NCBI GenBank assembly: GCA_037349105.1
Contig: JAYJMM010000038.1
Location: 3,260,501-3,324,500 of the forward strand
Reading direction: 5' to 3'
Origin: Limnomonas spitsbergensis
Taxonomy: Eukaryota > Chlorophyta > Chlorophyceae > Chlamydomonadales
DNA length: 64,000 nucleotides
Positions 1 through 64,000 of the stretch are shown piece after piece. The notes under the pieces are model-generated. The model made no database searches and was not told where the DNA came from. It worked only from the letters and a program-made list of their open reading frames with translations. Made by a program: the position numbers and the translations under genes. The stretch's first letter is position 1. Each line of letters opens with the position of its first letter.

Positions 1-412
1 TGGCTGCCGCGTTGCTGGCTCCAGCTGGCTCAACGTCTACATCCATGTCGTCTTGCGGAGGTCTAGCAGCAACTACAGGCTGCGCCACTGGCTGTGCTGC
101 TGGCTTAGTAGCTTCCTGTGGTGCGTGTTGTGGCATCGCAGAAGGCTGCGGTGGAGGAGGCTGTGAAGCATATTGCAAAGCTGATGAAGGAGGAGGAGGT
201 GGGGGCGGGGAGTGCATCATTGGAGCTGCAGGAGCTGCAACCTGGCGAGGCGGGGGCGGTGGAGCGGCGAAATTAGGGGCATAGTTGGATGCCCCCGGAT
301 TGAAAGCGAATCCTCTTGCATTGGGATTAAAATTGAAAGAACGAGGCGGAGGGGGTGGAGGCGGGGGTCCAGTAGTAGAGGCGTCAGCCTGGTCTTCCCA
401 GCTATCAGCCAT
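1..412 (-). CDS. Probable eukaryotic release factor 3 (eRF3/Sup35-type GTPase), N-terminal part only
   Basis: The minus strand is open from an ATG at 412-410 to the left edge, so this is the first ~137 residues of a longer protein. It starts MADSWEDQAD, close to the CWDQAD segment near the start of animal eRF3a. Next come a polyproline run and a tandem Phe/Asn/Pro stretch (FNFNPNARGF, AFNPGASNYAPNF) that resembles the PAM2 motifs by which eRF3 binds poly(A)-binding protein. The rest is Pro/Ala/Gln-rich with an acidic DDMDVDVE patch, typical of the disordered eRF3 N-terminus. The GTPase part that would prove the identity lies outside the window. The family hydrolyses GTP with eRF1 in translation termination in the cytosol. 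It could instead be another PAM2-bearing proline-rich protein. It is divergent from the gene starting at 957. Confidence 0.5.
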   Translation of the reverse strand, partial: MADSWEDQADASTTGPPPPPPPPRSFNFNPNARGFAFNPGASNYAPNFAAPPPPPRQVAAPAAPMMHSPPPPPPPSSALQYASQPPPPQPSAMPQHAPQEATKPAAQPVAQPVVAARPPQDDMDVDVEPAGASNAAA

Positions 413-956
413 AGTACAAATATAACTTTACTCCGTCAGAGCCTGTATCCCAGGTTGTTCAGCAGAATTTCGGCATTGGCTCCAGAACCAGGACGTGGAG
501 CCAAAATATTGTAAATCTAGTTTCCTAGCGAATTCCAAATACAGCGAGGGTAACCTACATGTGGCACGTGTAAGATAGTTCCGAGCCTGGGCGAACGACC
601 CTGTTCACCGTTGCAACGCTGTCATTTCATTGCCATAAGGTTGTTGGATTCCGCAAAGCTCCTGCGGACAGTACTATTCCCCAACTTCATGTGAGCACAA
701 CGATGCATGTCTTCTATACATTCACAAATAATGCATGTCAGTAAAGTGTGCCTTGCCATATATCTGGCTGGTCTGTCAAGAATATCTTCTATATGACACA
801 ATTTTCTTGTCAGGCGCATTGTTATTGTCTGGAGACGGGTTTCCCTTGCAACTTCTTGCGAGATCTCAACTTTTACTTTCTCTTGAACTTACTGTATCTG
901 CTCGTAGATTGTCATTTTTTGTATTTTCATTACACGCTCGCAGATCCAGGCTTTCA
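413..956. promoter_or_regulatory. Divergent intergenic region between the eRF3-like gene and the Tudor gene
   Basis: About 545 bp separate the two head-to-head start codons, so both promoters and 5' leaders probably lie here. I see no clear TATA box. An in-frame ATG at 735 could extend the Tudor protein by 74 mostly hydrophobic residues; I prefer the ATG at 957 because the sequence looks coding only from there. Confidence 0.35.
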
Positions 957-3900
957 ATGGCTCCCAATGCTGAGGGTGGCGATGCCCAAGCAGTTCTTCG
1001 CGAGCCTTGCCTTCAAGGCGTCCCTGTTGGTGACGCTAAGTTGATGAGGACACCCAATACAGATGTCTGCAAGCCTGCACCGAGATCTTTTGATGGACCC
1101 CCTCCATTTGGAAAGGAGGTAGTCGGCGAGCACCTGGCCTTATATCGTATCAAGCGTAGCCGCTGGCAGCAAGGTTGTGAGATAGTTGCATTCGACCCAG
1201 GAAACGGCAAGCACTGCATCGTTGTCGACGGGCATCAACTATGGATGTCGTTGGGAGGTTGCAAATTTAAATGGGAGGACACCCGCCGAGCGAATGCCGA
1301 TCCCAACCCGAGTTTTGCTGGTTCACCCAGACGTGAGGACGCCGTTGGCCGCAAAGTCCGCGTGTTTTGGCCAGGTGGGCACTCGCACGATCTCCCCAAT
1401 TGTCGTTATCGACTTTCGGCATGTCACATGAGGGGCAGCTTGCCTCATGCTGGAGTGCCACTCATGCCTGCCCCTCGAACGACCTACAAACATGCGGTGC
1501 CTTGCATGGATCTCCTGAATCTTAACTAAATATCTCCAATGCACATCATGCGCACAGCCTACCGACATCTTGTCAACACCTCTCTGCCTGCTCTGCATAC
1601 CCCTGCAGGCATGGGTCGATACTACCAGGGTCTTGTCAAGTCCTACGATGCATCAACTGACAAGCACAGGGTGGATTACAGTGATGGCGACTCCTTGGAA
1701 CATGAGCTGCGGCGTGAGGCGGTCATTTGGGTGGAAGGAAATGGGGGCAGTAGCGGTGCCTTTGGCTCCCCCATGAAGGTGTGCGGAGGCAGCAGCAACG
1801 CACAGCTCTTCTCTCCGCGGGCGACCATATCTTACGACTGTGAGGCCATGGCTGCAGCGGACGCCATGAAGACGCCTGCCATCTGTGACGGACCTCGATC
1901 CAGCAGGCGAGGCACGGCCCGGGGGGGAGGACACTTCAAACCGGAAACCATACCGTAGAACCACATAGATTTGGCTCAAAATCAATTAATTATTGGCCTG
2001 CGCGGTCATGGCTGCGCGCTAATAATAATTTAAAAATCGGCGCTATGCGAAGTTGAGATCAGGTTTCTGTCGTAATTGCTGCGCAGAGTGTCAGTCAGGT
2101 TTGTGTTGTGACTGTGCGGCGTTATATTAAATGAAATGCAAAACATTTAAGTGCTGCGCGGCCGTTATTTTAATGATTTTTGCTGCGCAACGATTTTTTT
2201 TGCTGTGCTGACCCTACATAGTATCAGTCATTTTTTAGTTTATGCATTCATTGTTTGTTTGGAAACCTTTTCATTAAGAAACTTAGGTTTCGTTTTAGTG
2301 GTATGTTCTTATGATCACAGGCTGAAATGTTTTGCAATCACTGGTTCGTTTTGCTTCAGAACACCTCAAAACAGCAATCGCTGTTTCGTTTTTGCAAACA
2401 GCCCGTGCCTTCGCTCTAGTAATTGACACAGCAAAAGTTTGCCCAGTAAGGAAAGCATTTCGATGCGAAAGGAGGTTGTCTGCAACATGAACGGTGCTAC
2501 TTTTTCGTGGCGATTGTTTTAGGGTTTGAGGCTGAAATATTCGTTTTTTGTTCGCTTTCTACCTACGGTCGATATTGTCGTGGAAATCAACCACGAGTTT
2601 CCTTGAAAATCGATCAATAAAACGAAATCGGACTGATACTACGGTATGTGGTATTACGGTATCCATAAAACAATGAAAATTAACATTGCAGAGCCAGCTC
2701 TTGCTACTGAGGGTTGCGGAAAGTCTCCGTATACCACATGCCAAGGCCGTGCCTGGCTGGTAAGGTCTCGCAATATCAGAGAATTTAGCAGCTGAATAAT
2801 GGAGGCTGCACAGCTGTGTCCATCCGGTGCTGCCACGTATTATTAGCAGTACCGGTATCAACTTCCGAATTGGTACTCTGTGCAAGGACTTCCCGGTTCT
2901 CTATGTAGGTATATCCAACTAAAAACTTGCTGATGTTCTGTGCGGCCATTCTTTGCGGTATCAGCTTTTGGGCACTCGATGCATTAACTTTCCGTTATTT
3001 CATACAGCCATATATAAACATCTGCGTACCGCGCCACTGTACCGGTATTCTGTACTGCCATATTGCAACATCAGCTCACTTGCACTGTATTCAGTGCAGC
3101 CACGTTCACTAAATAACATCGCACTTTTCATCATGGATGCAGTTTGGACGCCACTGGAGCTCCTCACCCGTCGGAAAAAATACTTGAACCGTGCAGGAAT
3201 GCGTCTGGGGGCTGCGTGGGGGATGACGGTACCGCTGCTGTAAAACGGGTGAAGCGTCTGTCCGGCAGTGCTTCAATAGCCGCCAGGAAGTCATCTGGGT
3301 ACATGGGGTGTAATGAGGACGACGACGAAGACGACGGCGAAGGCATTGCTCCGCAGAAGCTGGCGGTGGGCTGCCGCATCGCCATGAGCGCCCATGGCGC
3401 CTCGGCTTTTGTCAGGGTGAGAGACAAACATTAAAAGGAATGCACCGGGGACATCTTTCAGTCAGAAGCGACTTCATGAGATCAACGGTGCATGCTCCAT
3501 GAGATCACTGGTGCAGGCTCCATGGGTCCCAAGCAGTGCATTTCAATCACATGATGGGGCATGCAGAAGCCACTCGGTTGTTGCACCTGACTATTTTTGT
3601 CTTCAGTGCGTCGGCTGCGCACAGGCTGAGAAGCTGTGCAAGACTGTGTCACCTGGCCAGACGGGAAGTTTGCCAAGCTTTTTCAGTTAGATGCGGTGTT
3701 GGTGTTGTTCCTGCCCCCCACCCCACCCCGCCCCACCCCACTCCACTCCACCATAACACCGACCACATGCCTCCCACACCACTCATACACACTGCCACAC
3801 TGCACTCGTATTCAATGCACACCGCCTCCTATGGGCCCTGCCTTAGGCACCGGAACCCTATATTTAAAAAGCCCCGCCTTCCTTTTGTCCTTCAAGGGCC

Positions 3901-6900
3901 GTATGTCTGGGTACCACCCGAGCGACGGCCGGCACAGGATCCGCTTTGATGACGGCAGCAGCCGGCTCCTCAACATGCGCGGCAAGCCGTTTGTGTGGGT
4001 GGCGCCCCGCAGCCACGCCGCCGGTTACAATCCAGCCTTGCACGCGGCAATCGCATCGATGGGTGCGGAGAATGTCACAACTGGGGAGCCATGCATCCCC
4101 GCCGCGGGCGCAGTTGTGACAGCGGCGGCGCTGTCCGCAAAAGAGGGGGGCCCAGGCGAGCCCAGGTACGGCTGTGGCCTGACGGCACCCCCGCCTGAGT
4201 TTAAGGCGCTCACAATCAAAAGGCCTGAAGCGGCCGCCGCCGCTGCCGCGCGGGAGCAGCGCCTGTGCATGTTCTGGCCGGCTGACGGGCGCTGGTACCA
4301 AGGCGAGGTGCTGCGCCACGACGCGGAGCAGGGGCTGCACCACGTGCTCTTCTGCGACGGCGAGAGCGAGTGGGTAGACCTTGCTGCGGAGACGCTGCTG
4401 TGGGCCCCCACGAACTGCGGGGCCTCGCTTCCGTTTGGGATCTGCCACGGTAGGTGGGAGATGATGGACAACTGATTGTGTGCGTGCAGCTGGTGTTTGT
4501 GTGGCCATGTGCCATGCACAGCACGCACCAACGCCATGCACAGCACGTACATATGCCATGCATAATGTTTAGTGCCATGCACTGTACATCCATAAGCCAG
4601 GTGCTGCACTTCCAAATGCCTTACGCCATACTTTCGTACGTTATGCATGCCAGGCGTCGCCCGGCATGTCTTCCAGTTCACTTTCATGCCTGGTGATCAG
4701 TGCTGTGCTGTGATTACTTCTCTTACGTTGGCTGAGTTGCGGAGTTGGGTTTCAGGCATTGAACTTTGAAAGCAAAGCTATTTTGATCAGCAAGGGACTG
4801 TAATTTCTGTTAGGATTTCTGAGGAATGGCGTAGTTGCACAGTTCTGCTACTAGTGTGGCCTTTCGACTGCCCTTCCCCGGCGCATGCTCAGGCAACGCC
4901 GCTCCGCACGGCCAGGCTGCCATTGGCTGGCGCGTATCTGTCTACCACAGTGGGCAGGAGGGTGCAGAGCTTTCCAGCGGGTTTGTCACTGACTACAATG
5001 ACGGCCGGGGCGGCATGCTGCAGGTGGGTTCAGGGTTTGGGCAACACGTTTCAGTTAGGTGATGGTTTGGGACTTAGGCAGCATGCTGCTGGTTGGTTTT
5101 GAAAATTAGGTGGCACGCTGCAGGTGGGTGCAGGATTTAGGTCACTATATCTTTGGCATCGCATTCCAGGTGGGTGTGCCCTGGAACATTTGAGGTCGAT
5201 GCCAGCTCGTCCGGCGCCGTGGCGCACGCTCCTGACTACAATAGGCAGCCTCGGACCCAGCCTGGTGCAGTATGCCCCCTGGTAATTGGGCCCCTGGCTG
5301 AGGGCCCCCGCTCATAATTTTGGTTCCAATAGGCCCAGTAGGTTTTACAGGTGGGTCAGGGCCCCTGGGACGATCTGTTCTCATAGTTTCCGTTTGTGTA
5401 AGCTCTCCACCTGTACTGTACAATGCAAGCTAGAGACATGAACGCCATAATATCTACACCGGGAGGTGTATCTTGGGGCCGGGATCTACACTAGGGAGGT
5501 GGATCTGTGCTCCAGGATCCACACGCCATGTTTGATCTATGGGGTAGGATCCATATCAAAAGGTGAGCCCATGGACCAGGACTGAAACCATAAGGCAACT
5601 CATGTGACAGGATTGTCACTATGATGCGGATCTATGGGCCAGGATCTACATCAAAGGGTGAATCTTGAGGCCAGGATCCACACTTAAAATCAGATGTGCA
5701 ATTTAGGATCCACATCATCCGGTGAATCTTTAGCCCAGGATCCACACCGTCAAGCAGAAGTATGAACTATGATCCACACTACGGTATGAGCCGAATCTGT
5801 GGGTCAAGATCTGACCCCGGTGCCTGCCCCACTTGGTCAGGTGCGGTACGATGACGGCAGCGAGGCGCCAGTGCACCTGGGCAGTGATGTCGTGGTGTGG
5901 AAGGCAGAGCCCAGTGGCGGCGCGGCAGACACTGCCCCCACGCCGGCAGGCGGCATTGGGTTGCGGAGAGCAGGGAAACCCTTGGCAGCAGGTGCCCTGC
6001 ACTGCCCAAGGGACAGCCAAGCAGGGGGCCGGGCCCTGACGGGGAAGACCAAGAAGGCCGGCAAGGATGTGGTGAGTAGCGTGCCAACCCGCTGATGATG
6101 TTCTATTAACACATGCATCGTGCCGATACGCAGAAGCTCATAGACTTTGCCTTGTTTTCTTGAAGAGTGGTAGGTTGTCTGCCCTAGACACCAGCGCCTC
6201 GTCCCACCTGTAAACTTGTATATTTCATGACGTAGCTACCTGTCAGCTACCTACCAGCTACACTCTGGCCTACGGTTAGAGGTCCCAGGTGGAGCCAGCT
6301 GTGCTGTTTGGGACGTTGATGAAGGCCAGTCAGGGTTTGGTCCTAATCGGGCCTGTGGCGGCTACAGGGTGAGCTGCCAATGCTGGTTTCTGATCACCAA
6401 AAAGAAGCACTGCCATTTCCCCTGAAGACGGGTGGTTGAGTCCCATCTTGAAGCTGGGGGAGAAGACAACTTGGGCAGGAGCCGGAGAGTGCCGCAGGGT
6501 GTCTATAAAATGTTTTTTTGTGTGAAGGGGGGGGGACATTTAGTTGAGTCACTCCGTTGCTCTGCATCCTCTACGGAGGCTGAGGAGCTTATGTTAGTTA
6601 TTTTATATGATTTCTGAGTCTGATTTGAAGTCAGTAGTACCGACACTGGTATACATTGTGCTTGAGAGCCTTCTTTGGCTTGCCTGCCCGCAGCCTCAGA
6701 AGTCGCGCGTGGAGGGCGGGCGCGGAGGCAGGGCGCGCAGCAGCCTGCGGCGTCGCAGCTCCTCAGGCGATGAGGACGACGCAGCGGTTACTGACGACGA
6801 CGACGACAATGGGAGTGAGGACCTTATGCTGATGGACATGACGGCTTCAGATAGTGACGAGGCGCTAATGATGAGCAGCGGGGACGATGCAGAGGAAGAG

Positions 6901-7995
6901 GATGGGGAGGAAGACACGCTGAGGAGGAAGCAGCAGCGGCCAGCGAAACGGCCAAAGCAGGGCGGCAAGGGCCGGCAGCTGCCCCCCCATCAGTCGCTGT
7001 CGCCGCACGCGCAGACCCCGACGCTGACAACAGCGCCTGCGGCAGGCGCCGTAGCGTTTCCCCTCACAAGGCCCTTCAATCCGTCATCTCTGATGATGCC
7101 GCCGCCGCCGCCGCCGCCGCTGACAGTGCATCGGTATCGACCATCCCTCCCAGAGTTGAGCCCCTCGGCTATTTCGTGGGCTGCCAGCGAGCAACGGGAG
7201 ATGTGCCTGGCCTCTCCTAGCCGGCTGAAAGGCTTCTCCAGGGGCGCAACCACGCCCAGCCCCAGCACCAGGACCCCTGTCCCTGCAGCTCTAGCAATCC
7301 AGGCGCTCAACAAGTCCTCTTCCTTCCCTTCGCCTGTGATCGGCGCTTTGAAGCCAGAGATGCTCCCGCTGCAGGTCTTGCAGGCTCGCATGTGTACGCT
7401 GGATGCAATGTTGCGCCGCATCAGTACGGCTGAACAGCGCATGGGCCTTGCCCCCGTTCCGCCGCCGCAGCAGCAACAGCAGCGGTGCAGGAAGCGGACA
7501 CAGCATACGCGATGCTGCTCACATGAGACGGAGAACTGCCCGCCACTGCCGGAGGTTGAGCAGTCCAACCCACTGCAACAGCAGCCGCAGCAGCCGATCG
7601 CGGCTCCCTCGTATGGACAGGCCACTGATCTACCGGTCGGGCAGTGTGTTCTGATAGCCCAGGTGACGGCACACAAGAGCGTCCGCAGTGTCCGCCCAGG
7701 CTGTGGGAGTCCGGCATTGGCCCCGCTCAGCCGAGGGGTCTCTGCAGGGACGCCTCCGCCCAATCAGCACACGCCCGAGTCGCCTGCAACGGCCGCCGCT
7801 ATTGATTCAGTTCCGACGGTTGAAACGGCTCCAGCGGACGCAACTGTTGTGTCAGCAGCCCCCTCAGTTCTGACGGCGCTGTCAGAGAATGCGCAGGAGG
7901 TGCCGAGCCAGGCGTGCGGGTCGACGGCGACTTGTGTAGCAGGAGTCGCGGACACTGCCAAGGAGGGCGGCAACATGTCGGGCATTCCCGTGTAA
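957..7995 (+). CDS. Multi-Tudor-domain chromatin-type protein, seven exons
   Basis: Predicted exons: 957-1374, 1609 to about 1778, about 3143-3416, 3897-4449, 4893-5023, 5841-6071 and 6694-7995. Phases agree at every junction except exon 2/3, which I could not settle. Five Tudor-like units follow the pattern VG-x-x-V-x-V-(FW)-...-W/Y-x-G-x-V-...-H-x-V-x-(Y/F)-D-D/G-G-...-L...W: at 1116-1275, 1341-1374 plus 1609-1735, 3373-3416 plus 3897-4012, 4258-4416, and 4922-5023 plus 5841-5903. The second and fourth are clearest (MGRYYQGLVKSYD, GRWYQGEVLRHD). The last exon adds a basic stretch, an acidic run (DDDDDNGSED) and a long Pro/Gln/Ala-rich disordered tail, ending at 7995. Tudor/Agenet folds usually bind methylated histone or protein tails, so a nuclear chromatin reader is likely. 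About 1,000 residues. I do not recognise a specific orthologue. Confidence 0.7.
1985..2120. repeat. Dispersed repeat (copy 1), related to 20285-20370
   Basis: Lies in the long intron between Tudor exons 2 and 3. It shares ATGGCTGCGCGCTAATA, then AAAAAT(C/T)GGCG and AGTGTCAGT(C/G)AGG, with 20285-20370, with small gaps. A diverged mobile sequence or satellite fragment; no coding capacity seen. The rest of the intron (2120-3140) shows nothing I can name. Confidence 0.6.
5455..5765. repeat. Degenerate minisatellite in a Tudor-gene intron
   Basis: Repeated variants of GGCCAGGATC(C/T)ACA followed by GGTGAATCTT occur at irregular 40-50 bp spacing. The array lies inside the intron 5024-5840, so it need not keep a reading frame. 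Confidence 0.55.
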
Positions 7996-9668
7996 CATAC
8001 TAGCGGCTTCTCACTGTCAAATAGTTGTTTACGTTTACAGTATTCTTAGACAGGATGCATCTGAATAAGGTGACATGAGTAGAAGCTAGAAACCCCAACA
8101 AACAGAAGCTTGCGCGTATATTTCAATTGGCAAGTGCCAGGCCACATATATTTGAGCTTGCCCCCCAATATTTCAATTTGCTGTTGTTTGCTTAGTGTGT
8201 GGCAAGAACTATTCTTTACCTTTGACTGCACCGCACGTATTGGTGTGCCTGTCGCTTGTTCGAATTTGAGGTTGGGAGTCAATGACGTTGACACCTCTGG
8301 GCCCTGCTCAAAAAGGCTCGGCCTCCTTAAGTTGGGAGTGTTCTCACTTTGGAGCTTTCTTACCTGATAAATTATCGTAATAAGGAATCATCTTAAAGCA
8401 AACTAAGAATCTGCATTCCCAACAATCCCGAGACAGTTTGCACTCCAAATCGGATCAAGCAACGAGACGTTCTGACCGTTGTCACTGATATGTTTCGTCT
8501 TCATCAGACTTCTATAACGAATGAACAAAAGTAATAGGTCATCCCATTGCAAGCACCAACACCACCAAACCCGTCATCCAAGGGCAATCCTTAGACTGTC
8601 CTAGTGTTTCAAGTACCGGTTTACGGGCACATGCCCCACGCATCAAATGTGATACTCTGATGGACTGTAAAAACTTCACAAGTCGACTACCCAATTGCAT
8701 GGGAGCAGTCCTCACTTCTGAAGTTTGAGAACATTGACTTCCCACCCATGATCAACGGCCAGGCGGGGCCATGAGGATCGTCCCTTATCTGGATACAAAG
8801 CTTACTCTTTGTTTGCCGACGTGGCCGAGCTTTATTTAAGCATGGCCCAGAGGTGTAACTTCATTAACCTGGATACCAAGCAGGCAAGCACCCTTATCCC
8901 CATAAATGTTTGATGTTGATGACGTTACACACTGATCTGGGTCTGGCTCTAAAACTTGCTGCGTGGGCGCCCAACAGAGATGTTAGGAGAAGAAAATCAA
9001 ATGCAAGAGGGGAAGGGGAAGAAAGAGTGAAACGCAGGAAAAGGAAAACACCTCTCCTCCCCTCAAAAAGGGGAAAAGATGACATGTTCGGTGCCAAGCT
9101 AATAGGGGTGAGAGACTTCACGCCCTTGGCTTGCTTTTATGGACTGCATCCCCTCGCTGAATCCCTTATATTTGGGAATTCGAGACATGCCATGTTCTTG
9201 ATTTCGAGATAGTTTACCGGCAATGTGCAATTTCTTACAATATTGTCAATTTAAAAAGTGTTATCTTTGGCACTTGCTTGCTTGTGCGCCTGAATGCACT
9301 TGCTCAGGGATACCGGTACTGACAGTGCGGTGAGAATTATCCGCTACATCACCCCACATCTAATTTGGGACATCCCTAAAGTGTACGAAATAAGGGGCTT
9401 GAAAGTTGCAACGTAACATGGTTGTTGTTCACCTCATGCTTCAATTCAAAAACTTCTTAATGCCCTCAAACATCCAACGGCAAAAATGGAAATAACATGG
9501 ACTAAGTGTAATGGTCATCAAAATAACTGACACGTGGCCTAATACAGAGTTTACCTGCACATTTTCATAGAACAAGCACCGCATTGTTTGTCTCGTTTTA
9601 TACTTATAAGTTCATTGGGGCTTACATACCACTTAATTAAAAACTGGCCAGATGCCAGATTCATTAGC
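7996..9668. other. Intergenic stretch without a recognisable gene
   Basis: Downstream of the Tudor stop codon. It holds probable 3' UTR, then copies of the GGCGCC-ended dispersed repeat (about 8290-8336, 8819-8875, 8915-8980). Open frames here are short and without motifs. Confidence 0.5.
8819..9075. mobile_element. Short inverted-repeat element (GGCGCC family)
   Basis: The left half reads CGTGGCCGAGC...GGCCCAGAGGTGTAAC (8820-8862). The right half, 8915-8980, is its inverted partner (GACGTTACAC...GCGTGGGCGCCCAAC), followed by purine-rich sequence. The same head-to-head pair occurs at 14860-15185 and 31785-32350, so this looks like a non-autonomous terminal-inverted-repeat (MITE-like) family. 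No target-site duplication could be fixed. Confidence 0.45.
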
Positions 9669-9728
9669 CCTTTAAACCCTTAACCCTCAACCCTAAATAC
9701 TTGACCCTAAACCCTTAACCCTAAACCC
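9669..9728. repeat. Interstitial telomere-like tract
   Basis: Irregular runs of CCCTAAA, CCCTTAA and CCCTCAA. This is the complement of plant-type TTTAGGG mixed with TTAGGG-like variants, about 60 bp, within otherwise unique sequence. Confidence 0.6.
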
Positions 9729-11585
9729 GAAGTCACCAACACAATGAAAGCCACCAACAAAAACTAGGTTGTCGAAAGTAGGCAAGACAAACAAAGAAGG
9801 AGCAGTCAAGAAGAAAGAAATGTTCGGCTGGCACAAAGTGTTATGTTACCCCTGATCTTACATATCCCTCCAAGACGGGCCAGGCCAGACGCGACGTCTG
9901 CCTCTACGCCCCGCGCCTCGGTGACGCAGTGCACCCTAACAGCGCTATGACCTCCTCTGCCAAACACTGAAAAACCTCCCCAAATCTGAGGCACTTGGGC
10001 TACTGACGACGATCGTAAACATATTAAGTCGTCTTATTTGCCTTATTTTCTCCGTTTCCAAGAGCAGTCATTCAATCACACAAATGATTCGTTTAGCGTC
10101 AGACATTAGTCTTGTAACGCTATGCGAGCTGTGTGTTGGACCGCTGGAGCGCCCGGCATGCACGGCTCATCTTGACCGCTCCCTCTCCCCCTCGGATTCC
10201 TGCCCCTCGGGCTTCTCAACCTCAGAATCACCCTCCGCCTCACCCTCGTCAGCCTAGGACTCAATAGCCGCGACATGCGCCACCTCTGCAGCCCTGCCCT
10301 TGCTTCTACACCACCTCGAGACCTGCCGCCCCCAACCCCTCTTGGCAACGGGCACTGTTGGCAGATCCCCAGGTCGGTCCCCGTTTCAGCCCTGATCCCT
10401 CGCTGTCCCTCGCTTCATGTCTAGGGCTGGACACCTAGAGACTGCTTATGCAAGGATAAACATTGGACCCCCTATGGTACCGGCAGTTGATACTACCGAC
10501 AGGATATCAAAAGACCCAAATGCTTGATTGCGAGCATTGTTTGTTTAAAAAAATCGGTATTTACACGATTTTCAGTTAATTTCCCCTTCAAAGCAAGCAA
10601 CAATGGATTCACAACGCCAATTCGTGAGCCCTTCCAAATGCTGGAAGCACGAAACGAGACAAACAATCCGGGTACCATTTGTTGTTTAAGTTTCATTTTT
10701 TTGAATTTCTTTTCCCCTTCAATTCCGCCAGTATTAAAAAACGACTTCACTTTAATGGTACATTCACCCTTTAAGGCACTGATAATAAATTTGCATGGCT
10801 TCATTTCCCTCATTTCCGTCGGTTTCAAAGCTCATAATCATTACAATATGTTGCAACAGTCCCGGAAGGAGCCTAGCAACGACACAAACCGGTAAACCAA
10901 CTGACTGTAACAACATGTTTCCGATTGGAGCCCAGAAGAAAAAGCCGTACACGGTCATCTGGTCCTCGGGAAAGGTCCAGTGCCGGTGTTTTAATGCTCC
11001 CGAATTCTTGAGACTGGGTAGGTACTGCACGGATCCAGTATATTGAAGGTTTCGGATTAAACTATCTGCAGGGTCGCCCCCATGATTCTTTAGTCAATGT
11101 ACTGTTGCGCCAGAATGTTTGTGCAAAAGAAAGCTCATCTGTAGAGGCAAAATCGTGGCTAGTACGATCGACAAATTGACAAGTGTTATTCCCTTCCTTT
11201 ATTACCAGTCTCCTTCGGCCGTGGTCCGTAATGTAGCTGATGTGTACTGTAGCAGAAGCGAGCTAAATTGCCCTGTGGATCCTACCTAAATTTGCCGCTG
11301 TACACTCGCTTGGTCTTGATGCGCATGGTGTCCAGGACAAAGCGCTCCTGCATCTGGTGGTTTTGGGGCAGCACAATCACCTGTTGGGGAACAGAAACAT
11401 GGCGGTTCTTGGACGTCATCCAGGGAGGCCTTAAGATTGAAAAGGCAGTTATTAAACAAAACATGTCCGAAATTGTTGGGGTACTGGGGAGGTACTTTAC
11501 GGATCCAGCAGGAATATATCGAAGGTTTCGGATTTAAAGAAGTCTTGAAGGCCTCTTCCAGGTTCAACCCTCTCCAATATCAGAG
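9729..11585. other. Intergenic stretch, no supported gene
   Basis: No long conserved ORF. One direct duplication is visible: about 11014-11058 and 11488-11537 both carry GGTA-(N)-ACGGATCCAG followed by GAAGGTTTCGGATT. The short minus-strand frame at 11464-11282 has a protein-like composition but no motif I recognise. Confidence 0.4.
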
Positions 11586-11589
11586 AAAA

Positions 11590-11830
11590 GTCAATGACGT
11601 TACACCACTGGGCCATGCTGCAAAGCTAGGCCGCGTCGGCGTCCAACAGCAAGGTTGGAAACTAAAGAGAGAGAGGTAAGAGACCCCCTCAAAAACAAAA
11701 CAAAAAGTCCTAATCCCTAATCCAACTACCGGAAGCTAAAGACGTCTGGGCCATGCTCCAAAGACTCGGCCGCGAGGGCGTCCCACTGTCAGAAAGGGGG
11801 GAAAAGGAGGGGGGGGAAACAGGAAATTAT
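11590..11830 (+). repeat. Two tandem copies of the GGCGCC-family repeat
   Basis: Copies at about 11595-11700 and 11740-11830 each have the core (TGGGCCATGCT, then GGCCGCG) followed by a purine-rich tail. Both are in the same orientation and diverged from the copies at 15105 and 32240. Confidence 0.5.
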
Positions 11831-11948
11831 TGCTCAACCAAAAATCAGGCACCTGTCCCAAGCGATACCGTCGGTTAAGGCCAAGACAAGTTAGAGAGCC
11901 AGAATCTCCATGCAAGTCTGTCCCGGAAACCATTATAGCTACAAACTA

Positions 11949-12230
11949 AGGCGGCCGTCATAGGTCGCATCCAACTCCCATCTTCTAGCTGCTCCTGAGG
12001 CGGCCTTCATGGGTCGCCTCGAACTCCAGTTTCTAGCTGCTCCTGAGGCGGCCTTCATGGGTCGCCTCAAACTCCATCTTCTAGCTGCTCCTGAGGCGGC
12101 CTTAATGGGTCGCCTCGAACTCCATCTTCTAGCTGCTCCTGAGGCGGCCTTCATGGGTCGCCTCGAACTCCATATTATAGCTGCTCCTGAGGCGGCCTTC
12201 ATCGGTCGCCTCAAACTCCATCTAGCATCA
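11949..12230. repeat. 48-bp minisatellite, about six units
   Basis: The unit begins GCGGCCTTCATGGGTCGCCT and ends TCTAGCTGCTCCTGAG. Because 48 is a multiple of 3, one plus-strand and one minus-strand frame stay open through the array, giving 16-residue peptide repeats. No start context or exon structure supports translation. Confidence 0.85.
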
Positions 12231-13637
12231 TAGGTGATGTCCCCTGGGTTACATTGCATGCCATGCCATGGGGACATTCTACACATGTAAAAACCTTATA
12301 CAATTTCAGAGAAAAGTAACCTCACATCGGCAAAAAAAGTCTGGGATCATGGACCGGCCACAAACAACTAAAGAAGTGCAGGGGGAAATGTACTAAACCT
12401 GAATTTGGGGGGGAAATCAGACGTATGAAATCTATAACACTGACATTGGGTCCTCCCATAGATCACACGCAGACTCGCAGAGATCTCTGATTACGCAGCA
12501 GGAGGGCAGGAAAACTAGCCCTCTTTATTTCCAGGGAGCTAGGCCTCAAGCAGGACATTGAAAAACACGAAAGGAATGAAAGTATAGCTGTCAACTTCTC
12601 GTCGCGTTCAGGTGTGTATGCCGGTTCTCAGATTGTAGGACTGATGCTGGTTTTCAGACCAGTCTGCTGTGGTGGGGACAGGAACTACCCTGTCATCACG
12701 CTTTCGTTACTGTATCTCCTCCGCATACCAGTGGTTATTTTTGCTCTGCGCCAGAGCACCGTAGGGGGCCACTGGGCGGCCACCGCCAGGCCGATTGAGA
12801 CCAAACTTTGACCGGCCTACGGCCGGCGGTCCAAGCATCAGGGCTTGCTGCGCCAGCCCCTCACAGCGATGAACCGTGATGAAGCTGATCTGTAGCTGAA
12901 GCGCGCTAAAGTAAACACTGCCACATACACCCAACGGCCTAAATGTCTTAAACGGTCGGGCAGCGAAAGTGCCAGTGCAAGCACAAGTGTAAGTCAGGAT
13001 ATGAAGGGTTTGGGGCTGTGTCCTTAGTTCCAAACCCATTTTTTGTTATGGTGCCTGGAGATGTTTCCATCCAAGGGTCCAAGGCGCGTCCTTGGCGCAC
13101 AGTGAACTGCGAGATATGAACCCTATAAACCTTTAATCTTGCTTGAACAACCAAAAAATCATTCATCCATGTGGGTCTCACTGCCATAAGGCACTGCTCG
13201 CAAATAGCAGCAATACAGAAAGTACATGCACAGGCACAACAGTTTGCTATTTAGGGACTTTTAGCTGCACTGAAGCTACAACCTATAATGCAGCTGGTAT
13301 GGCTGTGTGTAGCCAATCCAACCCTGTTGCTTGGGCCACCAGGCCGTTTGGTTTGGTTCCTATTTATGTAGTTTGACTTAAGTTCTCTCAAGTTCAGTTC
13401 TAAAGCGTTTTCATTTAGTTTCTCCTCTTTAGGAAGCGGACTCCAAGTACTTTGAGTCCGCTTTGAGTGCCTCTCCTTGGCAGCACACCGCACGTCCCCA
13501 CCAGGCAGCACAGGTGCCTCTCTTTGCCGAGTCTGTTTAGTTTGTCTACTGCCTAATGGTGCAATAAGGTCGTCAAAATGCCAAGAAGTAGCTGACTGTC
13601 CCTGCATCCTGGCTGCCAGTCTACCACTCTACCACAC
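12231..13637. other. Intergenic stretch with a dispersed repeat copy
   Basis: Holds one copy (about 12755-12865) of a repeat with core AGGCCGATTGAGACCAAACT and CCGGCCTACGGCCGG. Related copies lie near 6330, 18365, 26580-26700 and 61062-61345. Nothing coding is supported in the rest. Confidence 0.45.
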
Positions 13638-13709
13638 CTTGCAATTGCTGCCGCGCTTGCCGATGAGGACTCCGCCGTTGAAGCCTGGAGGGATTCTGAT
13701 ATCTCGCAT
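13638..13709 (-). other. Possible KH-like exon (24 codons)
   Basis: On the minus strand an ATG at 13709-13707 opens IRIPPGFNGGVLIGKRGSN, which resembles the conserved IP...G.(V/I)IGK.G core of a KH RNA-binding domain. It ends at AAG followed by GTGTGG, a plausible donor. I found no convincing partner exon on either side, so this may be a remnant or chance. Confidence 0.22.
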
Positions 13710-15798
13710 GGTGATATGATAAGACAAAAGGAATTATCAAACGCTCCGTAGTTAATTACGGATGGGACGGATTGTCCTGCTTTATCTCCTGCCGAACAGC
13801 CGCCGTGCTGTCGATGACCATCAATCGCTCAGATGTGGCCAATTATTTCCAGACTTGGTCTCATACAGTTGGGGGTTCTCTTCTGCGTTCCCTTCGTTAA
13901 GCAGACCTAAACAAAATGAAACGATGATGCTGCCGACCTCGCGTGGCGATTTCGAACATCTAATAAGGACTGATGGTTCCGATTCCGAGCGCTCCGAGCT
14001 GCGGCGGTTCCGAGACCAGCGACTAGCCGACTACCCTAGGGCCGAGGGGCCGAGGGTACGCCTCAAGCGCTACTTCGGACGCTGTGTGCGAGCTGAACAT
14101 GGAATAATTAGACTTCATATAGCTCCACCACGGGTGCTCATATTGTATCAATATATAATCATGTGCAATTGTGCATGCGCACCTGAGGACCCAATCAAAG
14201 ACCATGCATGCAGAACAAGTTTACATGTCAGCTACTGATGTACCGTAATATTGATAAACAAAAACAGTCAGTGGCGTCCTCAAGAAATTATGGGGCAACG
14301 GCATTAAGGGCCAGTCAAGAGGCAGAAGGACACAAAGTGAAATACTGACAGTCTGACTGACGGAGGACGTGTACAGGTTGTGCCCCGAATCCTCGATGCC
14401 ATGCAATAAGTTTGTGACAACATGGGAGGGGCGGAGCTGAGGGAGTTGGGGCATGAACCGTCTGTACCAGACCAGGCAAGGGGGGCGATCGCCTGGGAAT
14501 GTGTCAATGACATCACACCTGTGGGCACTGTTGAGGGTTAGTCTCTAGGGATTCTGAGGCGTCGGTGTCGTTTGCCTTTCCGGCCTTCTCTTTTGGTCCT
14601 TCTTTTGTTTGTTGTTGTTGTTTTTTGCCCCCTTTTTAGTTTCTTCTCTTCTCCCTTCTGATCAGTGGGGCGCCCTCGCGGCCAAACAGGGTTGGGATAC
14701 GCTTGTGTTTGTGGCCTTTTTTTTGAGAGGCTTTGTTCATGGCTACTCTCCAGTGGAAGTCAGGTGTCGGACTTGGTCGTCTGTGCCTTCCCGGCCTCTC
14801 CTTTTGTTCCTTTCCCCCCTCATCTAAGGTTTTTATTTTCTCCCTTCTGAACAGTTGGGAGTCGACGCGGCCGAGCTTTGAGCGGGCCCAGAGGTGTAAC
14901 GTTATTGACCCTTGGGCGCCCGGCTGTCTGGTCGGGAGGAAAATAACTAAAGGCTAAAGGAGAAAGGAGAGAAACAGACGGGAAAGGCCTGGGAATGTGT
15001 GTAGAGAGAAATTGCGTTACTGAAGGGGAATGAGGGTGGGCCAGCGCACTGAAAACGTGCATGGGCTTGCTGTGTTGAATGTAGGTACTAGCAGGGGGGC
15101 AATTGCGTTACACTTCTGGGCCCTGCTCAAAAAGGCTCGGCCGCGTGGGCGCCTAACTAAAAAGAGTTGGGAGGAAAGATGGAAATAACACAAAGGGGCA
15201 GGACAAAAGAAAGGAGGAAAAAGTGGCAGGGCGTACTAGCAGGTGGTCCTACCGTAGCTGCACGCCATGATCCGGACCAATTTAGTCCCGTTACTCACCG
15301 CCCGTTGCTTGTTCAGTCTGGCACTCATGCAACCGCTCATGCAACCCGTCACAACCTGGCAAATGTAGCACCAGCAGTAAGCATGATGACACAAAACACT
15401 GTCGCGAAATGAGCGGTGGAAATCCAGCGTAAGCGCCGACTGGGCGAAAGCAGGCCAGGCCAGGGGGCGAAAGAAACAGAAAACCGGAAATATAGAGGAA
15501 GTGCGTTCGTGTTCGATCGTCTTTTTTATGCATGATACAGACGTCAACGCTCGATGATGATTGAGAAATTGCCGATTTATCCACCCTGCTACGGCGCATG
15601 CCGACTTCAAACGGGGAATGAGAGTACCTTCGAAATTCGTTGCCCGAGATCCCCCCCCCTCAAGGCACCCCAAGGACCAGGGTTCAAAATCCGGGCACGA
15701 GCGCCACGTCAGCAGTCCCATCCTCCGAGCCCGATCCAGAGATTCGATACGACCCTCATTAATCCACCCATCTCTATACCTTAGCGTTGACGTGCAAC
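13710..15798. other. Intergenic region upstream of the DUF3181 gene
   Basis: Contains an inverted-repeat element (14825-15185) and a partial copy (about 14630-14700). The last few hundred bases (about 15250-15798) should include the promoter of the gene at 15799. No gene is supported. Confidence 0.4.
14825..15185. mobile_element. Inverted-repeat element, GGCGCC family
   Basis: The left end (14855-14912: GACGCGGCCGAGC...GGGCCCAGAGGTGTAACG) and right end (15105-15160: GTTACACTTCTGGGCCC...GTGGGCGCC) are inverted relative to each other. The sequence after the right end (15161-15185) is the reverse complement of 31785-31808, so the flanking ~25 bp belong to the family too. Confidence 0.5.
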
Positions 15799-18700
15799 AT
15801 GCAGTTCAGCCAAGCCAATGCCCGCGCCCTCAGATTGCCCGCAGCATCAGCGCCAGGCCTGCTGAAGCCTGTAGCTCGCTGCGCCCGTGTGGCACCGACT
15901 CGGTCCGTCGGGAAAGATGCCGCAGATGGTTGGCTGGACCTCACGCGTTTCGTCAGCGGTGGAGGCGGTAGCAAGAGTCCGTACGATGATCTGGCCTCAG
16001 AGATCGGGAAGCAGGTACCGGGGTGAGGGAAGCAGGGCGGGAGGCCCACCCATGCCCCAAGTGGGAGCCATGCATCGCTCCACTAATAATTTTAGCTCTC
16101 CTCGGAACCAGTTTTCGCCATATCATTCTGTTGACGTCCTAGCATCAAACAGCCATAGGCAAAGGGGACCTGGTGTACGGTACCATGCTCTCTTGCTCTG
16201 ACCACCGGCTGTAGGCTGGTCAACGTTTTGTCCCCATCCGCCCAGCGGTGGCCGCCTGGTGGCATTTTTAACTTACCTGAACAAAATTAGCACTGGATCG
16301 CTATCACTGCCATGCCACAATGCTCGGCCTGTGCTTGAGGTGAGTAGGGGCTGTTGACCTGTTGTATAACACTGGGAGGCCAACAAAGTCGATTGTTGAA
16401 GGGGGCAATTGCAGGCTGGAGATCCATTGGGGGCTATTCTCCAGTGTCCACTCACGCAGACCAAGGCAACCAGATGATAGATGGTCTTGTGTGTGGATTT
16501 GATCCTGTGCTCTGCTGATGACGTACCTAGCGAAAGATGCACCCTAGGTACTCATCAGGAATGCACCATAGATAAAATCCGGACCTCATCCATAGCATGG
16601 CCAATGCATCATTACGCTACACTGACCATCGCTGTATTGAACGTGCTGCTCGGATAAATGTCGCAGAGGCTTGTGCTGAGGTTGCATGAACAGCCAAAGA
16701 CTGCATATGACACGCCCTCCCCTTGGCACATCAGACTGCATCATACATCCATGCACTTTGTCATTCCCGCCCCGCCCCACACGGCCGAGCGTTCAGTAGG
16801 GCCCAGCGATTATGCACCAATCTAAACATATCCATGGTCGGGTGTTGTACTAAGGGTAGTCGCAAGCCTTTCTCGAATGGCTAACCTCTGCCGCCCTTGC
16901 TCCTTTTTTCAATCCCCTTGACATGGCTGTTTGTAAATTCAGCTGGATAGCCTACCTTGGTCGACCCCGCCCCTATTCTGAATTCCTTGTTCGTAGGTGT
17001 ATGTAGATGTGGCTGGATGGCACCTGTACACCCGCGACATGAGCGCTAATCCAACCACCAAGATGAGCCAGGCGCTGGCTCTTGAGTTAGGTCCCAAGGT
17101 ATGCTATGCACGTACAGTGGGAGCTATCAGGTAGATTTGCTTTACCTTCCCTCATAATTAGCGCTGCTTGAGGTTGAGGGATCAATGGATTTACTGCTTA
17201 TCGATTGTCCACGCCAGCTTTCAGTCGGAAATTAAGGGCTTTTGTCGACAATTGGCCCTGAGGGCAGCATTAAAAGAAATATTTGTTTGATGCCCGAGGG
17301 AAGGCAAATCAGATATGCTTCCCATATCGAACCACCTCTAAAAATTCAGATATCAGTACCGGAATATAACCATTCATTGTAATTTGAAGGGCAGCATGGT
17401 GATTAATAAGCTGGCACACAACTACTCGTACATGAACCTCCCCGTATTCAAATGCCTGAGTTTTACCAGTCAAAGCACCTGATACATCGTGCAACCAGCC
17501 AACTCGTATTTTCAATACTATGTTCAAAAAAAATCGCAACATTCGTTCTCAGCCTCTGCACATTGCGAGATTTTTTCCACCTCCACCCTGGCCTGTTTTG
17601 GAGCGCAGGGTTTTGAGATTGTGCCTCCCCTCCCATAGCCCACCAGCACTGTCCTGCATTCAGTCTCGTGCTTTTATTCCCACTGCCCATGACCACTCAC
17701 ACATGCGGTGCACCCCCTTACCCATGCTGCCCGCCTGCACCTGTTCCTCACCTGCCCTGCACCTGCTACTCACCCGCACCTGCCCCCACCCTCTCACCCC
17801 TGCTGCCCACCTGCACCTTGTCACCCCGCACACCCACATCCTCTCAACCCTGCTGCCCGCCTGCACTTTGTCACCCCGCACACCCGCACCCTCTCAACCC
17901 TGCTGCCCGCTTGCACTTTGTCACCCCGCACACCCGCACCCTCTCAACCCTGCTGCCCGCCTGCACTTTGTCACCCCGCACACCCACACCCTCTCAACCC
18001 TGCTGCCCGCCTGTACTTTGTCACCCCGCACACCCGCACCCTCTCAACCCTGCTGCCCGCCTGCACCTGCCATCCCTCACCTGCCCTGCACCTGCTGCCC
18101 ACCCGCACCTGCCCCGCATCCTCTCACCACTGCTACTCGCCCGCACCTTGTCACTCCGCACACCCGCACCCTCTCACCCCTGCTGCCCGCCTGCACCTGC
18201 CATCCTTCACTTGCCCCTGTTGCAGGCCAGCCAGGGAGCGCTGCGTGAGGCGGATATCTCGGCAATACTGAAAAAGATCCCCATCAAGGCGGGGGCCGGC
18301 AAGATACAGGTGTGCATTTTTCTTTTTTGTGCTCACTCAACCGTCCTTGGGAGACTGGTGGACAGTGGCCATTGGGCCAATAAGGGACCAAACCTTGACC
18401 TGCCTACGGCCGGTAACCCAAGCAACAGGACGTGGTGTTCCAGGGCCCCTGGCTGACCTGCGGCTTGCATGTAACTGAATCTAGGTTTACCGGTAGTGCG
18501 ATAAAAAATCTGGTGGGCCTGCAGCCTTAGGGAGTTGGGTGCAGGAAGAAATAAAAAATACTCATTAAGTAACGGCTAGTTTGACACTTATGGCAGTCTT
18601 GGTCTGGTGACCAATTCAAATGGCAGTAGCAAGAGAAACCTTACCTGGCAGTAGCAAGAGAAACCTTACCTTGGCCGGAGTTGCCAGAGAGGTATCTCTG

Positions 18701-19557
18701 GCAGATTCTGTACCCTGGCCAGCAGGGACAAAAGGACTCTTGAGGATAGATTTTCATCAGGACAGAAAAACTGCTTCCTGACGTCGGCATCGGCTTACCT
18801 TGGTCCTGCGGTTTATTTTGTCCGCTGGGTAGTGGCTTTGACTCGGCTCCTCTGCTGGCTACCTTCCTATTGAAGCCAGTTGCCCCCAGGATGATCATTA
18901 TTATGACCAGGGAGTAAATCAAGGAGAGGGGTCTTGGTTTTGCCTTTGCCTGATTTAGTGTCCTGTGGTTGTCCTGAATGTAGCTGGCACTCTGCAGGCG
19001 CAGGTGGTGTCGGTTACGCAGTTCGGAGCCGAATCATGAGGCTTAAAAACTCCCAACGAGCAGCAAATCTGTGCATTACCGTAAAACAGGATAGGGTCCG
19101 CGCAGTCGTGCACCCCTGTTGAGAACTGATATATAAAATTCGTCGTGCAGCCAAAACAATGCTTTACTCAACGGATGCGTAGCTGGGTTTTTTGATATTT
19201 GGTGCCGGAAACACTACTCCGCGTACCCCCCAAAATAGTCGTTAATTATTATTCTGTCGCGCACCACTCCACGCATCTCCAAATTAATCAATTAAAGGCA
19301 GGGTCAAACCGGTTTTACTTCCTGCTCAATTGTGAAAATTGCGCCCTGCCTTGCTACCAGGTCACGCTGTTTGACACGATTTTCATTCAGCCTTGCGATC
19401 ACTGGTTTTCACCTCATGCAGCCATGCAAGCTGCAGGTGAGCAGTTGTAATTGTGACAACTGCGCCCTGCTTCCAGGTCACGCTGTTTGACATCACGCCA
19501 TCAATGTGTGTTGGAGACCTCACGAGGATCCTCGAGGACTTCGGAAGGGGGCGCTGA
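15799..19557 (+). CDS. DUF3181-family protein, probably plastid-targeted, four exons
   Basis: Exons 15799-16014, 16997-17098, 18226-18309 and 19477-19557 all join in phase 0 with GT-AG introns and give 160 residues. Residues 1 to about 45 are Ala/Arg/Ser-rich with few acidic residues, like a chloroplast transit peptide. The mature part reads YDDLASEIGKQ-VYVDVAGWHLYTRDM, then KMSQALALELGPK, ADISAILKKIPIKAGAGK and SMCVGDLTRILEDF. This matches the order I recall for the short cyanobacterial/plant DUF3181 family, whose role is not known to me. The ATG at 15799 is the first in frame with the transit-like segment. Intron 2 holds a 50-bp minisatellite, and intron 3 a duplicated copy of the exon-4 junction. 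Confidence 0.85.
17165..17325. repeat. Dispersed repeat, related to 60760-60935
   Basis: Shares CCAGCTTTCAGTCGGAAAT (here) with CCAGTTTCAGTCGGAAAT at 60822-60840. GGCCC(T)GAG and CCGAGGGAAGGCAA follow in the same order in both. Lies in intron 2 of the DUF3181 gene. Confidence 0.5.
17791..18205. repeat. 50-bp minisatellite in DUF3181 intron 2
   Basis: Unit starts recur exactly every 50 bp at 17791, 17841, 17891, 17941, 17991 and 18041 (CTCTCAACCCTGCTGCCCGC...). A degenerate continuation runs to about 18205. It is strongly C-rich on the plus strand and stops about 20 bp before the exon-3 acceptor, so it may serve as an extended pyrimidine tract. Confidence 0.85.
18310..19476. other. DUF3181 intron 3, with a duplicated splice-acceptor cassette
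   Basis: The segment 19328-19380 repeats the real exon-4 junction at 19449-19497: both carry AATTGTGA, GCGCCCTGC, a CAG acceptor and GTCACGCTGTTTGACA. The upstream copy is followed at 19436/19437 by a good donor (CTGCAG|GTGAGC), defining a 76-nt candidate exon 19361-19436. Including it would shift the frame. A diverged copy of the GGCCTACGGCCGG repeat lies at about 18365-18425, and 18600-18660 has a short direct repeat (GGCAGTAGCAAGAGAAACCT). Confidence 0.6.
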
Positions 19558-22500
19558 TTTCTCAAAAACAAAATATACCTTCAATGTCTTGATGCCCCGG
19601 CAGCGGGCGCTGACTTCCAAGCATGAACACACAAGCTGTTCAGGTCTGCCCTGGCTGCTAGCTTTAAGCTGTTGTTTGTTCAAGCTGTGTGTAATATGCC
19701 ATGTGCGCAATGTGTTGACACCCGTTCCGGTGCCATAATGGGGACCGCCTGCTCAGGGCCACACAGTAATATGCGGGCTGGGGAGACTTTTGCAGAGCAC
19801 TCTGGCTTCGTCTGCTGGTCTTGTGAATTTCTTTTGAAGTCCAGCTGAGCCTCATATTTGATGCATGCGACTGGTGCCCGCAATCAAGCACTACAAAAAT
19901 AGGACATCGAGCGTGAATAGAGTGCCCCTTTCGGAGTGCAAGCGTACCATACCAGGAGTGTGTGAATTAAATCATAGCTCAAAAGAGAAGCCCCAATAAA
20001 AAGCATGGGACGCTACAGAATGTGGGCGCTACATTGGAAAGTTGACCACCGCCTAGACATTAAGGAAAGATACCGACTGTTGAGCAAAATCTCGAGATAA
20101 TCCCCCCTCCTCAACATGCATTGTAAGATAAAGATTTTTCTTAAAATAAAACGCCCACAACTTCGCATGTGGCCTGCACCACAGCGGTACTCCATTAAGC
20201 TACGGTACTCGGGAAAGTCTGGAGAGTGTAGGTCAAACTGATGACATGTGGTCTGTTCCGTAGAATCTCCTAGACTTCGCTCATAATTGATTATTGGGGT
20301 GCGCAAACATGGCTGCGCGCTAATATTAATTCAAAAATTGGCGGTGCGCGGAGTGTCAGTGAGGTGCCCAAACAACTATTTGGGGGGTGCGCGCGCTAAA
20401 AATTAATAAACAGCAAATATAAAAATCGCGCGCTCGCGCTCGTTATGCACCCCATCATCTTAAGTTGTAGAGCTTGACGAGAGCTTTCCATATCTGGTCT
20501 TAATATTGATTTTGGCCCAGGGGGCTGGGAGATACGGAGGGGCAAAGTGGGGGGGGAGGGGGGTAAAAAAAAGCATTTTAGGATTTTTCATTTTTAGGGC
20601 TCTCCTTCATTAGGGCTCTCCTTCATGGGAGACTGTAAAAAAAGTGTGCCTAGAAAAAAAAAGTGACTAAAAAAACAAAAAACAAAACAAAGACGCGCAA
20701 CAGAACCTACTATGCCGGCCAGGACGGCTCACGACGCTCAGCAGGCATCGGGCAGGCGATCAAAAGATGCGCATTGACAATGTGATTATAATGCACTAAA
20801 CGTCGGGTGTAGGCGATATGTATTCGAAAAGTTATTTCAGTCGCTGCGAATTGGGGGCCGATGACATCTCTCGCCGGCCAACCACCCATGCTACATACCG
20901 AAACGAGTGGCGACGCTCGGCATGCACGGCTTGGGTTGCAACCCAGTCTTCCGCCTTAAGCGCGGCCTCGATTAAAAGCAGCGCATTAGCAATGTGGTTA
21001 TATTGTGCTCAACGTCGGGTGTAGGCGATATGTATTCGAAAAGCAATCGCACATTATGCGCTGCGCGGCGATGACGTCGCTCACCGGACACCCAACGAAA
21101 CTAACTGCCCATGAGTAATGCCGTACAGGTGTCAGTCGCCTATCGCCTAGCATAGACGAGACTGATCGCGAGTTCGATACCTGCTGGTTGCAGAAATAAT
21201 TATTGCAGACCGTGCGTTTAGTGCACTGACACGTTGATGGTCGTTGAACCCTTAAAGGGTTCAAGAAACAGAAAAAACACAAAAGAAACCCGGGGAAGAT
21301 GGCAAACATCCCCACGATTAATGTCCTTACTCTTCCAGCAAATATTTGACATCATGTATGACAATCATTTTTTTTTAACGAGGGCCAATTCCTTGCCGAG
21401 CAGCATCCCAAAAAACCAAAGACATTATCTGCACGTACATTTGCCACATATTTCATGTTCCTGCTAAACAGGGGCAAATCATTACTTGCTGTATTACATC
21501 TCAGCTGCATACATTACATACATGTCTTTCCAGTAACATATTTCAAGCTGACACTGACATTCTGCAATGGAAGGACACATCAGCTTTCACACCATGTGGA
21601 ATAGGGTACCAGACAGCACGCCTCCCTTCTTTTGTATTTACCTCAGGTTACCCATTTCAAACATTACACAGTTTCATTCATCTCAGGTCGAATATTTCAG
21701 TTTCCATCACAACATACGTTACAGACAACCCGCACCATTTCATGACACTGTGTGCGGTGTGTGATATGGAGTGCGATGTGCAGGCGCTGGCCTGGAACAC
21801 TAATATCATTACTCAGCATCCCTGGAAGTTCGAGGAGCAGTTGAGGCAAGGACGGACGGAAGTACATCAAGTCAGTCCATCTTTCAAACATCCCTGTTCA
21901 TCAGCCTCACCATCCCATCGATTCCTGCCTGATGCCCCTCCCAACCCAACACACTACAGCCTGACACCATGCGAGCCTTACGCCTAGCCTGCACACACAT
22001 GCAGCCTCTACTAGGAAATGGCCCAGTTGCAGTGCACTCCATCAGGCTACAAAGAATTACATCCGTCTGGGAAACCCATAAACACAACTCCACACACCTG
22101 CATCATGTGCGCTGACCTAATCTACATGAATACAGCCTAAAATTAAGCCAAGTACTGACTGATGCGGACATGGCAGTACTGCATGCGTGGTTCATCCTCT
22201 GCACTCAGAAGCCACCAAATTCCTGCATTGTCAGACATTCGCCTTTTCGGAATTCTGCTACAAGCCTGTGTTAAAGCAACCCATGCGCCCCACATAAGGA
22301 AGGACCCCAATCAGGGCAGGCTGGCGCCTTTACGGACTGAAACACAATCATGGCAGAATGCACGGTGTACAGCAACAACAACCAGTGGAGGGTGTGCCGC
22401 GCTTGCGTAATACCAAATACCCGGGCGCAGCGTCTCATCCGCAGCGTCCTATTTGAGAAAGCGTACCAGCAAAATCTCATGGTGTCAGGCATGGAGTGCC

Positions 22501-23055
22501 TTGCATTGCAGGATTACATACTTGTGGAATGTCATTGAGGTTCCTGTTCCTGCAAGTTGAGGTATGTGACCATGTGTTTCACTGACTTTGGATGTGTTAT
22601 CATTGCAGACATCTTCATTAGGCTAGTGGTAGAGGAATCAAGTGCAATGCAGTTTCAGTGCTTCCAACAGATGCCAGAAACCACGCAGTTTCCAAAGTGT
22701 TTCATCAACTCCACCACTGTTTTTTAAATAAAAAGCCCAGTCATCACTTACATCATAGGTTGCCATCAGGAACCAAGGCCTGCCATTACCAACTTCCAGC
22801 CTTCGGAAAATTAACCTGACGGGTGCCAAAGATCCCCATGATTTTTTTTGAACATCAGATTGAGAAGATAGCTACCGTTACATTCCTACTGGCATTTGCA
22901 TCATAAAAAATTCCATACAGAATACCAGACCCTTCCTGGCATGCAATTTTGGCATGGGGGGGTGCCATGGCTCTGGCACCACATGCACGGCTGTGCGTAC
23001 ACCCATTATGGACTCACACGGTGTAGCTGCATTGGTAGTTGCTATGAATTAAGCA
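19558..23055. other. Intergenic stretch, no supported gene
   Basis: Contains a second copy of the 1985-2120 repeat (20285-20370), a ~210-bp tandem duplication (20770-21090), and AT-rich sequence. ORFs such as 21742-21987 and 22350-22538 show no domain or splice support. Confidence 0.45.
20770..21090. repeat. Diverged tandem duplication, offset about 212 bp
   Basis: CGTCGGGTGTAGGCGATATG followed by TATTCGAAAAG appears at 20802-20832 and again at 21014-21044. Flanks are similar on both sides (GCATT(G/A)(A/G)CAATGTG upstream, GATGAC(A/G)TC downstream). Confidence 0.7.
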
Positions 23056-23890
23056 ATGACAACCTGCTGTGAGCATTGTTTGAAGGTCTTAAAATTCACA
23101 GACAACCCAGTGGCCCTAAAGAATCACCAACAGGGGAAAGAGTGTAAGAGAGGAGCTGAGAGGTTTACCAAGGAGCACTCGACGAAGCGACAGCTCACAA
23201 TCACATCATTATATTACTCTTATACTCCTGCTACTCCTTCAGCTCTTGCTCCGGCTGCTGCTGCTGCTGCTGTCGAGCATGCGGCTGCCGTAGAGCCTCT
23301 CGCTCTAGCAACAGCTACTGGTCCTGCTGCTGAGGCTTCACCCGAGAGCCCACAGCAGCAGCTCCTATCTTTGGATGTAGCGACCCAAGCGACCCCTGAT
23401 GTTGTGGTGTTGCGATAGCTTTCCAGCTGCCCCGGCTATGCACCTCCTGTCAGCCGACCCTACGCCGCAAATTGGCCATTTGCGGCTCACAGGCCCTGCC
23501 ATCAGGCCTTGCCTTTTAAGTTCGAGGAGTCTGGCCTGCGGTCTGTGGACTGTGCCGGTGTCCACCAATCCTTGCACCAACAGACCAGTGGCTTGCACCA
23601 TCTGCAGGAGCATCGCGGGCACCATCCGCCCTTATGTGTGGAGCTATCACTTCCTAGATCACATGGAGTCAGCCCACCCTGGTCAGGAGCTGACGGAGGC
23701 AGATGTGACGAGATATGCCATCAGCGCTGAGGAGTTTGAGGGGGGGGTGGGCAAGGAGCTCGCCAAGAAGCAGAAGACCAAGCTTCTGAAGGAGCACGTC
23801 AGCACGCTCAAGTTAGATGCTAGTTTGCTGCCACTCGTGCGAGAGTCCGCTCGTTTCTGGAGCCTCATGGTCTCTAGCGTGGAAAGGTAG
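23056..23890 (+). pseudogene. Broken zinc-finger ORF of transposon type
   Basis: Frame 23056-23415 starts with C..C.......NP.ALKNH...KEC, a C2HC-like finger, then a low-complexity Ala-rich stretch. A TAG at 23416 interrupts the frame. The same frame continues (SCPGYAPPVSRPY, WPFAAHRP, FEESGLRSVDC) to about 23560. The similarity then moves to another frame with ACTICRSIAGTIRP, VWSYHFLDHMESAHPG and a Lys-rich end at 23890. A Cys/His-rich segment followed by such a W.Y...H....HP motif recalls genes carried by large algal transposons of the KDZ type. At least one stop and one frameshift suggest decay, unless an unseen intron removes both. Confidence 0.4.
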
Positions 23891-26853
23891 CTGACAGGTG
23901 GTAGCAAGAGCATTGGTATATTCTTTTGTTTCACCACTTAACATTTGTGAACCATATACATTTATCAACACCATTAGAAGCGCACTGTTGCGCTGATTAA
24001 AATTGACCCCGCTCCCTCCCTTGAATTCTGATTTTTGACTGAGAAATTAAGGTTTTACAAGGTTCCGGAGGCGGGGGGGGGGGGGTAGCCAGGGGGCGTT
24101 TCACATTTTTTTTATGATGGGATCTTTGACTTTTTTCTTGCCCCCCCCTCGGCCCGACTGAAACAATCTTTTCGAGGGGTGCGCGAACCCTAAGCGGTTT
24201 TACGGTGTAAGTGCGGAAATCATGCTAAGCCTGCCCTCCCTACATTCGAGATTGCAGAAGTTGTGAGACCACTTACTTCAGTTTTCTCACGCATATGTAA
24301 GCATCTTATTGCGGCCGTGGGAGTGCTTGTTGATCGTGTGCCTTACCTGTTCCTGCTCGCCATTCATCAGCTGACGAGGAGGGCCACATGCGCACCCGGG
24401 CTGGTTTGGTGTTACTGCCTCAGTTGTTTAGGGTTGGGCGGCCGGCCTCACACTTTGTTAAGTCCAAACAAAACAGACCACTGATTGAGTCACGTCAGTA
24501 CTGCGAGACAAAAGACGTCTATAAGAGAAATCTTAATCATCAGCTAAATACCGAGCGGTAATGAAACTCCTGCCTCTGCCAGGCTCAGTAAATGATATTG
24601 GGTGATTGTGTTTGCTCAAGTCTCAGTTAGAAGACTGTTAGCGAAAAAACCAACCACTTGGGAAGACAGGACAGATTTGTTCTCAGGAATGTCTTCGAAT
24701 GTGAGGCAGCTCTTAACAGACAGAAGCGGGACAAAGTTCTTCAGCGAGACTGATCTGCCCTGCATCAATCCATCACGCAGCAGTTCCACACAAAACAAAA
24801 TTCAGGAACTTGTGGTGCCCAAGTCCAGGAGACATCGAAATACACCCGTGGACAGACTTCTGAGTTGTCTATTCCCCCCCCCTCGCATAGGAGGGTGGCA
24901 TGGCTGCACCATGGTCCAGGCTGTACATGGAATTGAGCCGAGTCATTCTATACCAGCCCCTCGTGGTTGATTGTCCAGCAGGTATGCACCGTTCTAAACT
25001 TATAGCGCAAGATATGTCTCATTCAGAAGGGTCCCTAATACTTGGTGCGTCTAGAATGATTATCCAGACAGGTGTCATCCCAGCCTTGGATACAGTTCCC
25101 TTGGCACACAAATGTCACAAAGAGAGGATTGGGCTGTCAGGCATGTTACCATCGCATGGCTCATTACCAGCGACGGCTACATGTGCTTTCTTCCTCTTTC
25201 CTGCCTTGTCAAGTTTTTACTGTCCAACGGGGCATCACACATGATGCATGGGACTACTCAATTTTCTCCAACCAAACATTTGTGAGCCTGCCAAGACAGG
25301 CCAGAAGAGATGTTTTGTCATCACAACCTCGGGACACATTACAGCGTTCTTACACTCTCAAATACGCAGGTCAATATAAAGGGTTTATTCACACGACAAA
25401 GCTACATATATATATTCTAAAATAGTGTGAATAAACCTGGTAAACTCCCAGCTTTGTGTATAGAAGGTAAAGATTGCTGGTTCTTTGTATGATCCCACAG
25501 TAAAAAAGTTATTATCCCAGAGGACAAAGCAGCTTTGCTAGAACAAGAGAACAAGGTGCCCATGACATGCTAATAGGTCGGGCTGATATGATCGTGTACC
25601 ATCATACAGCCCCTCTAAGAACACTTATTCTCTCAACATCGCGGTTGCTTTCACCCCTAGGTCATGATCGCAGAAAAACGCACAAGCCCGTATCCCTTAT
25701 CAGCGAGTCACAAAAAGCGTAGGACACCAGAGATCTGTTTGTCGCCAGCACTACAGATGCAGTGTACCTCGGCCAGGGCCAGGGATGACAACCTTGGCGT
25801 ACCGCCTCAGTGTGCATCCCCTCGGCCCCAGCCTCGGGTTTATAACCCGGTAACCAACTCGGAAATCCTTGACCACAAACATAAGATAGGCATACATATA
25901 ACGTATCAGGTTGAAAACGTTTGAAACATATCATGGGTCAAGTCCACCAGTATCACGATTGAAAGAAACGAAGGAACAAGTCCACCCAGTATCAAATATC
26001 GAATTGTCAGTATTTTGATAGTCAGAACAAAACAGGTGGGACATATGATTCATACAAAGCCTGAGGGTTTGACCCACATGGCTCCACAAAAAGGTGTATC
26101 TACCTACTAGTTGCAAAGTCAGAAAAATAAGGGCATGAACCATTAAACCCTTCATATAATTGAAACTGTATGAAACTGATCACTCAACCTGAGACCGACC
26201 CCGCTAGACCACTCTCTGCAGTTCGCAGCGCACATAACACAATCCCACCGGCAGAACACGAGTGAATATGGAAGACGCGCGTGAAAAAGCGAGGCACAAG
26301 CAAAAAATGGGGACTAGGGAATAAAACCATTGTTCAGGATGCAGATGGGAGGGCAAGGTGTGCAAGCGCCACTGTCTCGGTTCATGAAACACATTTCTGC
26401 AATGTCGCTCTCCTTACAGATTACAAATTAAGCACACAGTATCATGGGCAAGACACCACCGAAAACAAAGCACTCTGGAGGGTGTGACCTCACAAAGGAC
26501 TTAACTTGCACTCAAGGACTCCTTGTCGAGGCAGCCCGCAAGCACCCCAGTTAGCCTAGGAGCGGGGACAGGGGCAGTGGCCAGTGTTTCCTTTTTGAGC
26601 TACGAGGCAACCCTTGTGGCCTGGCCCGATTGGGACCAATCCTGGACCAACCAGCATGGCTGGCCACACCTAGGGCCATGACGTGTAGCTGAATCATAGG
26701 CGAAAGAAACAGTGGTGCAGGCGGGGGGCGATTATTCGCATTAGGCAGGCATCGGCAGGAACTGAAAACAGACAAAAAAATGCTATGGCACACTTAAAGA
26801 CAGCTGAAGGGTAAAACTCTCGCAGCTCGTGGCGGGGCTCGATGCGGCGATAT
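23891..26853. other. Intergenic stretch
   Basis: Contains a G13 homopolymer near 24073, a perfect short inverted repeat at 25380-25437 (GGGTTTATTCACAC / GTGTGAATAAACC, ~30-bp loop), and a repeat copy at 26575-26700 with core GGCCCGATTGGGACCAA. The last few hundred bases are probably the 3' UTR of the bHLH gene. The ORF 24602-24970 lacks any recognisable motif. Confidence 0.4.
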
Positions 26854-29146
26854 TCATGTGAACAGCCATGGCGCGTCAGCATCGGATTCGCCGGCGCCGC
26901 CATCCATCGCGGGCATCAGCGGACAGCTGCAACAGACCGACATGTACATGGCCATCTGCAGCTGCTCAGCGGAGAGCGAGGAGGACTGGCTGCTCACCAG
27001 GAGTTCTACCTGGGCTATGCCCTTAGAGCCGCATGAGAAATCTGCGTGTGCGACATGGACCGGTAGAGCGCACAGGCCGTCCGACACGTCAGCGCGCAGC
27101 TCTGGCCTGGTCATGCACATGATTCTGACTCTGAACAGGCCATTGGCCTGCTCCTGGACTTGGACGTTGGGTAGCGACAGAAGCTCGAACGCGCGCTCCG
27201 GCGACTCCTGAAACGGGGCTTGCAGCACATGGAGCCCCGCTGCAGGCATGAGGGGCATCGAAGACAGCTGCATCGGCTTGATGGCCGACTGGGGCAGCCA
27301 GGCCTGTGGCGCAGCCAGGGCAGGGCTGGGATCGGCGCAGAATTCAGCAACCAGGTCGGCGCACAGGTGCAGGCTGCCAGACACCACGGGCAAAGGCAGC
27401 GTCTGGGACAAGGCGGCAAGGTCGGGCCGGCTGCCTGTCTTTTCCATCCTGGCGGGTGCGGGGGGCTGGGCCACAGGCGCAGCGGCGCACTCGTGGCCTT
27501 CATCGTCCTCTCCGCGCTCATTACCAGCAGCTGGGTCGTCCGATGCTACGCCTGCCACGGTCTCCTTGACTCGAGAGGTCAGTTGAGCGATCTTGAGCTC
27601 GTAGCCCTTGAGCGCGCCTCGGATCTTTGTGAGCAGGGACAGCGTGTCGGACAGAACCACGTGCTTGGGCCGGCGCACCCCTGTGCAAGTGGATCAGGGA
27701 TAAGGGGCAATAATTAGGCGTTAGAAAAAAGTAGGTTAACAAAAACAGTTTGACTGTTTTTTAGTGACTAAGTTGAGGGTTTCATTCAAACATGCACAAA
27801 ACAAGGAAGACCGCGTGCTTACGCTGGCCACTGGATCAAGGCACGAGGCACGATTGGCCACTTTCAGGGGACAGTCATCTACAAGCCACAATTCTCTGTT
27901 TTTAAGATCAGGGAGCTAGGAGCCACCCAGGCAGTGATGTTGTGCTTGAGCCCAGGTGCTGCATACCAAGTCTTTCCATTTCAAGCTTGTGCCAGAAGTA
28001 TTGTAGCGTGGCATAAGCTGACTGTGGGTGTGCCGACTTTCCAAAGGAGGGCATGATGAGGTAGAGGGGTGATGCTTGGAATGGGATGACCTTGTCAGCA
28101 AGCCTCAGCATAGCTAATCAAACAGGGCCTGCCCCATCAATCTCGCAGTTCTGCGCATCACGGCGTGCCCAGGCACACCAGAGCCTTCCAGTGCGAGTGG
28201 CATTGGCCTGCCACCCTCCCAATCAAGCCGAGTCTTGCTTGTCAGGCCTGATTGTCAGTGCTACCGGAGCCCAGCATGGACAGTGCACAGATACCATCTT
28301 TCCCCAAAGTAGACTGGGAGTGTAGCTGTGCTCTGGTCACGTGGGTGGGCTTTAAGGGCATTTACATGAGGAGCCGCTGTGGCAGTTATATGTGCTGCGT
28401 AATGGAAAGCTGGCAGGCAGTTAAGCTGTGCCCTGGGCGCGTGGGTCGACACTTGTAGGTGGGCATGAGGGGTACTTGCCTGAGGAACTTGAGTGGCGGT
28501 ACTTGGCGCTCAGCGGCGGTACTTGGTCCGCTAGTAGGTCGATGAGCGTGTTGATGCGGTCGCGCCTGCGCTTCTCGACAGTCGAATGAGACACGATGCC
28601 GCCCTTGCACCGTTCGCCGAGCAGCATGTCGTCATCGTCGTCGTCGTACTCGATCTTGGGGAGGATCGGGACAAGGGCTTTGGGCATCGACGAGGGAGAC
28701 GGGGCAGCTGTGGCACAACGGCGCGAGGCGCTTCCGCCTACGTCTTGCTGCCGCGTCCGCTTGGCCCGAGAGGCGGACGTTTGTTTTGCCTTGACGCCCC
28801 CAGTGGAGGTTTCTGCTCCAGAGAGGCAGTTGGCTTCGTCTGAGGAGGCGCGAGGCGAGGCCTGATCTGCTGCGAACATGACCGCTAGCTCATTGCAGCT
28901 GGAGTTTGCACGACGCATCGCGGTCGAGCGCGAAGACTGGGGCGAATAGCAGGCGGTGCTGTCCATTGCAAGCAGCAGCGGCTCGCCTTTAGTCATTGCA
29001 GCATCACCGCATGGCGCTTGTTGGCCGAGGCCGTTGGGGTGGACGGCCATGTGCATAAAATCCTCGAGGCCGGGGAAGGAGTCCATCAGTGCGTCCATCG
29101 ATGCAGAGATGAGGAAGGGTAATCTACGTGTTGGGGCAGTGGGCAT
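26854..29146 (-). CDS. bHLH transcription factor with C-terminal ACT-like region
   Basis: Two exons: 29146-28480 and 27680-26854, joined in phase 1, giving about 497 residues. The intron has a GC donor (CTCAG|GCAAGT) and a normal AG acceptor. The basic region and helix 1 read HSTVEKRRRDRINTLIDLLA, carrying the His-Glu-Arg type E-box contact residues. The loop is split by the intron, and helix 2 begins PKHVVLSDTLSLL. The last ~100 residues (VQVQEQANGLFRVRIMC...ADFSCGSKGIAQVELLV) follow the strand-helix pattern of the ACT-like domain common in plant bHLH factors. A run of six Asp precedes the bHLH. Expected to be a nuclear, dimerising DNA-binding regulator; target genes are unknown. Both copies of helix 1 and helix 2 look intact. 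Confidence 0.85.
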
Positions 29147-32100
29147 GCAGGGTGAGGGGGTCGTTCACCACCGACAAAATCGATGGCATTTTGATGGCGT
29201 GGGGACACTTTGTTACCAGCAGCGTCGCAGCTTCCTTCCGTTTATCACTAGACGCGTCGCGTAATGAAGAACATTGGCCAATGTGATCTGTCTCTTCACA
29301 ATCAATCATGGGGTGCACGTTTGGGAATTTCGAGCGGCAGCCATCGGGCGGGAGACATCGACGGGCGGGTGAGATTAACACACGATGTGTATGCCCACCA
29401 GTGACCAATTGATCACGGCATGCACAATTGGTTCAATCATTAGACAATTGAAGGTTACGATTGATCATGATAGCCATCATTTGGCCCAGTCAAGAAACAC
29501 TTCGATCTGCCATATAGTCAAAACGTGGCGCCATCTGCGTGCCCATGCTTACACACGCCTCACCTGAAACACACAGACAGGTTGGGCTGTGGAGACAGCA
29601 CGATTGTAAATACACTATTAACTCGCATGTGCGCATGCCATCAGTTATGTCAGGAGCGTCTGGTAATAAATGTACATCGGCATGCAGCCGCTCGTTGCAG
29701 GCTGTACTGCAGGATCACATAGATCCCTGGGGAAGATACCCCCCCATTCGGGTTCGGGGGTGCCGCTGTACGCGAAGCAGCACCGATCATGCCACCAGCA
29801 TGAAGTTTCTGAGAGTTCTTAAGAATACACCCATGAATTATGCCAGTCCGACCACACCTTCACGTGTCGTCCAACTGGACAGGCCTAGCCCTGTCAGTAT
29901 ACGTTGAGCGTGCTGGTCAGCCCCCATCCATAGAGGACTGATGCTCTTGGCTGAATGAGACCATCGACAGTATGGCAACACGTTTCGGCAGTGGTGATGT
30001 ACGTGACAAGAGGACAGCGAATGCACAATCTGGGATGGGTAGAGAGGTAGTCGACCTGGCAAAGTAGAGATTCGGCCCCACGGTCTCCACGTGATGTACA
30101 ACCTCCAGGCCATCAGACAGCTTGCTGGCTCAGCAACAGCAGACGTGATGGCGATTGTTTTCTTTCGGAGGCATCTGGGGGACCAGGGAGATGAGGCTAC
30201 CACATGGCCCCGCCCTCCCGCTGGGTGGGTCTCGGCATGCAAAGTCTCTCGAGGGACCACCCGGAGGGGCCACCCGCCGATGGGGGGGCGTCCAAGAGAG
30301 CACGCACCACCCACTGGGGCCACCCGCAAGGCAGGTTTGAGGAAAGTCTGCGAACCGAGTTACTGAATGTCGCATACTGAGCCCAGTATTAAGCGTGCAT
30401 TGATTTACACCTCTCTGTCATTCCTGTCATCCACATTTTGAATCCATCGGAATGTCATTCCGTTTCGTCTCCGCGGTTAAGAACTAATAACCCCGGGGTC
30501 CGATCTGTATCAAATGCGCATGCTATCACTCCATCCACACAAATCAAGCTGCACACGCAGATTGGAACATTACTGCACAACTATACGCATACAATTAGTC
30601 CTATATCTTCGCATTTCGTGTCATGCACACATTTTAGCGGTTGGGATCGAGGTTGGGATCATGCTTACTAGGCCCTATGGTGGGGGGATAAGGAAACTCT
30701 TAATTAACTCACTGTTAAGGCGCCAAAAGCTGACGAGCTAGTATTGGACTGCTGGACTGGGTGGGGTGCTCTGATGGGGCTTGAAGGGGGTGCCAATAGG
30801 ATAGGCCATGACAACGCTTAAATTGTTATTTGCAGTGGGACAGTCAAGTATTGCGCCTGATAGAGTCATCTCGCCTGAGACGTCCCGACTCTAGCTACAT
30901 ATAAAGCCTTTTGGAGGGGTCTTTATAGTAGTGCTCAGGTTATGGACTCGGGTTTATCGTACGCCTAAATGACTTCTAAGCTTATGTGCCGCAGATTAGT
31001 CGTCGAGTGACGAATGGACAGTGTAGGACGCAAGTCGGAATTATAGAAAGCGCTGAGATATCTGAAATGGGTGGTACCAGGTCACTACACTTTTTGTGCT
31101 AAAAGTAATAAGTTTTCAGTACGGTATGCACTTCTGCACAGTGCACACAATTGACAAGTTGGGTGGTCTAGATAAAGGTTGCCATGCGGCCGGCCCTGGT
31201 TGTAATGCACGTAATCACAAAAAATCATTTATTTGATATTCCTTTCCTAACATCACCGTGGAACCAGTTTGACTCCACAGATAATTATTTGGGGGAGTGT
31301 ATGGACCAGCTGTGCGGTTTCAAATTAATTCAAAAACTAGTTGCACGGACCAGTCAGTCAGACAGGGGTGGGGTGCACGGACCGATAAATCCAGTAAATC
31401 TAACGAGTCACACTGGTAATCACCATTGCTGCGAGGCCGAAAAAAAGAAAAAGATATCCAGTTCAAGGTCGAATATCTGTCAAAAGTGTGCCTTTGGCGC
31501 AGCCCCCGAGTGACGTGTGCCCTCAAAATTGTTAAGGTGTCCCAGGCTGTGTGTCCTGGCTGCAGTTGCAAAGTTTGTCCTTGCCTTTGTTTGCCTTCTG
31601 AACATGCTGGGATGGTGCTGCTTTGTTGGTTGAATGTTGGGTGTGTTGCTTGTGTGGTGGGGTGTATTGAAGTTGTTGTGCATGTAGGGTACTGCTTGTG
31701 CACGTGTGCCTAGTCGCTGCTGATCCGCTTTGAATGTCAGCTGTGTCACCATGTCTGCCAAGCACTTGTTTTTGTGTTGTTTCCATCTTACCTCCCAACT
31801 CTTTTAGTCAGGCGCCCACGCGGCCGAGCCTTTTGAGCAGGGCCCAGAGGTGAAACGTCATTAACTTGTTTTTACAGGACAGAAAAAAAATAAAGCATGC
31901 TCAGCGTTTTTGCTGAAAGCAGAAAAGTGGTGCGCGCCACACTTGATGTTCAGTTTGTTTTGTACGGCGCGGTTGCAAGACTAATGTGTGACACAGAGCA
32001 GTCCAGTGCCATGCTTTGGTTTTCCTGTCAAGATTGAGCGATGCCACTTTCAAATTAGTAGATACGTAGACATGCGCTCACGAATGACTGTGCAAGGTTG

Positions 32101-33422
32101 ATGCCTGCAAAACAGCTGGTCCGGACGTTTAGAAGTCTTGCATAAACATTACGCGGCAGAAACTGAGCAGAAGCAGAGTAGGCCACTACAGTTCAGGTAA
32201 TGTCAGATGCGTAGAAGTCTGTTTCTGCCCATGTGTCACTGGCATTACACCTCTGGGCCCTGCTTAAAAAAGGCTCAGCTGCGTGGGCGCCCAATCGTCC
32301 CATAGGAGGAAAAGAAAGTTGAGGAAGAGGGAAAGAAGGAGAAGAACGCAAAGGAGAAAGGAATACCCCCCCCCCCAAGAGGAAAAGACAGCTTGAAGTA
32401 TCCTTGCCCCTCTCAAGCCTATTCCCCAAGAAGGCAAAGAAAAGCAACAAAACTAGGCCTCAACAAAGTGTACGCCGTCCTCAACAAAAGTCAGAGCCTC
32501 TCTCCCTCAGCCTCCGTCAGTCTGTTGCTGCCCATGTGTACTAACTGTCGCACCATAAAGCAGTAAACGTGCCAATATGGTAAACTCCGGAATCTCCGGT
32601 AAAGGCGCCTTAGAGAAGTGTCCTTCTACTCATAAACACGGTACATTACCGTACACACAGACTCCTTGTACTTCAGACAAGAGCTGTTAACTGGCTACTG
32701 TAAGGTTCGGCCCTAGCAGGAAGTCTCTCTGCCTAGGGGTAATGTCTGGGTGTCCCTGTCTTGTGGGTACCGCCCCTACTACTTCACTCTGAGAGCGGGG
32801 ATGCTCGGGGTTGCGAAGGAACGGCGACGGAGGTGACTTTGTCCGTGGGTTTTGTCGCCGGGCGGACTCAGCTGGAAGCTGGTACGCCGAGAGCTCCTGG
32901 TCGGCTTTGCGCCTCCTGGTCTATTTAGGTGAATATCTGCTTGGGACTGCTTGCCTGATTAGTCGTCTCCGATGGACGAGTAGTCAGGGATCGGCACCGT
33001 AGGTCGCGTGCTCTTCAGGGCGAGCTCCGTAGATCGCGTCGGCTGGGGATGACCAGTGATATGGATGGGGCTCGCTTGTCACTTGCGTATGCTATCACCA
33101 CTTTCCGTGATGCTAGACTTGACTGAAGTGTAAGGTACTGACTTAGTGGCGAGCAAGGGCTAGTATCCGTGAGAGCTAGGCCTATACTCTTTACACCAGA
33201 GGCCTGTCCTTCAAAAGGGACAAAAGTGGTAGCTTAGGCAATTGCCGGGATACAGGGACCCGGCAGGCCCAATTCAGAGTACAGATTATGCTAAATCACC
33301 CTGCGTGAGCGGGTTTCTAGGTCTCAGTTCAAATCAGGAGACTCCGCAGAGAAGCTGCGGAGGCTCATGGGCCGCTAACGGCGGCTCAAACGGTTCTGTC
33401 ACGTATACGGTAATATACTGTG
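29147..33422. other. Intergenic stretch before the retroelement
   Basis: The first few hundred bases should hold the bHLH promoter. A GGCGCC-family inverted-repeat element lies at 31785-32350. Sequence 32600-33422 is unique within the window. Several short open frames (for example 29539-29907, 30091-30366) lack motifs. Confidence 0.4.
31785..32350. mobile_element. Inverted-repeat element, GGCGCC family (largest copy)
   Basis: Left end 31810-31862 (GGCGCCCACGCGGCCGAGCC...CCAGAGGTGAAACGTC) and right end 32242-32295 (CATTACACCTCTGGGCCC...GCGTGGGCGCCC) are inverted repeats of about 50 bp. They enclose ~380 bp without an ORF. Purine- or pyrimidine-rich tails flank both ends, as in other copies. 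Confidence 0.55.
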
Positions 33423-33426
33423 ACAT
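33423..33426. other. Candidate target-site duplication (left)
   Basis: ACAT directly precedes the terminal TGTC. The same four bases follow the terminal GACA at 59371-59374. Four bases can match by chance (about 1 in 256). Confidence 0.45.
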
Positions 33427-33487
33427 TGTCGCGGCACAGAGGTGCACCCTAAGGAATGGGTGCACCAAGCGAAAAGAACACAAGACA
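33427..33487 (-). repeat. 61-bp terminal sequence B2
   Basis: Identical to 43635-43695 and the reverse complement of 42507-42567. It runs from TGTCGCGG to AAGACA, so both ends are TGTC/GACA. An internal perfect 9-bp stem (GGTGCACCC/GGGTGCACC) has an 8-nt loop. Here it stands alone at the outer end of the composite, preceded in the minus sense by GATGAAAA. Confidence 0.85.
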
Positions 33488-33491
33488 TTTT

Positions 33492-33532
33492 CATCAACAA
33501 GTCTCCTGATGTAATCAAAGAGGTCATTAGGT
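33492..33532 (+). repeat. 41-bp junction repeat (copy 1)
   Basis: The same 41 bp occur at 42843-42883, in the same orientation. The first 19 bp match sequence A in inverse orientation; the remaining 22 bp match ORF4 coding sequence (VIKEVIRL). It marks both ends of the 9351-bp inverted unit. Confidence 0.85.
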
Positions 33533-33963
33533 TGCAGGATGCTAGACTTCTGACCAGTATCACTCGGCTAAAAGATGCTAGGGATGAACTTGACCAAGAT
33601 TCGGATGCGTCTGAAGACCTCACGGTCGACAGAATCTCTGAATTAAGGTTGAACTGCAAGAGTGCAAAATCAGACATGATCAGTCATCAGCTGCTGTTTG
33701 ATTGGTACAAATACATTGCTCTGTCTGAATTTGAATACCCTTTGCCTAGAGCATTTGATGTTGCTTGGGAAACTGAGGCAAGCCTTAAATGGCAATATTG
33801 CCCAACAGTAGAACCCTTATCTGATGATGATGAAATGCTATTGAATAAATCTGACTTACATGTGTACAAAGCTAGACCTGCTGATGTGCAGCAACCTGAT
33901 GGCACATTTGATGTGCCAGTAAAATTCATCAGGTCTCCCTGGGTGTTTGGGGTTGGTCCATAA
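33509..33963 (+). pseudogene. ORF4, 5'-truncated copy
   Basis: From DVIKEVIRLQ onward it equals the minus-strand ORF4 (52949-52239). The first ~85 residues of that protein are missing and replaced by frame-open sequence from the B2/41-bp junction without an ATG. Ends VFGVGP at 33963. Probably not expressed as a normal protein. Confidence 0.8.
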
Positions 33964-34016
33964 AGACCAATCCCAACCCTATTGTCTTAACATTTTTTTT
34001 TTAAATGATAAAACAT

Positions 34017-34106
34017 TGAACAGCACTCATCCTAGTCACACTAACAGATCACTTCTTTCAGTAATGACTGTTAGTGGGGGGGGAAGTGTGTCTGAAGTGC
34101 TGTTCA
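34017..34106 (+). promoter_or_regulatory. Nested hairpin between ORF4 and ORF5 (plus copy)
   Basis: Outer stem TGAACAGCACT (34017-34027) pairs perfectly with AGTGCTGTTCA (34096-34106). Inner stem CACTAACAG (34039-34047) pairs with CTGTTAGTG (34068-34076). A G-tract of about nine follows the inner stem. Such nested pairing is unlikely by chance and suggests a structured RNA that controls splicing or translation of ORF5. The mirror copy is 52096-52185. Confidence 0.6.
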
Positions 34107-34153
34107 TTATCTAATGATGTGATAACTAATTTTATTATTTATCACACCCTCAG

Positions 34154-35041
34154 ATGCCCAGACAGCCCAAACTCAGCAAGGCTGACAGCGACCATGCTCA
34201 GATGGTCAGCGACAATGCCATCCTCAGGGACGGCTACAAGATCATTGAGGCACAGGCACGGATCCTGCTCAAGGAGCGAGCGGCAGCTGCCGCCAGGAAG
34301 GAAGCTAGGCGTCGTCAAGCCGTGCTTTTAAATAAGCGCAAGGCAACTGGCGGCGCCTCCGGCTCCAACCCTGGCCGTGGTGCAAACCTGGCCGGCGGAA
34401 GGAGCCAGACGGAAGGGCAAATGCAATCGCCTCAGGGCGGGCATGGGGCCTGGAAGTCCGGTGGTGACGAGGCCCTTCCTCTAATGAAGGCGCCCAAACC
34501 ACCGCTCGACGATGAGGAGCGGAAGCTGCGCAAGGAGCGCAAAAAGCTGAGGAGGCAACAGCAGAGGGAAGAGGAGCTGAACCATGACCTGGATCAGCAC
34601 AACAAGCTGCGGCTCATCCCTGAAGCTGCTGCCGAGTCAGCACCTGACCGTATGGATCTTGACGATCACACAGCGGCAACTTCAGAGCATGCTGCAGCTC
34701 CATCCGGCGATGGGGGGTCCACGAGGCAGCTGCGCAGCGCAGCACGGGCTTTTGTCCCCGTCACATCCATCGAGGGCGCAGATCGGTACGATGGGCGAGG
34801 CACGCCAGCCTACCACGAGGAAATAAAGACAAGCCTCACGCCAACTATGATGGGGCAGCTTACCATTCTCGTTCGTAGCAAGAACCACGAACAGGTACGC
34901 GAGTGGTGGAAGAAGTACAAGGGCATCTGTGTGTTCCGCAAGCGCAGGGACAAAACCGACATTTTGGCAGATATAGCAGTGTTTGCTGCTGAGGTCGCAG
35001 AGGTTACTGTGCAGGAGATTCTGGGCTTCCCTAACTCTTGA
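34154..35041 (+). CDS. Retroelement ORF5, basic coiled-coil protein (plus copy)
   Basis: 295 residues, identical to 52048-51161. The ATG follows directly after an acceptor-like TCACACCCTCAG. The first ~60 residues are Arg/Lys/Ala-rich. The middle (DDEERKLRKERKKLRRQQQ) predicts a charged coiled coil. The end (about 220-290) is a compact segment with REWWKKYKGICVFRKRRDK. I recognise no family. Its place directly before pol suggests a nucleic-acid-binding or packaging role, or an N-terminal module joined to pol by splicing: a donor-like CAG|GTACGC at 34892 and an acceptor TTTGCAG at 35150 would permit that. Confidence 0.7.
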   Translation: MPRQPKLSKADSDHAQMVSDNAILRDGYKIIEAQARILLKERAAAAARKEARRRQAVLLNKRKATGGASGSNPGRGANLAGGRSQTEGQMQSPQGGHGAWKSGGDEALPLMKAPKPPLDDEERKLRKERKKLRRQQQREEELNHDLDQHNKLRLIPEAAAESAPDRMDLDDHTAATSEHAAAPSGDGGSTRQLRSAARAFVPVTSIEGADRYDGRGTPAYHEEIKTSLTPTMMGQLTILVRSKNHEQVREWWKKYKGICVFRKRRDKTDILADIAVFAAEVAEVTVQEILGFPNS

Positions 35042-35170
35042 AGTGTTGCGCAGGCTAGGAAGTGCAGTTTAGAGGCTCTCATCAGAAAGCGTCATCCTGA
35101 ATTTCGACCTGCGCATCCCCTTAGGGGCTCTGCTTTTGTTGTCCCTTTGCAGAGTTTGGGTAACAAGCCT

Positions 35171-38100
35171 ATGCTGCGCCGTGCTAGAGCTAGGGAACTT
35201 GCTCAGCTGCGCGCTAAGCGTATTGCTATTCTCATTGAGTTTTGGGCCAAGAAAGTCAGGAGATCTCGCAGGGTTCAGAGGATTGCTGATGACAAGCTCA
35301 AGGCTGAACTGCTTAGGTCTGACAGGTTACGAGTTGTGACTTTGAAGATTGATGTCTGTAAATCTGTGCGGTGCCCTGGTCCTGCTATCACTCACAAAAC
35401 GCAGCATCTCCTCAGAATGCAACCCACCATAATGAAATGGATCTTCTATCTCTGGCTGATAGCCACAGCATTCCTGTTCACACCTGTTAACAGTATGAGA
35501 ACTCACAATGCCCCAGCTCAGGTTTTTGATTTAACCCGCAGCATCGCACGAGACCAGTACTCAAGAGAAGTATTAGGATCTTCACTGATCTCGCAGACAG
35601 GTATCTCTTACTCAGCAGATATTCAGCATTACACAGATCCAGCGTTGTTGAATGACCTGTTGTCACCTGATGAGCTTCACGAAGGAGTCCCTATTGAGGG
35701 ATCTTGGTCTTTAGATAATATGACACCTGACAGCCCAGCAGATCCTGTAGAACCTGATAAACATTTCAAGATGGAACAAGGTTGGACCCTGGGCAATCAT
35801 GCTGATATTAGTGAGATTGAGAGGCAGCAGTTCCAGGATGAACTAGGAGATATTATCCAGGCACAAAGCGCTTATAAATTGTCTGACTTGACAGGTTATG
35901 AAGGATCAGTTCTTCCCTTCACCATAGGTCCCCCTGGAGAGACTATAACTTTGCCCCCAGGTATTATTCTCAGAAAGGCTCGCAGGAGGTCACCCATGGA
36001 GAAAGAAGTTATGGACGAACACATGACCCCTCTCATGGAAGCTGGATTCATCAGTGAGTGTCCTCGGCCCCTTATGATACATGAAGCAGTTATAGCTGCC
36101 AAGAAGGATCCCGTGACTGGCGCTTGGACTGATAAAAGATGCTGTATTAATTATGGTAAAGCATCTGGAGGTATTAATGCCTTTACACCTCCTGATGTGT
36201 ACCCTCTACCCCTGCCTGAAGAACTGTTTGGAAGAACTGAAGGTTGTACTGTATTCTCCGTTTGTGATATGAAATCTGGTTTCGGTCAAACTTCACTGTC
36301 TGAAGAATGCAGGGACATGACTGCGTTCTGGTGGAATGATCGGTGTTGGAAAACTAACCGAAATACCTTTGGCCTTACTAATATGCCTGCATACTTCCAG
36401 AGAGTCATGAATACTGTAATAACTGAAGCAGGCCTTGATCACTGTTGTGTATGTTTTATAGATGATATCCTGGTCTTTACCAAAGATCTTGCATCACACA
36501 AAGCTGCACTGAAACTACTGTTTGCTGCCCTCAAGAATTGTCATATGAAGGTGCATCCAGGAAAATGCAAGTTTCTGTTTAACAGCCTGGAGTACCTGGG
36601 CCATATGATTGGAACCACAGGTATTTCACCTAGTGAAACCAAGGTCTTGGCAATCAGGGCTTTACCCACGCCCACTACTGTGCATGAACTGCGTCGTGTC
36701 ATTGGCTTTGCTAATTATTACCGATGTTATGTTCCTAACTTTTCTGTCATCTCCAGCCCCCTTACAGAGTTGTTTAAGAAGGACACTCCTTGGCTGTGGA
36801 CAGCTGAGAGGGATAAGGCATGGGAACACCTAAAAGATGAACTCTGCAAACCTGGTAACGCATTGCGCACACCTGATAAAAATCGCCGTTACATCCTTCA
36901 CACAGATTGGTCCCAGAAAGGCATGTCAGCCGTTCTGGGTCAAAAAGATGATGATGGAAAGGAATATCTAGTAGCCTGCATCAGCAGGACTTGCAATGTG
37001 CATGAGGCTAATTATGGGTCTTACAAGGGAGAAATGTTAGCCGCAGTATGGGGAGTGAGAGCCTTCCGCTATTATCTGCTTGGGGCTAAAATACCATTTC
37101 TAATAATAAGCGATCATAAAGGGTTGTCTTGGCTTATGTCTAATAAAGAATTAGAGGGGCAGTATGCCCGCTGGTCTGTCATGCTCTCGCCGTTCTCATA
37201 TGAGCTTGAATACAAACCAGGTGTTAAACATATTGTTGCCGATGTCCCCAGCAGGTTCCCTGTTCAGTCAGATCTGGACTGGACAGGCACAAAAGAGAGT
37301 CACTTCGCAACGACGTGGCCCTTTTCCTACAACTCTGCATTCTGTGGATCAGGTGTAGACACTGATTTGACTGCTAATAGTTCTAAAAGAGCGTATTCCC
37401 TTATGGCTGCTTGTTTGTCTAGAACGCCCCAGAGTGCAGTCCCGTGGGGATTTGCCATAGAACCATTTGGTCCTGCAATAGATCCTGATCCAGCTCCTGA
37501 TAAGGAGCAAGGTGTTGCTGGATTGCAAATGATTTCTGAGGATGCTGAAATGTCTTTTCCTTCACCTACCGAGTGGCCAGGCCTACCTAGAACCCGAGCC
37601 ATATGGCCTTCTCCCACCTTCGGCTCATCTGTTACAAACCACATTCATTCGTTGGCTACTAAACTGATGATTCCTGATGACACGGATGATATGAGTTGCT
37701 GTAATGCATTTGATACTGCAGCTGCCTTTGATTTTGAAATCAATGGCATTTCCTCATTTTCCACTCGCATTCATGTGCCGCAGATGGACACGCTATCGGA
37801 GAAACAAAAAGCTCTAAGGGGAACAGCTTCTTCAAGAGTTGAAGATTGCCGTTTGCTTTTGCAGGATTTGCCTCCTTCCCACTATACTTTACTGCAGGTG
37901 CAAGAACTGTCAGAAGAAGGCAATCCTACTGAAAAAGGGATTCGCTCAATAAATTCTACACCTGTTCCTCAAACCAGCATTCTTACTGCTGTGCAAGAAG
38001 GTGTGTCACTGATTGAACTGTTTGGTGGTATGTGCGGAGGGTTAGAATGCATGCTGAGAAATGGCATCCGCATCAACCACTATTACTATGCTGACATTGA

Positions 38101-41100
38101 TAATAGTGCAAGGGTTTGTGCCAAACACAGACTTAAGTTGCTCATGGAGGAATATCCCAATCTGTTGGGTCATGATGCTATTGCTGGCACATTCAACCAA
38201 CTGCCACAGGATGTGTACGAAATAAATGAAAGACATCTCATTAACATTGGATGCCTTGATGGTACCCAATGGATGCTAACAGCAGGGTTTATGTGCACTG
38301 ACCTGTCCTCTGCAGGAAAACGTACAGGATTACAAGGAGAGAAAAGTTCCACATTTTCCCCTCTTATTAAAATTCTAGGATCTCTGCAGCATATGCAACA
38401 AGGGAGACGACCACCCATGTACCTAATTGAGAATGTTGCTGTACAATTTGCTATTGCAAAATCGCAGGCTATGACAGCAGGATTCCAGGAACTTACGGAG
38501 AGGCTGGGACACACTGTGTGTTTTGACGCTGTTGCTGTAGGTAGCTATGCCCACAGGCTGCGTAATTATTGGCAAAATATATGTTCCCCTGCTTCTTTGC
38601 AGTTGGTTATGATGTCCTTTGTCCGTGATGATACATTGCGCCTGACTGACATATTGGACCATGGAAGAAATCCCCGTACCTGTTTTAAAGTCAACAGGTA
38701 CCCATATCATCCAGCCAATATATTGAACGAACCTCTACGAGTTTTTCCTACAATGGTTGCTAGGATTGAATCTTATGCGTTCCGTCCCAACCCTGAATAT
38801 GAACCTGGACTTGTTTTAGAAACTGATCAAGCAGGAATTGTCACTAGACACGCCCTGACTATTCATGAGCGTGAACGTGCCATGGGATATGAGACTGACT
38901 GTACTGCTGGCAAGGATCTGATCTTTTCTGTGCGTCACAGGATAGTTGGAGGTGCTTTTGATGCTAATGCTGTCAGTCATCTGCTTGCTGTTGGAATTGC
39001 AATTCGATTTGCAAATGTTCCGCCTTCGCAGGAAATTTTTTCTGCATTCAATAACTTTCTCCCTCACTCCTTTGCCACTTCAGAACTGGAGCTGGGGGGG
39101 GATAGTGATCAGATATCTCAGCAGCTTAATCATTTATTTGCTGCTGGAGATTCTCTGATCTTACATGCAGCTCAGTCCTTAGCGGCTGAGTTCATAGAAC
39201 AACCCATGACTCGTGAGGAAGAGTCTCAATCATTTGCAGATATCTGGTTGGATAACAATGCTATGCAATATTTGAGGCGTTCCACTGACACAATGTTGCC
39301 CTTGCTGACCCCTGTAGAACGCAAGCGTCTTCAACGACGAGCTGCGCTCTATCTCTGGTCTTCAGAAAAGAATATTCTATATCGACGAATGCCAGGCGGT
39401 ACAACCAAGGTGGTACCACCCCCTGGTGACCGGTTGGCACTCGTGCACAAAATGCATGTAGAAAATGGTCATTATGGCAGGCGCCGCACGACGGGGCTTG
39501 TCATGATGACTCACTGGTGGGTTGGTTTATATAACGACTGCAAAAGAGTGGTCCAGTGCTGCGAGGCCTGTGATTACACTAAAGTATCGTTTAATGCTAT
39601 GCAGCCCGTTATGCATCCCTTACCCATCAGAGGACTTATGTACCGCTGGCACCTGGATCTTTCTGGTCCTTATACGGCCTCTAACCGTGGCCACACCTAT
39701 GTTATGGTAGCTGTAGAAAGCTACTCTAAATGGATTGAGGTCTTTCCTATGACTGCTAAATCATATAAAGAAGTAGCTTACCATTTCCTGCACGGCATAT
39801 TGGCACGATTTGGGGCATGCGCTGAAGTTGTCACAGACGGTGGTGGGGAGTTTCAGGGTGAAATGGACTCGCTGCTTGTCCGTGCCATGATTGATCATAG
39901 AGTCACCAGTTCTTTCCATCCCCAAGCCAATGGGCAAGCGGAAAGGCTGGTAAAGACTGTCAAAACTGCATTATCAAGGCACTTGCACGTCTCAAGAGAG
40001 CCTCGAGAATGGGACATGTATTTACCCTGGATAGCACTCGGGTACCGAGTCACTAAGCATGCTAGCACCTTGATGAGTCCCTACCAGCTGCTGTTTTCCT
40101 GTGAACCAGTCATCCCTCCCGCTATCATGGAAAGGTTGAATGGGGATCAGGCAGTGGATTACCTGGATGTGGATGCTGCTGCTGAACTTGTACTGTCCCG
40201 TTCTGAATTGCTAGCCAAGAACTGCGTGATGGTCGGCCAGAATCTTCTGGTTGCTCAACAGCGAGATACCCTGCGTTACGCAAGGCTTCGTAGTGGAGGT
40301 TACCTCCCATCAATAGCTAAGTATACTGAGGGGCAGTTTGTGTATGTGCGGGATGAGAACCGGCTGCACTCCACTGCAAGACCTTACGTGCTTCGAGTGT
40401 TTGATGTCCGGCCAAGTGGAGTCATTATCCTGGTTGGTCGCAATGGGGTGACTGTGGCTGAAAACGCTATTAACTGCGCACCATGTCATCTGCCCATAGA
40501 GGGACTCTTACCCCCATCCAAAAGATGGCAAAAGCCAGCACTAGACTTCCCTTGCCAGAGATGTCTGCTGCCTGATAATGCTAAGAAAATGATTCTGTGT
40601 GGCAGTTGTGGTCGAGGCACTCACACGTATTGTTTGGTACCACGGCTTACTACTGTCCCTGCTGGTTACTGGATTTGTGAGCAATGTAGGACTGCTGGAG
40701 CTGATGCTACTGGTGCTGCAAGACGTGATGTTGCGGCGGAGCTGGAGGAACCAGCGGCCGCTGTGACAGGTTACCAGCTGCGGCCTGCTAAGCAAAAGAA
40801 GGCAGGAAGGGTGATGGGAGCCGCCAATGGCGGTGGCCTTGGTGAGGATGAAGGAGAAGGACCCGCGGAAGACAGGGAAGATGACGCAGATTGTCTTGCC
40901 GGGACCGCCGCAGGCGGTGCCGGAAGCAATGCGAATGAGCCTGTCGGGACCGGCGCAGTTGTCAGCAAAGGGGAAATCACTGAGGAGGCGCAACCTGATG
41001 ATCAGCGCCCTACCCGTGCATCCGTGAGAATCCGCGTCCCCAACAAGAGGTTCGAAAGTCATGTCACTCATCCTTGGGTGCCCTCAGATTTCATCAACTG

Positions 41101-41803
41101 GGGTGTTCGCGGAGATGCGGTGGATGCCCTCAAGTCCTTGATGCCTGGAGTGTGGCGAGAGCGCGATGAGGCTGCGGTCTACTTGGGCAACAGGGTGCCG
41201 GGAGGATGTTCGTACCAACTCCACCCTCCTTCACCCCTCACCATTGAAGACAGCGACTGCAACACCCTGCTGGACTGCCTTGACCTATCCCTGTCCCCCA
41301 GCATTCTCTTGCTGTTCAAGGATAATGGGCAAGCCACTGAACTTCTGCAGAACAGCCAGCTTTACCCTTACCCTCGATCCCTCCACGTTCTTACCAATTC
41401 GGGCATTGGTGTCAACGTCCCTGCAGACTACTGTTCTGATCCGCTGCAACCCTCCACCTACGAGTTTCTGCTGCGACAACACGGGCTGCACGTTCTTATC
41501 ACAAACCCTCCGGATGAATACGCTGATATCTCCTGTGCCCTTGCGGTCAAGTACGCGCGTCATGTGGCCTGCTGCCTAGTCACCCAAGATTTCCTAAAGT
41601 GCCATCCTGCAAGGTTTGAGTGGCTATCCCAGCTACGGAGAGAAAGGCGGCTTGTCATTTTGCAGTCTGTCAGCTTCACAGCAGGTCTGGGAGTTAAACG
41701 GTCCATTCACGGTTGCTGTAGCAATAAAGTATGGATCCTTGTGTTTGCATCGGCAGCTATCCGCGCTCGCATGATCCCACCAATGCACACGTTCATCCGT
41801 TGA
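35171..41803 (+). CDS. pol: Pol polyprotein with RT, RNase H, C5 DNA methyltransferase, integrase and PHD finger (plus copy)
   Basis: 2210 residues from the ATG at 35171; the frame is open slightly upstream to an acceptor (CCCTTTGCAG) at 35150. Domains match the minus-strand copy (51031-44399), where they are described in full. RT catalytic Asp are at 366 and 431-432 (FIDDIL), RNase H Asp at 579, methyltransferase Cys at 1042 and ENV Glu at 1087, integrase D1496/D1556/E1591, PHD finger about 1793-1843. The only difference noticed from the other copy is Ser instead of Tyr at the codon around 37326. Although intact, this copy lacks gag and protease upstream, so it would depend on the complete element. 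Confidence 0.93.
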   Translation: MLRRARARELAQLRAKRIAILIEFWAKKVRRSRRVQRIADDKLKAELLRSDRLRVVTLKIDVCKSVRCPGPAITHKTQHLLRMQPTIMKWIFYLWLIATAFLFTPVNSMRTHNAPAQVFDLTRSIARDQYSREVLGSSLISQTGISYSADIQHYTDPALLNDLLSPDELHEGVPIEGSWSLDNMTPDSPADPVEPDKHFKMEQGWTLGNHADISEIERQQFQDELGDIIQAQSAYKLSDLTGYEGSVLPFTIGPPGETITLPPGIILRKARRRSPMEKEVMDEHMTPLMEAGFISECPRPLMIHEAVIAAKKDPVTGAWTDKRCCINYGKASGGINAFTPPDVYPLPLPEELFGRTEGCTVFSVCDMKSGFGQTSLSEECRDMTAFWWNDRCWKTNRNTFGLTNMPAYFQRVMNTVITEAGLDHCCVCFIDDILVFTKDLASHKAALKLLFAALKNCHMKVHPGKCKFLFNSLEYLGHMIGTTGISPSETKVLAIRALPTPTTVHELRRVIGFANYYRCYVPNFSVISSPLTELFKKDTPWLWTAERDKAWEHLKDELCKPGNALRTPDKNRRYILHTDWSQKGMSAVLGQKDDDGKEYLVACISRTCNVHEANYGSYKGEMLAAVWGVRAFRYYLLGAKIPFLIISDHKGLSWLMSNKELEGQYARWSVMLSPFSYELEYKPGVKHIVADVPSRFPVQSDLDWTGTKESHFATTWPFSYNSAFCGSGVDTDLTANSSKRAYSLMAACLSRTPQSAVPWGFAIEPFGPAIDPDPAPDKEQGVAGLQMISEDAEMSFPSPTEWPGLPRTRAIWPSPTFGSSVTNHIHSLATKLMIPDDTDDMSCCNAFDTAAAFDFEINGISSFSTRIHVPQMDTLSEKQKALRGTASSRVEDCRLLLQDLPPSHYTLLQVQELSEEGNPTEKGIRSINSTPVPQTSILTAVQEGVSLIELFGGMCGGLECMLRNGIRINHYYYADIDNSARVCAKHRLKLLMEEYPNLLGHDAIAGTFNQLPQDVYEINERHLINIGCLDGTQWMLTAGFMCTDLSSAGKRTGLQGEKSSTFSPLIKILGSLQHMQQGRRPPMYLIENVAVQFAIAKSQAMTAGFQELTERLGHTVCFDAVAVGSYAHRLRNYWQNICSPASLQLVMMSFVRDDTLRLTDILDHGRNPRTCFKVNRYPYHPANILNEPLRVFPTMVARIESYAFRPNPEYEPGLVLETDQAGIVTRHALTIHERERAMGYETDCTAGKDLIFSVRHRIVGGAFDANAVSHLLAVGIAIRFANVPPSQEIFSAFNNFLPHSFATSELELGGDSDQISQQLNHLFAAGDSLILHAAQSLAAEFIEQPMTREEESQSFADIWLDNNAMQYLRRSTDTMLPLLTPVERKRLQRRAALYLWSSEKNILYRRMPGGTTKVVPPPGDRLALVHKMHVENGHYGRRRTTGLVMMTHWWVGLYNDCKRVVQCCEACDYTKVSFNAMQPVMHPLPIRGLMYRWHLDLSGPYTASNRGHTYVMVAVESYSKWIEVFPMTAKSYKEVAYHFLHGILARFGACAEVVTDGGGEFQGEMDSLLVRAMIDHRVTSSFHPQANGQAERLVKTVKTALSRHLHVSREPREWDMYLPWIALGYRVTKHASTLMSPYQLLFSCEPVIPPAIMERLNGDQAVDYLDVDAAAELVLSRSELLAKNCVMVGQNLLVAQQRDTLRYARLRSGGYLPSIAKYTEGQFVYVRDENRLHSTARPYVLRVFDVRPSGVIILVGRNGVTVAENAINCAPCHLPIEGLLPPSKRWQKPALDFPCQRCLLPDNAKKMILCGSCGRGTHTYCLVPRLTTVPAGYWICEQCRTAGADATGAARRDVAAELEEPAAAVTGYQLRPAKQKKAGRVMGAANGGGLGEDEGEGPAEDREDDADCLAGTAAGGAGSNANEPVGTGAVVSKGEITEEAQPDDQRPTRASVRIRVPNKRFESHVTHPWVPSDFINWGVRGDAVDALKSLMPGVWRERDEAAVYLGNRVPGGCSYQLHPPSPLTIEDSDCNTLLDCLDLSLSPSILLLFKDNGQATELLQNSQLYPYPRSLHVLTNSGIGVNVPADYCSDPLQPSTYEFLLRQHGLHVLITNPPDEYADISCALAVKYARHVACCLVTQDFLKCHPARFEWLSQLRRERRLVILQSVSFTAGLGVKRSIHGCCSNKVWILVFASAAIRARMIPPMHTFIR

Positions 41804-42506
41804 TACATTAGCGTACTGCTTTCTTGTGACAGAATTAAACTGAGTTTCCTTCGTTGACTTTGACAATTGACTGTGTACCTGAGCGGAATTATCACTGGAT
41901 CTGGGGGGGGGCTTCTGGGAAATGGGATTTGACTTTACTGGTGCAGAAACTGATGTTTAGGATGATACTTGATTTCAAACAAAACAAAACAAATAAAATT
42001 GTGTGCAGTTTTCAATATCTGGGGGGGGAAGGTTGTTGTGCATAATACGCACTTTTAGGGTTTAGGAGGTGTCTACCGTGAGGTGGCATTCTCATATGCC
42101 TGGCGTGAGCCTATAGGCATCCTCGATCAGGTGTTAGTTAGGTGGTCGGGAAGTTTGAGATGGTGTGGATTGGGAAACCAATTGCACTAGAGCAGGGCTG
42201 ATGTAGTCTTCTGGACTTGGGGTCGATTGGGCCCTGGGGGAAGGTGAACAGTACCGATGGTTAGGAGAACTGGGCTCTTCAGCTTGAAGAGGGTCCCTTA
42301 AAGCGACTGTGGCGAGTTACGGTAATGCGTAAAAGTCACAGCTAACGTACGCATTATATCGGAGGTTATTTTTCCTACCGGTACTTGTGCCCCATGGACT
42401 CTGGGCAGGGCCCAGGGGTGGGAAGTCTGATAACAATACGCAGTTCTTAAAACGCTGTCGTACTTGTTTATTCTTGCCTCCAGTGTTTTTCGACCTGGGG
42501 GGGGAA
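41804..42506 (+). other. 3' untranslated region of the plus copy
   Basis: Non-coding. Contains G-tracts at 41902 and 42020, and the polypurine tract at 42497-42506. Mirrored at 43696-44398. The antisense frame 42552-42298 is open but begins inside sequence B and has no ATG. Confidence 0.7.
42497..42506 (+). promoter_or_regulatory. Polypurine tract candidate (plus copy)
   Basis: GGGGGGGGAA directly precedes the TGTC start of B. In LTR retroelements such a tract primes plus-strand synthesis and sets the start of the 3' terminal repeat. Confidence 0.7.
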
Positions 42507-42567
42507 TGTCTTGTGTTCTTTTCGCTTGGTGCACCCATTCCTTAGGGTGCACCTCTGTGCCGCGACA
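42507..42567 (+). repeat. 61-bp sequence B (plus copy)
   Basis: Follows the polypurine tract and is separated from the partial A by GC, forming the palindrome GACAGCTGTC (42564-42573). Confidence 0.85.
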
Positions 42568-42569
42568 GC

Positions 42570-42861
42570 TGTCACGACGTATGACTGCACCGTGCGTTTG
42601 ACTGCGCCAACTGCTTTTTCGGTTGGAAGTTGTGTGTGAACCTGAACAAGTGTGGGTGCCGACTTAGAGGATTCCGATCTGGGTCCTTTACTTTTTCTTT
42701 CTTACTTTGATCTCACGGCCTACAATAGACTCTTAACGTTTCTAGCTATTGTTCCTGATTATCAATCTGCAAGTTAATCGTCAATCCAAGTCTTACTAAG
42801 GGGAAACTGGCAGAGCAACTAGGCCAACAGCGACTCTATAAGCATCAACAAGTCTCCTGAT
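42570..42861 (+). repeat. Partial terminal repeat A (first 292 bp)
   Basis: Inverted copy of 43341-43632. It breaks off inside A at CCTGAT and runs straight into the ORF4-derived 22 bp of the junction repeat. Confidence 0.9.
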
Positions 42862-42883
42862 GTAATCAAAGAGGTCATTAGGT
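42843..42883 (+). repeat. 41-bp junction repeat (copy 2)
   Basis: Follows the partial A of the plus copy and precedes the bridge CTGTTGAT and A2. Identical to 33492-33532. Confidence 0.85.
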
Positions 42884-42891
42884 CTGTTGAT

Positions 42892-43632
42892 GACTTTTTC
42901 TTTCTTAAACAAGTACTAATAAACTCTTACAGAGCTTATAGTAAGAGCTTCTCGATCCACTGCTGTAACTCAGTGAAATCAGCTCGATAACAGGTGATAG
43001 CTCTTGCTACTTCACCTGGACTTCTTCGATACTGTTGACAAGATCTCGTAAAGCCTCGACACTTGAGGTACTTATGGGGTTCTTGGGACGATCTTGGGCG
43101 ATTGTGGCCGTTGATCTGTGTGATGAGTCGCTTGCTTGGCGACTTCTGATGAGTGAAGATATCTCTGATAAATCAGACGGTCGACTTGGAGCCAAAGGAA
43201 AGGCTGTAGATTGGAGGTGTGATGGTGGGTTGGTGGTAATATCCAGCTGTAAGACTGGAGATATGCCTTGTTAAGAGGCAGGAATAACGCTAATTGCTGC
43301 AGATGGTCGACTGTTGGCCTAGATGCACTGCCAGCTTCGTATCAGGAGACTTGTTGATGCTTATAGAGTCGCTGTTGGCCTAGTTGCTCTGCCAGTTTCC
43401 CCTTAGTAAGACTTGGATTGACGATTAACTTGCAGATTGATAATCAGGAACAATAGCTAGAAACGTTAAGAGTCTATTGTAGGCCGTGAGATCAAAGTAA
43501 GAAAGAAAAAGTAAAGGACCCAGATCGGAATCCTCTAAGTCGGCACCCACACTTGTTCAGGTTCACACACAACTTCCAACCGAAAAAGCAGTTGGCGCAG
43601 TCAAACGCACGGTGCAGTCATACGTCGTGACA
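42892..43632 (-). repeat. Terminal repeat A2 (741 bp)
   Basis: Direct repeat of 58630-59370 at a constant offset of 15738 with no gaps seen. In the minus sense it runs from TGTCACGACG to GAAAAAGTC. Together with B1 and GC it would form an 804-bp 3' LTR (43695-42892) if B is the start of the LTR. Confidence 0.92.
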
Positions 43633-43634
43633 GC

Positions 43635-43695
43635 TGTCGCGGCACAGAGGTGCACCCTAAGGAATGGGTGCACCAAGCGAAAAGAACACAAGACA
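43635..43695 (-). repeat. 61-bp sequence B1
   Basis: In the minus sense it lies between the polypurine tract (43705-43696) and GC-A2. The B1-A2 junction reads GACA-GC-TGTC, as in a joined-end circle. Confidence 0.88.
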
Positions 43696-43705
43696 TTCCC
43701 CCCCC
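43696..43705 (-). promoter_or_regulatory. Polypurine tract candidate (complete copy)
   Basis: GGGGGGGGAA on the minus strand, immediately before TGTCTTGTG of B1. Confidence 0.7.
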
Positions 43706-44398
43706 AGGTCGAAAAACACTGGAGGCAAGAATAAACAAGTACGACAGCGTTTTAAGAACTGCGTATTGTTATCAGACTTCCCACCCCTGGGCCCTGCCCA
43801 GAGTCCATGGGGCACAAGTACCGGTAGGAAAAATAACCTCCGATATAATGCGTACGTTAGCTGTGACTTTTACGCATTACCGTAACTCGCCACAGTCGCT
43901 TTAAGGGACCCTCTTCAAGCTGAAGAGCCCAGTTCTCCTAACCATCGGTACTGTTCACCTTCCCCCAGGGCCCAATCGACCCCAAGTCCAGAAGACTACA
44001 TCAGCCCTGCTCTAGTGCAATTGGTTTCCCAATCCACACCATCTCAAACTTCCCGACCACCTAACTAACACCTGATCGAGGATGCCTATAGGCTCACGCC
44101 AGGCATATGAGAATGCCACCTCACGGTAGACACCTCCTAAACCCTAAAAGTGCGTATTATGCACAACAACCTTCCCCCCCCAGATATTGAAAACTGCACA
44201 CAATTTTATTTGTTTTGTTTTGTTTGAAATCAAGTATCATCCTAAACATCAGTTTCTGCACCAGTAAAGTCAAATCCCATTTCCCAGAAGCCCCCCCCCA
44301 GATCCAGTGATAATTCCGCTCAGGTACACAGTCAATTGTCAAAGTCAACGAAGGAAACTCAGTTTAATTCTGTCACAAGAAAGCAGTACGCTAATGTA
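43706..44398 (-). other. 3' untranslated region of the complete copy
   Basis: Non-coding sequence between the pol stop and the polypurine tract, mirror of 41804-42496. It carries further G8-G9 tracts in the sense strand. Confidence 0.7.
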
Positions 44399-47300
44399 TC
44401 AACGGATGAACGTGTGCATTGGTGGGATCATGCGAGCGCGGATAGCTGCCGATGCAAACACAAGGATCCATACTTTATTGCTACAGCAACCGTGAATGGA
44501 CCGTTTAACTCCCAGACCTGCTGTGAAGCTGACAGACTGCAAAATGACAAGCCGCCTTTCTCTCCGTAGCTGGGATAGCCACTCAAACCTTGCAGGATGG
44601 CACTTTAGGAAATCTTGGGTGACTAGGCAGCAGGCCACATGACGCGCGTACTTGACCGCAAGGGCACAGGAGATATCAGCGTATTCATCCGGAGGGTTTG
44701 TGATAAGAACGTGCAGCCCGTGTTGTCGCAGCAGAAACTCGTAGGTGGAGGGTTGCAGCGGATCAGAACAGTAGTCTGCAGGGACGTTGACACCAATGCC
44801 CGAATTGGTAAGAACGTGGAGGGATCGAGGGTAAGGGTAAAGCTGGCTGTTCTGCAGAAGTTCAGTGGCTTGCCCATTATCCTTGAACAGCAAGAGAATG
44901 CTGGGGGACAGGGATAGGTCAAGGCAGTCCAGCAGGGTGTTGCAGTCGCTGTCTTCAATGGTGAGGGGTGAAGGAGGGTGGAGTTGGTACGAACATCCTC
45001 CCGGCACCCTGTTGCCCAAGTAGACCGCAGCCTCATCGCGCTCTCGCCACACTCCAGGCATCAAGGACTTGAGGGCATCCACCGCATCTCCGCGAACACC
45101 CCAGTTGATGAAATCTGAGGGCACCCAAGGATGAGTGACATGACTTTCGAACCTCTTGTTGGGGACGCGGATTCTCACGGATGCACGGGTAGGGCGCTGA
45201 TCATCAGGTTGCGCCTCCTCAGTGATTTCCCCTTTGCTGACAACTGCGCCGGTCCCGACAGGCTCATTCGCATTGCTTCCGGCACCGCCTGCGGCGGTCC
45301 CGGCAAGACAATCTGCGTCATCTTCCCTGTCTTCCGCGGGTCCTTCTCCTTCATCCTCACCAAGGCCACCGCCATTGGCGGCTCCCATCACCCTTCCTGC
45401 CTTCTTTTGCTTAGCAGGCCGCAGCTGGTAACCTGTCACAGCGGCCGCTGGTTCCTCCAGCTCCGCCGCAACATCACGTCTTGCAGCACCAGTAGCATCA
45501 GCTCCAGCAGTCCTACATTGCTCACAAATCCAGTAACCAGCAGGGACAGTAGTAAGCCGTGGTACCAAACAATACGTGTGAGTGCCTCGACCACAACTGC
45601 CACACAGAATCATTTTCTTAGCATTATCAGGCAGCAGACATCTCTGGCAAGGGAAGTCTAGTGCTGGCTTTTGCCATCTTTTGGATGGGGGTAAGAGTCC
45701 CTCTATGGGCAGATGACATGGTGCGCAGTTAATAGCGTTTTCAGCCACAGTCACCCCATTGCGACCAACCAGGATAATGACTCCACTTGGCCGGACATCA
45801 AACACTCGAAGCACGTAAGGTCTTGCAGTGGAGTGCAGCCGGTTCTCATCCCGCACATACACAAACTGCCCCTCAGTATACTTAGCTATTGATGGGAGGT
45901 AACCTCCACTACGAAGCCTTGCGTAACGCAGGGTATCTCGCTGTTGAGCAACCAGAAGATTCTGGCCGACCATCACGCAGTTCTTGGCTAGCAATTCAGA
46001 ACGGGACAGTACAAGTTCAGCAGCAGCATCCACATCCAGGTAATCCACTGCCTGATCCCCATTCAACCTTTCCATGATAGCGGGAGGGATGACTGGTTCA
46101 CAGGAAAACAGCAGCTGGTAGGGACTCATCAAGGTGCTAGCATGCTTAGTGACTCGGTACCCGAGTGCTATCCAGGGTAAATACATGTCCCATTCTCGAG
46201 GCTCTCTTGAGACGTGCAAGTGCCTTGATAATGCAGTTTTGACAGTCTTTACCAGCCTTTCCGCTTGCCCATTGGCTTGGGGATGGAAAGAACTGGTGAC
46301 TCTATGATCAATCATGGCACGGACAAGCAGCGAGTCCATTTCACCCTGAAACTCCCCACCACCGTCTGTGACAACTTCAGCGCATGCCCCAAATCGTGCC
46401 AATATGCCGTGCAGGAAATGGTAAGCTACTTCTTTATATGATTTAGCAGTCATAGGAAAGACCTCAATCCATTTAGAGTAGCTTTCTACAGCTACCATAA
46501 CATAGGTGTGGCCACGGTTAGAGGCCGTATAAGGACCAGAAAGATCCAGGTGCCAGCGGTACATAAGTCCTCTGATGGGTAAGGGATGCATAACGGGCTG
46601 CATAGCATTAAACGATACTTTAGTGTAATCACAGGCCTCGCAGCACTGGACCACTCTTTTGCAGTCGTTATATAAACCAACCCACCAGTGAGTCATCATG
46701 ACAAGCCCCGTCGTGCGGCGCCTGCCATAATGACCATTTTCTACATGCATTTTGTGCACGAGTGCCAACCGGTCACCAGGGGGTGGTACCACCTTGGTTG
46801 TACCGCCTGGCATTCGTCGATATAGAATATTCTTTTCTGAAGACCAGAGATAGAGCGCAGCTCGTCGTTGAAGACGCTTGCGTTCTACAGGGGTCAGCAA
46901 GGGCAACATTGTGTCAGTGGAACGCCTCAAATATTGCATAGCATTGTTATCCAACCAGATATCTGCAAATGATTGAGACTCTTCCTCACGAGTCATGGGT
47001 TGTTCTATGAACTCAGCCGCTAAGGACTGAGCTGCATGTAAGATCAGAGAATCTCCAGCAGCAAATAAATGATTAAGCTGCTGAGATATCTGATCACTAT
47101 CCCCCCCCAGCTCCAGTTCTGAAGTGGCAAAGGAGTGAGGGAGAAAGTTATTGAATGCAGAAAAAATTTCCTGCGAAGGCGGAACATTTGCAAATCGAAT
47201 TGCAATTCCAACAGCAAGCAGATGACTGACAGCATTAGCATCAAAAGCACCTCCAACTATCCTGTGACGCACAGAAAAGATCAGATCCTTGCCAGCAGTA

Positions 47301-50300
47301 CAGTCAGTCTCATATCCCATGGCACGTTCACGCTCATGAATAGTCAGGGCGTGTCTAGTGACAATTCCTGCTTGATCAGTTTCTAAAACAAGTCCAGGTT
47401 CATATTCAGGGTTGGGACGGAACGCATAAGATTCAATCCTAGCAACCATTGTAGGAAAAACTCGTAGAGGTTCGTTCAATATATTGGCTGGATGATATGG
47501 GTACCTGTTGACTTTAAAACAGGTACGGGGATTTCTTCCATGGTCCAATATGTCAGTCAGGCGCAATGTATCATCACGGACAAAGGACATCATAACCAAC
47601 TGCAAAGAAGCAGGGGAACATATATTTTGCCAATAATTACGCAGCCTGTGGGCATAGCTACCTACAGCAACAGCGTCAAAACACACAGTGTGTCCCAGCC
47701 TCTCCGTAAGTTCCTGGAATCCTGCTGTCATAGCCTGCGATTTTGCAATAGCAAATTGTACAGCAACATTCTCAATTAGGTACATGGGTGGTCGTCTCCC
47801 TTGTTGCATATGCTGCAGAGATCCTAGAATTTTAATAAGAGGGGAAAATGTGGAACTTTTCTCTCCTTGTAATCCTGTACGTTTTCCTGCAGAGGACAGG
47901 TCAGTGCACATAAACCCTGCTGTTAGCATCCATTGGGTACCATCAAGGCATCCAATGTTAATGAGATGTCTTTCATTTATTTCGTACACATCCTGTGGCA
48001 GTTGGTTGAATGTGCCAGCAATAGCATCATGACCCAACAGATTGGGATATTCCTCCATGAGCAACTTAAGTCTGTGTTTGGCACAAACCCTTGCACTATT
48101 ATCAATGTCAGCATAGTAATAGTGGTTGATGCGGATGCCATTTCTCAGCATGCATTCTAACCCTCCGCACATACCACCAAACAGTTCAATCAGTGACACA
48201 CCTTCTTGCACAGCAGTAAGAATGCTGGTTTGAGGAACAGGTGTAGAATTTATTGAGCGAATCCCTTTTTCAGTAGGATTGCCTTCTTCTGACAGTTCTT
48301 GCACCTGCAGTAAAGTATAGTGGGAAGGAGGCAAATCCTGCAAAAGCAAACGGCAATCTTCAACTCTTGAAGAAGCTGTTCCCCTTAGAGCTTTTTGTTT
48401 CTCCGATAGCGTGTCCATCTGCGGCACATGAATGCGAGTGGAAAATGAGGAAATGCCATTGATTTCAAAATCAAAGGCAGCTGCAGTATCAAATGCATTA
48501 CAGCAACTCATATCATCCGTGTCATCAGGAATCATCAGTTTAGTAGCCAACGAATGAATGTGGTTTGTAACAGATGAGCCGAAGGTGGGAGAAGGCCATA
48601 TGGCTCGGGTTCTAGGTAGGCCTGGCCACTCGGTAGGTGAAGGAAAAGACATTTCAGCATCCTCAGAAATCATTTGCAATCCAGCAACACCTTGCTCCTT
48701 ATCAGGAGCTGGATCAGGATCTATTGCAGGACCAAATGGTTCTATGGCAAATCCCCACGGGACTGCACTCTGGGGCGTTCTAGACAAACAAGCAGCCATA
48801 AGGGAATACGCTCTTTTAGAACTATTAGCAGTCAAATCAGTGTCTACACCTGATCCACAGAATGCAGAGTTGTAGTAAAAGGGCCACGTCGTTGCGAAGT
48901 GACTCTCTTTTGTGCCTGTCCAGTCCAGATCTGACTGAACAGGGAACCTGCTGGGGACATCGGCAACAATATGTTTAACACCTGGTTTGTATTCAAGCTC
49001 ATATGAGAACGGCGAGAGCATGACAGACCAGCGGGCATACTGCCCCTCTAATTCTTTATTAGACATAAGCCAAGACAACCCTTTATGATCGCTTATTATT
49101 AGAAATGGTATTTTAGCCCCAAGCAGATAATAGCGGAAGGCTCTCACTCCCCATACTGCGGCTAACATTTCTCCCTTGTAAGACCCATAATTAGCCTCAT
49201 GCACATTGCAAGTCCTGCTGATGCAGGCTACTAGATATTCCTTTCCATCATCATCTTTTTGACCCAGAACGGCTGACATGCCTTTCTGGGACCAATCTGT
49301 GTGAAGGATGTAACGGCGATTTTTATCAGGTGTGCGCAATGCGTTACCAGGTTTGCAGAGTTCATCTTTTAGGTGTTCCCATGCCTTATCCCTCTCAGCT
49401 GTCCACAGCCAAGGAGTGTCCTTCTTAAACAACTCTGTAAGGGGGCTGGAGATGACAGAAAAGTTAGGAACATAACATCGGTAATAATTAGCAAAGCCAA
49501 TGACACGACGCAGTTCATGCACAGTAGTGGGCGTGGGTAAAGCCCTGATTGCCAAGACCTTGGTTTCACTAGGTGAAATACCTGTGGTTCCAATCATATG
49601 GCCCAGGTACTCCAGGCTGTTAAACAGAAACTTGCATTTTCCTGGATGCACCTTCATATGACAATTCTTGAGGGCAGCAAACAGTAGTTTCAGTGCAGCT
49701 TTGTGTGATGCAAGATCTTTGGTAAAGACCAGGATATCATCTATAAAACATACACAACAGTGATCAAGGCCTGCTTCAGTTATTACAGTATTCATGACTC
49801 TCTGGAAGTATGCAGGCATATTAGTAAGGCCAAAGGTATTTCGGTTAGTTTTCCAACACCGATCATTCCACCAGAACGCAGTCATGTCCCTGCATTCTTC
49901 AGACAGTGAAGTTTGACCGAAACCAGATTTCATATCACAAACGGAGAATACAGTACAACCTTCAGTTCTTCCAAACAGTTCTTCAGGCAGGGGTAGAGGG
50001 TACACATCAGGAGGTGTAAAGGCATTAATACCTCCAGATGCTTTACCATAATTAATACAGCATCTTTTATCAGTCCAAGCGCCAGTCACGGGATCCTTCT
50101 TGGCAGCTATAACTGCTTCATGTATCATAAGGGGCCGAGGACACTCACTGATGAATCCAGCTTCCATGAGAGGGGTCATGTGTTCGTCCATAACTTCTTT
50201 CTCCATGGGTGACCTCCTGCGAGCCTTTCTGAGAATAATACCTGGGGGCAAAGTTATAGTCTCTCCAGGGGGACCTATGGTGAAGGGAAGAACTGATCCT

Positions 50301-51031
50301 TCATAACCTGTCAAGTCAGACAATTTATAAGCGCTTTGTGCCTGGATAATATCTCCTAGTTCATCCTGGAACTGCTGCCTCTCAATCTCACTAATATCAG
50401 CATGATTGCCCAGGGTCCAACCTTGTTCCATCTTGAAATGTTTATCAGGTTCTACAGGATCTGCTGGGCTGTCAGGTGTCATATTATCTAAAGACCAAGA
50501 TCCCTCAATAGGGACTCCTTCGTGAAGCTCATCAGGTGACAACAGGTCATTCAACAACGCTGGATCTGTGTAATGCTGAATATCTGCTGAGTAAGAGATA
50601 CCTGTCTGCGAGATCAGTGAAGATCCTAATACTTCTCTTGAGTACTGGTCTCGTGCGATGCTGCGGGTTAAATCAAAAACCTGAGCTGGGGCATTGTGAG
50701 TTCTCATACTGTTAACAGGTGTGAACAGGAATGCTGTGGCTATCAGCCAGAGATAGAAGATCCATTTCATTATGGTGGGTTGCATTCTGAGGAGATGCTG
50801 CGTTTTGTGAGTGATAGCAGGACCAGGGCACCGCACAGATTTACAGACATCAATCTTCAAAGTCACAACTCGTAACCTGTCAGACCTAAGCAGTTCAGCC
50901 TTGAGCTTGTCATCAGCAATCCTCTGAACCCTGCGAGATCTCCTGACTTTCTTGGCCCAAAACTCAATGAGAATAGCAATACGCTTAGCGCGCAGCTGAG
51001 CAAGTTCCCTAGCTCTAGCACGGCGCAGCAT
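44399..51031 (-). CDS. pol: Pol polyprotein: RT - RNase H - C5 cytosine methyltransferase - integrase - PHD finger
   Basis: 2210 residues from the ATG at 51031. After a basic start, a hydrophobic segment (IFYLWLIATAFLF, about 90) looks like a signal or membrane segment. RT about 260-480 has D366 (VCDMKSGF) and FIDDIL at 429-434. RNase H starts at YILHTD (D579). Residues about 945-1285 form a C5 DNA methyltransferase: SLIELFGGMCGG (motif I), MCTDLSSAGKRTGL with catalytic C1042 (motif IV), LIENV with E1087 (VI), YAHRLRNYW (VIII), ERERAMGY (IX region) and GGAFDANAVSHLL (X). Integrase: zinc H2C2 about 1427-1470, then D1496, D1556 and E1591 with 34 residues between the last two. A C4HC3 PHD finger (CQRC...CGSC...H..C...CEQC) lies at about 1793-1843. 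The C-terminal ~350 residues are unassigned but contain ITNPPDEYA. No catalytic residue is missing. Confidence 0.95.
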   Translation of the reverse strand: MLRRARARELAQLRAKRIAILIEFWAKKVRRSRRVQRIADDKLKAELLRSDRLRVVTLKIDVCKSVRCPGPAITHKTQHLLRMQPTIMKWIFYLWLIATAFLFTPVNSMRTHNAPAQVFDLTRSIARDQYSREVLGSSLISQTGISYSADIQHYTDPALLNDLLSPDELHEGVPIEGSWSLDNMTPDSPADPVEPDKHFKMEQGWTLGNHADISEIERQQFQDELGDIIQAQSAYKLSDLTGYEGSVLPFTIGPPGETITLPPGIILRKARRRSPMEKEVMDEHMTPLMEAGFISECPRPLMIHEAVIAAKKDPVTGAWTDKRCCINYGKASGGINAFTPPDVYPLPLPEELFGRTEGCTVFSVCDMKSGFGQTSLSEECRDMTAFWWNDRCWKTNRNTFGLTNMPAYFQRVMNTVITEAGLDHCCVCFIDDILVFTKDLASHKAALKLLFAALKNCHMKVHPGKCKFLFNSLEYLGHMIGTTGISPSETKVLAIRALPTPTTVHELRRVIGFANYYRCYVPNFSVISSPLTELFKKDTPWLWTAERDKAWEHLKDELCKPGNALRTPDKNRRYILHTDWSQKGMSAVLGQKDDDGKEYLVACISRTCNVHEANYGSYKGEMLAAVWGVRAFRYYLLGAKIPFLIISDHKGLSWLMSNKELEGQYARWSVMLSPFSYELEYKPGVKHIVADVPSRFPVQSDLDWTGTKESHFATTWPFYYNSAFCGSGVDTDLTANSSKRAYSLMAACLSRTPQSAVPWGFAIEPFGPAIDPDPAPDKEQGVAGLQMISEDAEMSFPSPTEWPGLPRTRAIWPSPTFGSSVTNHIHSLATKLMIPDDTDDMSCCNAFDTAAAFDFEINGISSFSTRIHVPQMDTLSEKQKALRGTASSRVEDCRLLLQDLPPSHYTLLQVQELSEEGNPTEKGIRSINSTPVPQTSILTAVQEGVSLIELFGGMCGGLECMLRNGIRINHYYYADIDNSARVCAKHRLKLLMEEYPNLLGHDAIAGTFNQLPQDVYEINERHLINIGCLDGTQWMLTAGFMCTDLSSAGKRTGLQGEKSSTFSPLIKILGSLQHMQQGRRPPMYLIENVAVQFAIAKSQAMTAGFQELTERLGHTVCFDAVAVGSYAHRLRNYWQNICSPASLQLVMMSFVRDDTLRLTDILDHGRNPRTCFKVNRYPYHPANILNEPLRVFPTMVARIESYAFRPNPEYEPGLVLETDQAGIVTRHALTIHERERAMGYETDCTAGKDLIFSVRHRIVGGAFDANAVSHLLAVGIAIRFANVPPSQEIFSAFNNFLPHSFATSELELGGDSDQISQQLNHLFAAGDSLILHAAQSLAAEFIEQPMTREEESQSFADIWLDNNAMQYLRRSTDTMLPLLTPVERKRLQRRAALYLWSSEKNILYRRMPGGTTKVVPPPGDRLALVHKMHVENGHYGRRRTTGLVMMTHWWVGLYNDCKRVVQCCEACDYTKVSFNAMQPVMHPLPIRGLMYRWHLDLSGPYTASNRGHTYVMVAVESYSKWIEVFPMTAKSYKEVAYHFLHGILARFGACAEVVTDGGGEFQGEMDSLLVRAMIDHRVTSSFHPQANGQAERLVKTVKTALSRHLHVSREPREWDMYLPWIALGYRVTKHASTLMSPYQLLFSCEPVIPPAIMERLNGDQAVDYLDVDAAAELVLSRSELLAKNCVMVGQNLLVAQQRDTLRYARLRSGGYLPSIAKYTEGQFVYVRDENRLHSTARPYVLRVFDVRPSGVIILVGRNGVTVAENAINCAPCHLPIEGLLPPSKRWQKPALDFPCQRCLLPDNAKKMILCGSCGRGTHTYCLVPRLTTVPAGYWICEQCRTAGADATGAARRDVAAELEEPAAAVTGYQLRPAKQKKAGRVMGAANGGGLGEDEGEGPAEDREDDADCLAGTAAGGAGSNANEPVGTGAVVSKGEITEEAQPDDQRPTRASVRIRVPNKRFESHVTHPWVPSDFINWGVRGDAVDALKSLMPGVWRERDEAAVYLGNRVPGGCSYQLHPPSPLTIEDSDCNTLLDCLDLSLSPSILLLFKDNGQATELLQNSQLYPYPRSLHVLTNSGIGVNVPADYCSDPLQPSTYEFLLRQHGLHVLITNPPDEYADISCALAVKYARHVACCLVTQDFLKCHPARFEWLSQLRRERRLVILQSVSFTAGLGVKRSIHGCCSNKVWILVFASAAIRARMIPPMHTFIR

Positions 51032-51160
51032 AGGCTTGTTACCCAAACTCTGCAAAGGGACAACAAAAGCAGAGCCCCTAAGGGGATGCGCAGGTCGAAA
51101 TTCAGGATGACGCTTTCTGATGAGAGCCTCTAAACTGCACTTCCTAGCCTGCGCAACACT

Positions 51161-52048
51161 TCAAGAGTTAGGGAAGCCCAGAATCTCCTGCACAGTAACC
51201 TCTGCGACCTCAGCAGCAAACACTGCTATATCTGCCAAAATGTCGGTTTTGTCCCTGCGCTTGCGGAACACACAGATGCCCTTGTACTTCTTCCACCACT
51301 CGCGTACCTGTTCGTGGTTCTTGCTACGAACGAGAATGGTAAGCTGCCCCATCATAGTTGGCGTGAGGCTTGTCTTTATTTCCTCGTGGTAGGCTGGCGT
51401 GCCTCGCCCATCGTACCGATCTGCGCCCTCGATGGATGTGACGGGGACAAAAGCCCGTGCTGCGCTGCGCAGCTGCCTCGTGGACCCCCCATCGCCGGAT
51501 GGAGCTGCAGCATGCTCTGAAGTTGCCGCTGTGTGATCGTCAAGATCCATACGGTCAGGTGCTGACTCGGCAGCAGCTTCAGGGATGAGCCGCAGCTTGT
51601 TGTGCTGATCCAGGTCATGGTTCAGCTCCTCTTCCCTCTGCTGTTGCCTCCTCAGCTTTTTGCGCTCCTTGCGCAGCTTCCGCTCCTCATCGTCGAGCGG
51701 TGGTTTGGGCGCCTTCATTAGAGGAAGGGCCTCGTCACCACCGGACTTCCAGGCCCCATGCCCGCCCTGAGGCGATTGCATTTGCCCTTCCGTCTGGCTC
51801 CTTCCGCCGGCCAGGTTTGCACCACGGCCAGGGTTGGAGCCGGAGGCGCCGCCAGTTGCCTTGCGCTTATTTAAAAGCACGGCTTGACGACGCCTAGCTT
51901 CCTTCCTGGCGGCAGCTGCCGCTCGCTCCTTGAGCAGGATCCGTGCCTGTGCCTCAATGATCTTGTAGCCGTCCCTGAGGATGGCATTGTCGCTGACCAT
52001 CTGAGCATGGTCGCTGTCAGCCTTGCTGAGTTTGGGCTGTCTGGGCAT
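51161..52048 (-). CDS. Retroelement ORF5, basic coiled-coil protein (complete copy)
   Basis: 295 residues, identical to 34154-35041. It is separated from pol by 129 bp and from ORF4 by 190 bp. The preceding gap holds the nested hairpin 52096-52185 and an acceptor-like sequence ending directly at the ATG. Function unknown; strongly basic N-terminus and predicted coiled coil in the middle third. Confidence 0.75.
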   Translation of the reverse strand: MPRQPKLSKADSDHAQMVSDNAILRDGYKIIEAQARILLKERAAAAARKEARRRQAVLLNKRKATGGASGSNPGRGANLAGGRSQTEGQMQSPQGGHGAWKSGGDEALPLMKAPKPPLDDEERKLRKERKKLRRQQQREEELNHDLDQHNKLRLIPEAAAESAPDRMDLDDHTAATSEHAAAPSGDGGSTRQLRSAARAFVPVTSIEGADRYDGRGTPAYHEEIKTSLTPTMMGQLTILVRSKNHEQVREWWKKYKGICVFRKRRDKTDILADIAVFAAEVAEVTVQEILGFPNS

Positions 52049-52095
52049 CTGAGGGTGTGATAAATAATAAAATTAGTTATCACATCATTAGATAA

Positions 52096-52185
52096 TGAAC
52101 AGCACTTCAGACACACTTCCCCCCCCACTAACAGTCATTACTGAAAGAAGTGATCTGTTAGTGTGACTAGGATGAGTGCTGTTCA
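52096..52185 (-). promoter_or_regulatory. Nested hairpin between ORF4 and ORF5 (complete copy)
   Basis: Mirror of 34017-34106, with the same 11-bp outer and 9-bp inner perfect stems and a G-tract. Confidence 0.6.
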
Positions 52186-52238
52186 ATGTTTTATCATTTA
52201 AAAAAAAAATGTTAAGACAATAGGGTTGGGATTGGTCT

Positions 52239-52949
52239 TTATGGACCAACCCCAAACACCCAGGGAGACCTGATGAATTTTACTGGCACATCAAATGTGC
52301 CATCAGGTTGCTGCACATCAGCAGGTCTAGCTTTGTACACATGTAAGTCAGATTTATTCAATAGCATTTCATCATCATCAGATAAGGGTTCTACTGTTGG
52401 GCAATATTGCCATTTAAGGCTTGCCTCAGTTTCCCAAGCAACATCAAATGCTCTAGGCAAAGGGTATTCAAATTCAGACAGAGCAATGTATTTGTACCAA
52501 TCAAACAGCAGCTGATGACTGATCATGTCTGATTTTGCACTCTTGCAGTTCAACCTTAATTCAGAGATTCTGTCGACCGTGAGGTCTTCAGACGCATCCG
52601 AATCTTGGTCAAGTTCATCCCTAGCATCTTTTAGCCGAGTGATACTGGTCAGAAGTCTAGCATCCTGCAACCTAATGACCTCTTTGATTACATCAAAGCG
52701 GTACTGCGCCAAGGATTTGCTAACAGGTTTATCTGCTGCTATCCCTGCAGATGGGTACAGTGCACTAGCATCATCAATACTAAGTTCAGTGTCACCCATG
52801 CCAGGAATTCTGAAAATGCAAGCGACAGCTGAACTCCCAATATATTCCAGGCGGTAAGCCCTTCCAGAAATTAATTGTGAGGCATGTATAAATCTACGAG
52901 AGGCTAGATTCCCACCAGAAGTTATTCTGATATGAGAAGGACTTCTCAT
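52239..52949 (-). CDS. Retroelement ORF4, unknown protein
   Basis: About 236 residues from the first ATG (52949). The frame is open somewhat upstream, next to an acceptor-like AACAGCAGCAG. The N-terminal part (SGRAYRLEYIGSSAVACIF) could be a small beta domain; the C-terminal half is acidic and helical (RLKDARDELDQDSDASEDL). No family recognised. It lies between ORF3 and ORF5 on the same strand, so it is part of the element. The sequence around DVIKEVIRLQ is where the inverted arm ends (52695) and is copied in the 41-bp junction repeat. Confidence 0.7.
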   Translation of the reverse strand: MRSPSHIRITSGGNLASRRFIHASQLISGRAYRLEYIGSSAVACIFRIPGMGDTELSIDDASALYPSAGIAADKPVSKSLAQYRFDVIKEVIRLQDARLLTSITRLKDARDELDQDSDASEDLTVDRISELRLNCKSAKSDMISHQLLFDWYKYIALSEFEYPLPRAFDVAWETEASLKWQYCPTVEPLSDDDEMLLNKSDLHVYKARPADVQQPDGTFDVPVKFIRSPWVFGVGP

Positions 52950-53101
52950 GACAAAACAACTGCTGCTGTTTAGCAATTAACTACACCGTATTCAGACGGT
53001 GGATGATCGTTGCTAGTTGATCGCAGAAGTACTCACTTCAAGTACTTGATACTGCGCAAGCAATAATTGAAAGACAAAAGTTAATTTATCAGTTCAATTA
53101 C
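52950..53101 (-). promoter_or_regulatory. Inter-ORF gap with micro-exon-like cassette (ORF3/ORF4)
   Basis: On the minus strand an acceptor TTGCTTGCGCAG is followed by 15 nt (53051-53037), a strong donor GTGAGTAC (53036-53029), and then CTGAATACGGTGTAG (52995-52981). The same order occurs in the gap before ORF3. Confidence 0.5.
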
Positions 53102-53893
53102 CTAGGGGGCAGCAGGTGCAGGCTCAGGGCCAAACACGACGTCTCCAGGGATGAGAGGGACCGGCGCTGTTGGGCAGTGCCGCCGTTCATTCTCTCTGAA
53201 GATGTTAAGGGGCCTGCCGAGCCACAGCATCGCTCCAGTGGCGCCTAATGGGAACCCAGGTGCTGAGTATCCTCTTAGGGATCTTGCCCATTCAGACAGT
53301 CTAAAGCGCTGATGCTGGTATCGCACCCAGAAGTCTCGGAGAATGAGGCCCTTGGACATGACCTGCTGCATTCCCTTTATTATGTAGTGTTGTTCTACAA
53401 TGTGAAGCGCCTCTGGATAGGAACGATCGCATTGCAGAACTCCAAAATGACATCTAGAAAGGGGCCAGACCGGCCCATCCCATGGCCCATTCCACGCAAC
53501 TAAGTCCAAGCCATAAAGGCCAGCTCCAATTGCATACAGCAATGCTGGTGAGGTGTCAACGGTGCAGAGGAGGTCTAAGTCGTCTGCGATTTGGTTCATC
53601 TCATCAGAGACAAGCTGGGCTGCAATGGATGTCCGCTGAGCGTATTTAGGAAGCTGTTCAGCGGCCTCATCAGGAGAAAGGCTGTCCCACCAAAGGCGCG
53701 GCGGCAGCCTTTCTAGCTGGTTAAATTGCATAATCGCATGGTGGTTGTGTAAAGACGGCCACTGATGGATTCTATGAGGCGCATTGCTCCAGCAGTGCAA
53801 GGTAGAGAAATATTCTCGTGGTACCGCTACGGGGTGTTGTTGCCCAAGCCATGTTTTGTTCAATGGTCTATCCCGGGCAGGAGGGATCGCCAT
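53102..53893 (-). CDS. Retroelement ORF3, unknown protein
   Basis: 263 residues. The ATG at 53893 directly follows TCATTTACGCAG, which looks like a splice acceptor. The protein is Trp/Pro-rich (for example RLPPRLWWDSLSPDEAAEQL, WNGPWDGPVWPLSRC) and ends GPEPAPAAP. I recognise no domain. It is present only in the complete copy and lies between protease and ORF4. Possible roles are structural or accessory; none can be claimed from sequence. Confidence 0.7.
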   Translation of the reverse strand: MAIPPARDRPLNKTWLGQQHPVAVPREYFSTLHCWSNAPHRIHQWPSLHNHHAIMQFNQLERLPPRLWWDSLSPDEAAEQLPKYAQRTSIAAQLVSDEMNQIADDLDLLCTVDTSPALLYAIGAGLYGLDLVAWNGPWDGPVWPLSRCHFGVLQCDRSYPEALHIVEQHYIIKGMQQVMSKGLILRDFWVRYQHQRFRLSEWARSLRGYSAPGFPLGATGAMLWLGRPLNIFRENERRHCPTAPVPLIPGDVVFGPEPAPAAP

Positions 53894-54157
53894 CTGCGTA
53901 AATGACAGGCACCAAGGTGCTCATCATTATACAAGCAAACACCAACTACTGATACTAACAGAGTCCACTACACCGTAATCAGGAGTAGTGCAGTATGAAG
54001 ACTGGTACTCACTTGTAGGAGTAGATCTGCAGCAGTGAGGAGGAGGAAAGCAGAGCAGATTGAGTGATGTGAAATACTGTGTCATCTCAATCAGCAGCAC
54101 ACTTCCCCCCCCAACTCTACAGGATGCAATCATGCAGAGTTGAAAGTTGCTGTACCT
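53894..54157 (-). promoter_or_regulatory. Inter-ORF gap with micro-exon-like cassette (protease/ORF3)
   Basis: Minus strand: a G8 tract (around 54107), pyrimidine-rich sequence and CACTGCTGCAG, then 14 nt (54026-54013), donor GTGAGTAC (54012-54005), CTGATTACGGTGTAG (about 53982-53968), and finally the acceptor before the ORF3 ATG. Confidence 0.5.
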
Positions 54158-55132
54158 CTATGTATCTGATCTTACAGTCGCTACTGGCAGCTCAAGAACA
54201 TTTGAAGACCAATTTGGTCGGAAAGTGAGGATACCTCTGGCAACATCATGGATCGCTCTGTAATGTATGCTATCAGGGTTCCCGAACAATGCAATGAACG
54301 AGTGCGACGGAGCCCAGGCAATGACCAGAAAACAGTGCTCACTGGTAAGCTCTGCAGACCCAGACCCATAAGAAATCGTGATAATAGGCGTAATGCCCCT
54401 GATTGTGTCAACACCACCACTAGTGGCGAGCTTCATGGGGTATGGAAGAATAGGTATGCCCAGGCGGTGCGCCTCTCTGTCGGTGATCAAATGACAATTC
54501 GACCCGAAATCTAACATGGCCCTATCAGGCAATTGTTTTGGGCCGCCATCATAGATCAAGCCCACTTGCTCACCTGGCGACTCTTCAGGGTTCGCAAAAT
54601 AGAATAATGATCCTGTAAGCGAACGAAAGTATGCACCAATGTCCGATGCGTTAGCAACGAGTGCGCTCATTCGCAGAGGGTCAGGTTCAGGCAACTCTCT
54701 CACCAGAAAAGACTCGGGCCCAGGCTCTGCAGCAGTATGCACACGGATAGAAGCAGATCGATCAAATATGAAGCGTTGGCTAGTGTCTGTTAGAGAAACA
54801 TCAGAAGATAATATAGTAGGTTCAATCACAGACTGCCGTCCGTTCCCCGGAACCCTAACCTCAGACCATCGAGAACCTGGACCGTGCGTAAGCAACGTGG
54901 TCGGCACCTCAGTCTGAAAAAGTGAAGCAGAAGCTGCCCCCCTGTCCACAAATGGATTCCCAGAAAATGTGCGATATTTGCCCGCGTCAGCCTCAGCTTC
55001 CGAAAACCCGACAAGTGTATCTAATTTGGAAGCCGGGCCAGGGACTCTGGACTTTCCCTGGAACCCGTCTGGAAATTTTTTAGACCCCTTTTTAGCAAAG
55101 TCATCTCGAAAACTCCCTAATACTGCAGCCAT
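54158..55132 (-). CDS. pro: Aspartic protease ORF, in frame with gag after a TGA
   Basis: 324 residues from the ATG at 55132. The core is RAMLDFGSNCHLITDREAHRLG, where a retropepsin would have D-(S/T)-G followed by an Ala or Ser. Here the triplet is DFG, so the catalytic Asp and Gly are present but the middle residue is unusual. Downstream, a hydrophobic stretch (HSFIALFGNPDSIHY) and ARGILTF fit the rest of the fold, as in the ILG...H..V.DC...I.F pattern of gypsy proteases. The frame is the same as gag, with one TGA between (55168-55166), so it may be made by readthrough as a gag-pro fusion. It would cleave the polyproteins. Confidence 0.75.
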   Translation of the reverse strand: MAAVLGSFRDDFAKKGSKKFPDGFQGKSRVPGPASKLDTLVGFSEAEADAGKYRTFSGNPFVDRGAASASLFQTEVPTTLLTHGPGSRWSEVRVPGNGRQSVIEPTILSSDVSLTDTSQRFIFDRSASIRVHTAAEPGPESFLVRELPEPDPLRMSALVANASDIGAYFRSLTGSLFYFANPEESPGEQVGLIYDGGPKQLPDRAMLDFGSNCHLITDREAHRLGIPILPYPMKLATSGGVDTIRGITPIITISYGSGSAELTSEHCFLVIAWAPSHSFIALFGNPDSIHYRAIHDVARGILTFRPNWSSNVLELPVATVRSDT

Positions 55133-55144
55133 TGCTGTCAGGTG

Positions 55145-55168
55145 ATGGGTACCAGGTACCCCATGTCA
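55145..55168 (-). promoter_or_regulatory. gag stop codon and hairpin, candidate readthrough site
   Basis: TGA at 55168-55166 is followed after one base by a near-perfect inverted repeat (55164-55145: ATGGG, then GTACC, mirrored by GGTAC and CCAT). The frame stays open into the protease with no further stop. Confidence 0.5.
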
Positions 55169-58100
55169 GTTGTAATTGGAGCCAAAGCATACCTGTGCTT
55201 CAACCCCTGGGCATTGATCAGGGTCACCTGGCTCATCCCATCCATCATTGTATTGCGCAAGCTGCGCACTGTGCACTTCCTCACCTCTGTACTCTGTTGC
55301 GTGCGCGTGAAGCCCTGGGCCTCTGTAGGCAGCATCATGTACGTGCTCATAGTCCTCACCGTTGTCTCGTTGATAGAACCTAACACCACTCTGATCCTCC
55401 TCCACCGCACGCGCGGCATAGTGGTTGTCCAGATTGAACTTTACCTCAGCCTCCGGCTTGTACTCTGGCCCTAAGGACACATACGGCACAGCCCTCTGCA
55501 GGTCACCTGGATCAACTTGCACATTTGCTACTGCGGCAGTTGGCATGAGAGCCCCATCCGCAGCAGTCTTATGACTCTTCTCCAAAGCCTCCATGACCCT
55601 ACCTCTGGCTGCCGACGCGAGGAACGCAGGCAACTGGTCACACTTATCCAGGTAGTGATCACCGTGGCAGATCTGACAGTTTTTAACAGCCATCGGTCTG
55701 TTGGACGGGTAACCCGATCCTGTTGGTCTCTGCACATTGCTGTACCCACCTCCTCCTTTTCCAGCCTGGAAAGGCCTGGATGACCCGGCGCTTGGGCCGC
55801 GATGCGGGTGCATTGTGCTAGGGTAACCCCCTGCACTAGATCTCACCTCCGTGGCATGACTCCTGGGTGTAGCATGCTGACCAGCATTCTGGTTTCTTCT
55901 TCCAGCATCCTTGCTTCCCTCTGCAGTAAGGTCCTCATATCTGATACCCTTCCTGACCTGTGTCCTCACACGGTACTCATAGGCATTCTGCATGGCCTCA
56001 ATGATCACACTCGCCTGGACCATGAAGTTATCATCTTCAACACCCAAGCCCTGGAGCTCTCTCTCACACACCTCCTGGAGGTACACTGGTACTCCACGCA
56101 TGATCACATCAATGATGGATGTCCTCTCAATCGTCCCATTGTAAGCGATCTTGTTAGACCCCTGAAACGCTGAGTAAACAGACAGACACCTGATCCCAAA
56201 CTGCCTGGGGTTCTCGCTGACAAGTACCGTCCTATCGAGCTGATTCTGCTTACCCATGATGCAGCCCTGGGTCCAAATGGCCAATTCAGCCGATGTCGCA
56301 ACGTTGAGGTAACGCTTGGCTACCATCAACAGGGCTTCAATAAAGCTGTACGGCTCATCCTGTAATGGATAAGGCTCGTACTCTCGTACCCCAGCCTCCT
56401 CGACCCCCATCAGGATCATCTTATTCCTCCTCATGTTCCCCATGATGGTCTGAGTGCCATCCTGCAGGAAATCATTCCTGGTACTGCCGTCCCTGCCCTC
56501 AATGGCTCTCACCAAGGGCGACATAGCGCTGGGACACAAAAACTCTAGCTCTGCGAAGTGCTTCTTTAGAAAAGCAACTCCTGCTGGCAGAATAGTGCTC
56601 ATGATGATGCTCACCTGGGCAGACACAGCATCGTGCAGCCTGTGCACGTTATTCCCCCAAAACAACCTGAGTGATCGGTCCCATATCCTGTGAGAGATAA
56701 TGCTCTCGGTCGCTGAGAACTCAACTACCCTGGACGAGTCAATCACCGTCTTCCCATCTAACCTGACATCAGTCAACCAATTCACTGGTCCTGGTGCGGC
56801 ATTCTCTGAACCAGGGCGTCCACCAGGATCATCTCCTGCAGTAGATTGGCTCCTGACAGGGTCTACTGACCCGTGCAACACACCATGTCTTGACACCCAT
56901 CTGTGACCGGGAGGCTGACCCCCACCCGAAGGTGGGCCACCATTAGGTGGTTGGTTACCTCCTGCTGGCCCCTGACTATAGCCAGTTCCTGTCCCACCTC
57001 CGTGGAACTCACCTTGGTCTTGCCGTCCATAACGCAGGTTCTGGTTCATGCCCTGCCCTTGCGACTGACCTTGATGTTGATCGTGCCCTTGACCCTGATT
57101 GGTGCCCTGACCTTGACCAGAGAACCGGTGTTCTCTCTGACTCTGACTATAATCTCTCACAGATGGAAACCCATTCCATGACTGCTCTCTAGGCCTGAAC
57201 CTACTCTGGTCTTCTTGAGACGGCTCATGATAGCTGCGTTCCTGAGAAGGTGCAGCTGCCGTACCTCTGGTGCCTGCCCGCAGGGGCTCACTGGGCATTG
57301 CAGCAGTCCTAGCTGCATCCTCACCTTGCTGTCGGCGATCATGTTCCAGTAGCAGTCTCTGGGCAAGCGCCGCCCTATCACGGGCTGCCCTAACCCTGGA
57401 GCTATCCAGACCAGAACCACCTAGACCCTGAGTGACAGGAGTATTCCAATTGGAATGCTCAGTGCCCGCAGCCGTATGAAACGACTGTGATGCAGCAGGT
57501 CCCGTGGAACGGTTACCTTGTTCTTGAGGTTCTCCAGCGGTGACATCATCCCCGGTACTTCCCCCAGATCCTTCACCTTCAGGCTCTTCCGACACGGACG
57601 CCAAACCTTGCATCCGCGCCACAGAATCTTCATATCGTCCAGACTGTGGGTAGACTGGTACGTTATGCGTCTGTCCAGCCGACCTCGCAGGAACTTGCGT
57701 CGGCGGCGGCGGCGGTGGTGGTGGCGGTAGCGGACGTGATGACCCAGACTCCACACCATGGCCTTGTCTTCTCACAGATGCACCCTGAATTGGCGCAGCA
57801 TTGGAGGGAGGGACAGAAGCGGCAGCAGCAACAGGCACGAATACTGGGATGTCCGCAACAGGCGCATGTACTGGTGCACTCTGCGCCATGGGCTCATGCA
57901 CCGCAAAAGGCGCTGCAGACTGCATTGGAACAGTGACCTCGGGAGCACACGTGGATGCTGTTACTGACTCGACAGAGCCAGCCTGTGAACCACCATCACT
58001 AGCAGTGTCAAACACTGGTACTGCCAGTCGTGTAGCAGCCGTCATCTTTGACGGAGTTCCTGTATTTGCACACCTGATACTCTCCCTTCTCAGGTACTCG

Positions 58101-58561
58101 TACACAGGGTTGGGCAGCAGCATGTTTAGTTTCTCTGACGTCTCATCGTCAGTGACAGCCCTTGTCACTCTTTTAGGTGACACTGCCAATGCAGCCTTTA
58201 AAGCTGCATTCCTTTCATCTAGCAAGAGATCCTTCTTGTCATTGAGCTCTTCGTACTCCTCCTTGCTACAGTTAAGAGCTAGGTTTTTCAACTCCATCTC
58301 TGCCAAGTCCACTGCTTCCTGCTTGATCCTCACGGAGTCCATGCATGCCTGATCAGTTCCGGCCTTGTTATAAAGCTTCTGCCAATTAGATATGAATACC
58401 TCAATCAACGGTACAGGGAGAGACGAGGTCTCTCCATTACCCTTAGGCTGCACCTTCGCAGCTTCCTTTGCTGCTAAAGCACCCCTCGTGTTCTGAGCAA
58501 CACTATCCGTTGCTATCTCCTGAGCGACTTTGGGCACTTCTACAGCCCCTGATCCGCTCAT
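55166..58561 (-). CDS. gag: Gag-like structural polyprotein
   Basis: 1131 residues from the ATG at 58561, only 68 bp after A1. The N-terminal ~200 residues are helical and charged. Residues about 200-590 are disordered and Pro/Gln/Gly/Ser-rich, with a polyproline run and GQGQ-type repeats. About 600-900 is a folded capsid-like part (for example FLQDGTQTIMGNMRRNKMI). Near 1005 is a zinc knuckle KNCQICHGDHYLDKC, spaced C-x2-C-x3-H-x4-C, one residue shorter than the usual retroviral knuckle. It stops at TGA (55168-55166) and the frame continues into the protease. Its size is large for a gypsy Gag. Expected to form the particle and bind RNA. Confidence 0.85.
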   Translation of the reverse strand: MSGSGAVEVPKVAQEIATDSVAQNTRGALAAKEAAKVQPKGNGETSSLPVPLIEVFISNWQKLYNKAGTDQACMDSVRIKQEAVDLAEMELKNLALNCSKEEYEELNDKKDLLLDERNAALKAALAVSPKRVTRAVTDDETSEKLNMLLPNPVYEYLRRESIRCANTGTPSKMTAATRLAVPVFDTASDGGSQAGSVESVTASTCAPEVTVPMQSAAPFAVHEPMAQSAPVHAPVADIPVFVPVAAAASVPPSNAAPIQGASVRRQGHGVESGSSRPLPPPPPPPPPTQVPARSAGQTHNVPVYPQSGRYEDSVARMQGLASVSEEPEGEGSGGSTGDDVTAGEPQEQGNRSTGPAASQSFHTAAGTEHSNWNTPVTQGLGGSGLDSSRVRAARDRAALAQRLLLEHDRRQQGEDAARTAAMPSEPLRAGTRGTAAAPSQERSYHEPSQEDQSRFRPREQSWNGFPSVRDYSQSQREHRFSGQGQGTNQGQGHDQHQGQSQGQGMNQNLRYGRQDQGEFHGGGTGTGYSQGPAGGNQPPNGGPPSGGGQPPGHRWVSRHGVLHGSVDPVRSQSTAGDDPGGRPGSENAAPGPVNWLTDVRLDGKTVIDSSRVVEFSATESIISHRIWDRSLRLFWGNNVHRLHDAVSAQVSIIMSTILPAGVAFLKKHFAELEFLCPSAMSPLVRAIEGRDGSTRNDFLQDGTQTIMGNMRRNKMILMGVEEAGVREYEPYPLQDEPYSFIEALLMVAKRYLNVATSAELAIWTQGCIMGKQNQLDRTVLVSENPRQFGIRCLSVYSAFQGSNKIAYNGTIERTSIIDVIMRGVPVYLQEVCERELQGLGVEDDNFMVQASVIIEAMQNAYEYRVRTQVRKGIRYEDLTAEGSKDAGRRNQNAGQHATPRSHATEVRSSAGGYPSTMHPHRGPSAGSSRPFQAGKGGGGYSNVQRPTGSGYPSNRPMAVKNCQICHGDHYLDKCDQLPAFLASAARGRVMEALEKSHKTAADGALMPTAAVANVQVDPGDLQRAVPYVSLGPEYKPEAEVKFNLDNHYAARAVEEDQSGVRFYQRDNGEDYEHVHDAAYRGPGLHAHATEYRGEEVHSAQLAQYNDGWDEPGDPDQCPGVEAQVCFGSNYN

Positions 58562-58629
58562 CTTCACCTTTTTATCGGCTTTAGGACGACCGATTTTACA
58601 CTACAGTCGACTAGAGGTGATCCTAATCG

Positions 58630-59370
58630 GACTTTTTCTTTCTTAAACAAGTACTAATAAACTCTTACAGAGCTTATAGTAAGAGCTTCTCGATCCACTG
58701 CTGTAACTCAGTGAAATCAGCTCGATAACAGGTGATAGCTCTTGCTACTTCACCTGGACTTCTTCGATACTGTTGACAAGATCTCGTAAAGCCTCGACAC
58801 TTGAGGTACTTATGGGGTTCTTGGGACGATCTTGGGCGATTGTGGCCGTTGATCTGTGTGATGAGTCGCTTGCTTGGCGACTTCTGATGAGTGAAGATAT
58901 CTCTGATAAATCAGACGGTCGACTTGGAGCCAAAGGAAAGGCTGTAGATTGGAGGTGTGATGGTGGGTTGGTGGTAATATCCAGCTGTAAGACTGGAGAT
59001 ATGCCTTGTTAAGAGGCAGGAATAACGCTAATTGCTGCAGATGGTCGACTGTTGGCCTAGATGCACTGCCAGCTTCGTATCAGGAGACTTGTTGATGCTT
59101 ATAGAGTCGCTGTTGGCCTAGTTGCTCTGCCAGTTTCCCCTTAGTAAGACTTGGATTGACGATTAACTTGCAGATTGATAATCAGGAACAATAGCTAGAA
59201 ACGTTAAGAGTCTATTGTAGGCCGTGAGATCAAAGTAAGAAAGAAAAAGTAAAGGACCCAGATCGGAATCCTCTAAGTCGGCACCCACACTTGTTCAGGT
59301 TCACACACAACTTCCAACCGAAAAAGCAGTTGGCGCAGTCAAACGCACGGTGCAGTCATACGTCGTGACA
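58630..59370 (-). repeat. Terminal repeat A1 (741 bp)
   Basis: Direct repeat of A2 (42892-43632). In the minus sense it begins TGTCACGACG at the outer edge and ends AAAAAGTC, next to the short gag leader. It is not preceded by B, unlike A2. Expected to hold promoter signals for the element RNA. Confidence 0.92.
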
Positions 59371-59374
59371 ACAT
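59371..59374. other. Candidate target-site duplication (right)
   Basis: ACAT directly follows the terminal GACA of A1 and pairs with 33423-33426. Confidence 0.45.
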
Positions 59375-60220
59375 AACCAACTGTGTTCACTTCCAGCATG
59401 ATGTGTGTATGGAACTCTTCGAGCGTGTCTGTTGCACGTTTCTCTCAGTGTACGGTACATTGCAAGCTGCGGCACCGTGCCTGCCTCTGACAAGCCTGTT
59501 TTGTCCACCAGCTGTGCATGGCACATGTCACTTAAGCAAAATAGTCATTGCAGGAACTTAATTTCCGCAAGATGGGTGCCAGAATTGATGATGTGCACAA
59601 GCAGCCTGATTGCACATTAAACACTGCAGCTAGTCCTCAGCTGCAGCCGGTCCTCAGGGAAAGCTGGCTCTCAACACCAGGTGGGTGGGTAGCAACTGAA
59701 AATCATGCCACGTGTTTTGACCATTTGGCCTCCTGTCAGCTGGTGTCTGCTGGTGGTCGGGGTTCTTCATTTGCAGCCTCAGATTTCGCAGCCTCGGGGA
59801 AAGGATTGTGCACACATCAAGTCGATTTTGATGCTCTGTGCAGCATCAACCTTCCGTGACAGTTTCAAAATATTTCAAATCCGACAGACAGAATGTCGCA
59901 GAAGGCCGGAATGGCTGACACGTGGCAAACATGTGGCCTTCGCCCAGGCCCCCGCGAACTGAGGTTTGCTTGTGACGATACATTGGTCAGTATATTAAAA
60001 ACCAAATGCAATGCAAGAAGGCGAGGCTTCTTGATTGCAACACCCATGCAGAGCGGAGTCGACTAATCCCGCACCCGCCCACACTTTTCAGTGAAGGTAG
60101 TCCGACCTTATCTCCATCGACGCCTTTAGCCCCAGTCCTGGACCAGCTAACTGGTTCTATCGTCTGAGGCACGTCCTGATTCCGACGGCTCTGCAAACTG
60201 ACACTGTGGTGAACGTTCAA
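59375..60220. other. Spacer between retroelement and metallopeptidase gene
   Basis: About 850 bp, expected to contain the promoter and 5' UTR of the gene at 60221. The frame 59548-59859 is open but without motif. Confidence 0.4.
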
Positions 60221-63200
60221 ATGAGGGGCCGGTCCAATGCGCAGTCAAGGAGCAGTGCCCATGCTGGGCTGTGGGCCAGCAATAGGCCTGCCCTGCTTGT
60301 GACACTGGCACTCTACTACTACGCTCTGGTGAGATATAATCCGTGTAGGATATAACCTCAGGAATATGAGGACGGAGATGGCAAACAATCTGAGATGTAC
60401 CTTCCACCGCATGCGCACGCTATGACCCCATGCAGGATTGCAGGCCACAGCGTCATGCACATACCATAACCCCATGCACATGCCGCGAACTCATGCAAAC
60501 GCCGCAGTTCAATGAAACCAAAACCCCATGCAAGCCACAAACACGCATGCAACCACGTGCACAACCCGCCACCCATGCAGTTTACTGTCACCCAATGGCG
60601 CATGCACTGGACACCAGAGCCGCTCGGACTGAATAGCGCAGCACATGAGTTCAGCGAGGACCGGGCAATGGAGCACGTCCAATACCTGAGTGAGGTCATC
60701 GGAGACCATCAGGTGAATCCTGGGCTTCAAACCGCACCCAGCAGTACGGTATATTCGAATTGCCCTCCCTCACTTTGTGGAGGGGTGAGGGATTCATTCA
60801 AATACTAATGAATGATTTTCGACGCCAGTTTCAGTCGGAAATGAAGAGGTTTCGTCTATTTATATGGCCCGAGGGGACGCATAAAATAAACAATTAATTC
60901 ACATCCGAGGGAAGGCAATTCAAATCTACAGTACATCAGGTGATTTTTTGGCTTCAAATCGCGCCCAGGAGCGCATCAGTGCCTACTACTGTGGAATAGT
61001 GCCCACAGTGCACCCAGCAGCGTGTATTATAATAGTTTTACTGTGCACCAGATTACCTTCTAGGGGGGCTTTGCTAGGCGGCCACCCCCAGGCCGACTGG
61101 GACCCACCCTGATTAGCCTACAGACTGCGACATAACAGGCTGGAAGTGCTTTTAGTGCGCACCAGGCCACCAGTGTTTTTTTAGTGGTGACCGATCCACC
61201 TTTGATGAGCGCGCTGCGACCACACCTGGGCTGATTGACACCAAGCCTGGACTGGCCTCCGGCCGGTGGCCTTGGCAGCAGGGCTGGCCGAGCCAGGGGC
61301 TGGTGGCCGCAGACCACAGTGTAGCTGAAATGTAGCTGAAAGTGATGAGGTAACCACTGCACAAAACTCTGCAGGCCATCTCGACAGCAGGCCGGGATGT
61401 GGATGAATTGTAGCTGAATTGCATTAACAATGATGCGGCGACCGTCTTTGCGTCTGGGAGGCATCAATAATAATGCACCCAAAGTTCACCTCTGGCAACA
61501 CAGCAGTGTACCCTCCGATCTCCAAGGGCCGTTGTGCGTCTCCCTTTGGTCCGCATCAGGGCTAGCTGCACCAGGCCCCCCTCCTCCCTGTAGGCTGTGT
61601 GATGTTGCTGAATTGCAGCTGAGCCACACCTAAAATAACAGTGGTTGACGGCTTTCTGCATCACATAGATAACTTCCATCTCTGCAGGAATGCCCTTTAT
61701 CCCCAAAAATAATTTCAGCCCCAAATGGTGCGCCCTGAACCCTTCACCCTTAAACCCTGTGCAAGGTCTCCTCGCCGGGCCTGGACATGGCCACTGCCTA
61801 CATGCTACGCGAGGCGAACAAGATCCGGGACATAGCTGCCAACCGGACTGACGTCGAAGTGGAGGTGCAGTGACGAGCTTCCGAGCTGCAGACACAAGCA
61901 GGGCTTCTCCGAAGAGATTTAAAAACGGTCACAACTTCAGACAATGCCCAGCGCTTGATAGCAATACAGCGCAGGCCCATGCTGAAGCTGAGGTCTCGGA
62001 GCCGCATGTGGTAACAATAACTGCGTAATGCACAGGAAATTACACAAAATTGATTCAAATTATGAACAGCAAATTCCCTGGTCGTTAAAAAGCAAAAGCA
62101 ATGGAGCATAGCCCCTGTAGCTGCTGAGGTTTCGGAGCCGTATGCTGTCGGCTGTCGCAGAATTCGCCTGTGGTGAGGTGGAACAAACTTGGTTAAATGA
62201 CCAGAATGAAAGGTTGCATGGCCCCCATGCAGTAGCTGAAGTTTTGGAATCCCATACATGCAGCATGAAGCGCTCGCAGCCCGCAGCTTGGAGCCCATGC
62301 ATACAGCATGCAGCGCTGGCAGCCCGCAGCACGTAGGCCCATGCAGTAGCGAAGTCTTGGAGATACATGCAACGCTCACAGCTTGTAGCTTGGAGCCCCA
62401 TGCATGCAGCATGCAGTGCTGACAGCCTGCAGCTCGTAGGCCCATTTGCGGAGTATTGGAGATGTATGCAGCCCCCACAGCTTGCAGCTTGCGCTCTTGC
62501 CGGATGGAAATCCGGGAAATCCGATCAGCTTGACATGGCACTGGCCTTCACGTTGGTGCAGCGCTGGTCTCCGAAACCTCATCAGCATAAGAGCAGCTTT
62601 TACATGGAAAAGGACAATCATCAGCCTGGATCCAGACCTGGATCCAGAGCTGGATCCAAACCTGGTTCTAATCCTGGATCCAAACCTGGATCCAAACCTG
62701 GTTCCAGACCTGATTGAAAACCTGGATCCAAATTCCACATGCTCCATTCCCGATCGCGTTGTGGGTCATATTTGAACACCCTGTGTTCCCACCCCACCGC
62801 CTGTTTGCCTCTGCACCCCACTCGCCAGGTCCACCTGGAGACGGTCAGTGGAGAGGTGGCCATGGATTTCACCCAGATCAACATCACAAATGTGTACCGA
62901 GGTATGATGAGGGACAAGGGTTTTGGTCCAGGATTTCACCCAGATCAACATCACAAATGTGTACCGAGGTATGATGAGGGACAAGGGTTTTGGTCCAGGA
63001 TTTCACCCAGATCAACATCACAAATGTGTACCGAGGTATGATGAGGGACAAGGGTTTTGGTCCAGGATTTCACCCAGATCAACATCACAAATGTGTACCG
63101 AGGTATGATGAGGGACAAGGGTTTTGGTCCAGGATTTCACCCAGATCAACATCACAAATGTGTACCGAGGTATGATGAGGGACAAGGGTTTTGGTCCAGG

Positions 63201-64000
63201 ATTTCACTCAGATAAATATCACCAACATATATTGAGGAATGATGAGGGATACAGGTTCAGGTACAGGATTAGGACCCAGATCAACATCACAAATGTGTAC
63301 CGAGGTATGATGAGGGACAAGGGTTTTGGTCCAGGATTTCACTCAGATCAACATCACCAACATATATTGAGGAATGATGAGGGATACAGGTTCAGGTACA
63401 GGATAAGGACCCAGATCAAGATCACCCATGTGTACCGAGGTATGATAAGGGATACGGGTTTTGGTCCAGGATTTCACTCAGATCAACATCACCAACATTT
63501 CTTGAGGTATGATGACTTGATGAGGGATACGGGTTTAGGTTCAGGATTTCATCCAGATCGACGATTTAACATTATAATCAACATCTATCGAGGCTTGATG
63601 AGGTTTTAGGATTCAGGTAAAGGATCAGGACCCCGATAATCAGTTCAGGATCAGGACCCAGATCTTCAATTCAACATCCCCAACATCTGTAGAGGTATGA
63701 TGAGGGTTTAGGGATAATGGTTTAGGGTTTGGACTTCACTTCCATCAATATCACCAGAATCTATCGAGCTGAGATATCCGGATTAGATTCAAAGGTGTCA
63801 GACTTCATGAAGATCGTTATCACGAATATCTACTGAGGTGTGACGTTCGGCTGAGGTGTGACGTATGGCTGTGGTGTGACGTACGGCTGAGGTGTGACGT
63901 ACGGCTGAGGGTCTAGGGTTTATGACTCCACCCACATCAACATGACCAGCATCTACCGAGGCATGTGTAGGGTTCAGGTTGAACGGTCAAGGGTTCAGAG
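60221..64000 (+). CDS. ERMP1-like M28 metallopeptidase, first four exons, runs off the right edge
   Basis: Exons 60221-60328, 60581-60712 and 61766-61864 join in phase 0; exon 4 is 62829 to 62901 (phase 1). The protein starts with a short Arg/Ser leader and a probable transmembrane helix (RPALLVTLALYYYAL). FSEDRAMEHVQYLSEVIGDHQ follows, then SSPGLDMATAYMLREANKI, then VHLETVSGEVAMDF and INITNVYR. This is the order found at the start of ER metallopeptidase 1 and related plant M28 zinc peptidases: lumenal start after one membrane helix, (F)S..RA..H...L...IG...., a long helix, and a SG...(M/I)DF...I.NVY strand. The zinc ligands lie beyond the window. The family acts in the ER membrane. Exon 4 overlaps the first unit of a 67-bp tandem array, so its exact donor is uncertain. 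Confidence 0.75.
60760..60935. repeat. Dispersed repeat, related to 17165-17325
   Basis: In the metallopeptidase intron 60713-61765. Shares CAGTCGGAAATGAAG and CCGAGGGAAGGCAA with the copy in the DUF3181 intron. Confidence 0.5.
61062..61345. repeat. Dispersed GC-rich repeat copies
   Basis: At least two units: 61075-61130 (GGCGGCCACCCCCAGGCCGA...) and 61225-61345 (GGGCTGATTGACACC...CCGGCCGG...GTAGCTGAA). Related to 12755-12865 and 26575-26700. The same intron has a third, weaker copy at about 61540-61625. Confidence 0.5.
62110..62480. repeat. Degenerate CATGCAG-rich tandem repeat
   Basis: Repeats of GAGCCCATGCA, CAGCATGCAG and GCAGC(T/C)(T/C)G at roughly 55-60 bp intervals, within the metallopeptidase intron 61865-62828. 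CATGCA-rich stretches also occur at 4490-4620 and 60430-60560. Confidence 0.5.
62626..62733. repeat. 12-bp minisatellite, nine units
   Basis: Unit CCTGGATCCAAA with variants (CCAGA, GTTCTAAT). Intronic, about 100 bp before exon 4. Because 12 is a multiple of 3 it stays open in several frames, but no splice signals join it to the gene. Confidence 0.85.
62863..63600 (+). repeat. 67-bp minisatellite derived from an exon-intron junction
   Basis: Unit starts (GGATTTCACCCAGATCAAC) recur every 67 bp at about 62863, 62930, 62997, 63064 and 63131, nearly perfect, then degenerate versions to about 63600. Each unit contains the end of exon 4 (INITNVYR) plus the start of the intron (GTATGATGAGGG). Since 67 is not a multiple of 3, successive units fall in different frames. 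Confidence 0.9.
63601..64000. other. Decayed continuation of the 67-bp array
   Basis: Weak matches to the exon fragment recur (63742-63775, 63803-63838, 63920-63960), mixed with GGGTTTAGGG-like sequence and a short GTGTGACGTACGGCTGAG repeat (63837-63907). No further exon identified before the window ends. Confidence 0.45.

Follow-up and report, generated by a model that had tools for sequence, protein, structure and literature searches.

Cytosine methylation is usually a weapon that hosts turn against transposons. A C5 cytosine methyltransferase reported inside the Pol protein of a retrotransposon from the green alga Limnomonas spitsbergensis raises the question of what an element does with such an enzyme. 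We analyzed the 64,000-nt stretch of contig JAYJMM010000038.1 that contains it (hereafter, the window). The Pol open reading frame (P0001; 44399..51160, minus strand) extends over 2253 aa from stop to stop, and the start assigned to it in an earlier note, position 51031, corresponds to Met44. Its domains, all on the minus strand, are arranged in the order reverse transcriptase, RNase H, C5 methyltransferase, H2C2-DDE integrase and PHD finger. Pfam matches cover part of the reverse transcriptase (49592..49969, residues 398-523; RVT_1, 74 bits), RNase H (49007..49405, residues 586-718; RT_RNaseH, 96 bits), the zinc-binding domain of the integrase (46619..46783, residues 1460-1514; Integrase_H2C2, 40 bits) and the integrase core (46283..46561, residues 1534-1626; rve), which at 32.2 bits lies just below the cut-off of 32.6 in the window Pol and exceeds it in the relatives P0005, P0010 and P0024. 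The succession of reverse transcriptase, RNase H and an integrase with H2C2 and DDE core bears out the gypsy-type Pol that had been claimed and supports the assignment of the window element to the autonomous Ty3/gypsy-type retrotransposons.

The element spans 33427-59370 and is enclosed as a whole by a 4-bp target-site duplication, ACAT (59371..59374 on the 5' side, 33423..33426 on the 3' side); duplications of this length were found in all eight copies checked. Its 741-nt 5' terminal repeat, A1 (58630..59370, minus strand), begins with TGTCACG and is 100% identical to a second repeat, A2 (42892..43632, minus strand). A 63-nt repeat, B1 (43635..43697, minus strand), is preceded by the polypurine tract GGGGGGGG (43698..43705, minus strand) and recurs as B2 (33427..33489, minus strand, 63 nt), which forms the 3' end of the element and ends in GCGACA. 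The resulting order, A1-internal-B1-A2-B2, went unmentioned in the earlier note; it reproduces the split direct repeats (A-coding-B-A-B) of DIRS-like elements and departs from the conventional LTR-internal-LTR layout, while retaining TG..CA ends and the 4-bp duplication. DIRS elements are defined by a tyrosine recombinase and the lack of target-site duplications, whereas this element presents a DDE integrase and a 4-bp duplication instead. Upstream of Pol on the minus strand lie a Gag-like frame of 1144 aa (55166..58600), which has no Pfam match and in which a CX2CX3HX4C knuckle was recognized by eye from the translation, and, in the Gag frame after a TGA, an aspartyl protease-like frame (54158..55165; Asp_protease_2, 19 bits against a cut-off of 24.3). 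These are followed by open reading frames of 272 aa (53102..53920; no match among the 78 proteins compared), 245 aa (52239..52976) and 303 aa (51161..52072; in the Pol frame, before a TGA). Neither Rfam families nor tRNA genes turned up when the window was scanned.

An inverted partial copy of the element (33490..42891, plus strand) lies between A2 and B2 and carries a second Pol frame (35042-41803, plus strand), the Pol described in the earlier note being one of two in the window. Together, the two copies make up an inverted repeat whose 9355-nt arms (33507-42861 and 43341-52695) differ by a single mismatch; genome-wide, the 21-mer at the palindrome junction is confined to two sites, both within the window. 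A 41-nt direct repeat flanks the inverted insert and could stem either from a circular intermediate or from an overlap left by the assembler.

The C5 methyltransferase domain occupies 47156..48208 on the minus strand (residues 985-1335). Taken alone, its Pfam match is marginal (DNA_methylase, 23.2 bits against a cut-off of 22, confined to residues 1071-1134). A 19-row family profile searched against PDB sequences, however, matched DNMT3A (6.8e-17) and DNMT3B (7e-15), followed by 4onj, labelled 'DNA methyltransferase' and presumably a plant DRM (3.4e-12), DRM2 (3e-9) and HhaI (1.2e-6). The predicted structure of the domain (pLDDT 90, pTM 0.88) likewise had DNMT3A as its top Foldseek match (E 1.3e-19, TM 0.82 by target). 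Judged by its profile and predicted fold, the Pol methyltransferase is DNMT3-like, in agreement with the earlier proposal that it resembles DNMT3 more than Dcm. A bacterial Dcm origin was rejected because the profile's E-value is roughly ten orders of magnitude better for DNMT3A than for HhaI, and a chance motif match is ruled out by profile, fold and selection. The claim that all main C5 motifs lie between RNase H and integrase stands for the catalytic cysteine (Cys1085, formerly numbered Cys1042), the ENV motif at 1130 (Glu1130) and the R-L-R-N-Y-W-Q-N stretch at 1172 (Arg1172, Arg1174), and is backed by profile and fold, with motif IV reading F-M-C and not P-C.

Following the integrase, the predicted C4HC3 PHD finger (45515..45649, minus strand, residues 1838-1882) was recovered at 34.5 bits against a Pfam cut-off of 24, so that the profile searches proposed beforehand placed both DNA_methylase, narrowly, and PHD above threshold. 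All C4HC3 ligands are present, with Gly where L-L-C-D usually has Asp, and in sequence the finger is close to the PHDs of chromatin proteins. The pattern is found in 21 of 26 relatives and is missing from P0004 (which ends in the integrase), P0009, P0018, P0025 (which looks frameshifted, by eye) and P0027.

C-terminal to the PHD finger we identified an amino-type DNA-methyltransferase-like domain that had been overlooked (44402..44983, minus strand, residues 2060-2253). It presents a class I methyltransferase fold, but its catalytic motifs, DPxxGxG and [DNS]PP[FYW], are degenerate in the window and in all 25 aligned host loci (30 fetched). Neither motif has decayed in P0014, P0017 or 11 of 16 profile hits, and the alignment of C-terminal domains places S-P-P-F in P0068. 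A profile of the domain returned nothing, or spurious matches only, among PDB sequences, and Pfam Dam was absent among its matches.

The methyltransferase domain has at least 110 matches in the 260-Mb host genome, nine of 110 lying within 2253-aa open frames, two of these in the window. Outside the host, 26 homologous Pols (35-53% identical to that of the window) were retrieved from other species, including Chlamydomonas eustigma and Haematococcus (Haematococcus lacustris), and from metagenomes. In all 26 the methyltransferase shares a protein or open frame with reverse transcriptase, RNase H or integrase, a count drawn from Pol-sized candidates, with C. eustigma represented by gene models; it argues against the domain being an intron, a point on which the uninterrupted host frames are the better evidence. 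The family is large and recently active, with near-identical copies, identical terminal repeats and target-site duplications. A domain-only search yielded 35 proteins (235-560 aa). Most of them, 31 with E 2.6e-23 or better, resemble fragments of this family, a few including RNase H or PHD, whereas the other four (P0059-P0062) matched weakly and belong to other C5 enzymes; no host donor gene was found in this search, and no relatives were confirmed in viral or prokaryotic contigs. Trees of the reverse transcriptase, methyltransferase and integrase, compared by eye, have their main supported groups in common, and the window element groups with C. eustigma in each; a single old capture of the methyltransferase by Pol would therefore fit these phylogenies.

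Comparisons among host copies, mostly picked for open frames and all involving the window sequence, gave median dN/dS values of 0.03 for the reverse transcriptase, 0.12 for the methyltransferase, 0.10 for the PHD finger and 0.35 for a linker. For the methyltransferase, all 11 comparisons with dS < 1 (18 copies fetched) gave values of 0.074 to 0.186, a constraint far below that on the reverse transcriptase, and the C-terminal domain gave 0.11 despite its degenerate motifs. Reverse transcriptase, methyltransferase, PHD finger and C-terminal domain are thus under purifying selection. That all three accessory domains are kept by selection suggests that these elements may deposit chemical marks of their own on DNA.

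The explanation we favor, at slightly better than even probability, is that a Ty3/gypsy Pol captured a DNMT3-type enzyme between RNase H and integrase, that this enzyme methylates the element's own cDNA and that the PHD finger docks integration. The enzyme would act on double-stranded cDNA, either inside the particle or within the pre-integration complex, and a new copy would arrive already marked; the mark might either hide the copy from host systems that respond to unmethylated DNA or silence it at once, limiting damage to the host. On the integrase tail, the PHD finger could dock the integration complex on the tail of histone H3, a role that chromodomains play in chromoviruses, and the C-terminal domain, degenerate in this host, may persist as a module that binds nucleic acid or a cofactor.

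Alternatively, the DNMT3-like domain could be a pseudo-enzyme comparable to DNMT3L, binding DNA, SAM or a host methyltransferase and aiding Pol assembly or targeting without catalysis. The motif IV proline, Met in the window, is missing from 22 of the 25 relatives covering the site (Glu in 19 of the 25), P0021 and P0025 being two that keep P-C, and the neighboring methyltransferase-like domain has visibly lost its motifs and is nonetheless selected. Yet the cysteine, Glu-Asn, Arg-x-Arg and the motif VIII Asn are invariant in all 25 covering relatives (of 26), despite the divergence of these Pols, and the invariant catalytic residues, which a pseudo-enzyme would not require, lead us to consider this reading unlikely. 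The enzyme might also act in trans on host chromatin or RNA and alter host methylation, an idea raised for dinoflagellate elements in the available part of PMC5890265 and congruent with the high copy number and the chromatin-type PHD finger. CpG depletion, which counts toward the favored reading, is, however, weak: the median observed/expected ratio is 0.59 in the element (16 windows) and 0.67 in the flanks (37 windows; p 0.002, against p 0.15 for the GpC control), a small gap confounded by coding composition, and the 4.6-kb right flank (0.56) equals the whole element (0.56). We hold action in trans to be improbable. That the domain is a functionless passenger, or an annotation or assembly artefact as the odd inverted repeat might hint, is very improbable indeed, contradicted by purifying selection on the methyltransferase, by the 26 Pol homologues in other species and in metagenomes and by the many further copies in the genome.

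Under the favored reading of cDNA methylation and PHD-guided integration, the usual roles of host and transposon are reversed in a gypsy lineage where selection maintains a DNMT3-like enzyme, together with a histone-reader finger and a further methyltransferase-like domain, and where these spread with the element. Why transposons encode DNA methyltransferases is an old question, now directly testable because the family offers abundant matches, near-identical copies and relatives in both named algae.

A search of open-licence papers found neither this lineage nor the combination of DNMT and PHD modules, in keeping with the earlier suggestion that writer and PHD reader in one Pol may be undescribed. 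Chromoviruses (chromodomain Ty3/gypsy elements), as described in the sources available, likewise carry a chromatin reader C-terminal to the integrase; in the window element a PHD finger replaces the chromodomain, and a methyltransferase and split repeats are added. The Dam-like methyltransferase of DIRS elements adjoins the reverse transcriptase and RNase H and does not lie C-terminal to a PHD. These elements also combine Pol with an amino-type (N6-adenine) DNA methyltransferase, but use a tyrosine recombinase (available parts of PMC5890265 and PMC6338049).

Methyltransferase-bearing retrotransposons are already known, and some of their enzymes are active in yeast, according to the available part of PMC5890265. 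The same source describes dinoflagellate retroelements with a C5 methyltransferase, SymbioDIRS-Dnmt3 and SymbioLINE-Dnmt, the former with A-coding-B-A-B repeats, which rely on a tyrosine recombinase or LINE machinery where the window element has a DDE integrase. A 2025 paper from the same group, in the part available, names Copia and DIRS for DNMT3 retrotransposons (PMC12344493). The system most like ours, KnitGypsy-Dnmt3 of Klebsormidium nitens, is compared here by description, there being no Klebsormidium row among the relatives in our Pol and domain-only searches. There, too, a DNMT3-type domain lies in frame within a gypsy-type Pol, the repeats follow a DIRS-like order and the methyltransferase is under purifying selection (Ka/Ks < 0.2), but the host is a charophyte; when the domain was assayed in yeast no methylation was seen, which the authors called inconclusive, and 'PHD' is absent from the main text (PMC5890265). 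A broader reading, which we advance tentatively and at somewhat less than even probability, is that an ancestral Pol combined two DNA methyltransferases unrelated to each other, a DNMT3-type C5 enzyme and an amino-type enzyme, which may have been N6-adenine- or N4-cytosine-specific, with one or two chromatin readers (the PHD finger and perhaps the Tudor-like domain of a few relatives); that P0014, P0017 and other relatives whose motifs are intact may continue to place two kinds of mark on DNA and to read histones; and that descent may be shared with KnitGypsy-Dnmt3. The DIRS-like repeats and the DNMT3-type enzyme may then be common to both by descent, and, if so, the capture would be as old as the green plants rather than two independent events.

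The 2253-aa Pol open reading frame, called and translated from the minus strand at 51160-44399, was found by Pfam to contain reverse transcriptase (RT), RNase H, C5 methyltransferase (DNMT), H2C2 and DDE integrase and PHD finger domains, in agreement with an earlier note on this DNA that had reported a C5 methyltransferase and a PHD finger within a gypsy-type Pol. The profile search proposed there recovered the methyltransferase, barely above the Pfam cut-off (23.2 against 22). Against PDB sequences, a profile built from the DNMT of this element family matched DNMT3A (6.8e-17), the plant DRM 4onj (3.4e-12), DRM2 (3e-9), HhaI (1.2e-6) and DNMT2 (2e-3), and the AlphaFold2 model of the domain (pLDDT 90, pTM 0.88) had DNMT3A as its top Foldseek match (E 1.3e-19, TM 0.82 by target). 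The family profile and the predicted fold provide stronger evidence for a C5 methyltransferase than the marginal Pfam score, and the precedence of DNMT3A over HhaI in the profile, together with the best Foldseek match, bears out the suggestion that the domain is DNMT3-like rather than bacterial-like.

A first search for relatives, using words taken from the DNMT domain and only Pol-sized proteins as candidates, yielded 26 matches, all with E 3.6e-21 or better, of which all but P0027 cover motif IV. Cys1085, Glu1130-Asn1131, Arg1172, Arg1174 and Asn1179 are invariant in these 25 relatives. The residue before the motif IV Cys, usually Pro, is Met in the window and Glu (19), Pro (3), Ala (2) or Ser (1) in the relatives. 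Besides P0021, P0024 and P0025, the P-C form is kept in 11 of 35 matches of a domain-only search (not counting P0061, a weak match of another kind). The third position of E-N-V is Thr in 19 relatives, Val in four and Ala in two.

The PHD pattern is present in 21 of the 26 relatives and absent from P0004, P0009, P0018, P0025 and P0027. Alignment of 21 fingers (the window, 19 of the pattern-bearing relatives and the fragment P0049) revealed that Pro39 and Trp43 are invariant besides the eight zinc ligands, whose invariance follows by construction from selecting fingers with that same pattern. In the window, Gly replaces the usual Asp of L-L-C-D. The nearest solved sequences include KMT2D, KAT6A/B, BAZ2B, DPF and KDM5, several of which are known H3-tail readers. 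C-terminal to the integrase or PHD finger, a few distant relatives may also carry a Tudor-like stretch, the Pfam PTM_DIR17_Tudor profile weakly matching one of six segments (26.0 bits, cut-off 27.2) and P0018 (12.7 bits). Within the open-licence literature searched, we found no paper on chlorophyte DNMT-gypsy elements and none on a DNMT with a PHD finger in one Pol, in line with the earlier proposal that this pairing of writer and reader is possibly undescribed.

When the window DNMT was compared codon by codon with each of 18 fetched copies, dN/dS was 0.074-0.186 in the 11 with dS < 1; this sample is neither random nor independent, since copies came mostly from open frames and the window sequence enters every pair. 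One further copy gave 0.07 at a near-saturated dS of 2.7, and the other six were saturated and yielded no value. No stop codon interrupts the domain in any of the 18, mostly chosen for open frames. On six of the 18 copies, median dN/dS was 0.12 for the DNMT (6/6 aligned), 0.03 for RT-RNase H (5/6), 0.10 for the PHD finger (6/6, none with more than one amino-acid change), 0.11 for the methyltransferase-like C-terminal domain (5/6) and 0.35 for the linker between the latter two (6/6). The DNMT is kept by selection, under looser constraint than RT.

Named species among the 26 relatives are Chlamydomonas eustigma and Haematococcus lacustris, with metagenomic sequences among the others, which makes a chlorophyte the most likely host. 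After removal of rows covering <60% of each region, trees comprised 22 (RT-RNase H), 26 (DNMT) and 24 (integrase) of 26 rows, P0027 being excluded from all three. The window groups with C. eustigma Pols with support of 100/99, 90/85 and 97/95, respectively. Because the three trees, compared by eye, agree in their main supported groups, with deeper branches weak, they fit a single, old capture of the DNMT followed by inheritance with Pol. The host assembly (260.2 Mb, 124 contigs) contains at least 110 matches to the window DNMT, 56-100% identical (110 scored of 959 candidates); nine of these 110 fall within open frames of 2253 aa, and the window itself accounts for two of the nine. In a further subfamily the open frames reach about 5300 aa, and its DNMT is ~41% identical to the window's in four fetched copies (L069, L070, L071, L079). 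In the same assembly, at least fourteen open frames of 280-295 aa carry only the C-terminal domain of Pol (for instance at contig:position C82:1264945, C110:2394218, C117:369177 and C120:1831723); they are 89-92% identical, two contain an internal stop, and they are perhaps a non-autonomous or domesticated derivative. Three other host C5-methyltransferase ORFs, L001 (C30:293433), L002 (C93:390191) and L003 (C14:272908), have a bacterial or giant-viral look by eye and are possibly endogenised viral genes.

Since the writer sits between RNase H and integrase, the simplest reading is that the DNMT would methylate the element's own cDNA, in keeping with the proposal in PMC5890265. Over 16 windows of the element, median CpG observed/expected is 0.59, slightly below the 0.67 of 37 flank windows (p 0.002), the right flank by itself being as low as the element; GpC does not differ (p 0.15). 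The flanks contain tandem repeats of 48 nt (11930-12271), 50 nt (17733-18246) and 67 nt (62790-63515). Between protease and Pol, three minus-strand ORFs (272, 245 and 303 aa; 51161-53920) had no match in Pfam or among the 78 proteins compared.

The element runs from A1 (741 nt) through the internal region and a poly-G tract to B1 (63 nt), followed by GC, A2 and B2. In copies L017 and L027, B1 precedes A2 and B2 immediately follows it, whereas L031 and L032 are solitary A-B units. A2 of intact copies matches only to about position 728, ahead of B2; that of the window reaches 741, like A1, and runs into an inverted partial element copy (33490-42891) between A2 and B2. The resulting palindrome has one mismatch across 9355 nt, the inverted copy bears a 41-nt direct repeat at both ends, and its circle-like internal junction occurs at this locus and nowhere else in the genome. 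Because the target-site duplication encloses the whole unit, the palindrome arose in cDNA before integration, by later rearrangement or in assembly. Six runs of at least 8 G lie on the element (minus) strand (54112, 52126, 47108, 44299, 44181 and 43705), several in polypurine-tract context; they are possible secondary plus-strand primers. The flank likewise has runs of at least 7, with 9 of G and 6 of C counted over the first 33 kb.

Matching 4-bp flanking duplications were found in all eight cases checked out of 42 repeat matches, comprising five of five paired ends, two of two solo units and the window. With this repeat layout, TG..CA ends and 4-bp duplications, the element has DIRS-order repeats, yet ends and duplication of the DDE-integrase kind. 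The Klebsormidium nitens element KnitGypsy-Dnmt3, according to the Fig. 4 legend of PMC5890265, likewise combines gypsy domains with an A-B-A-B repeat order, and is regarded there by its authors as an independent acquisition. Because the two elements share both repeat order and gypsy domains, their common descent is worth testing.
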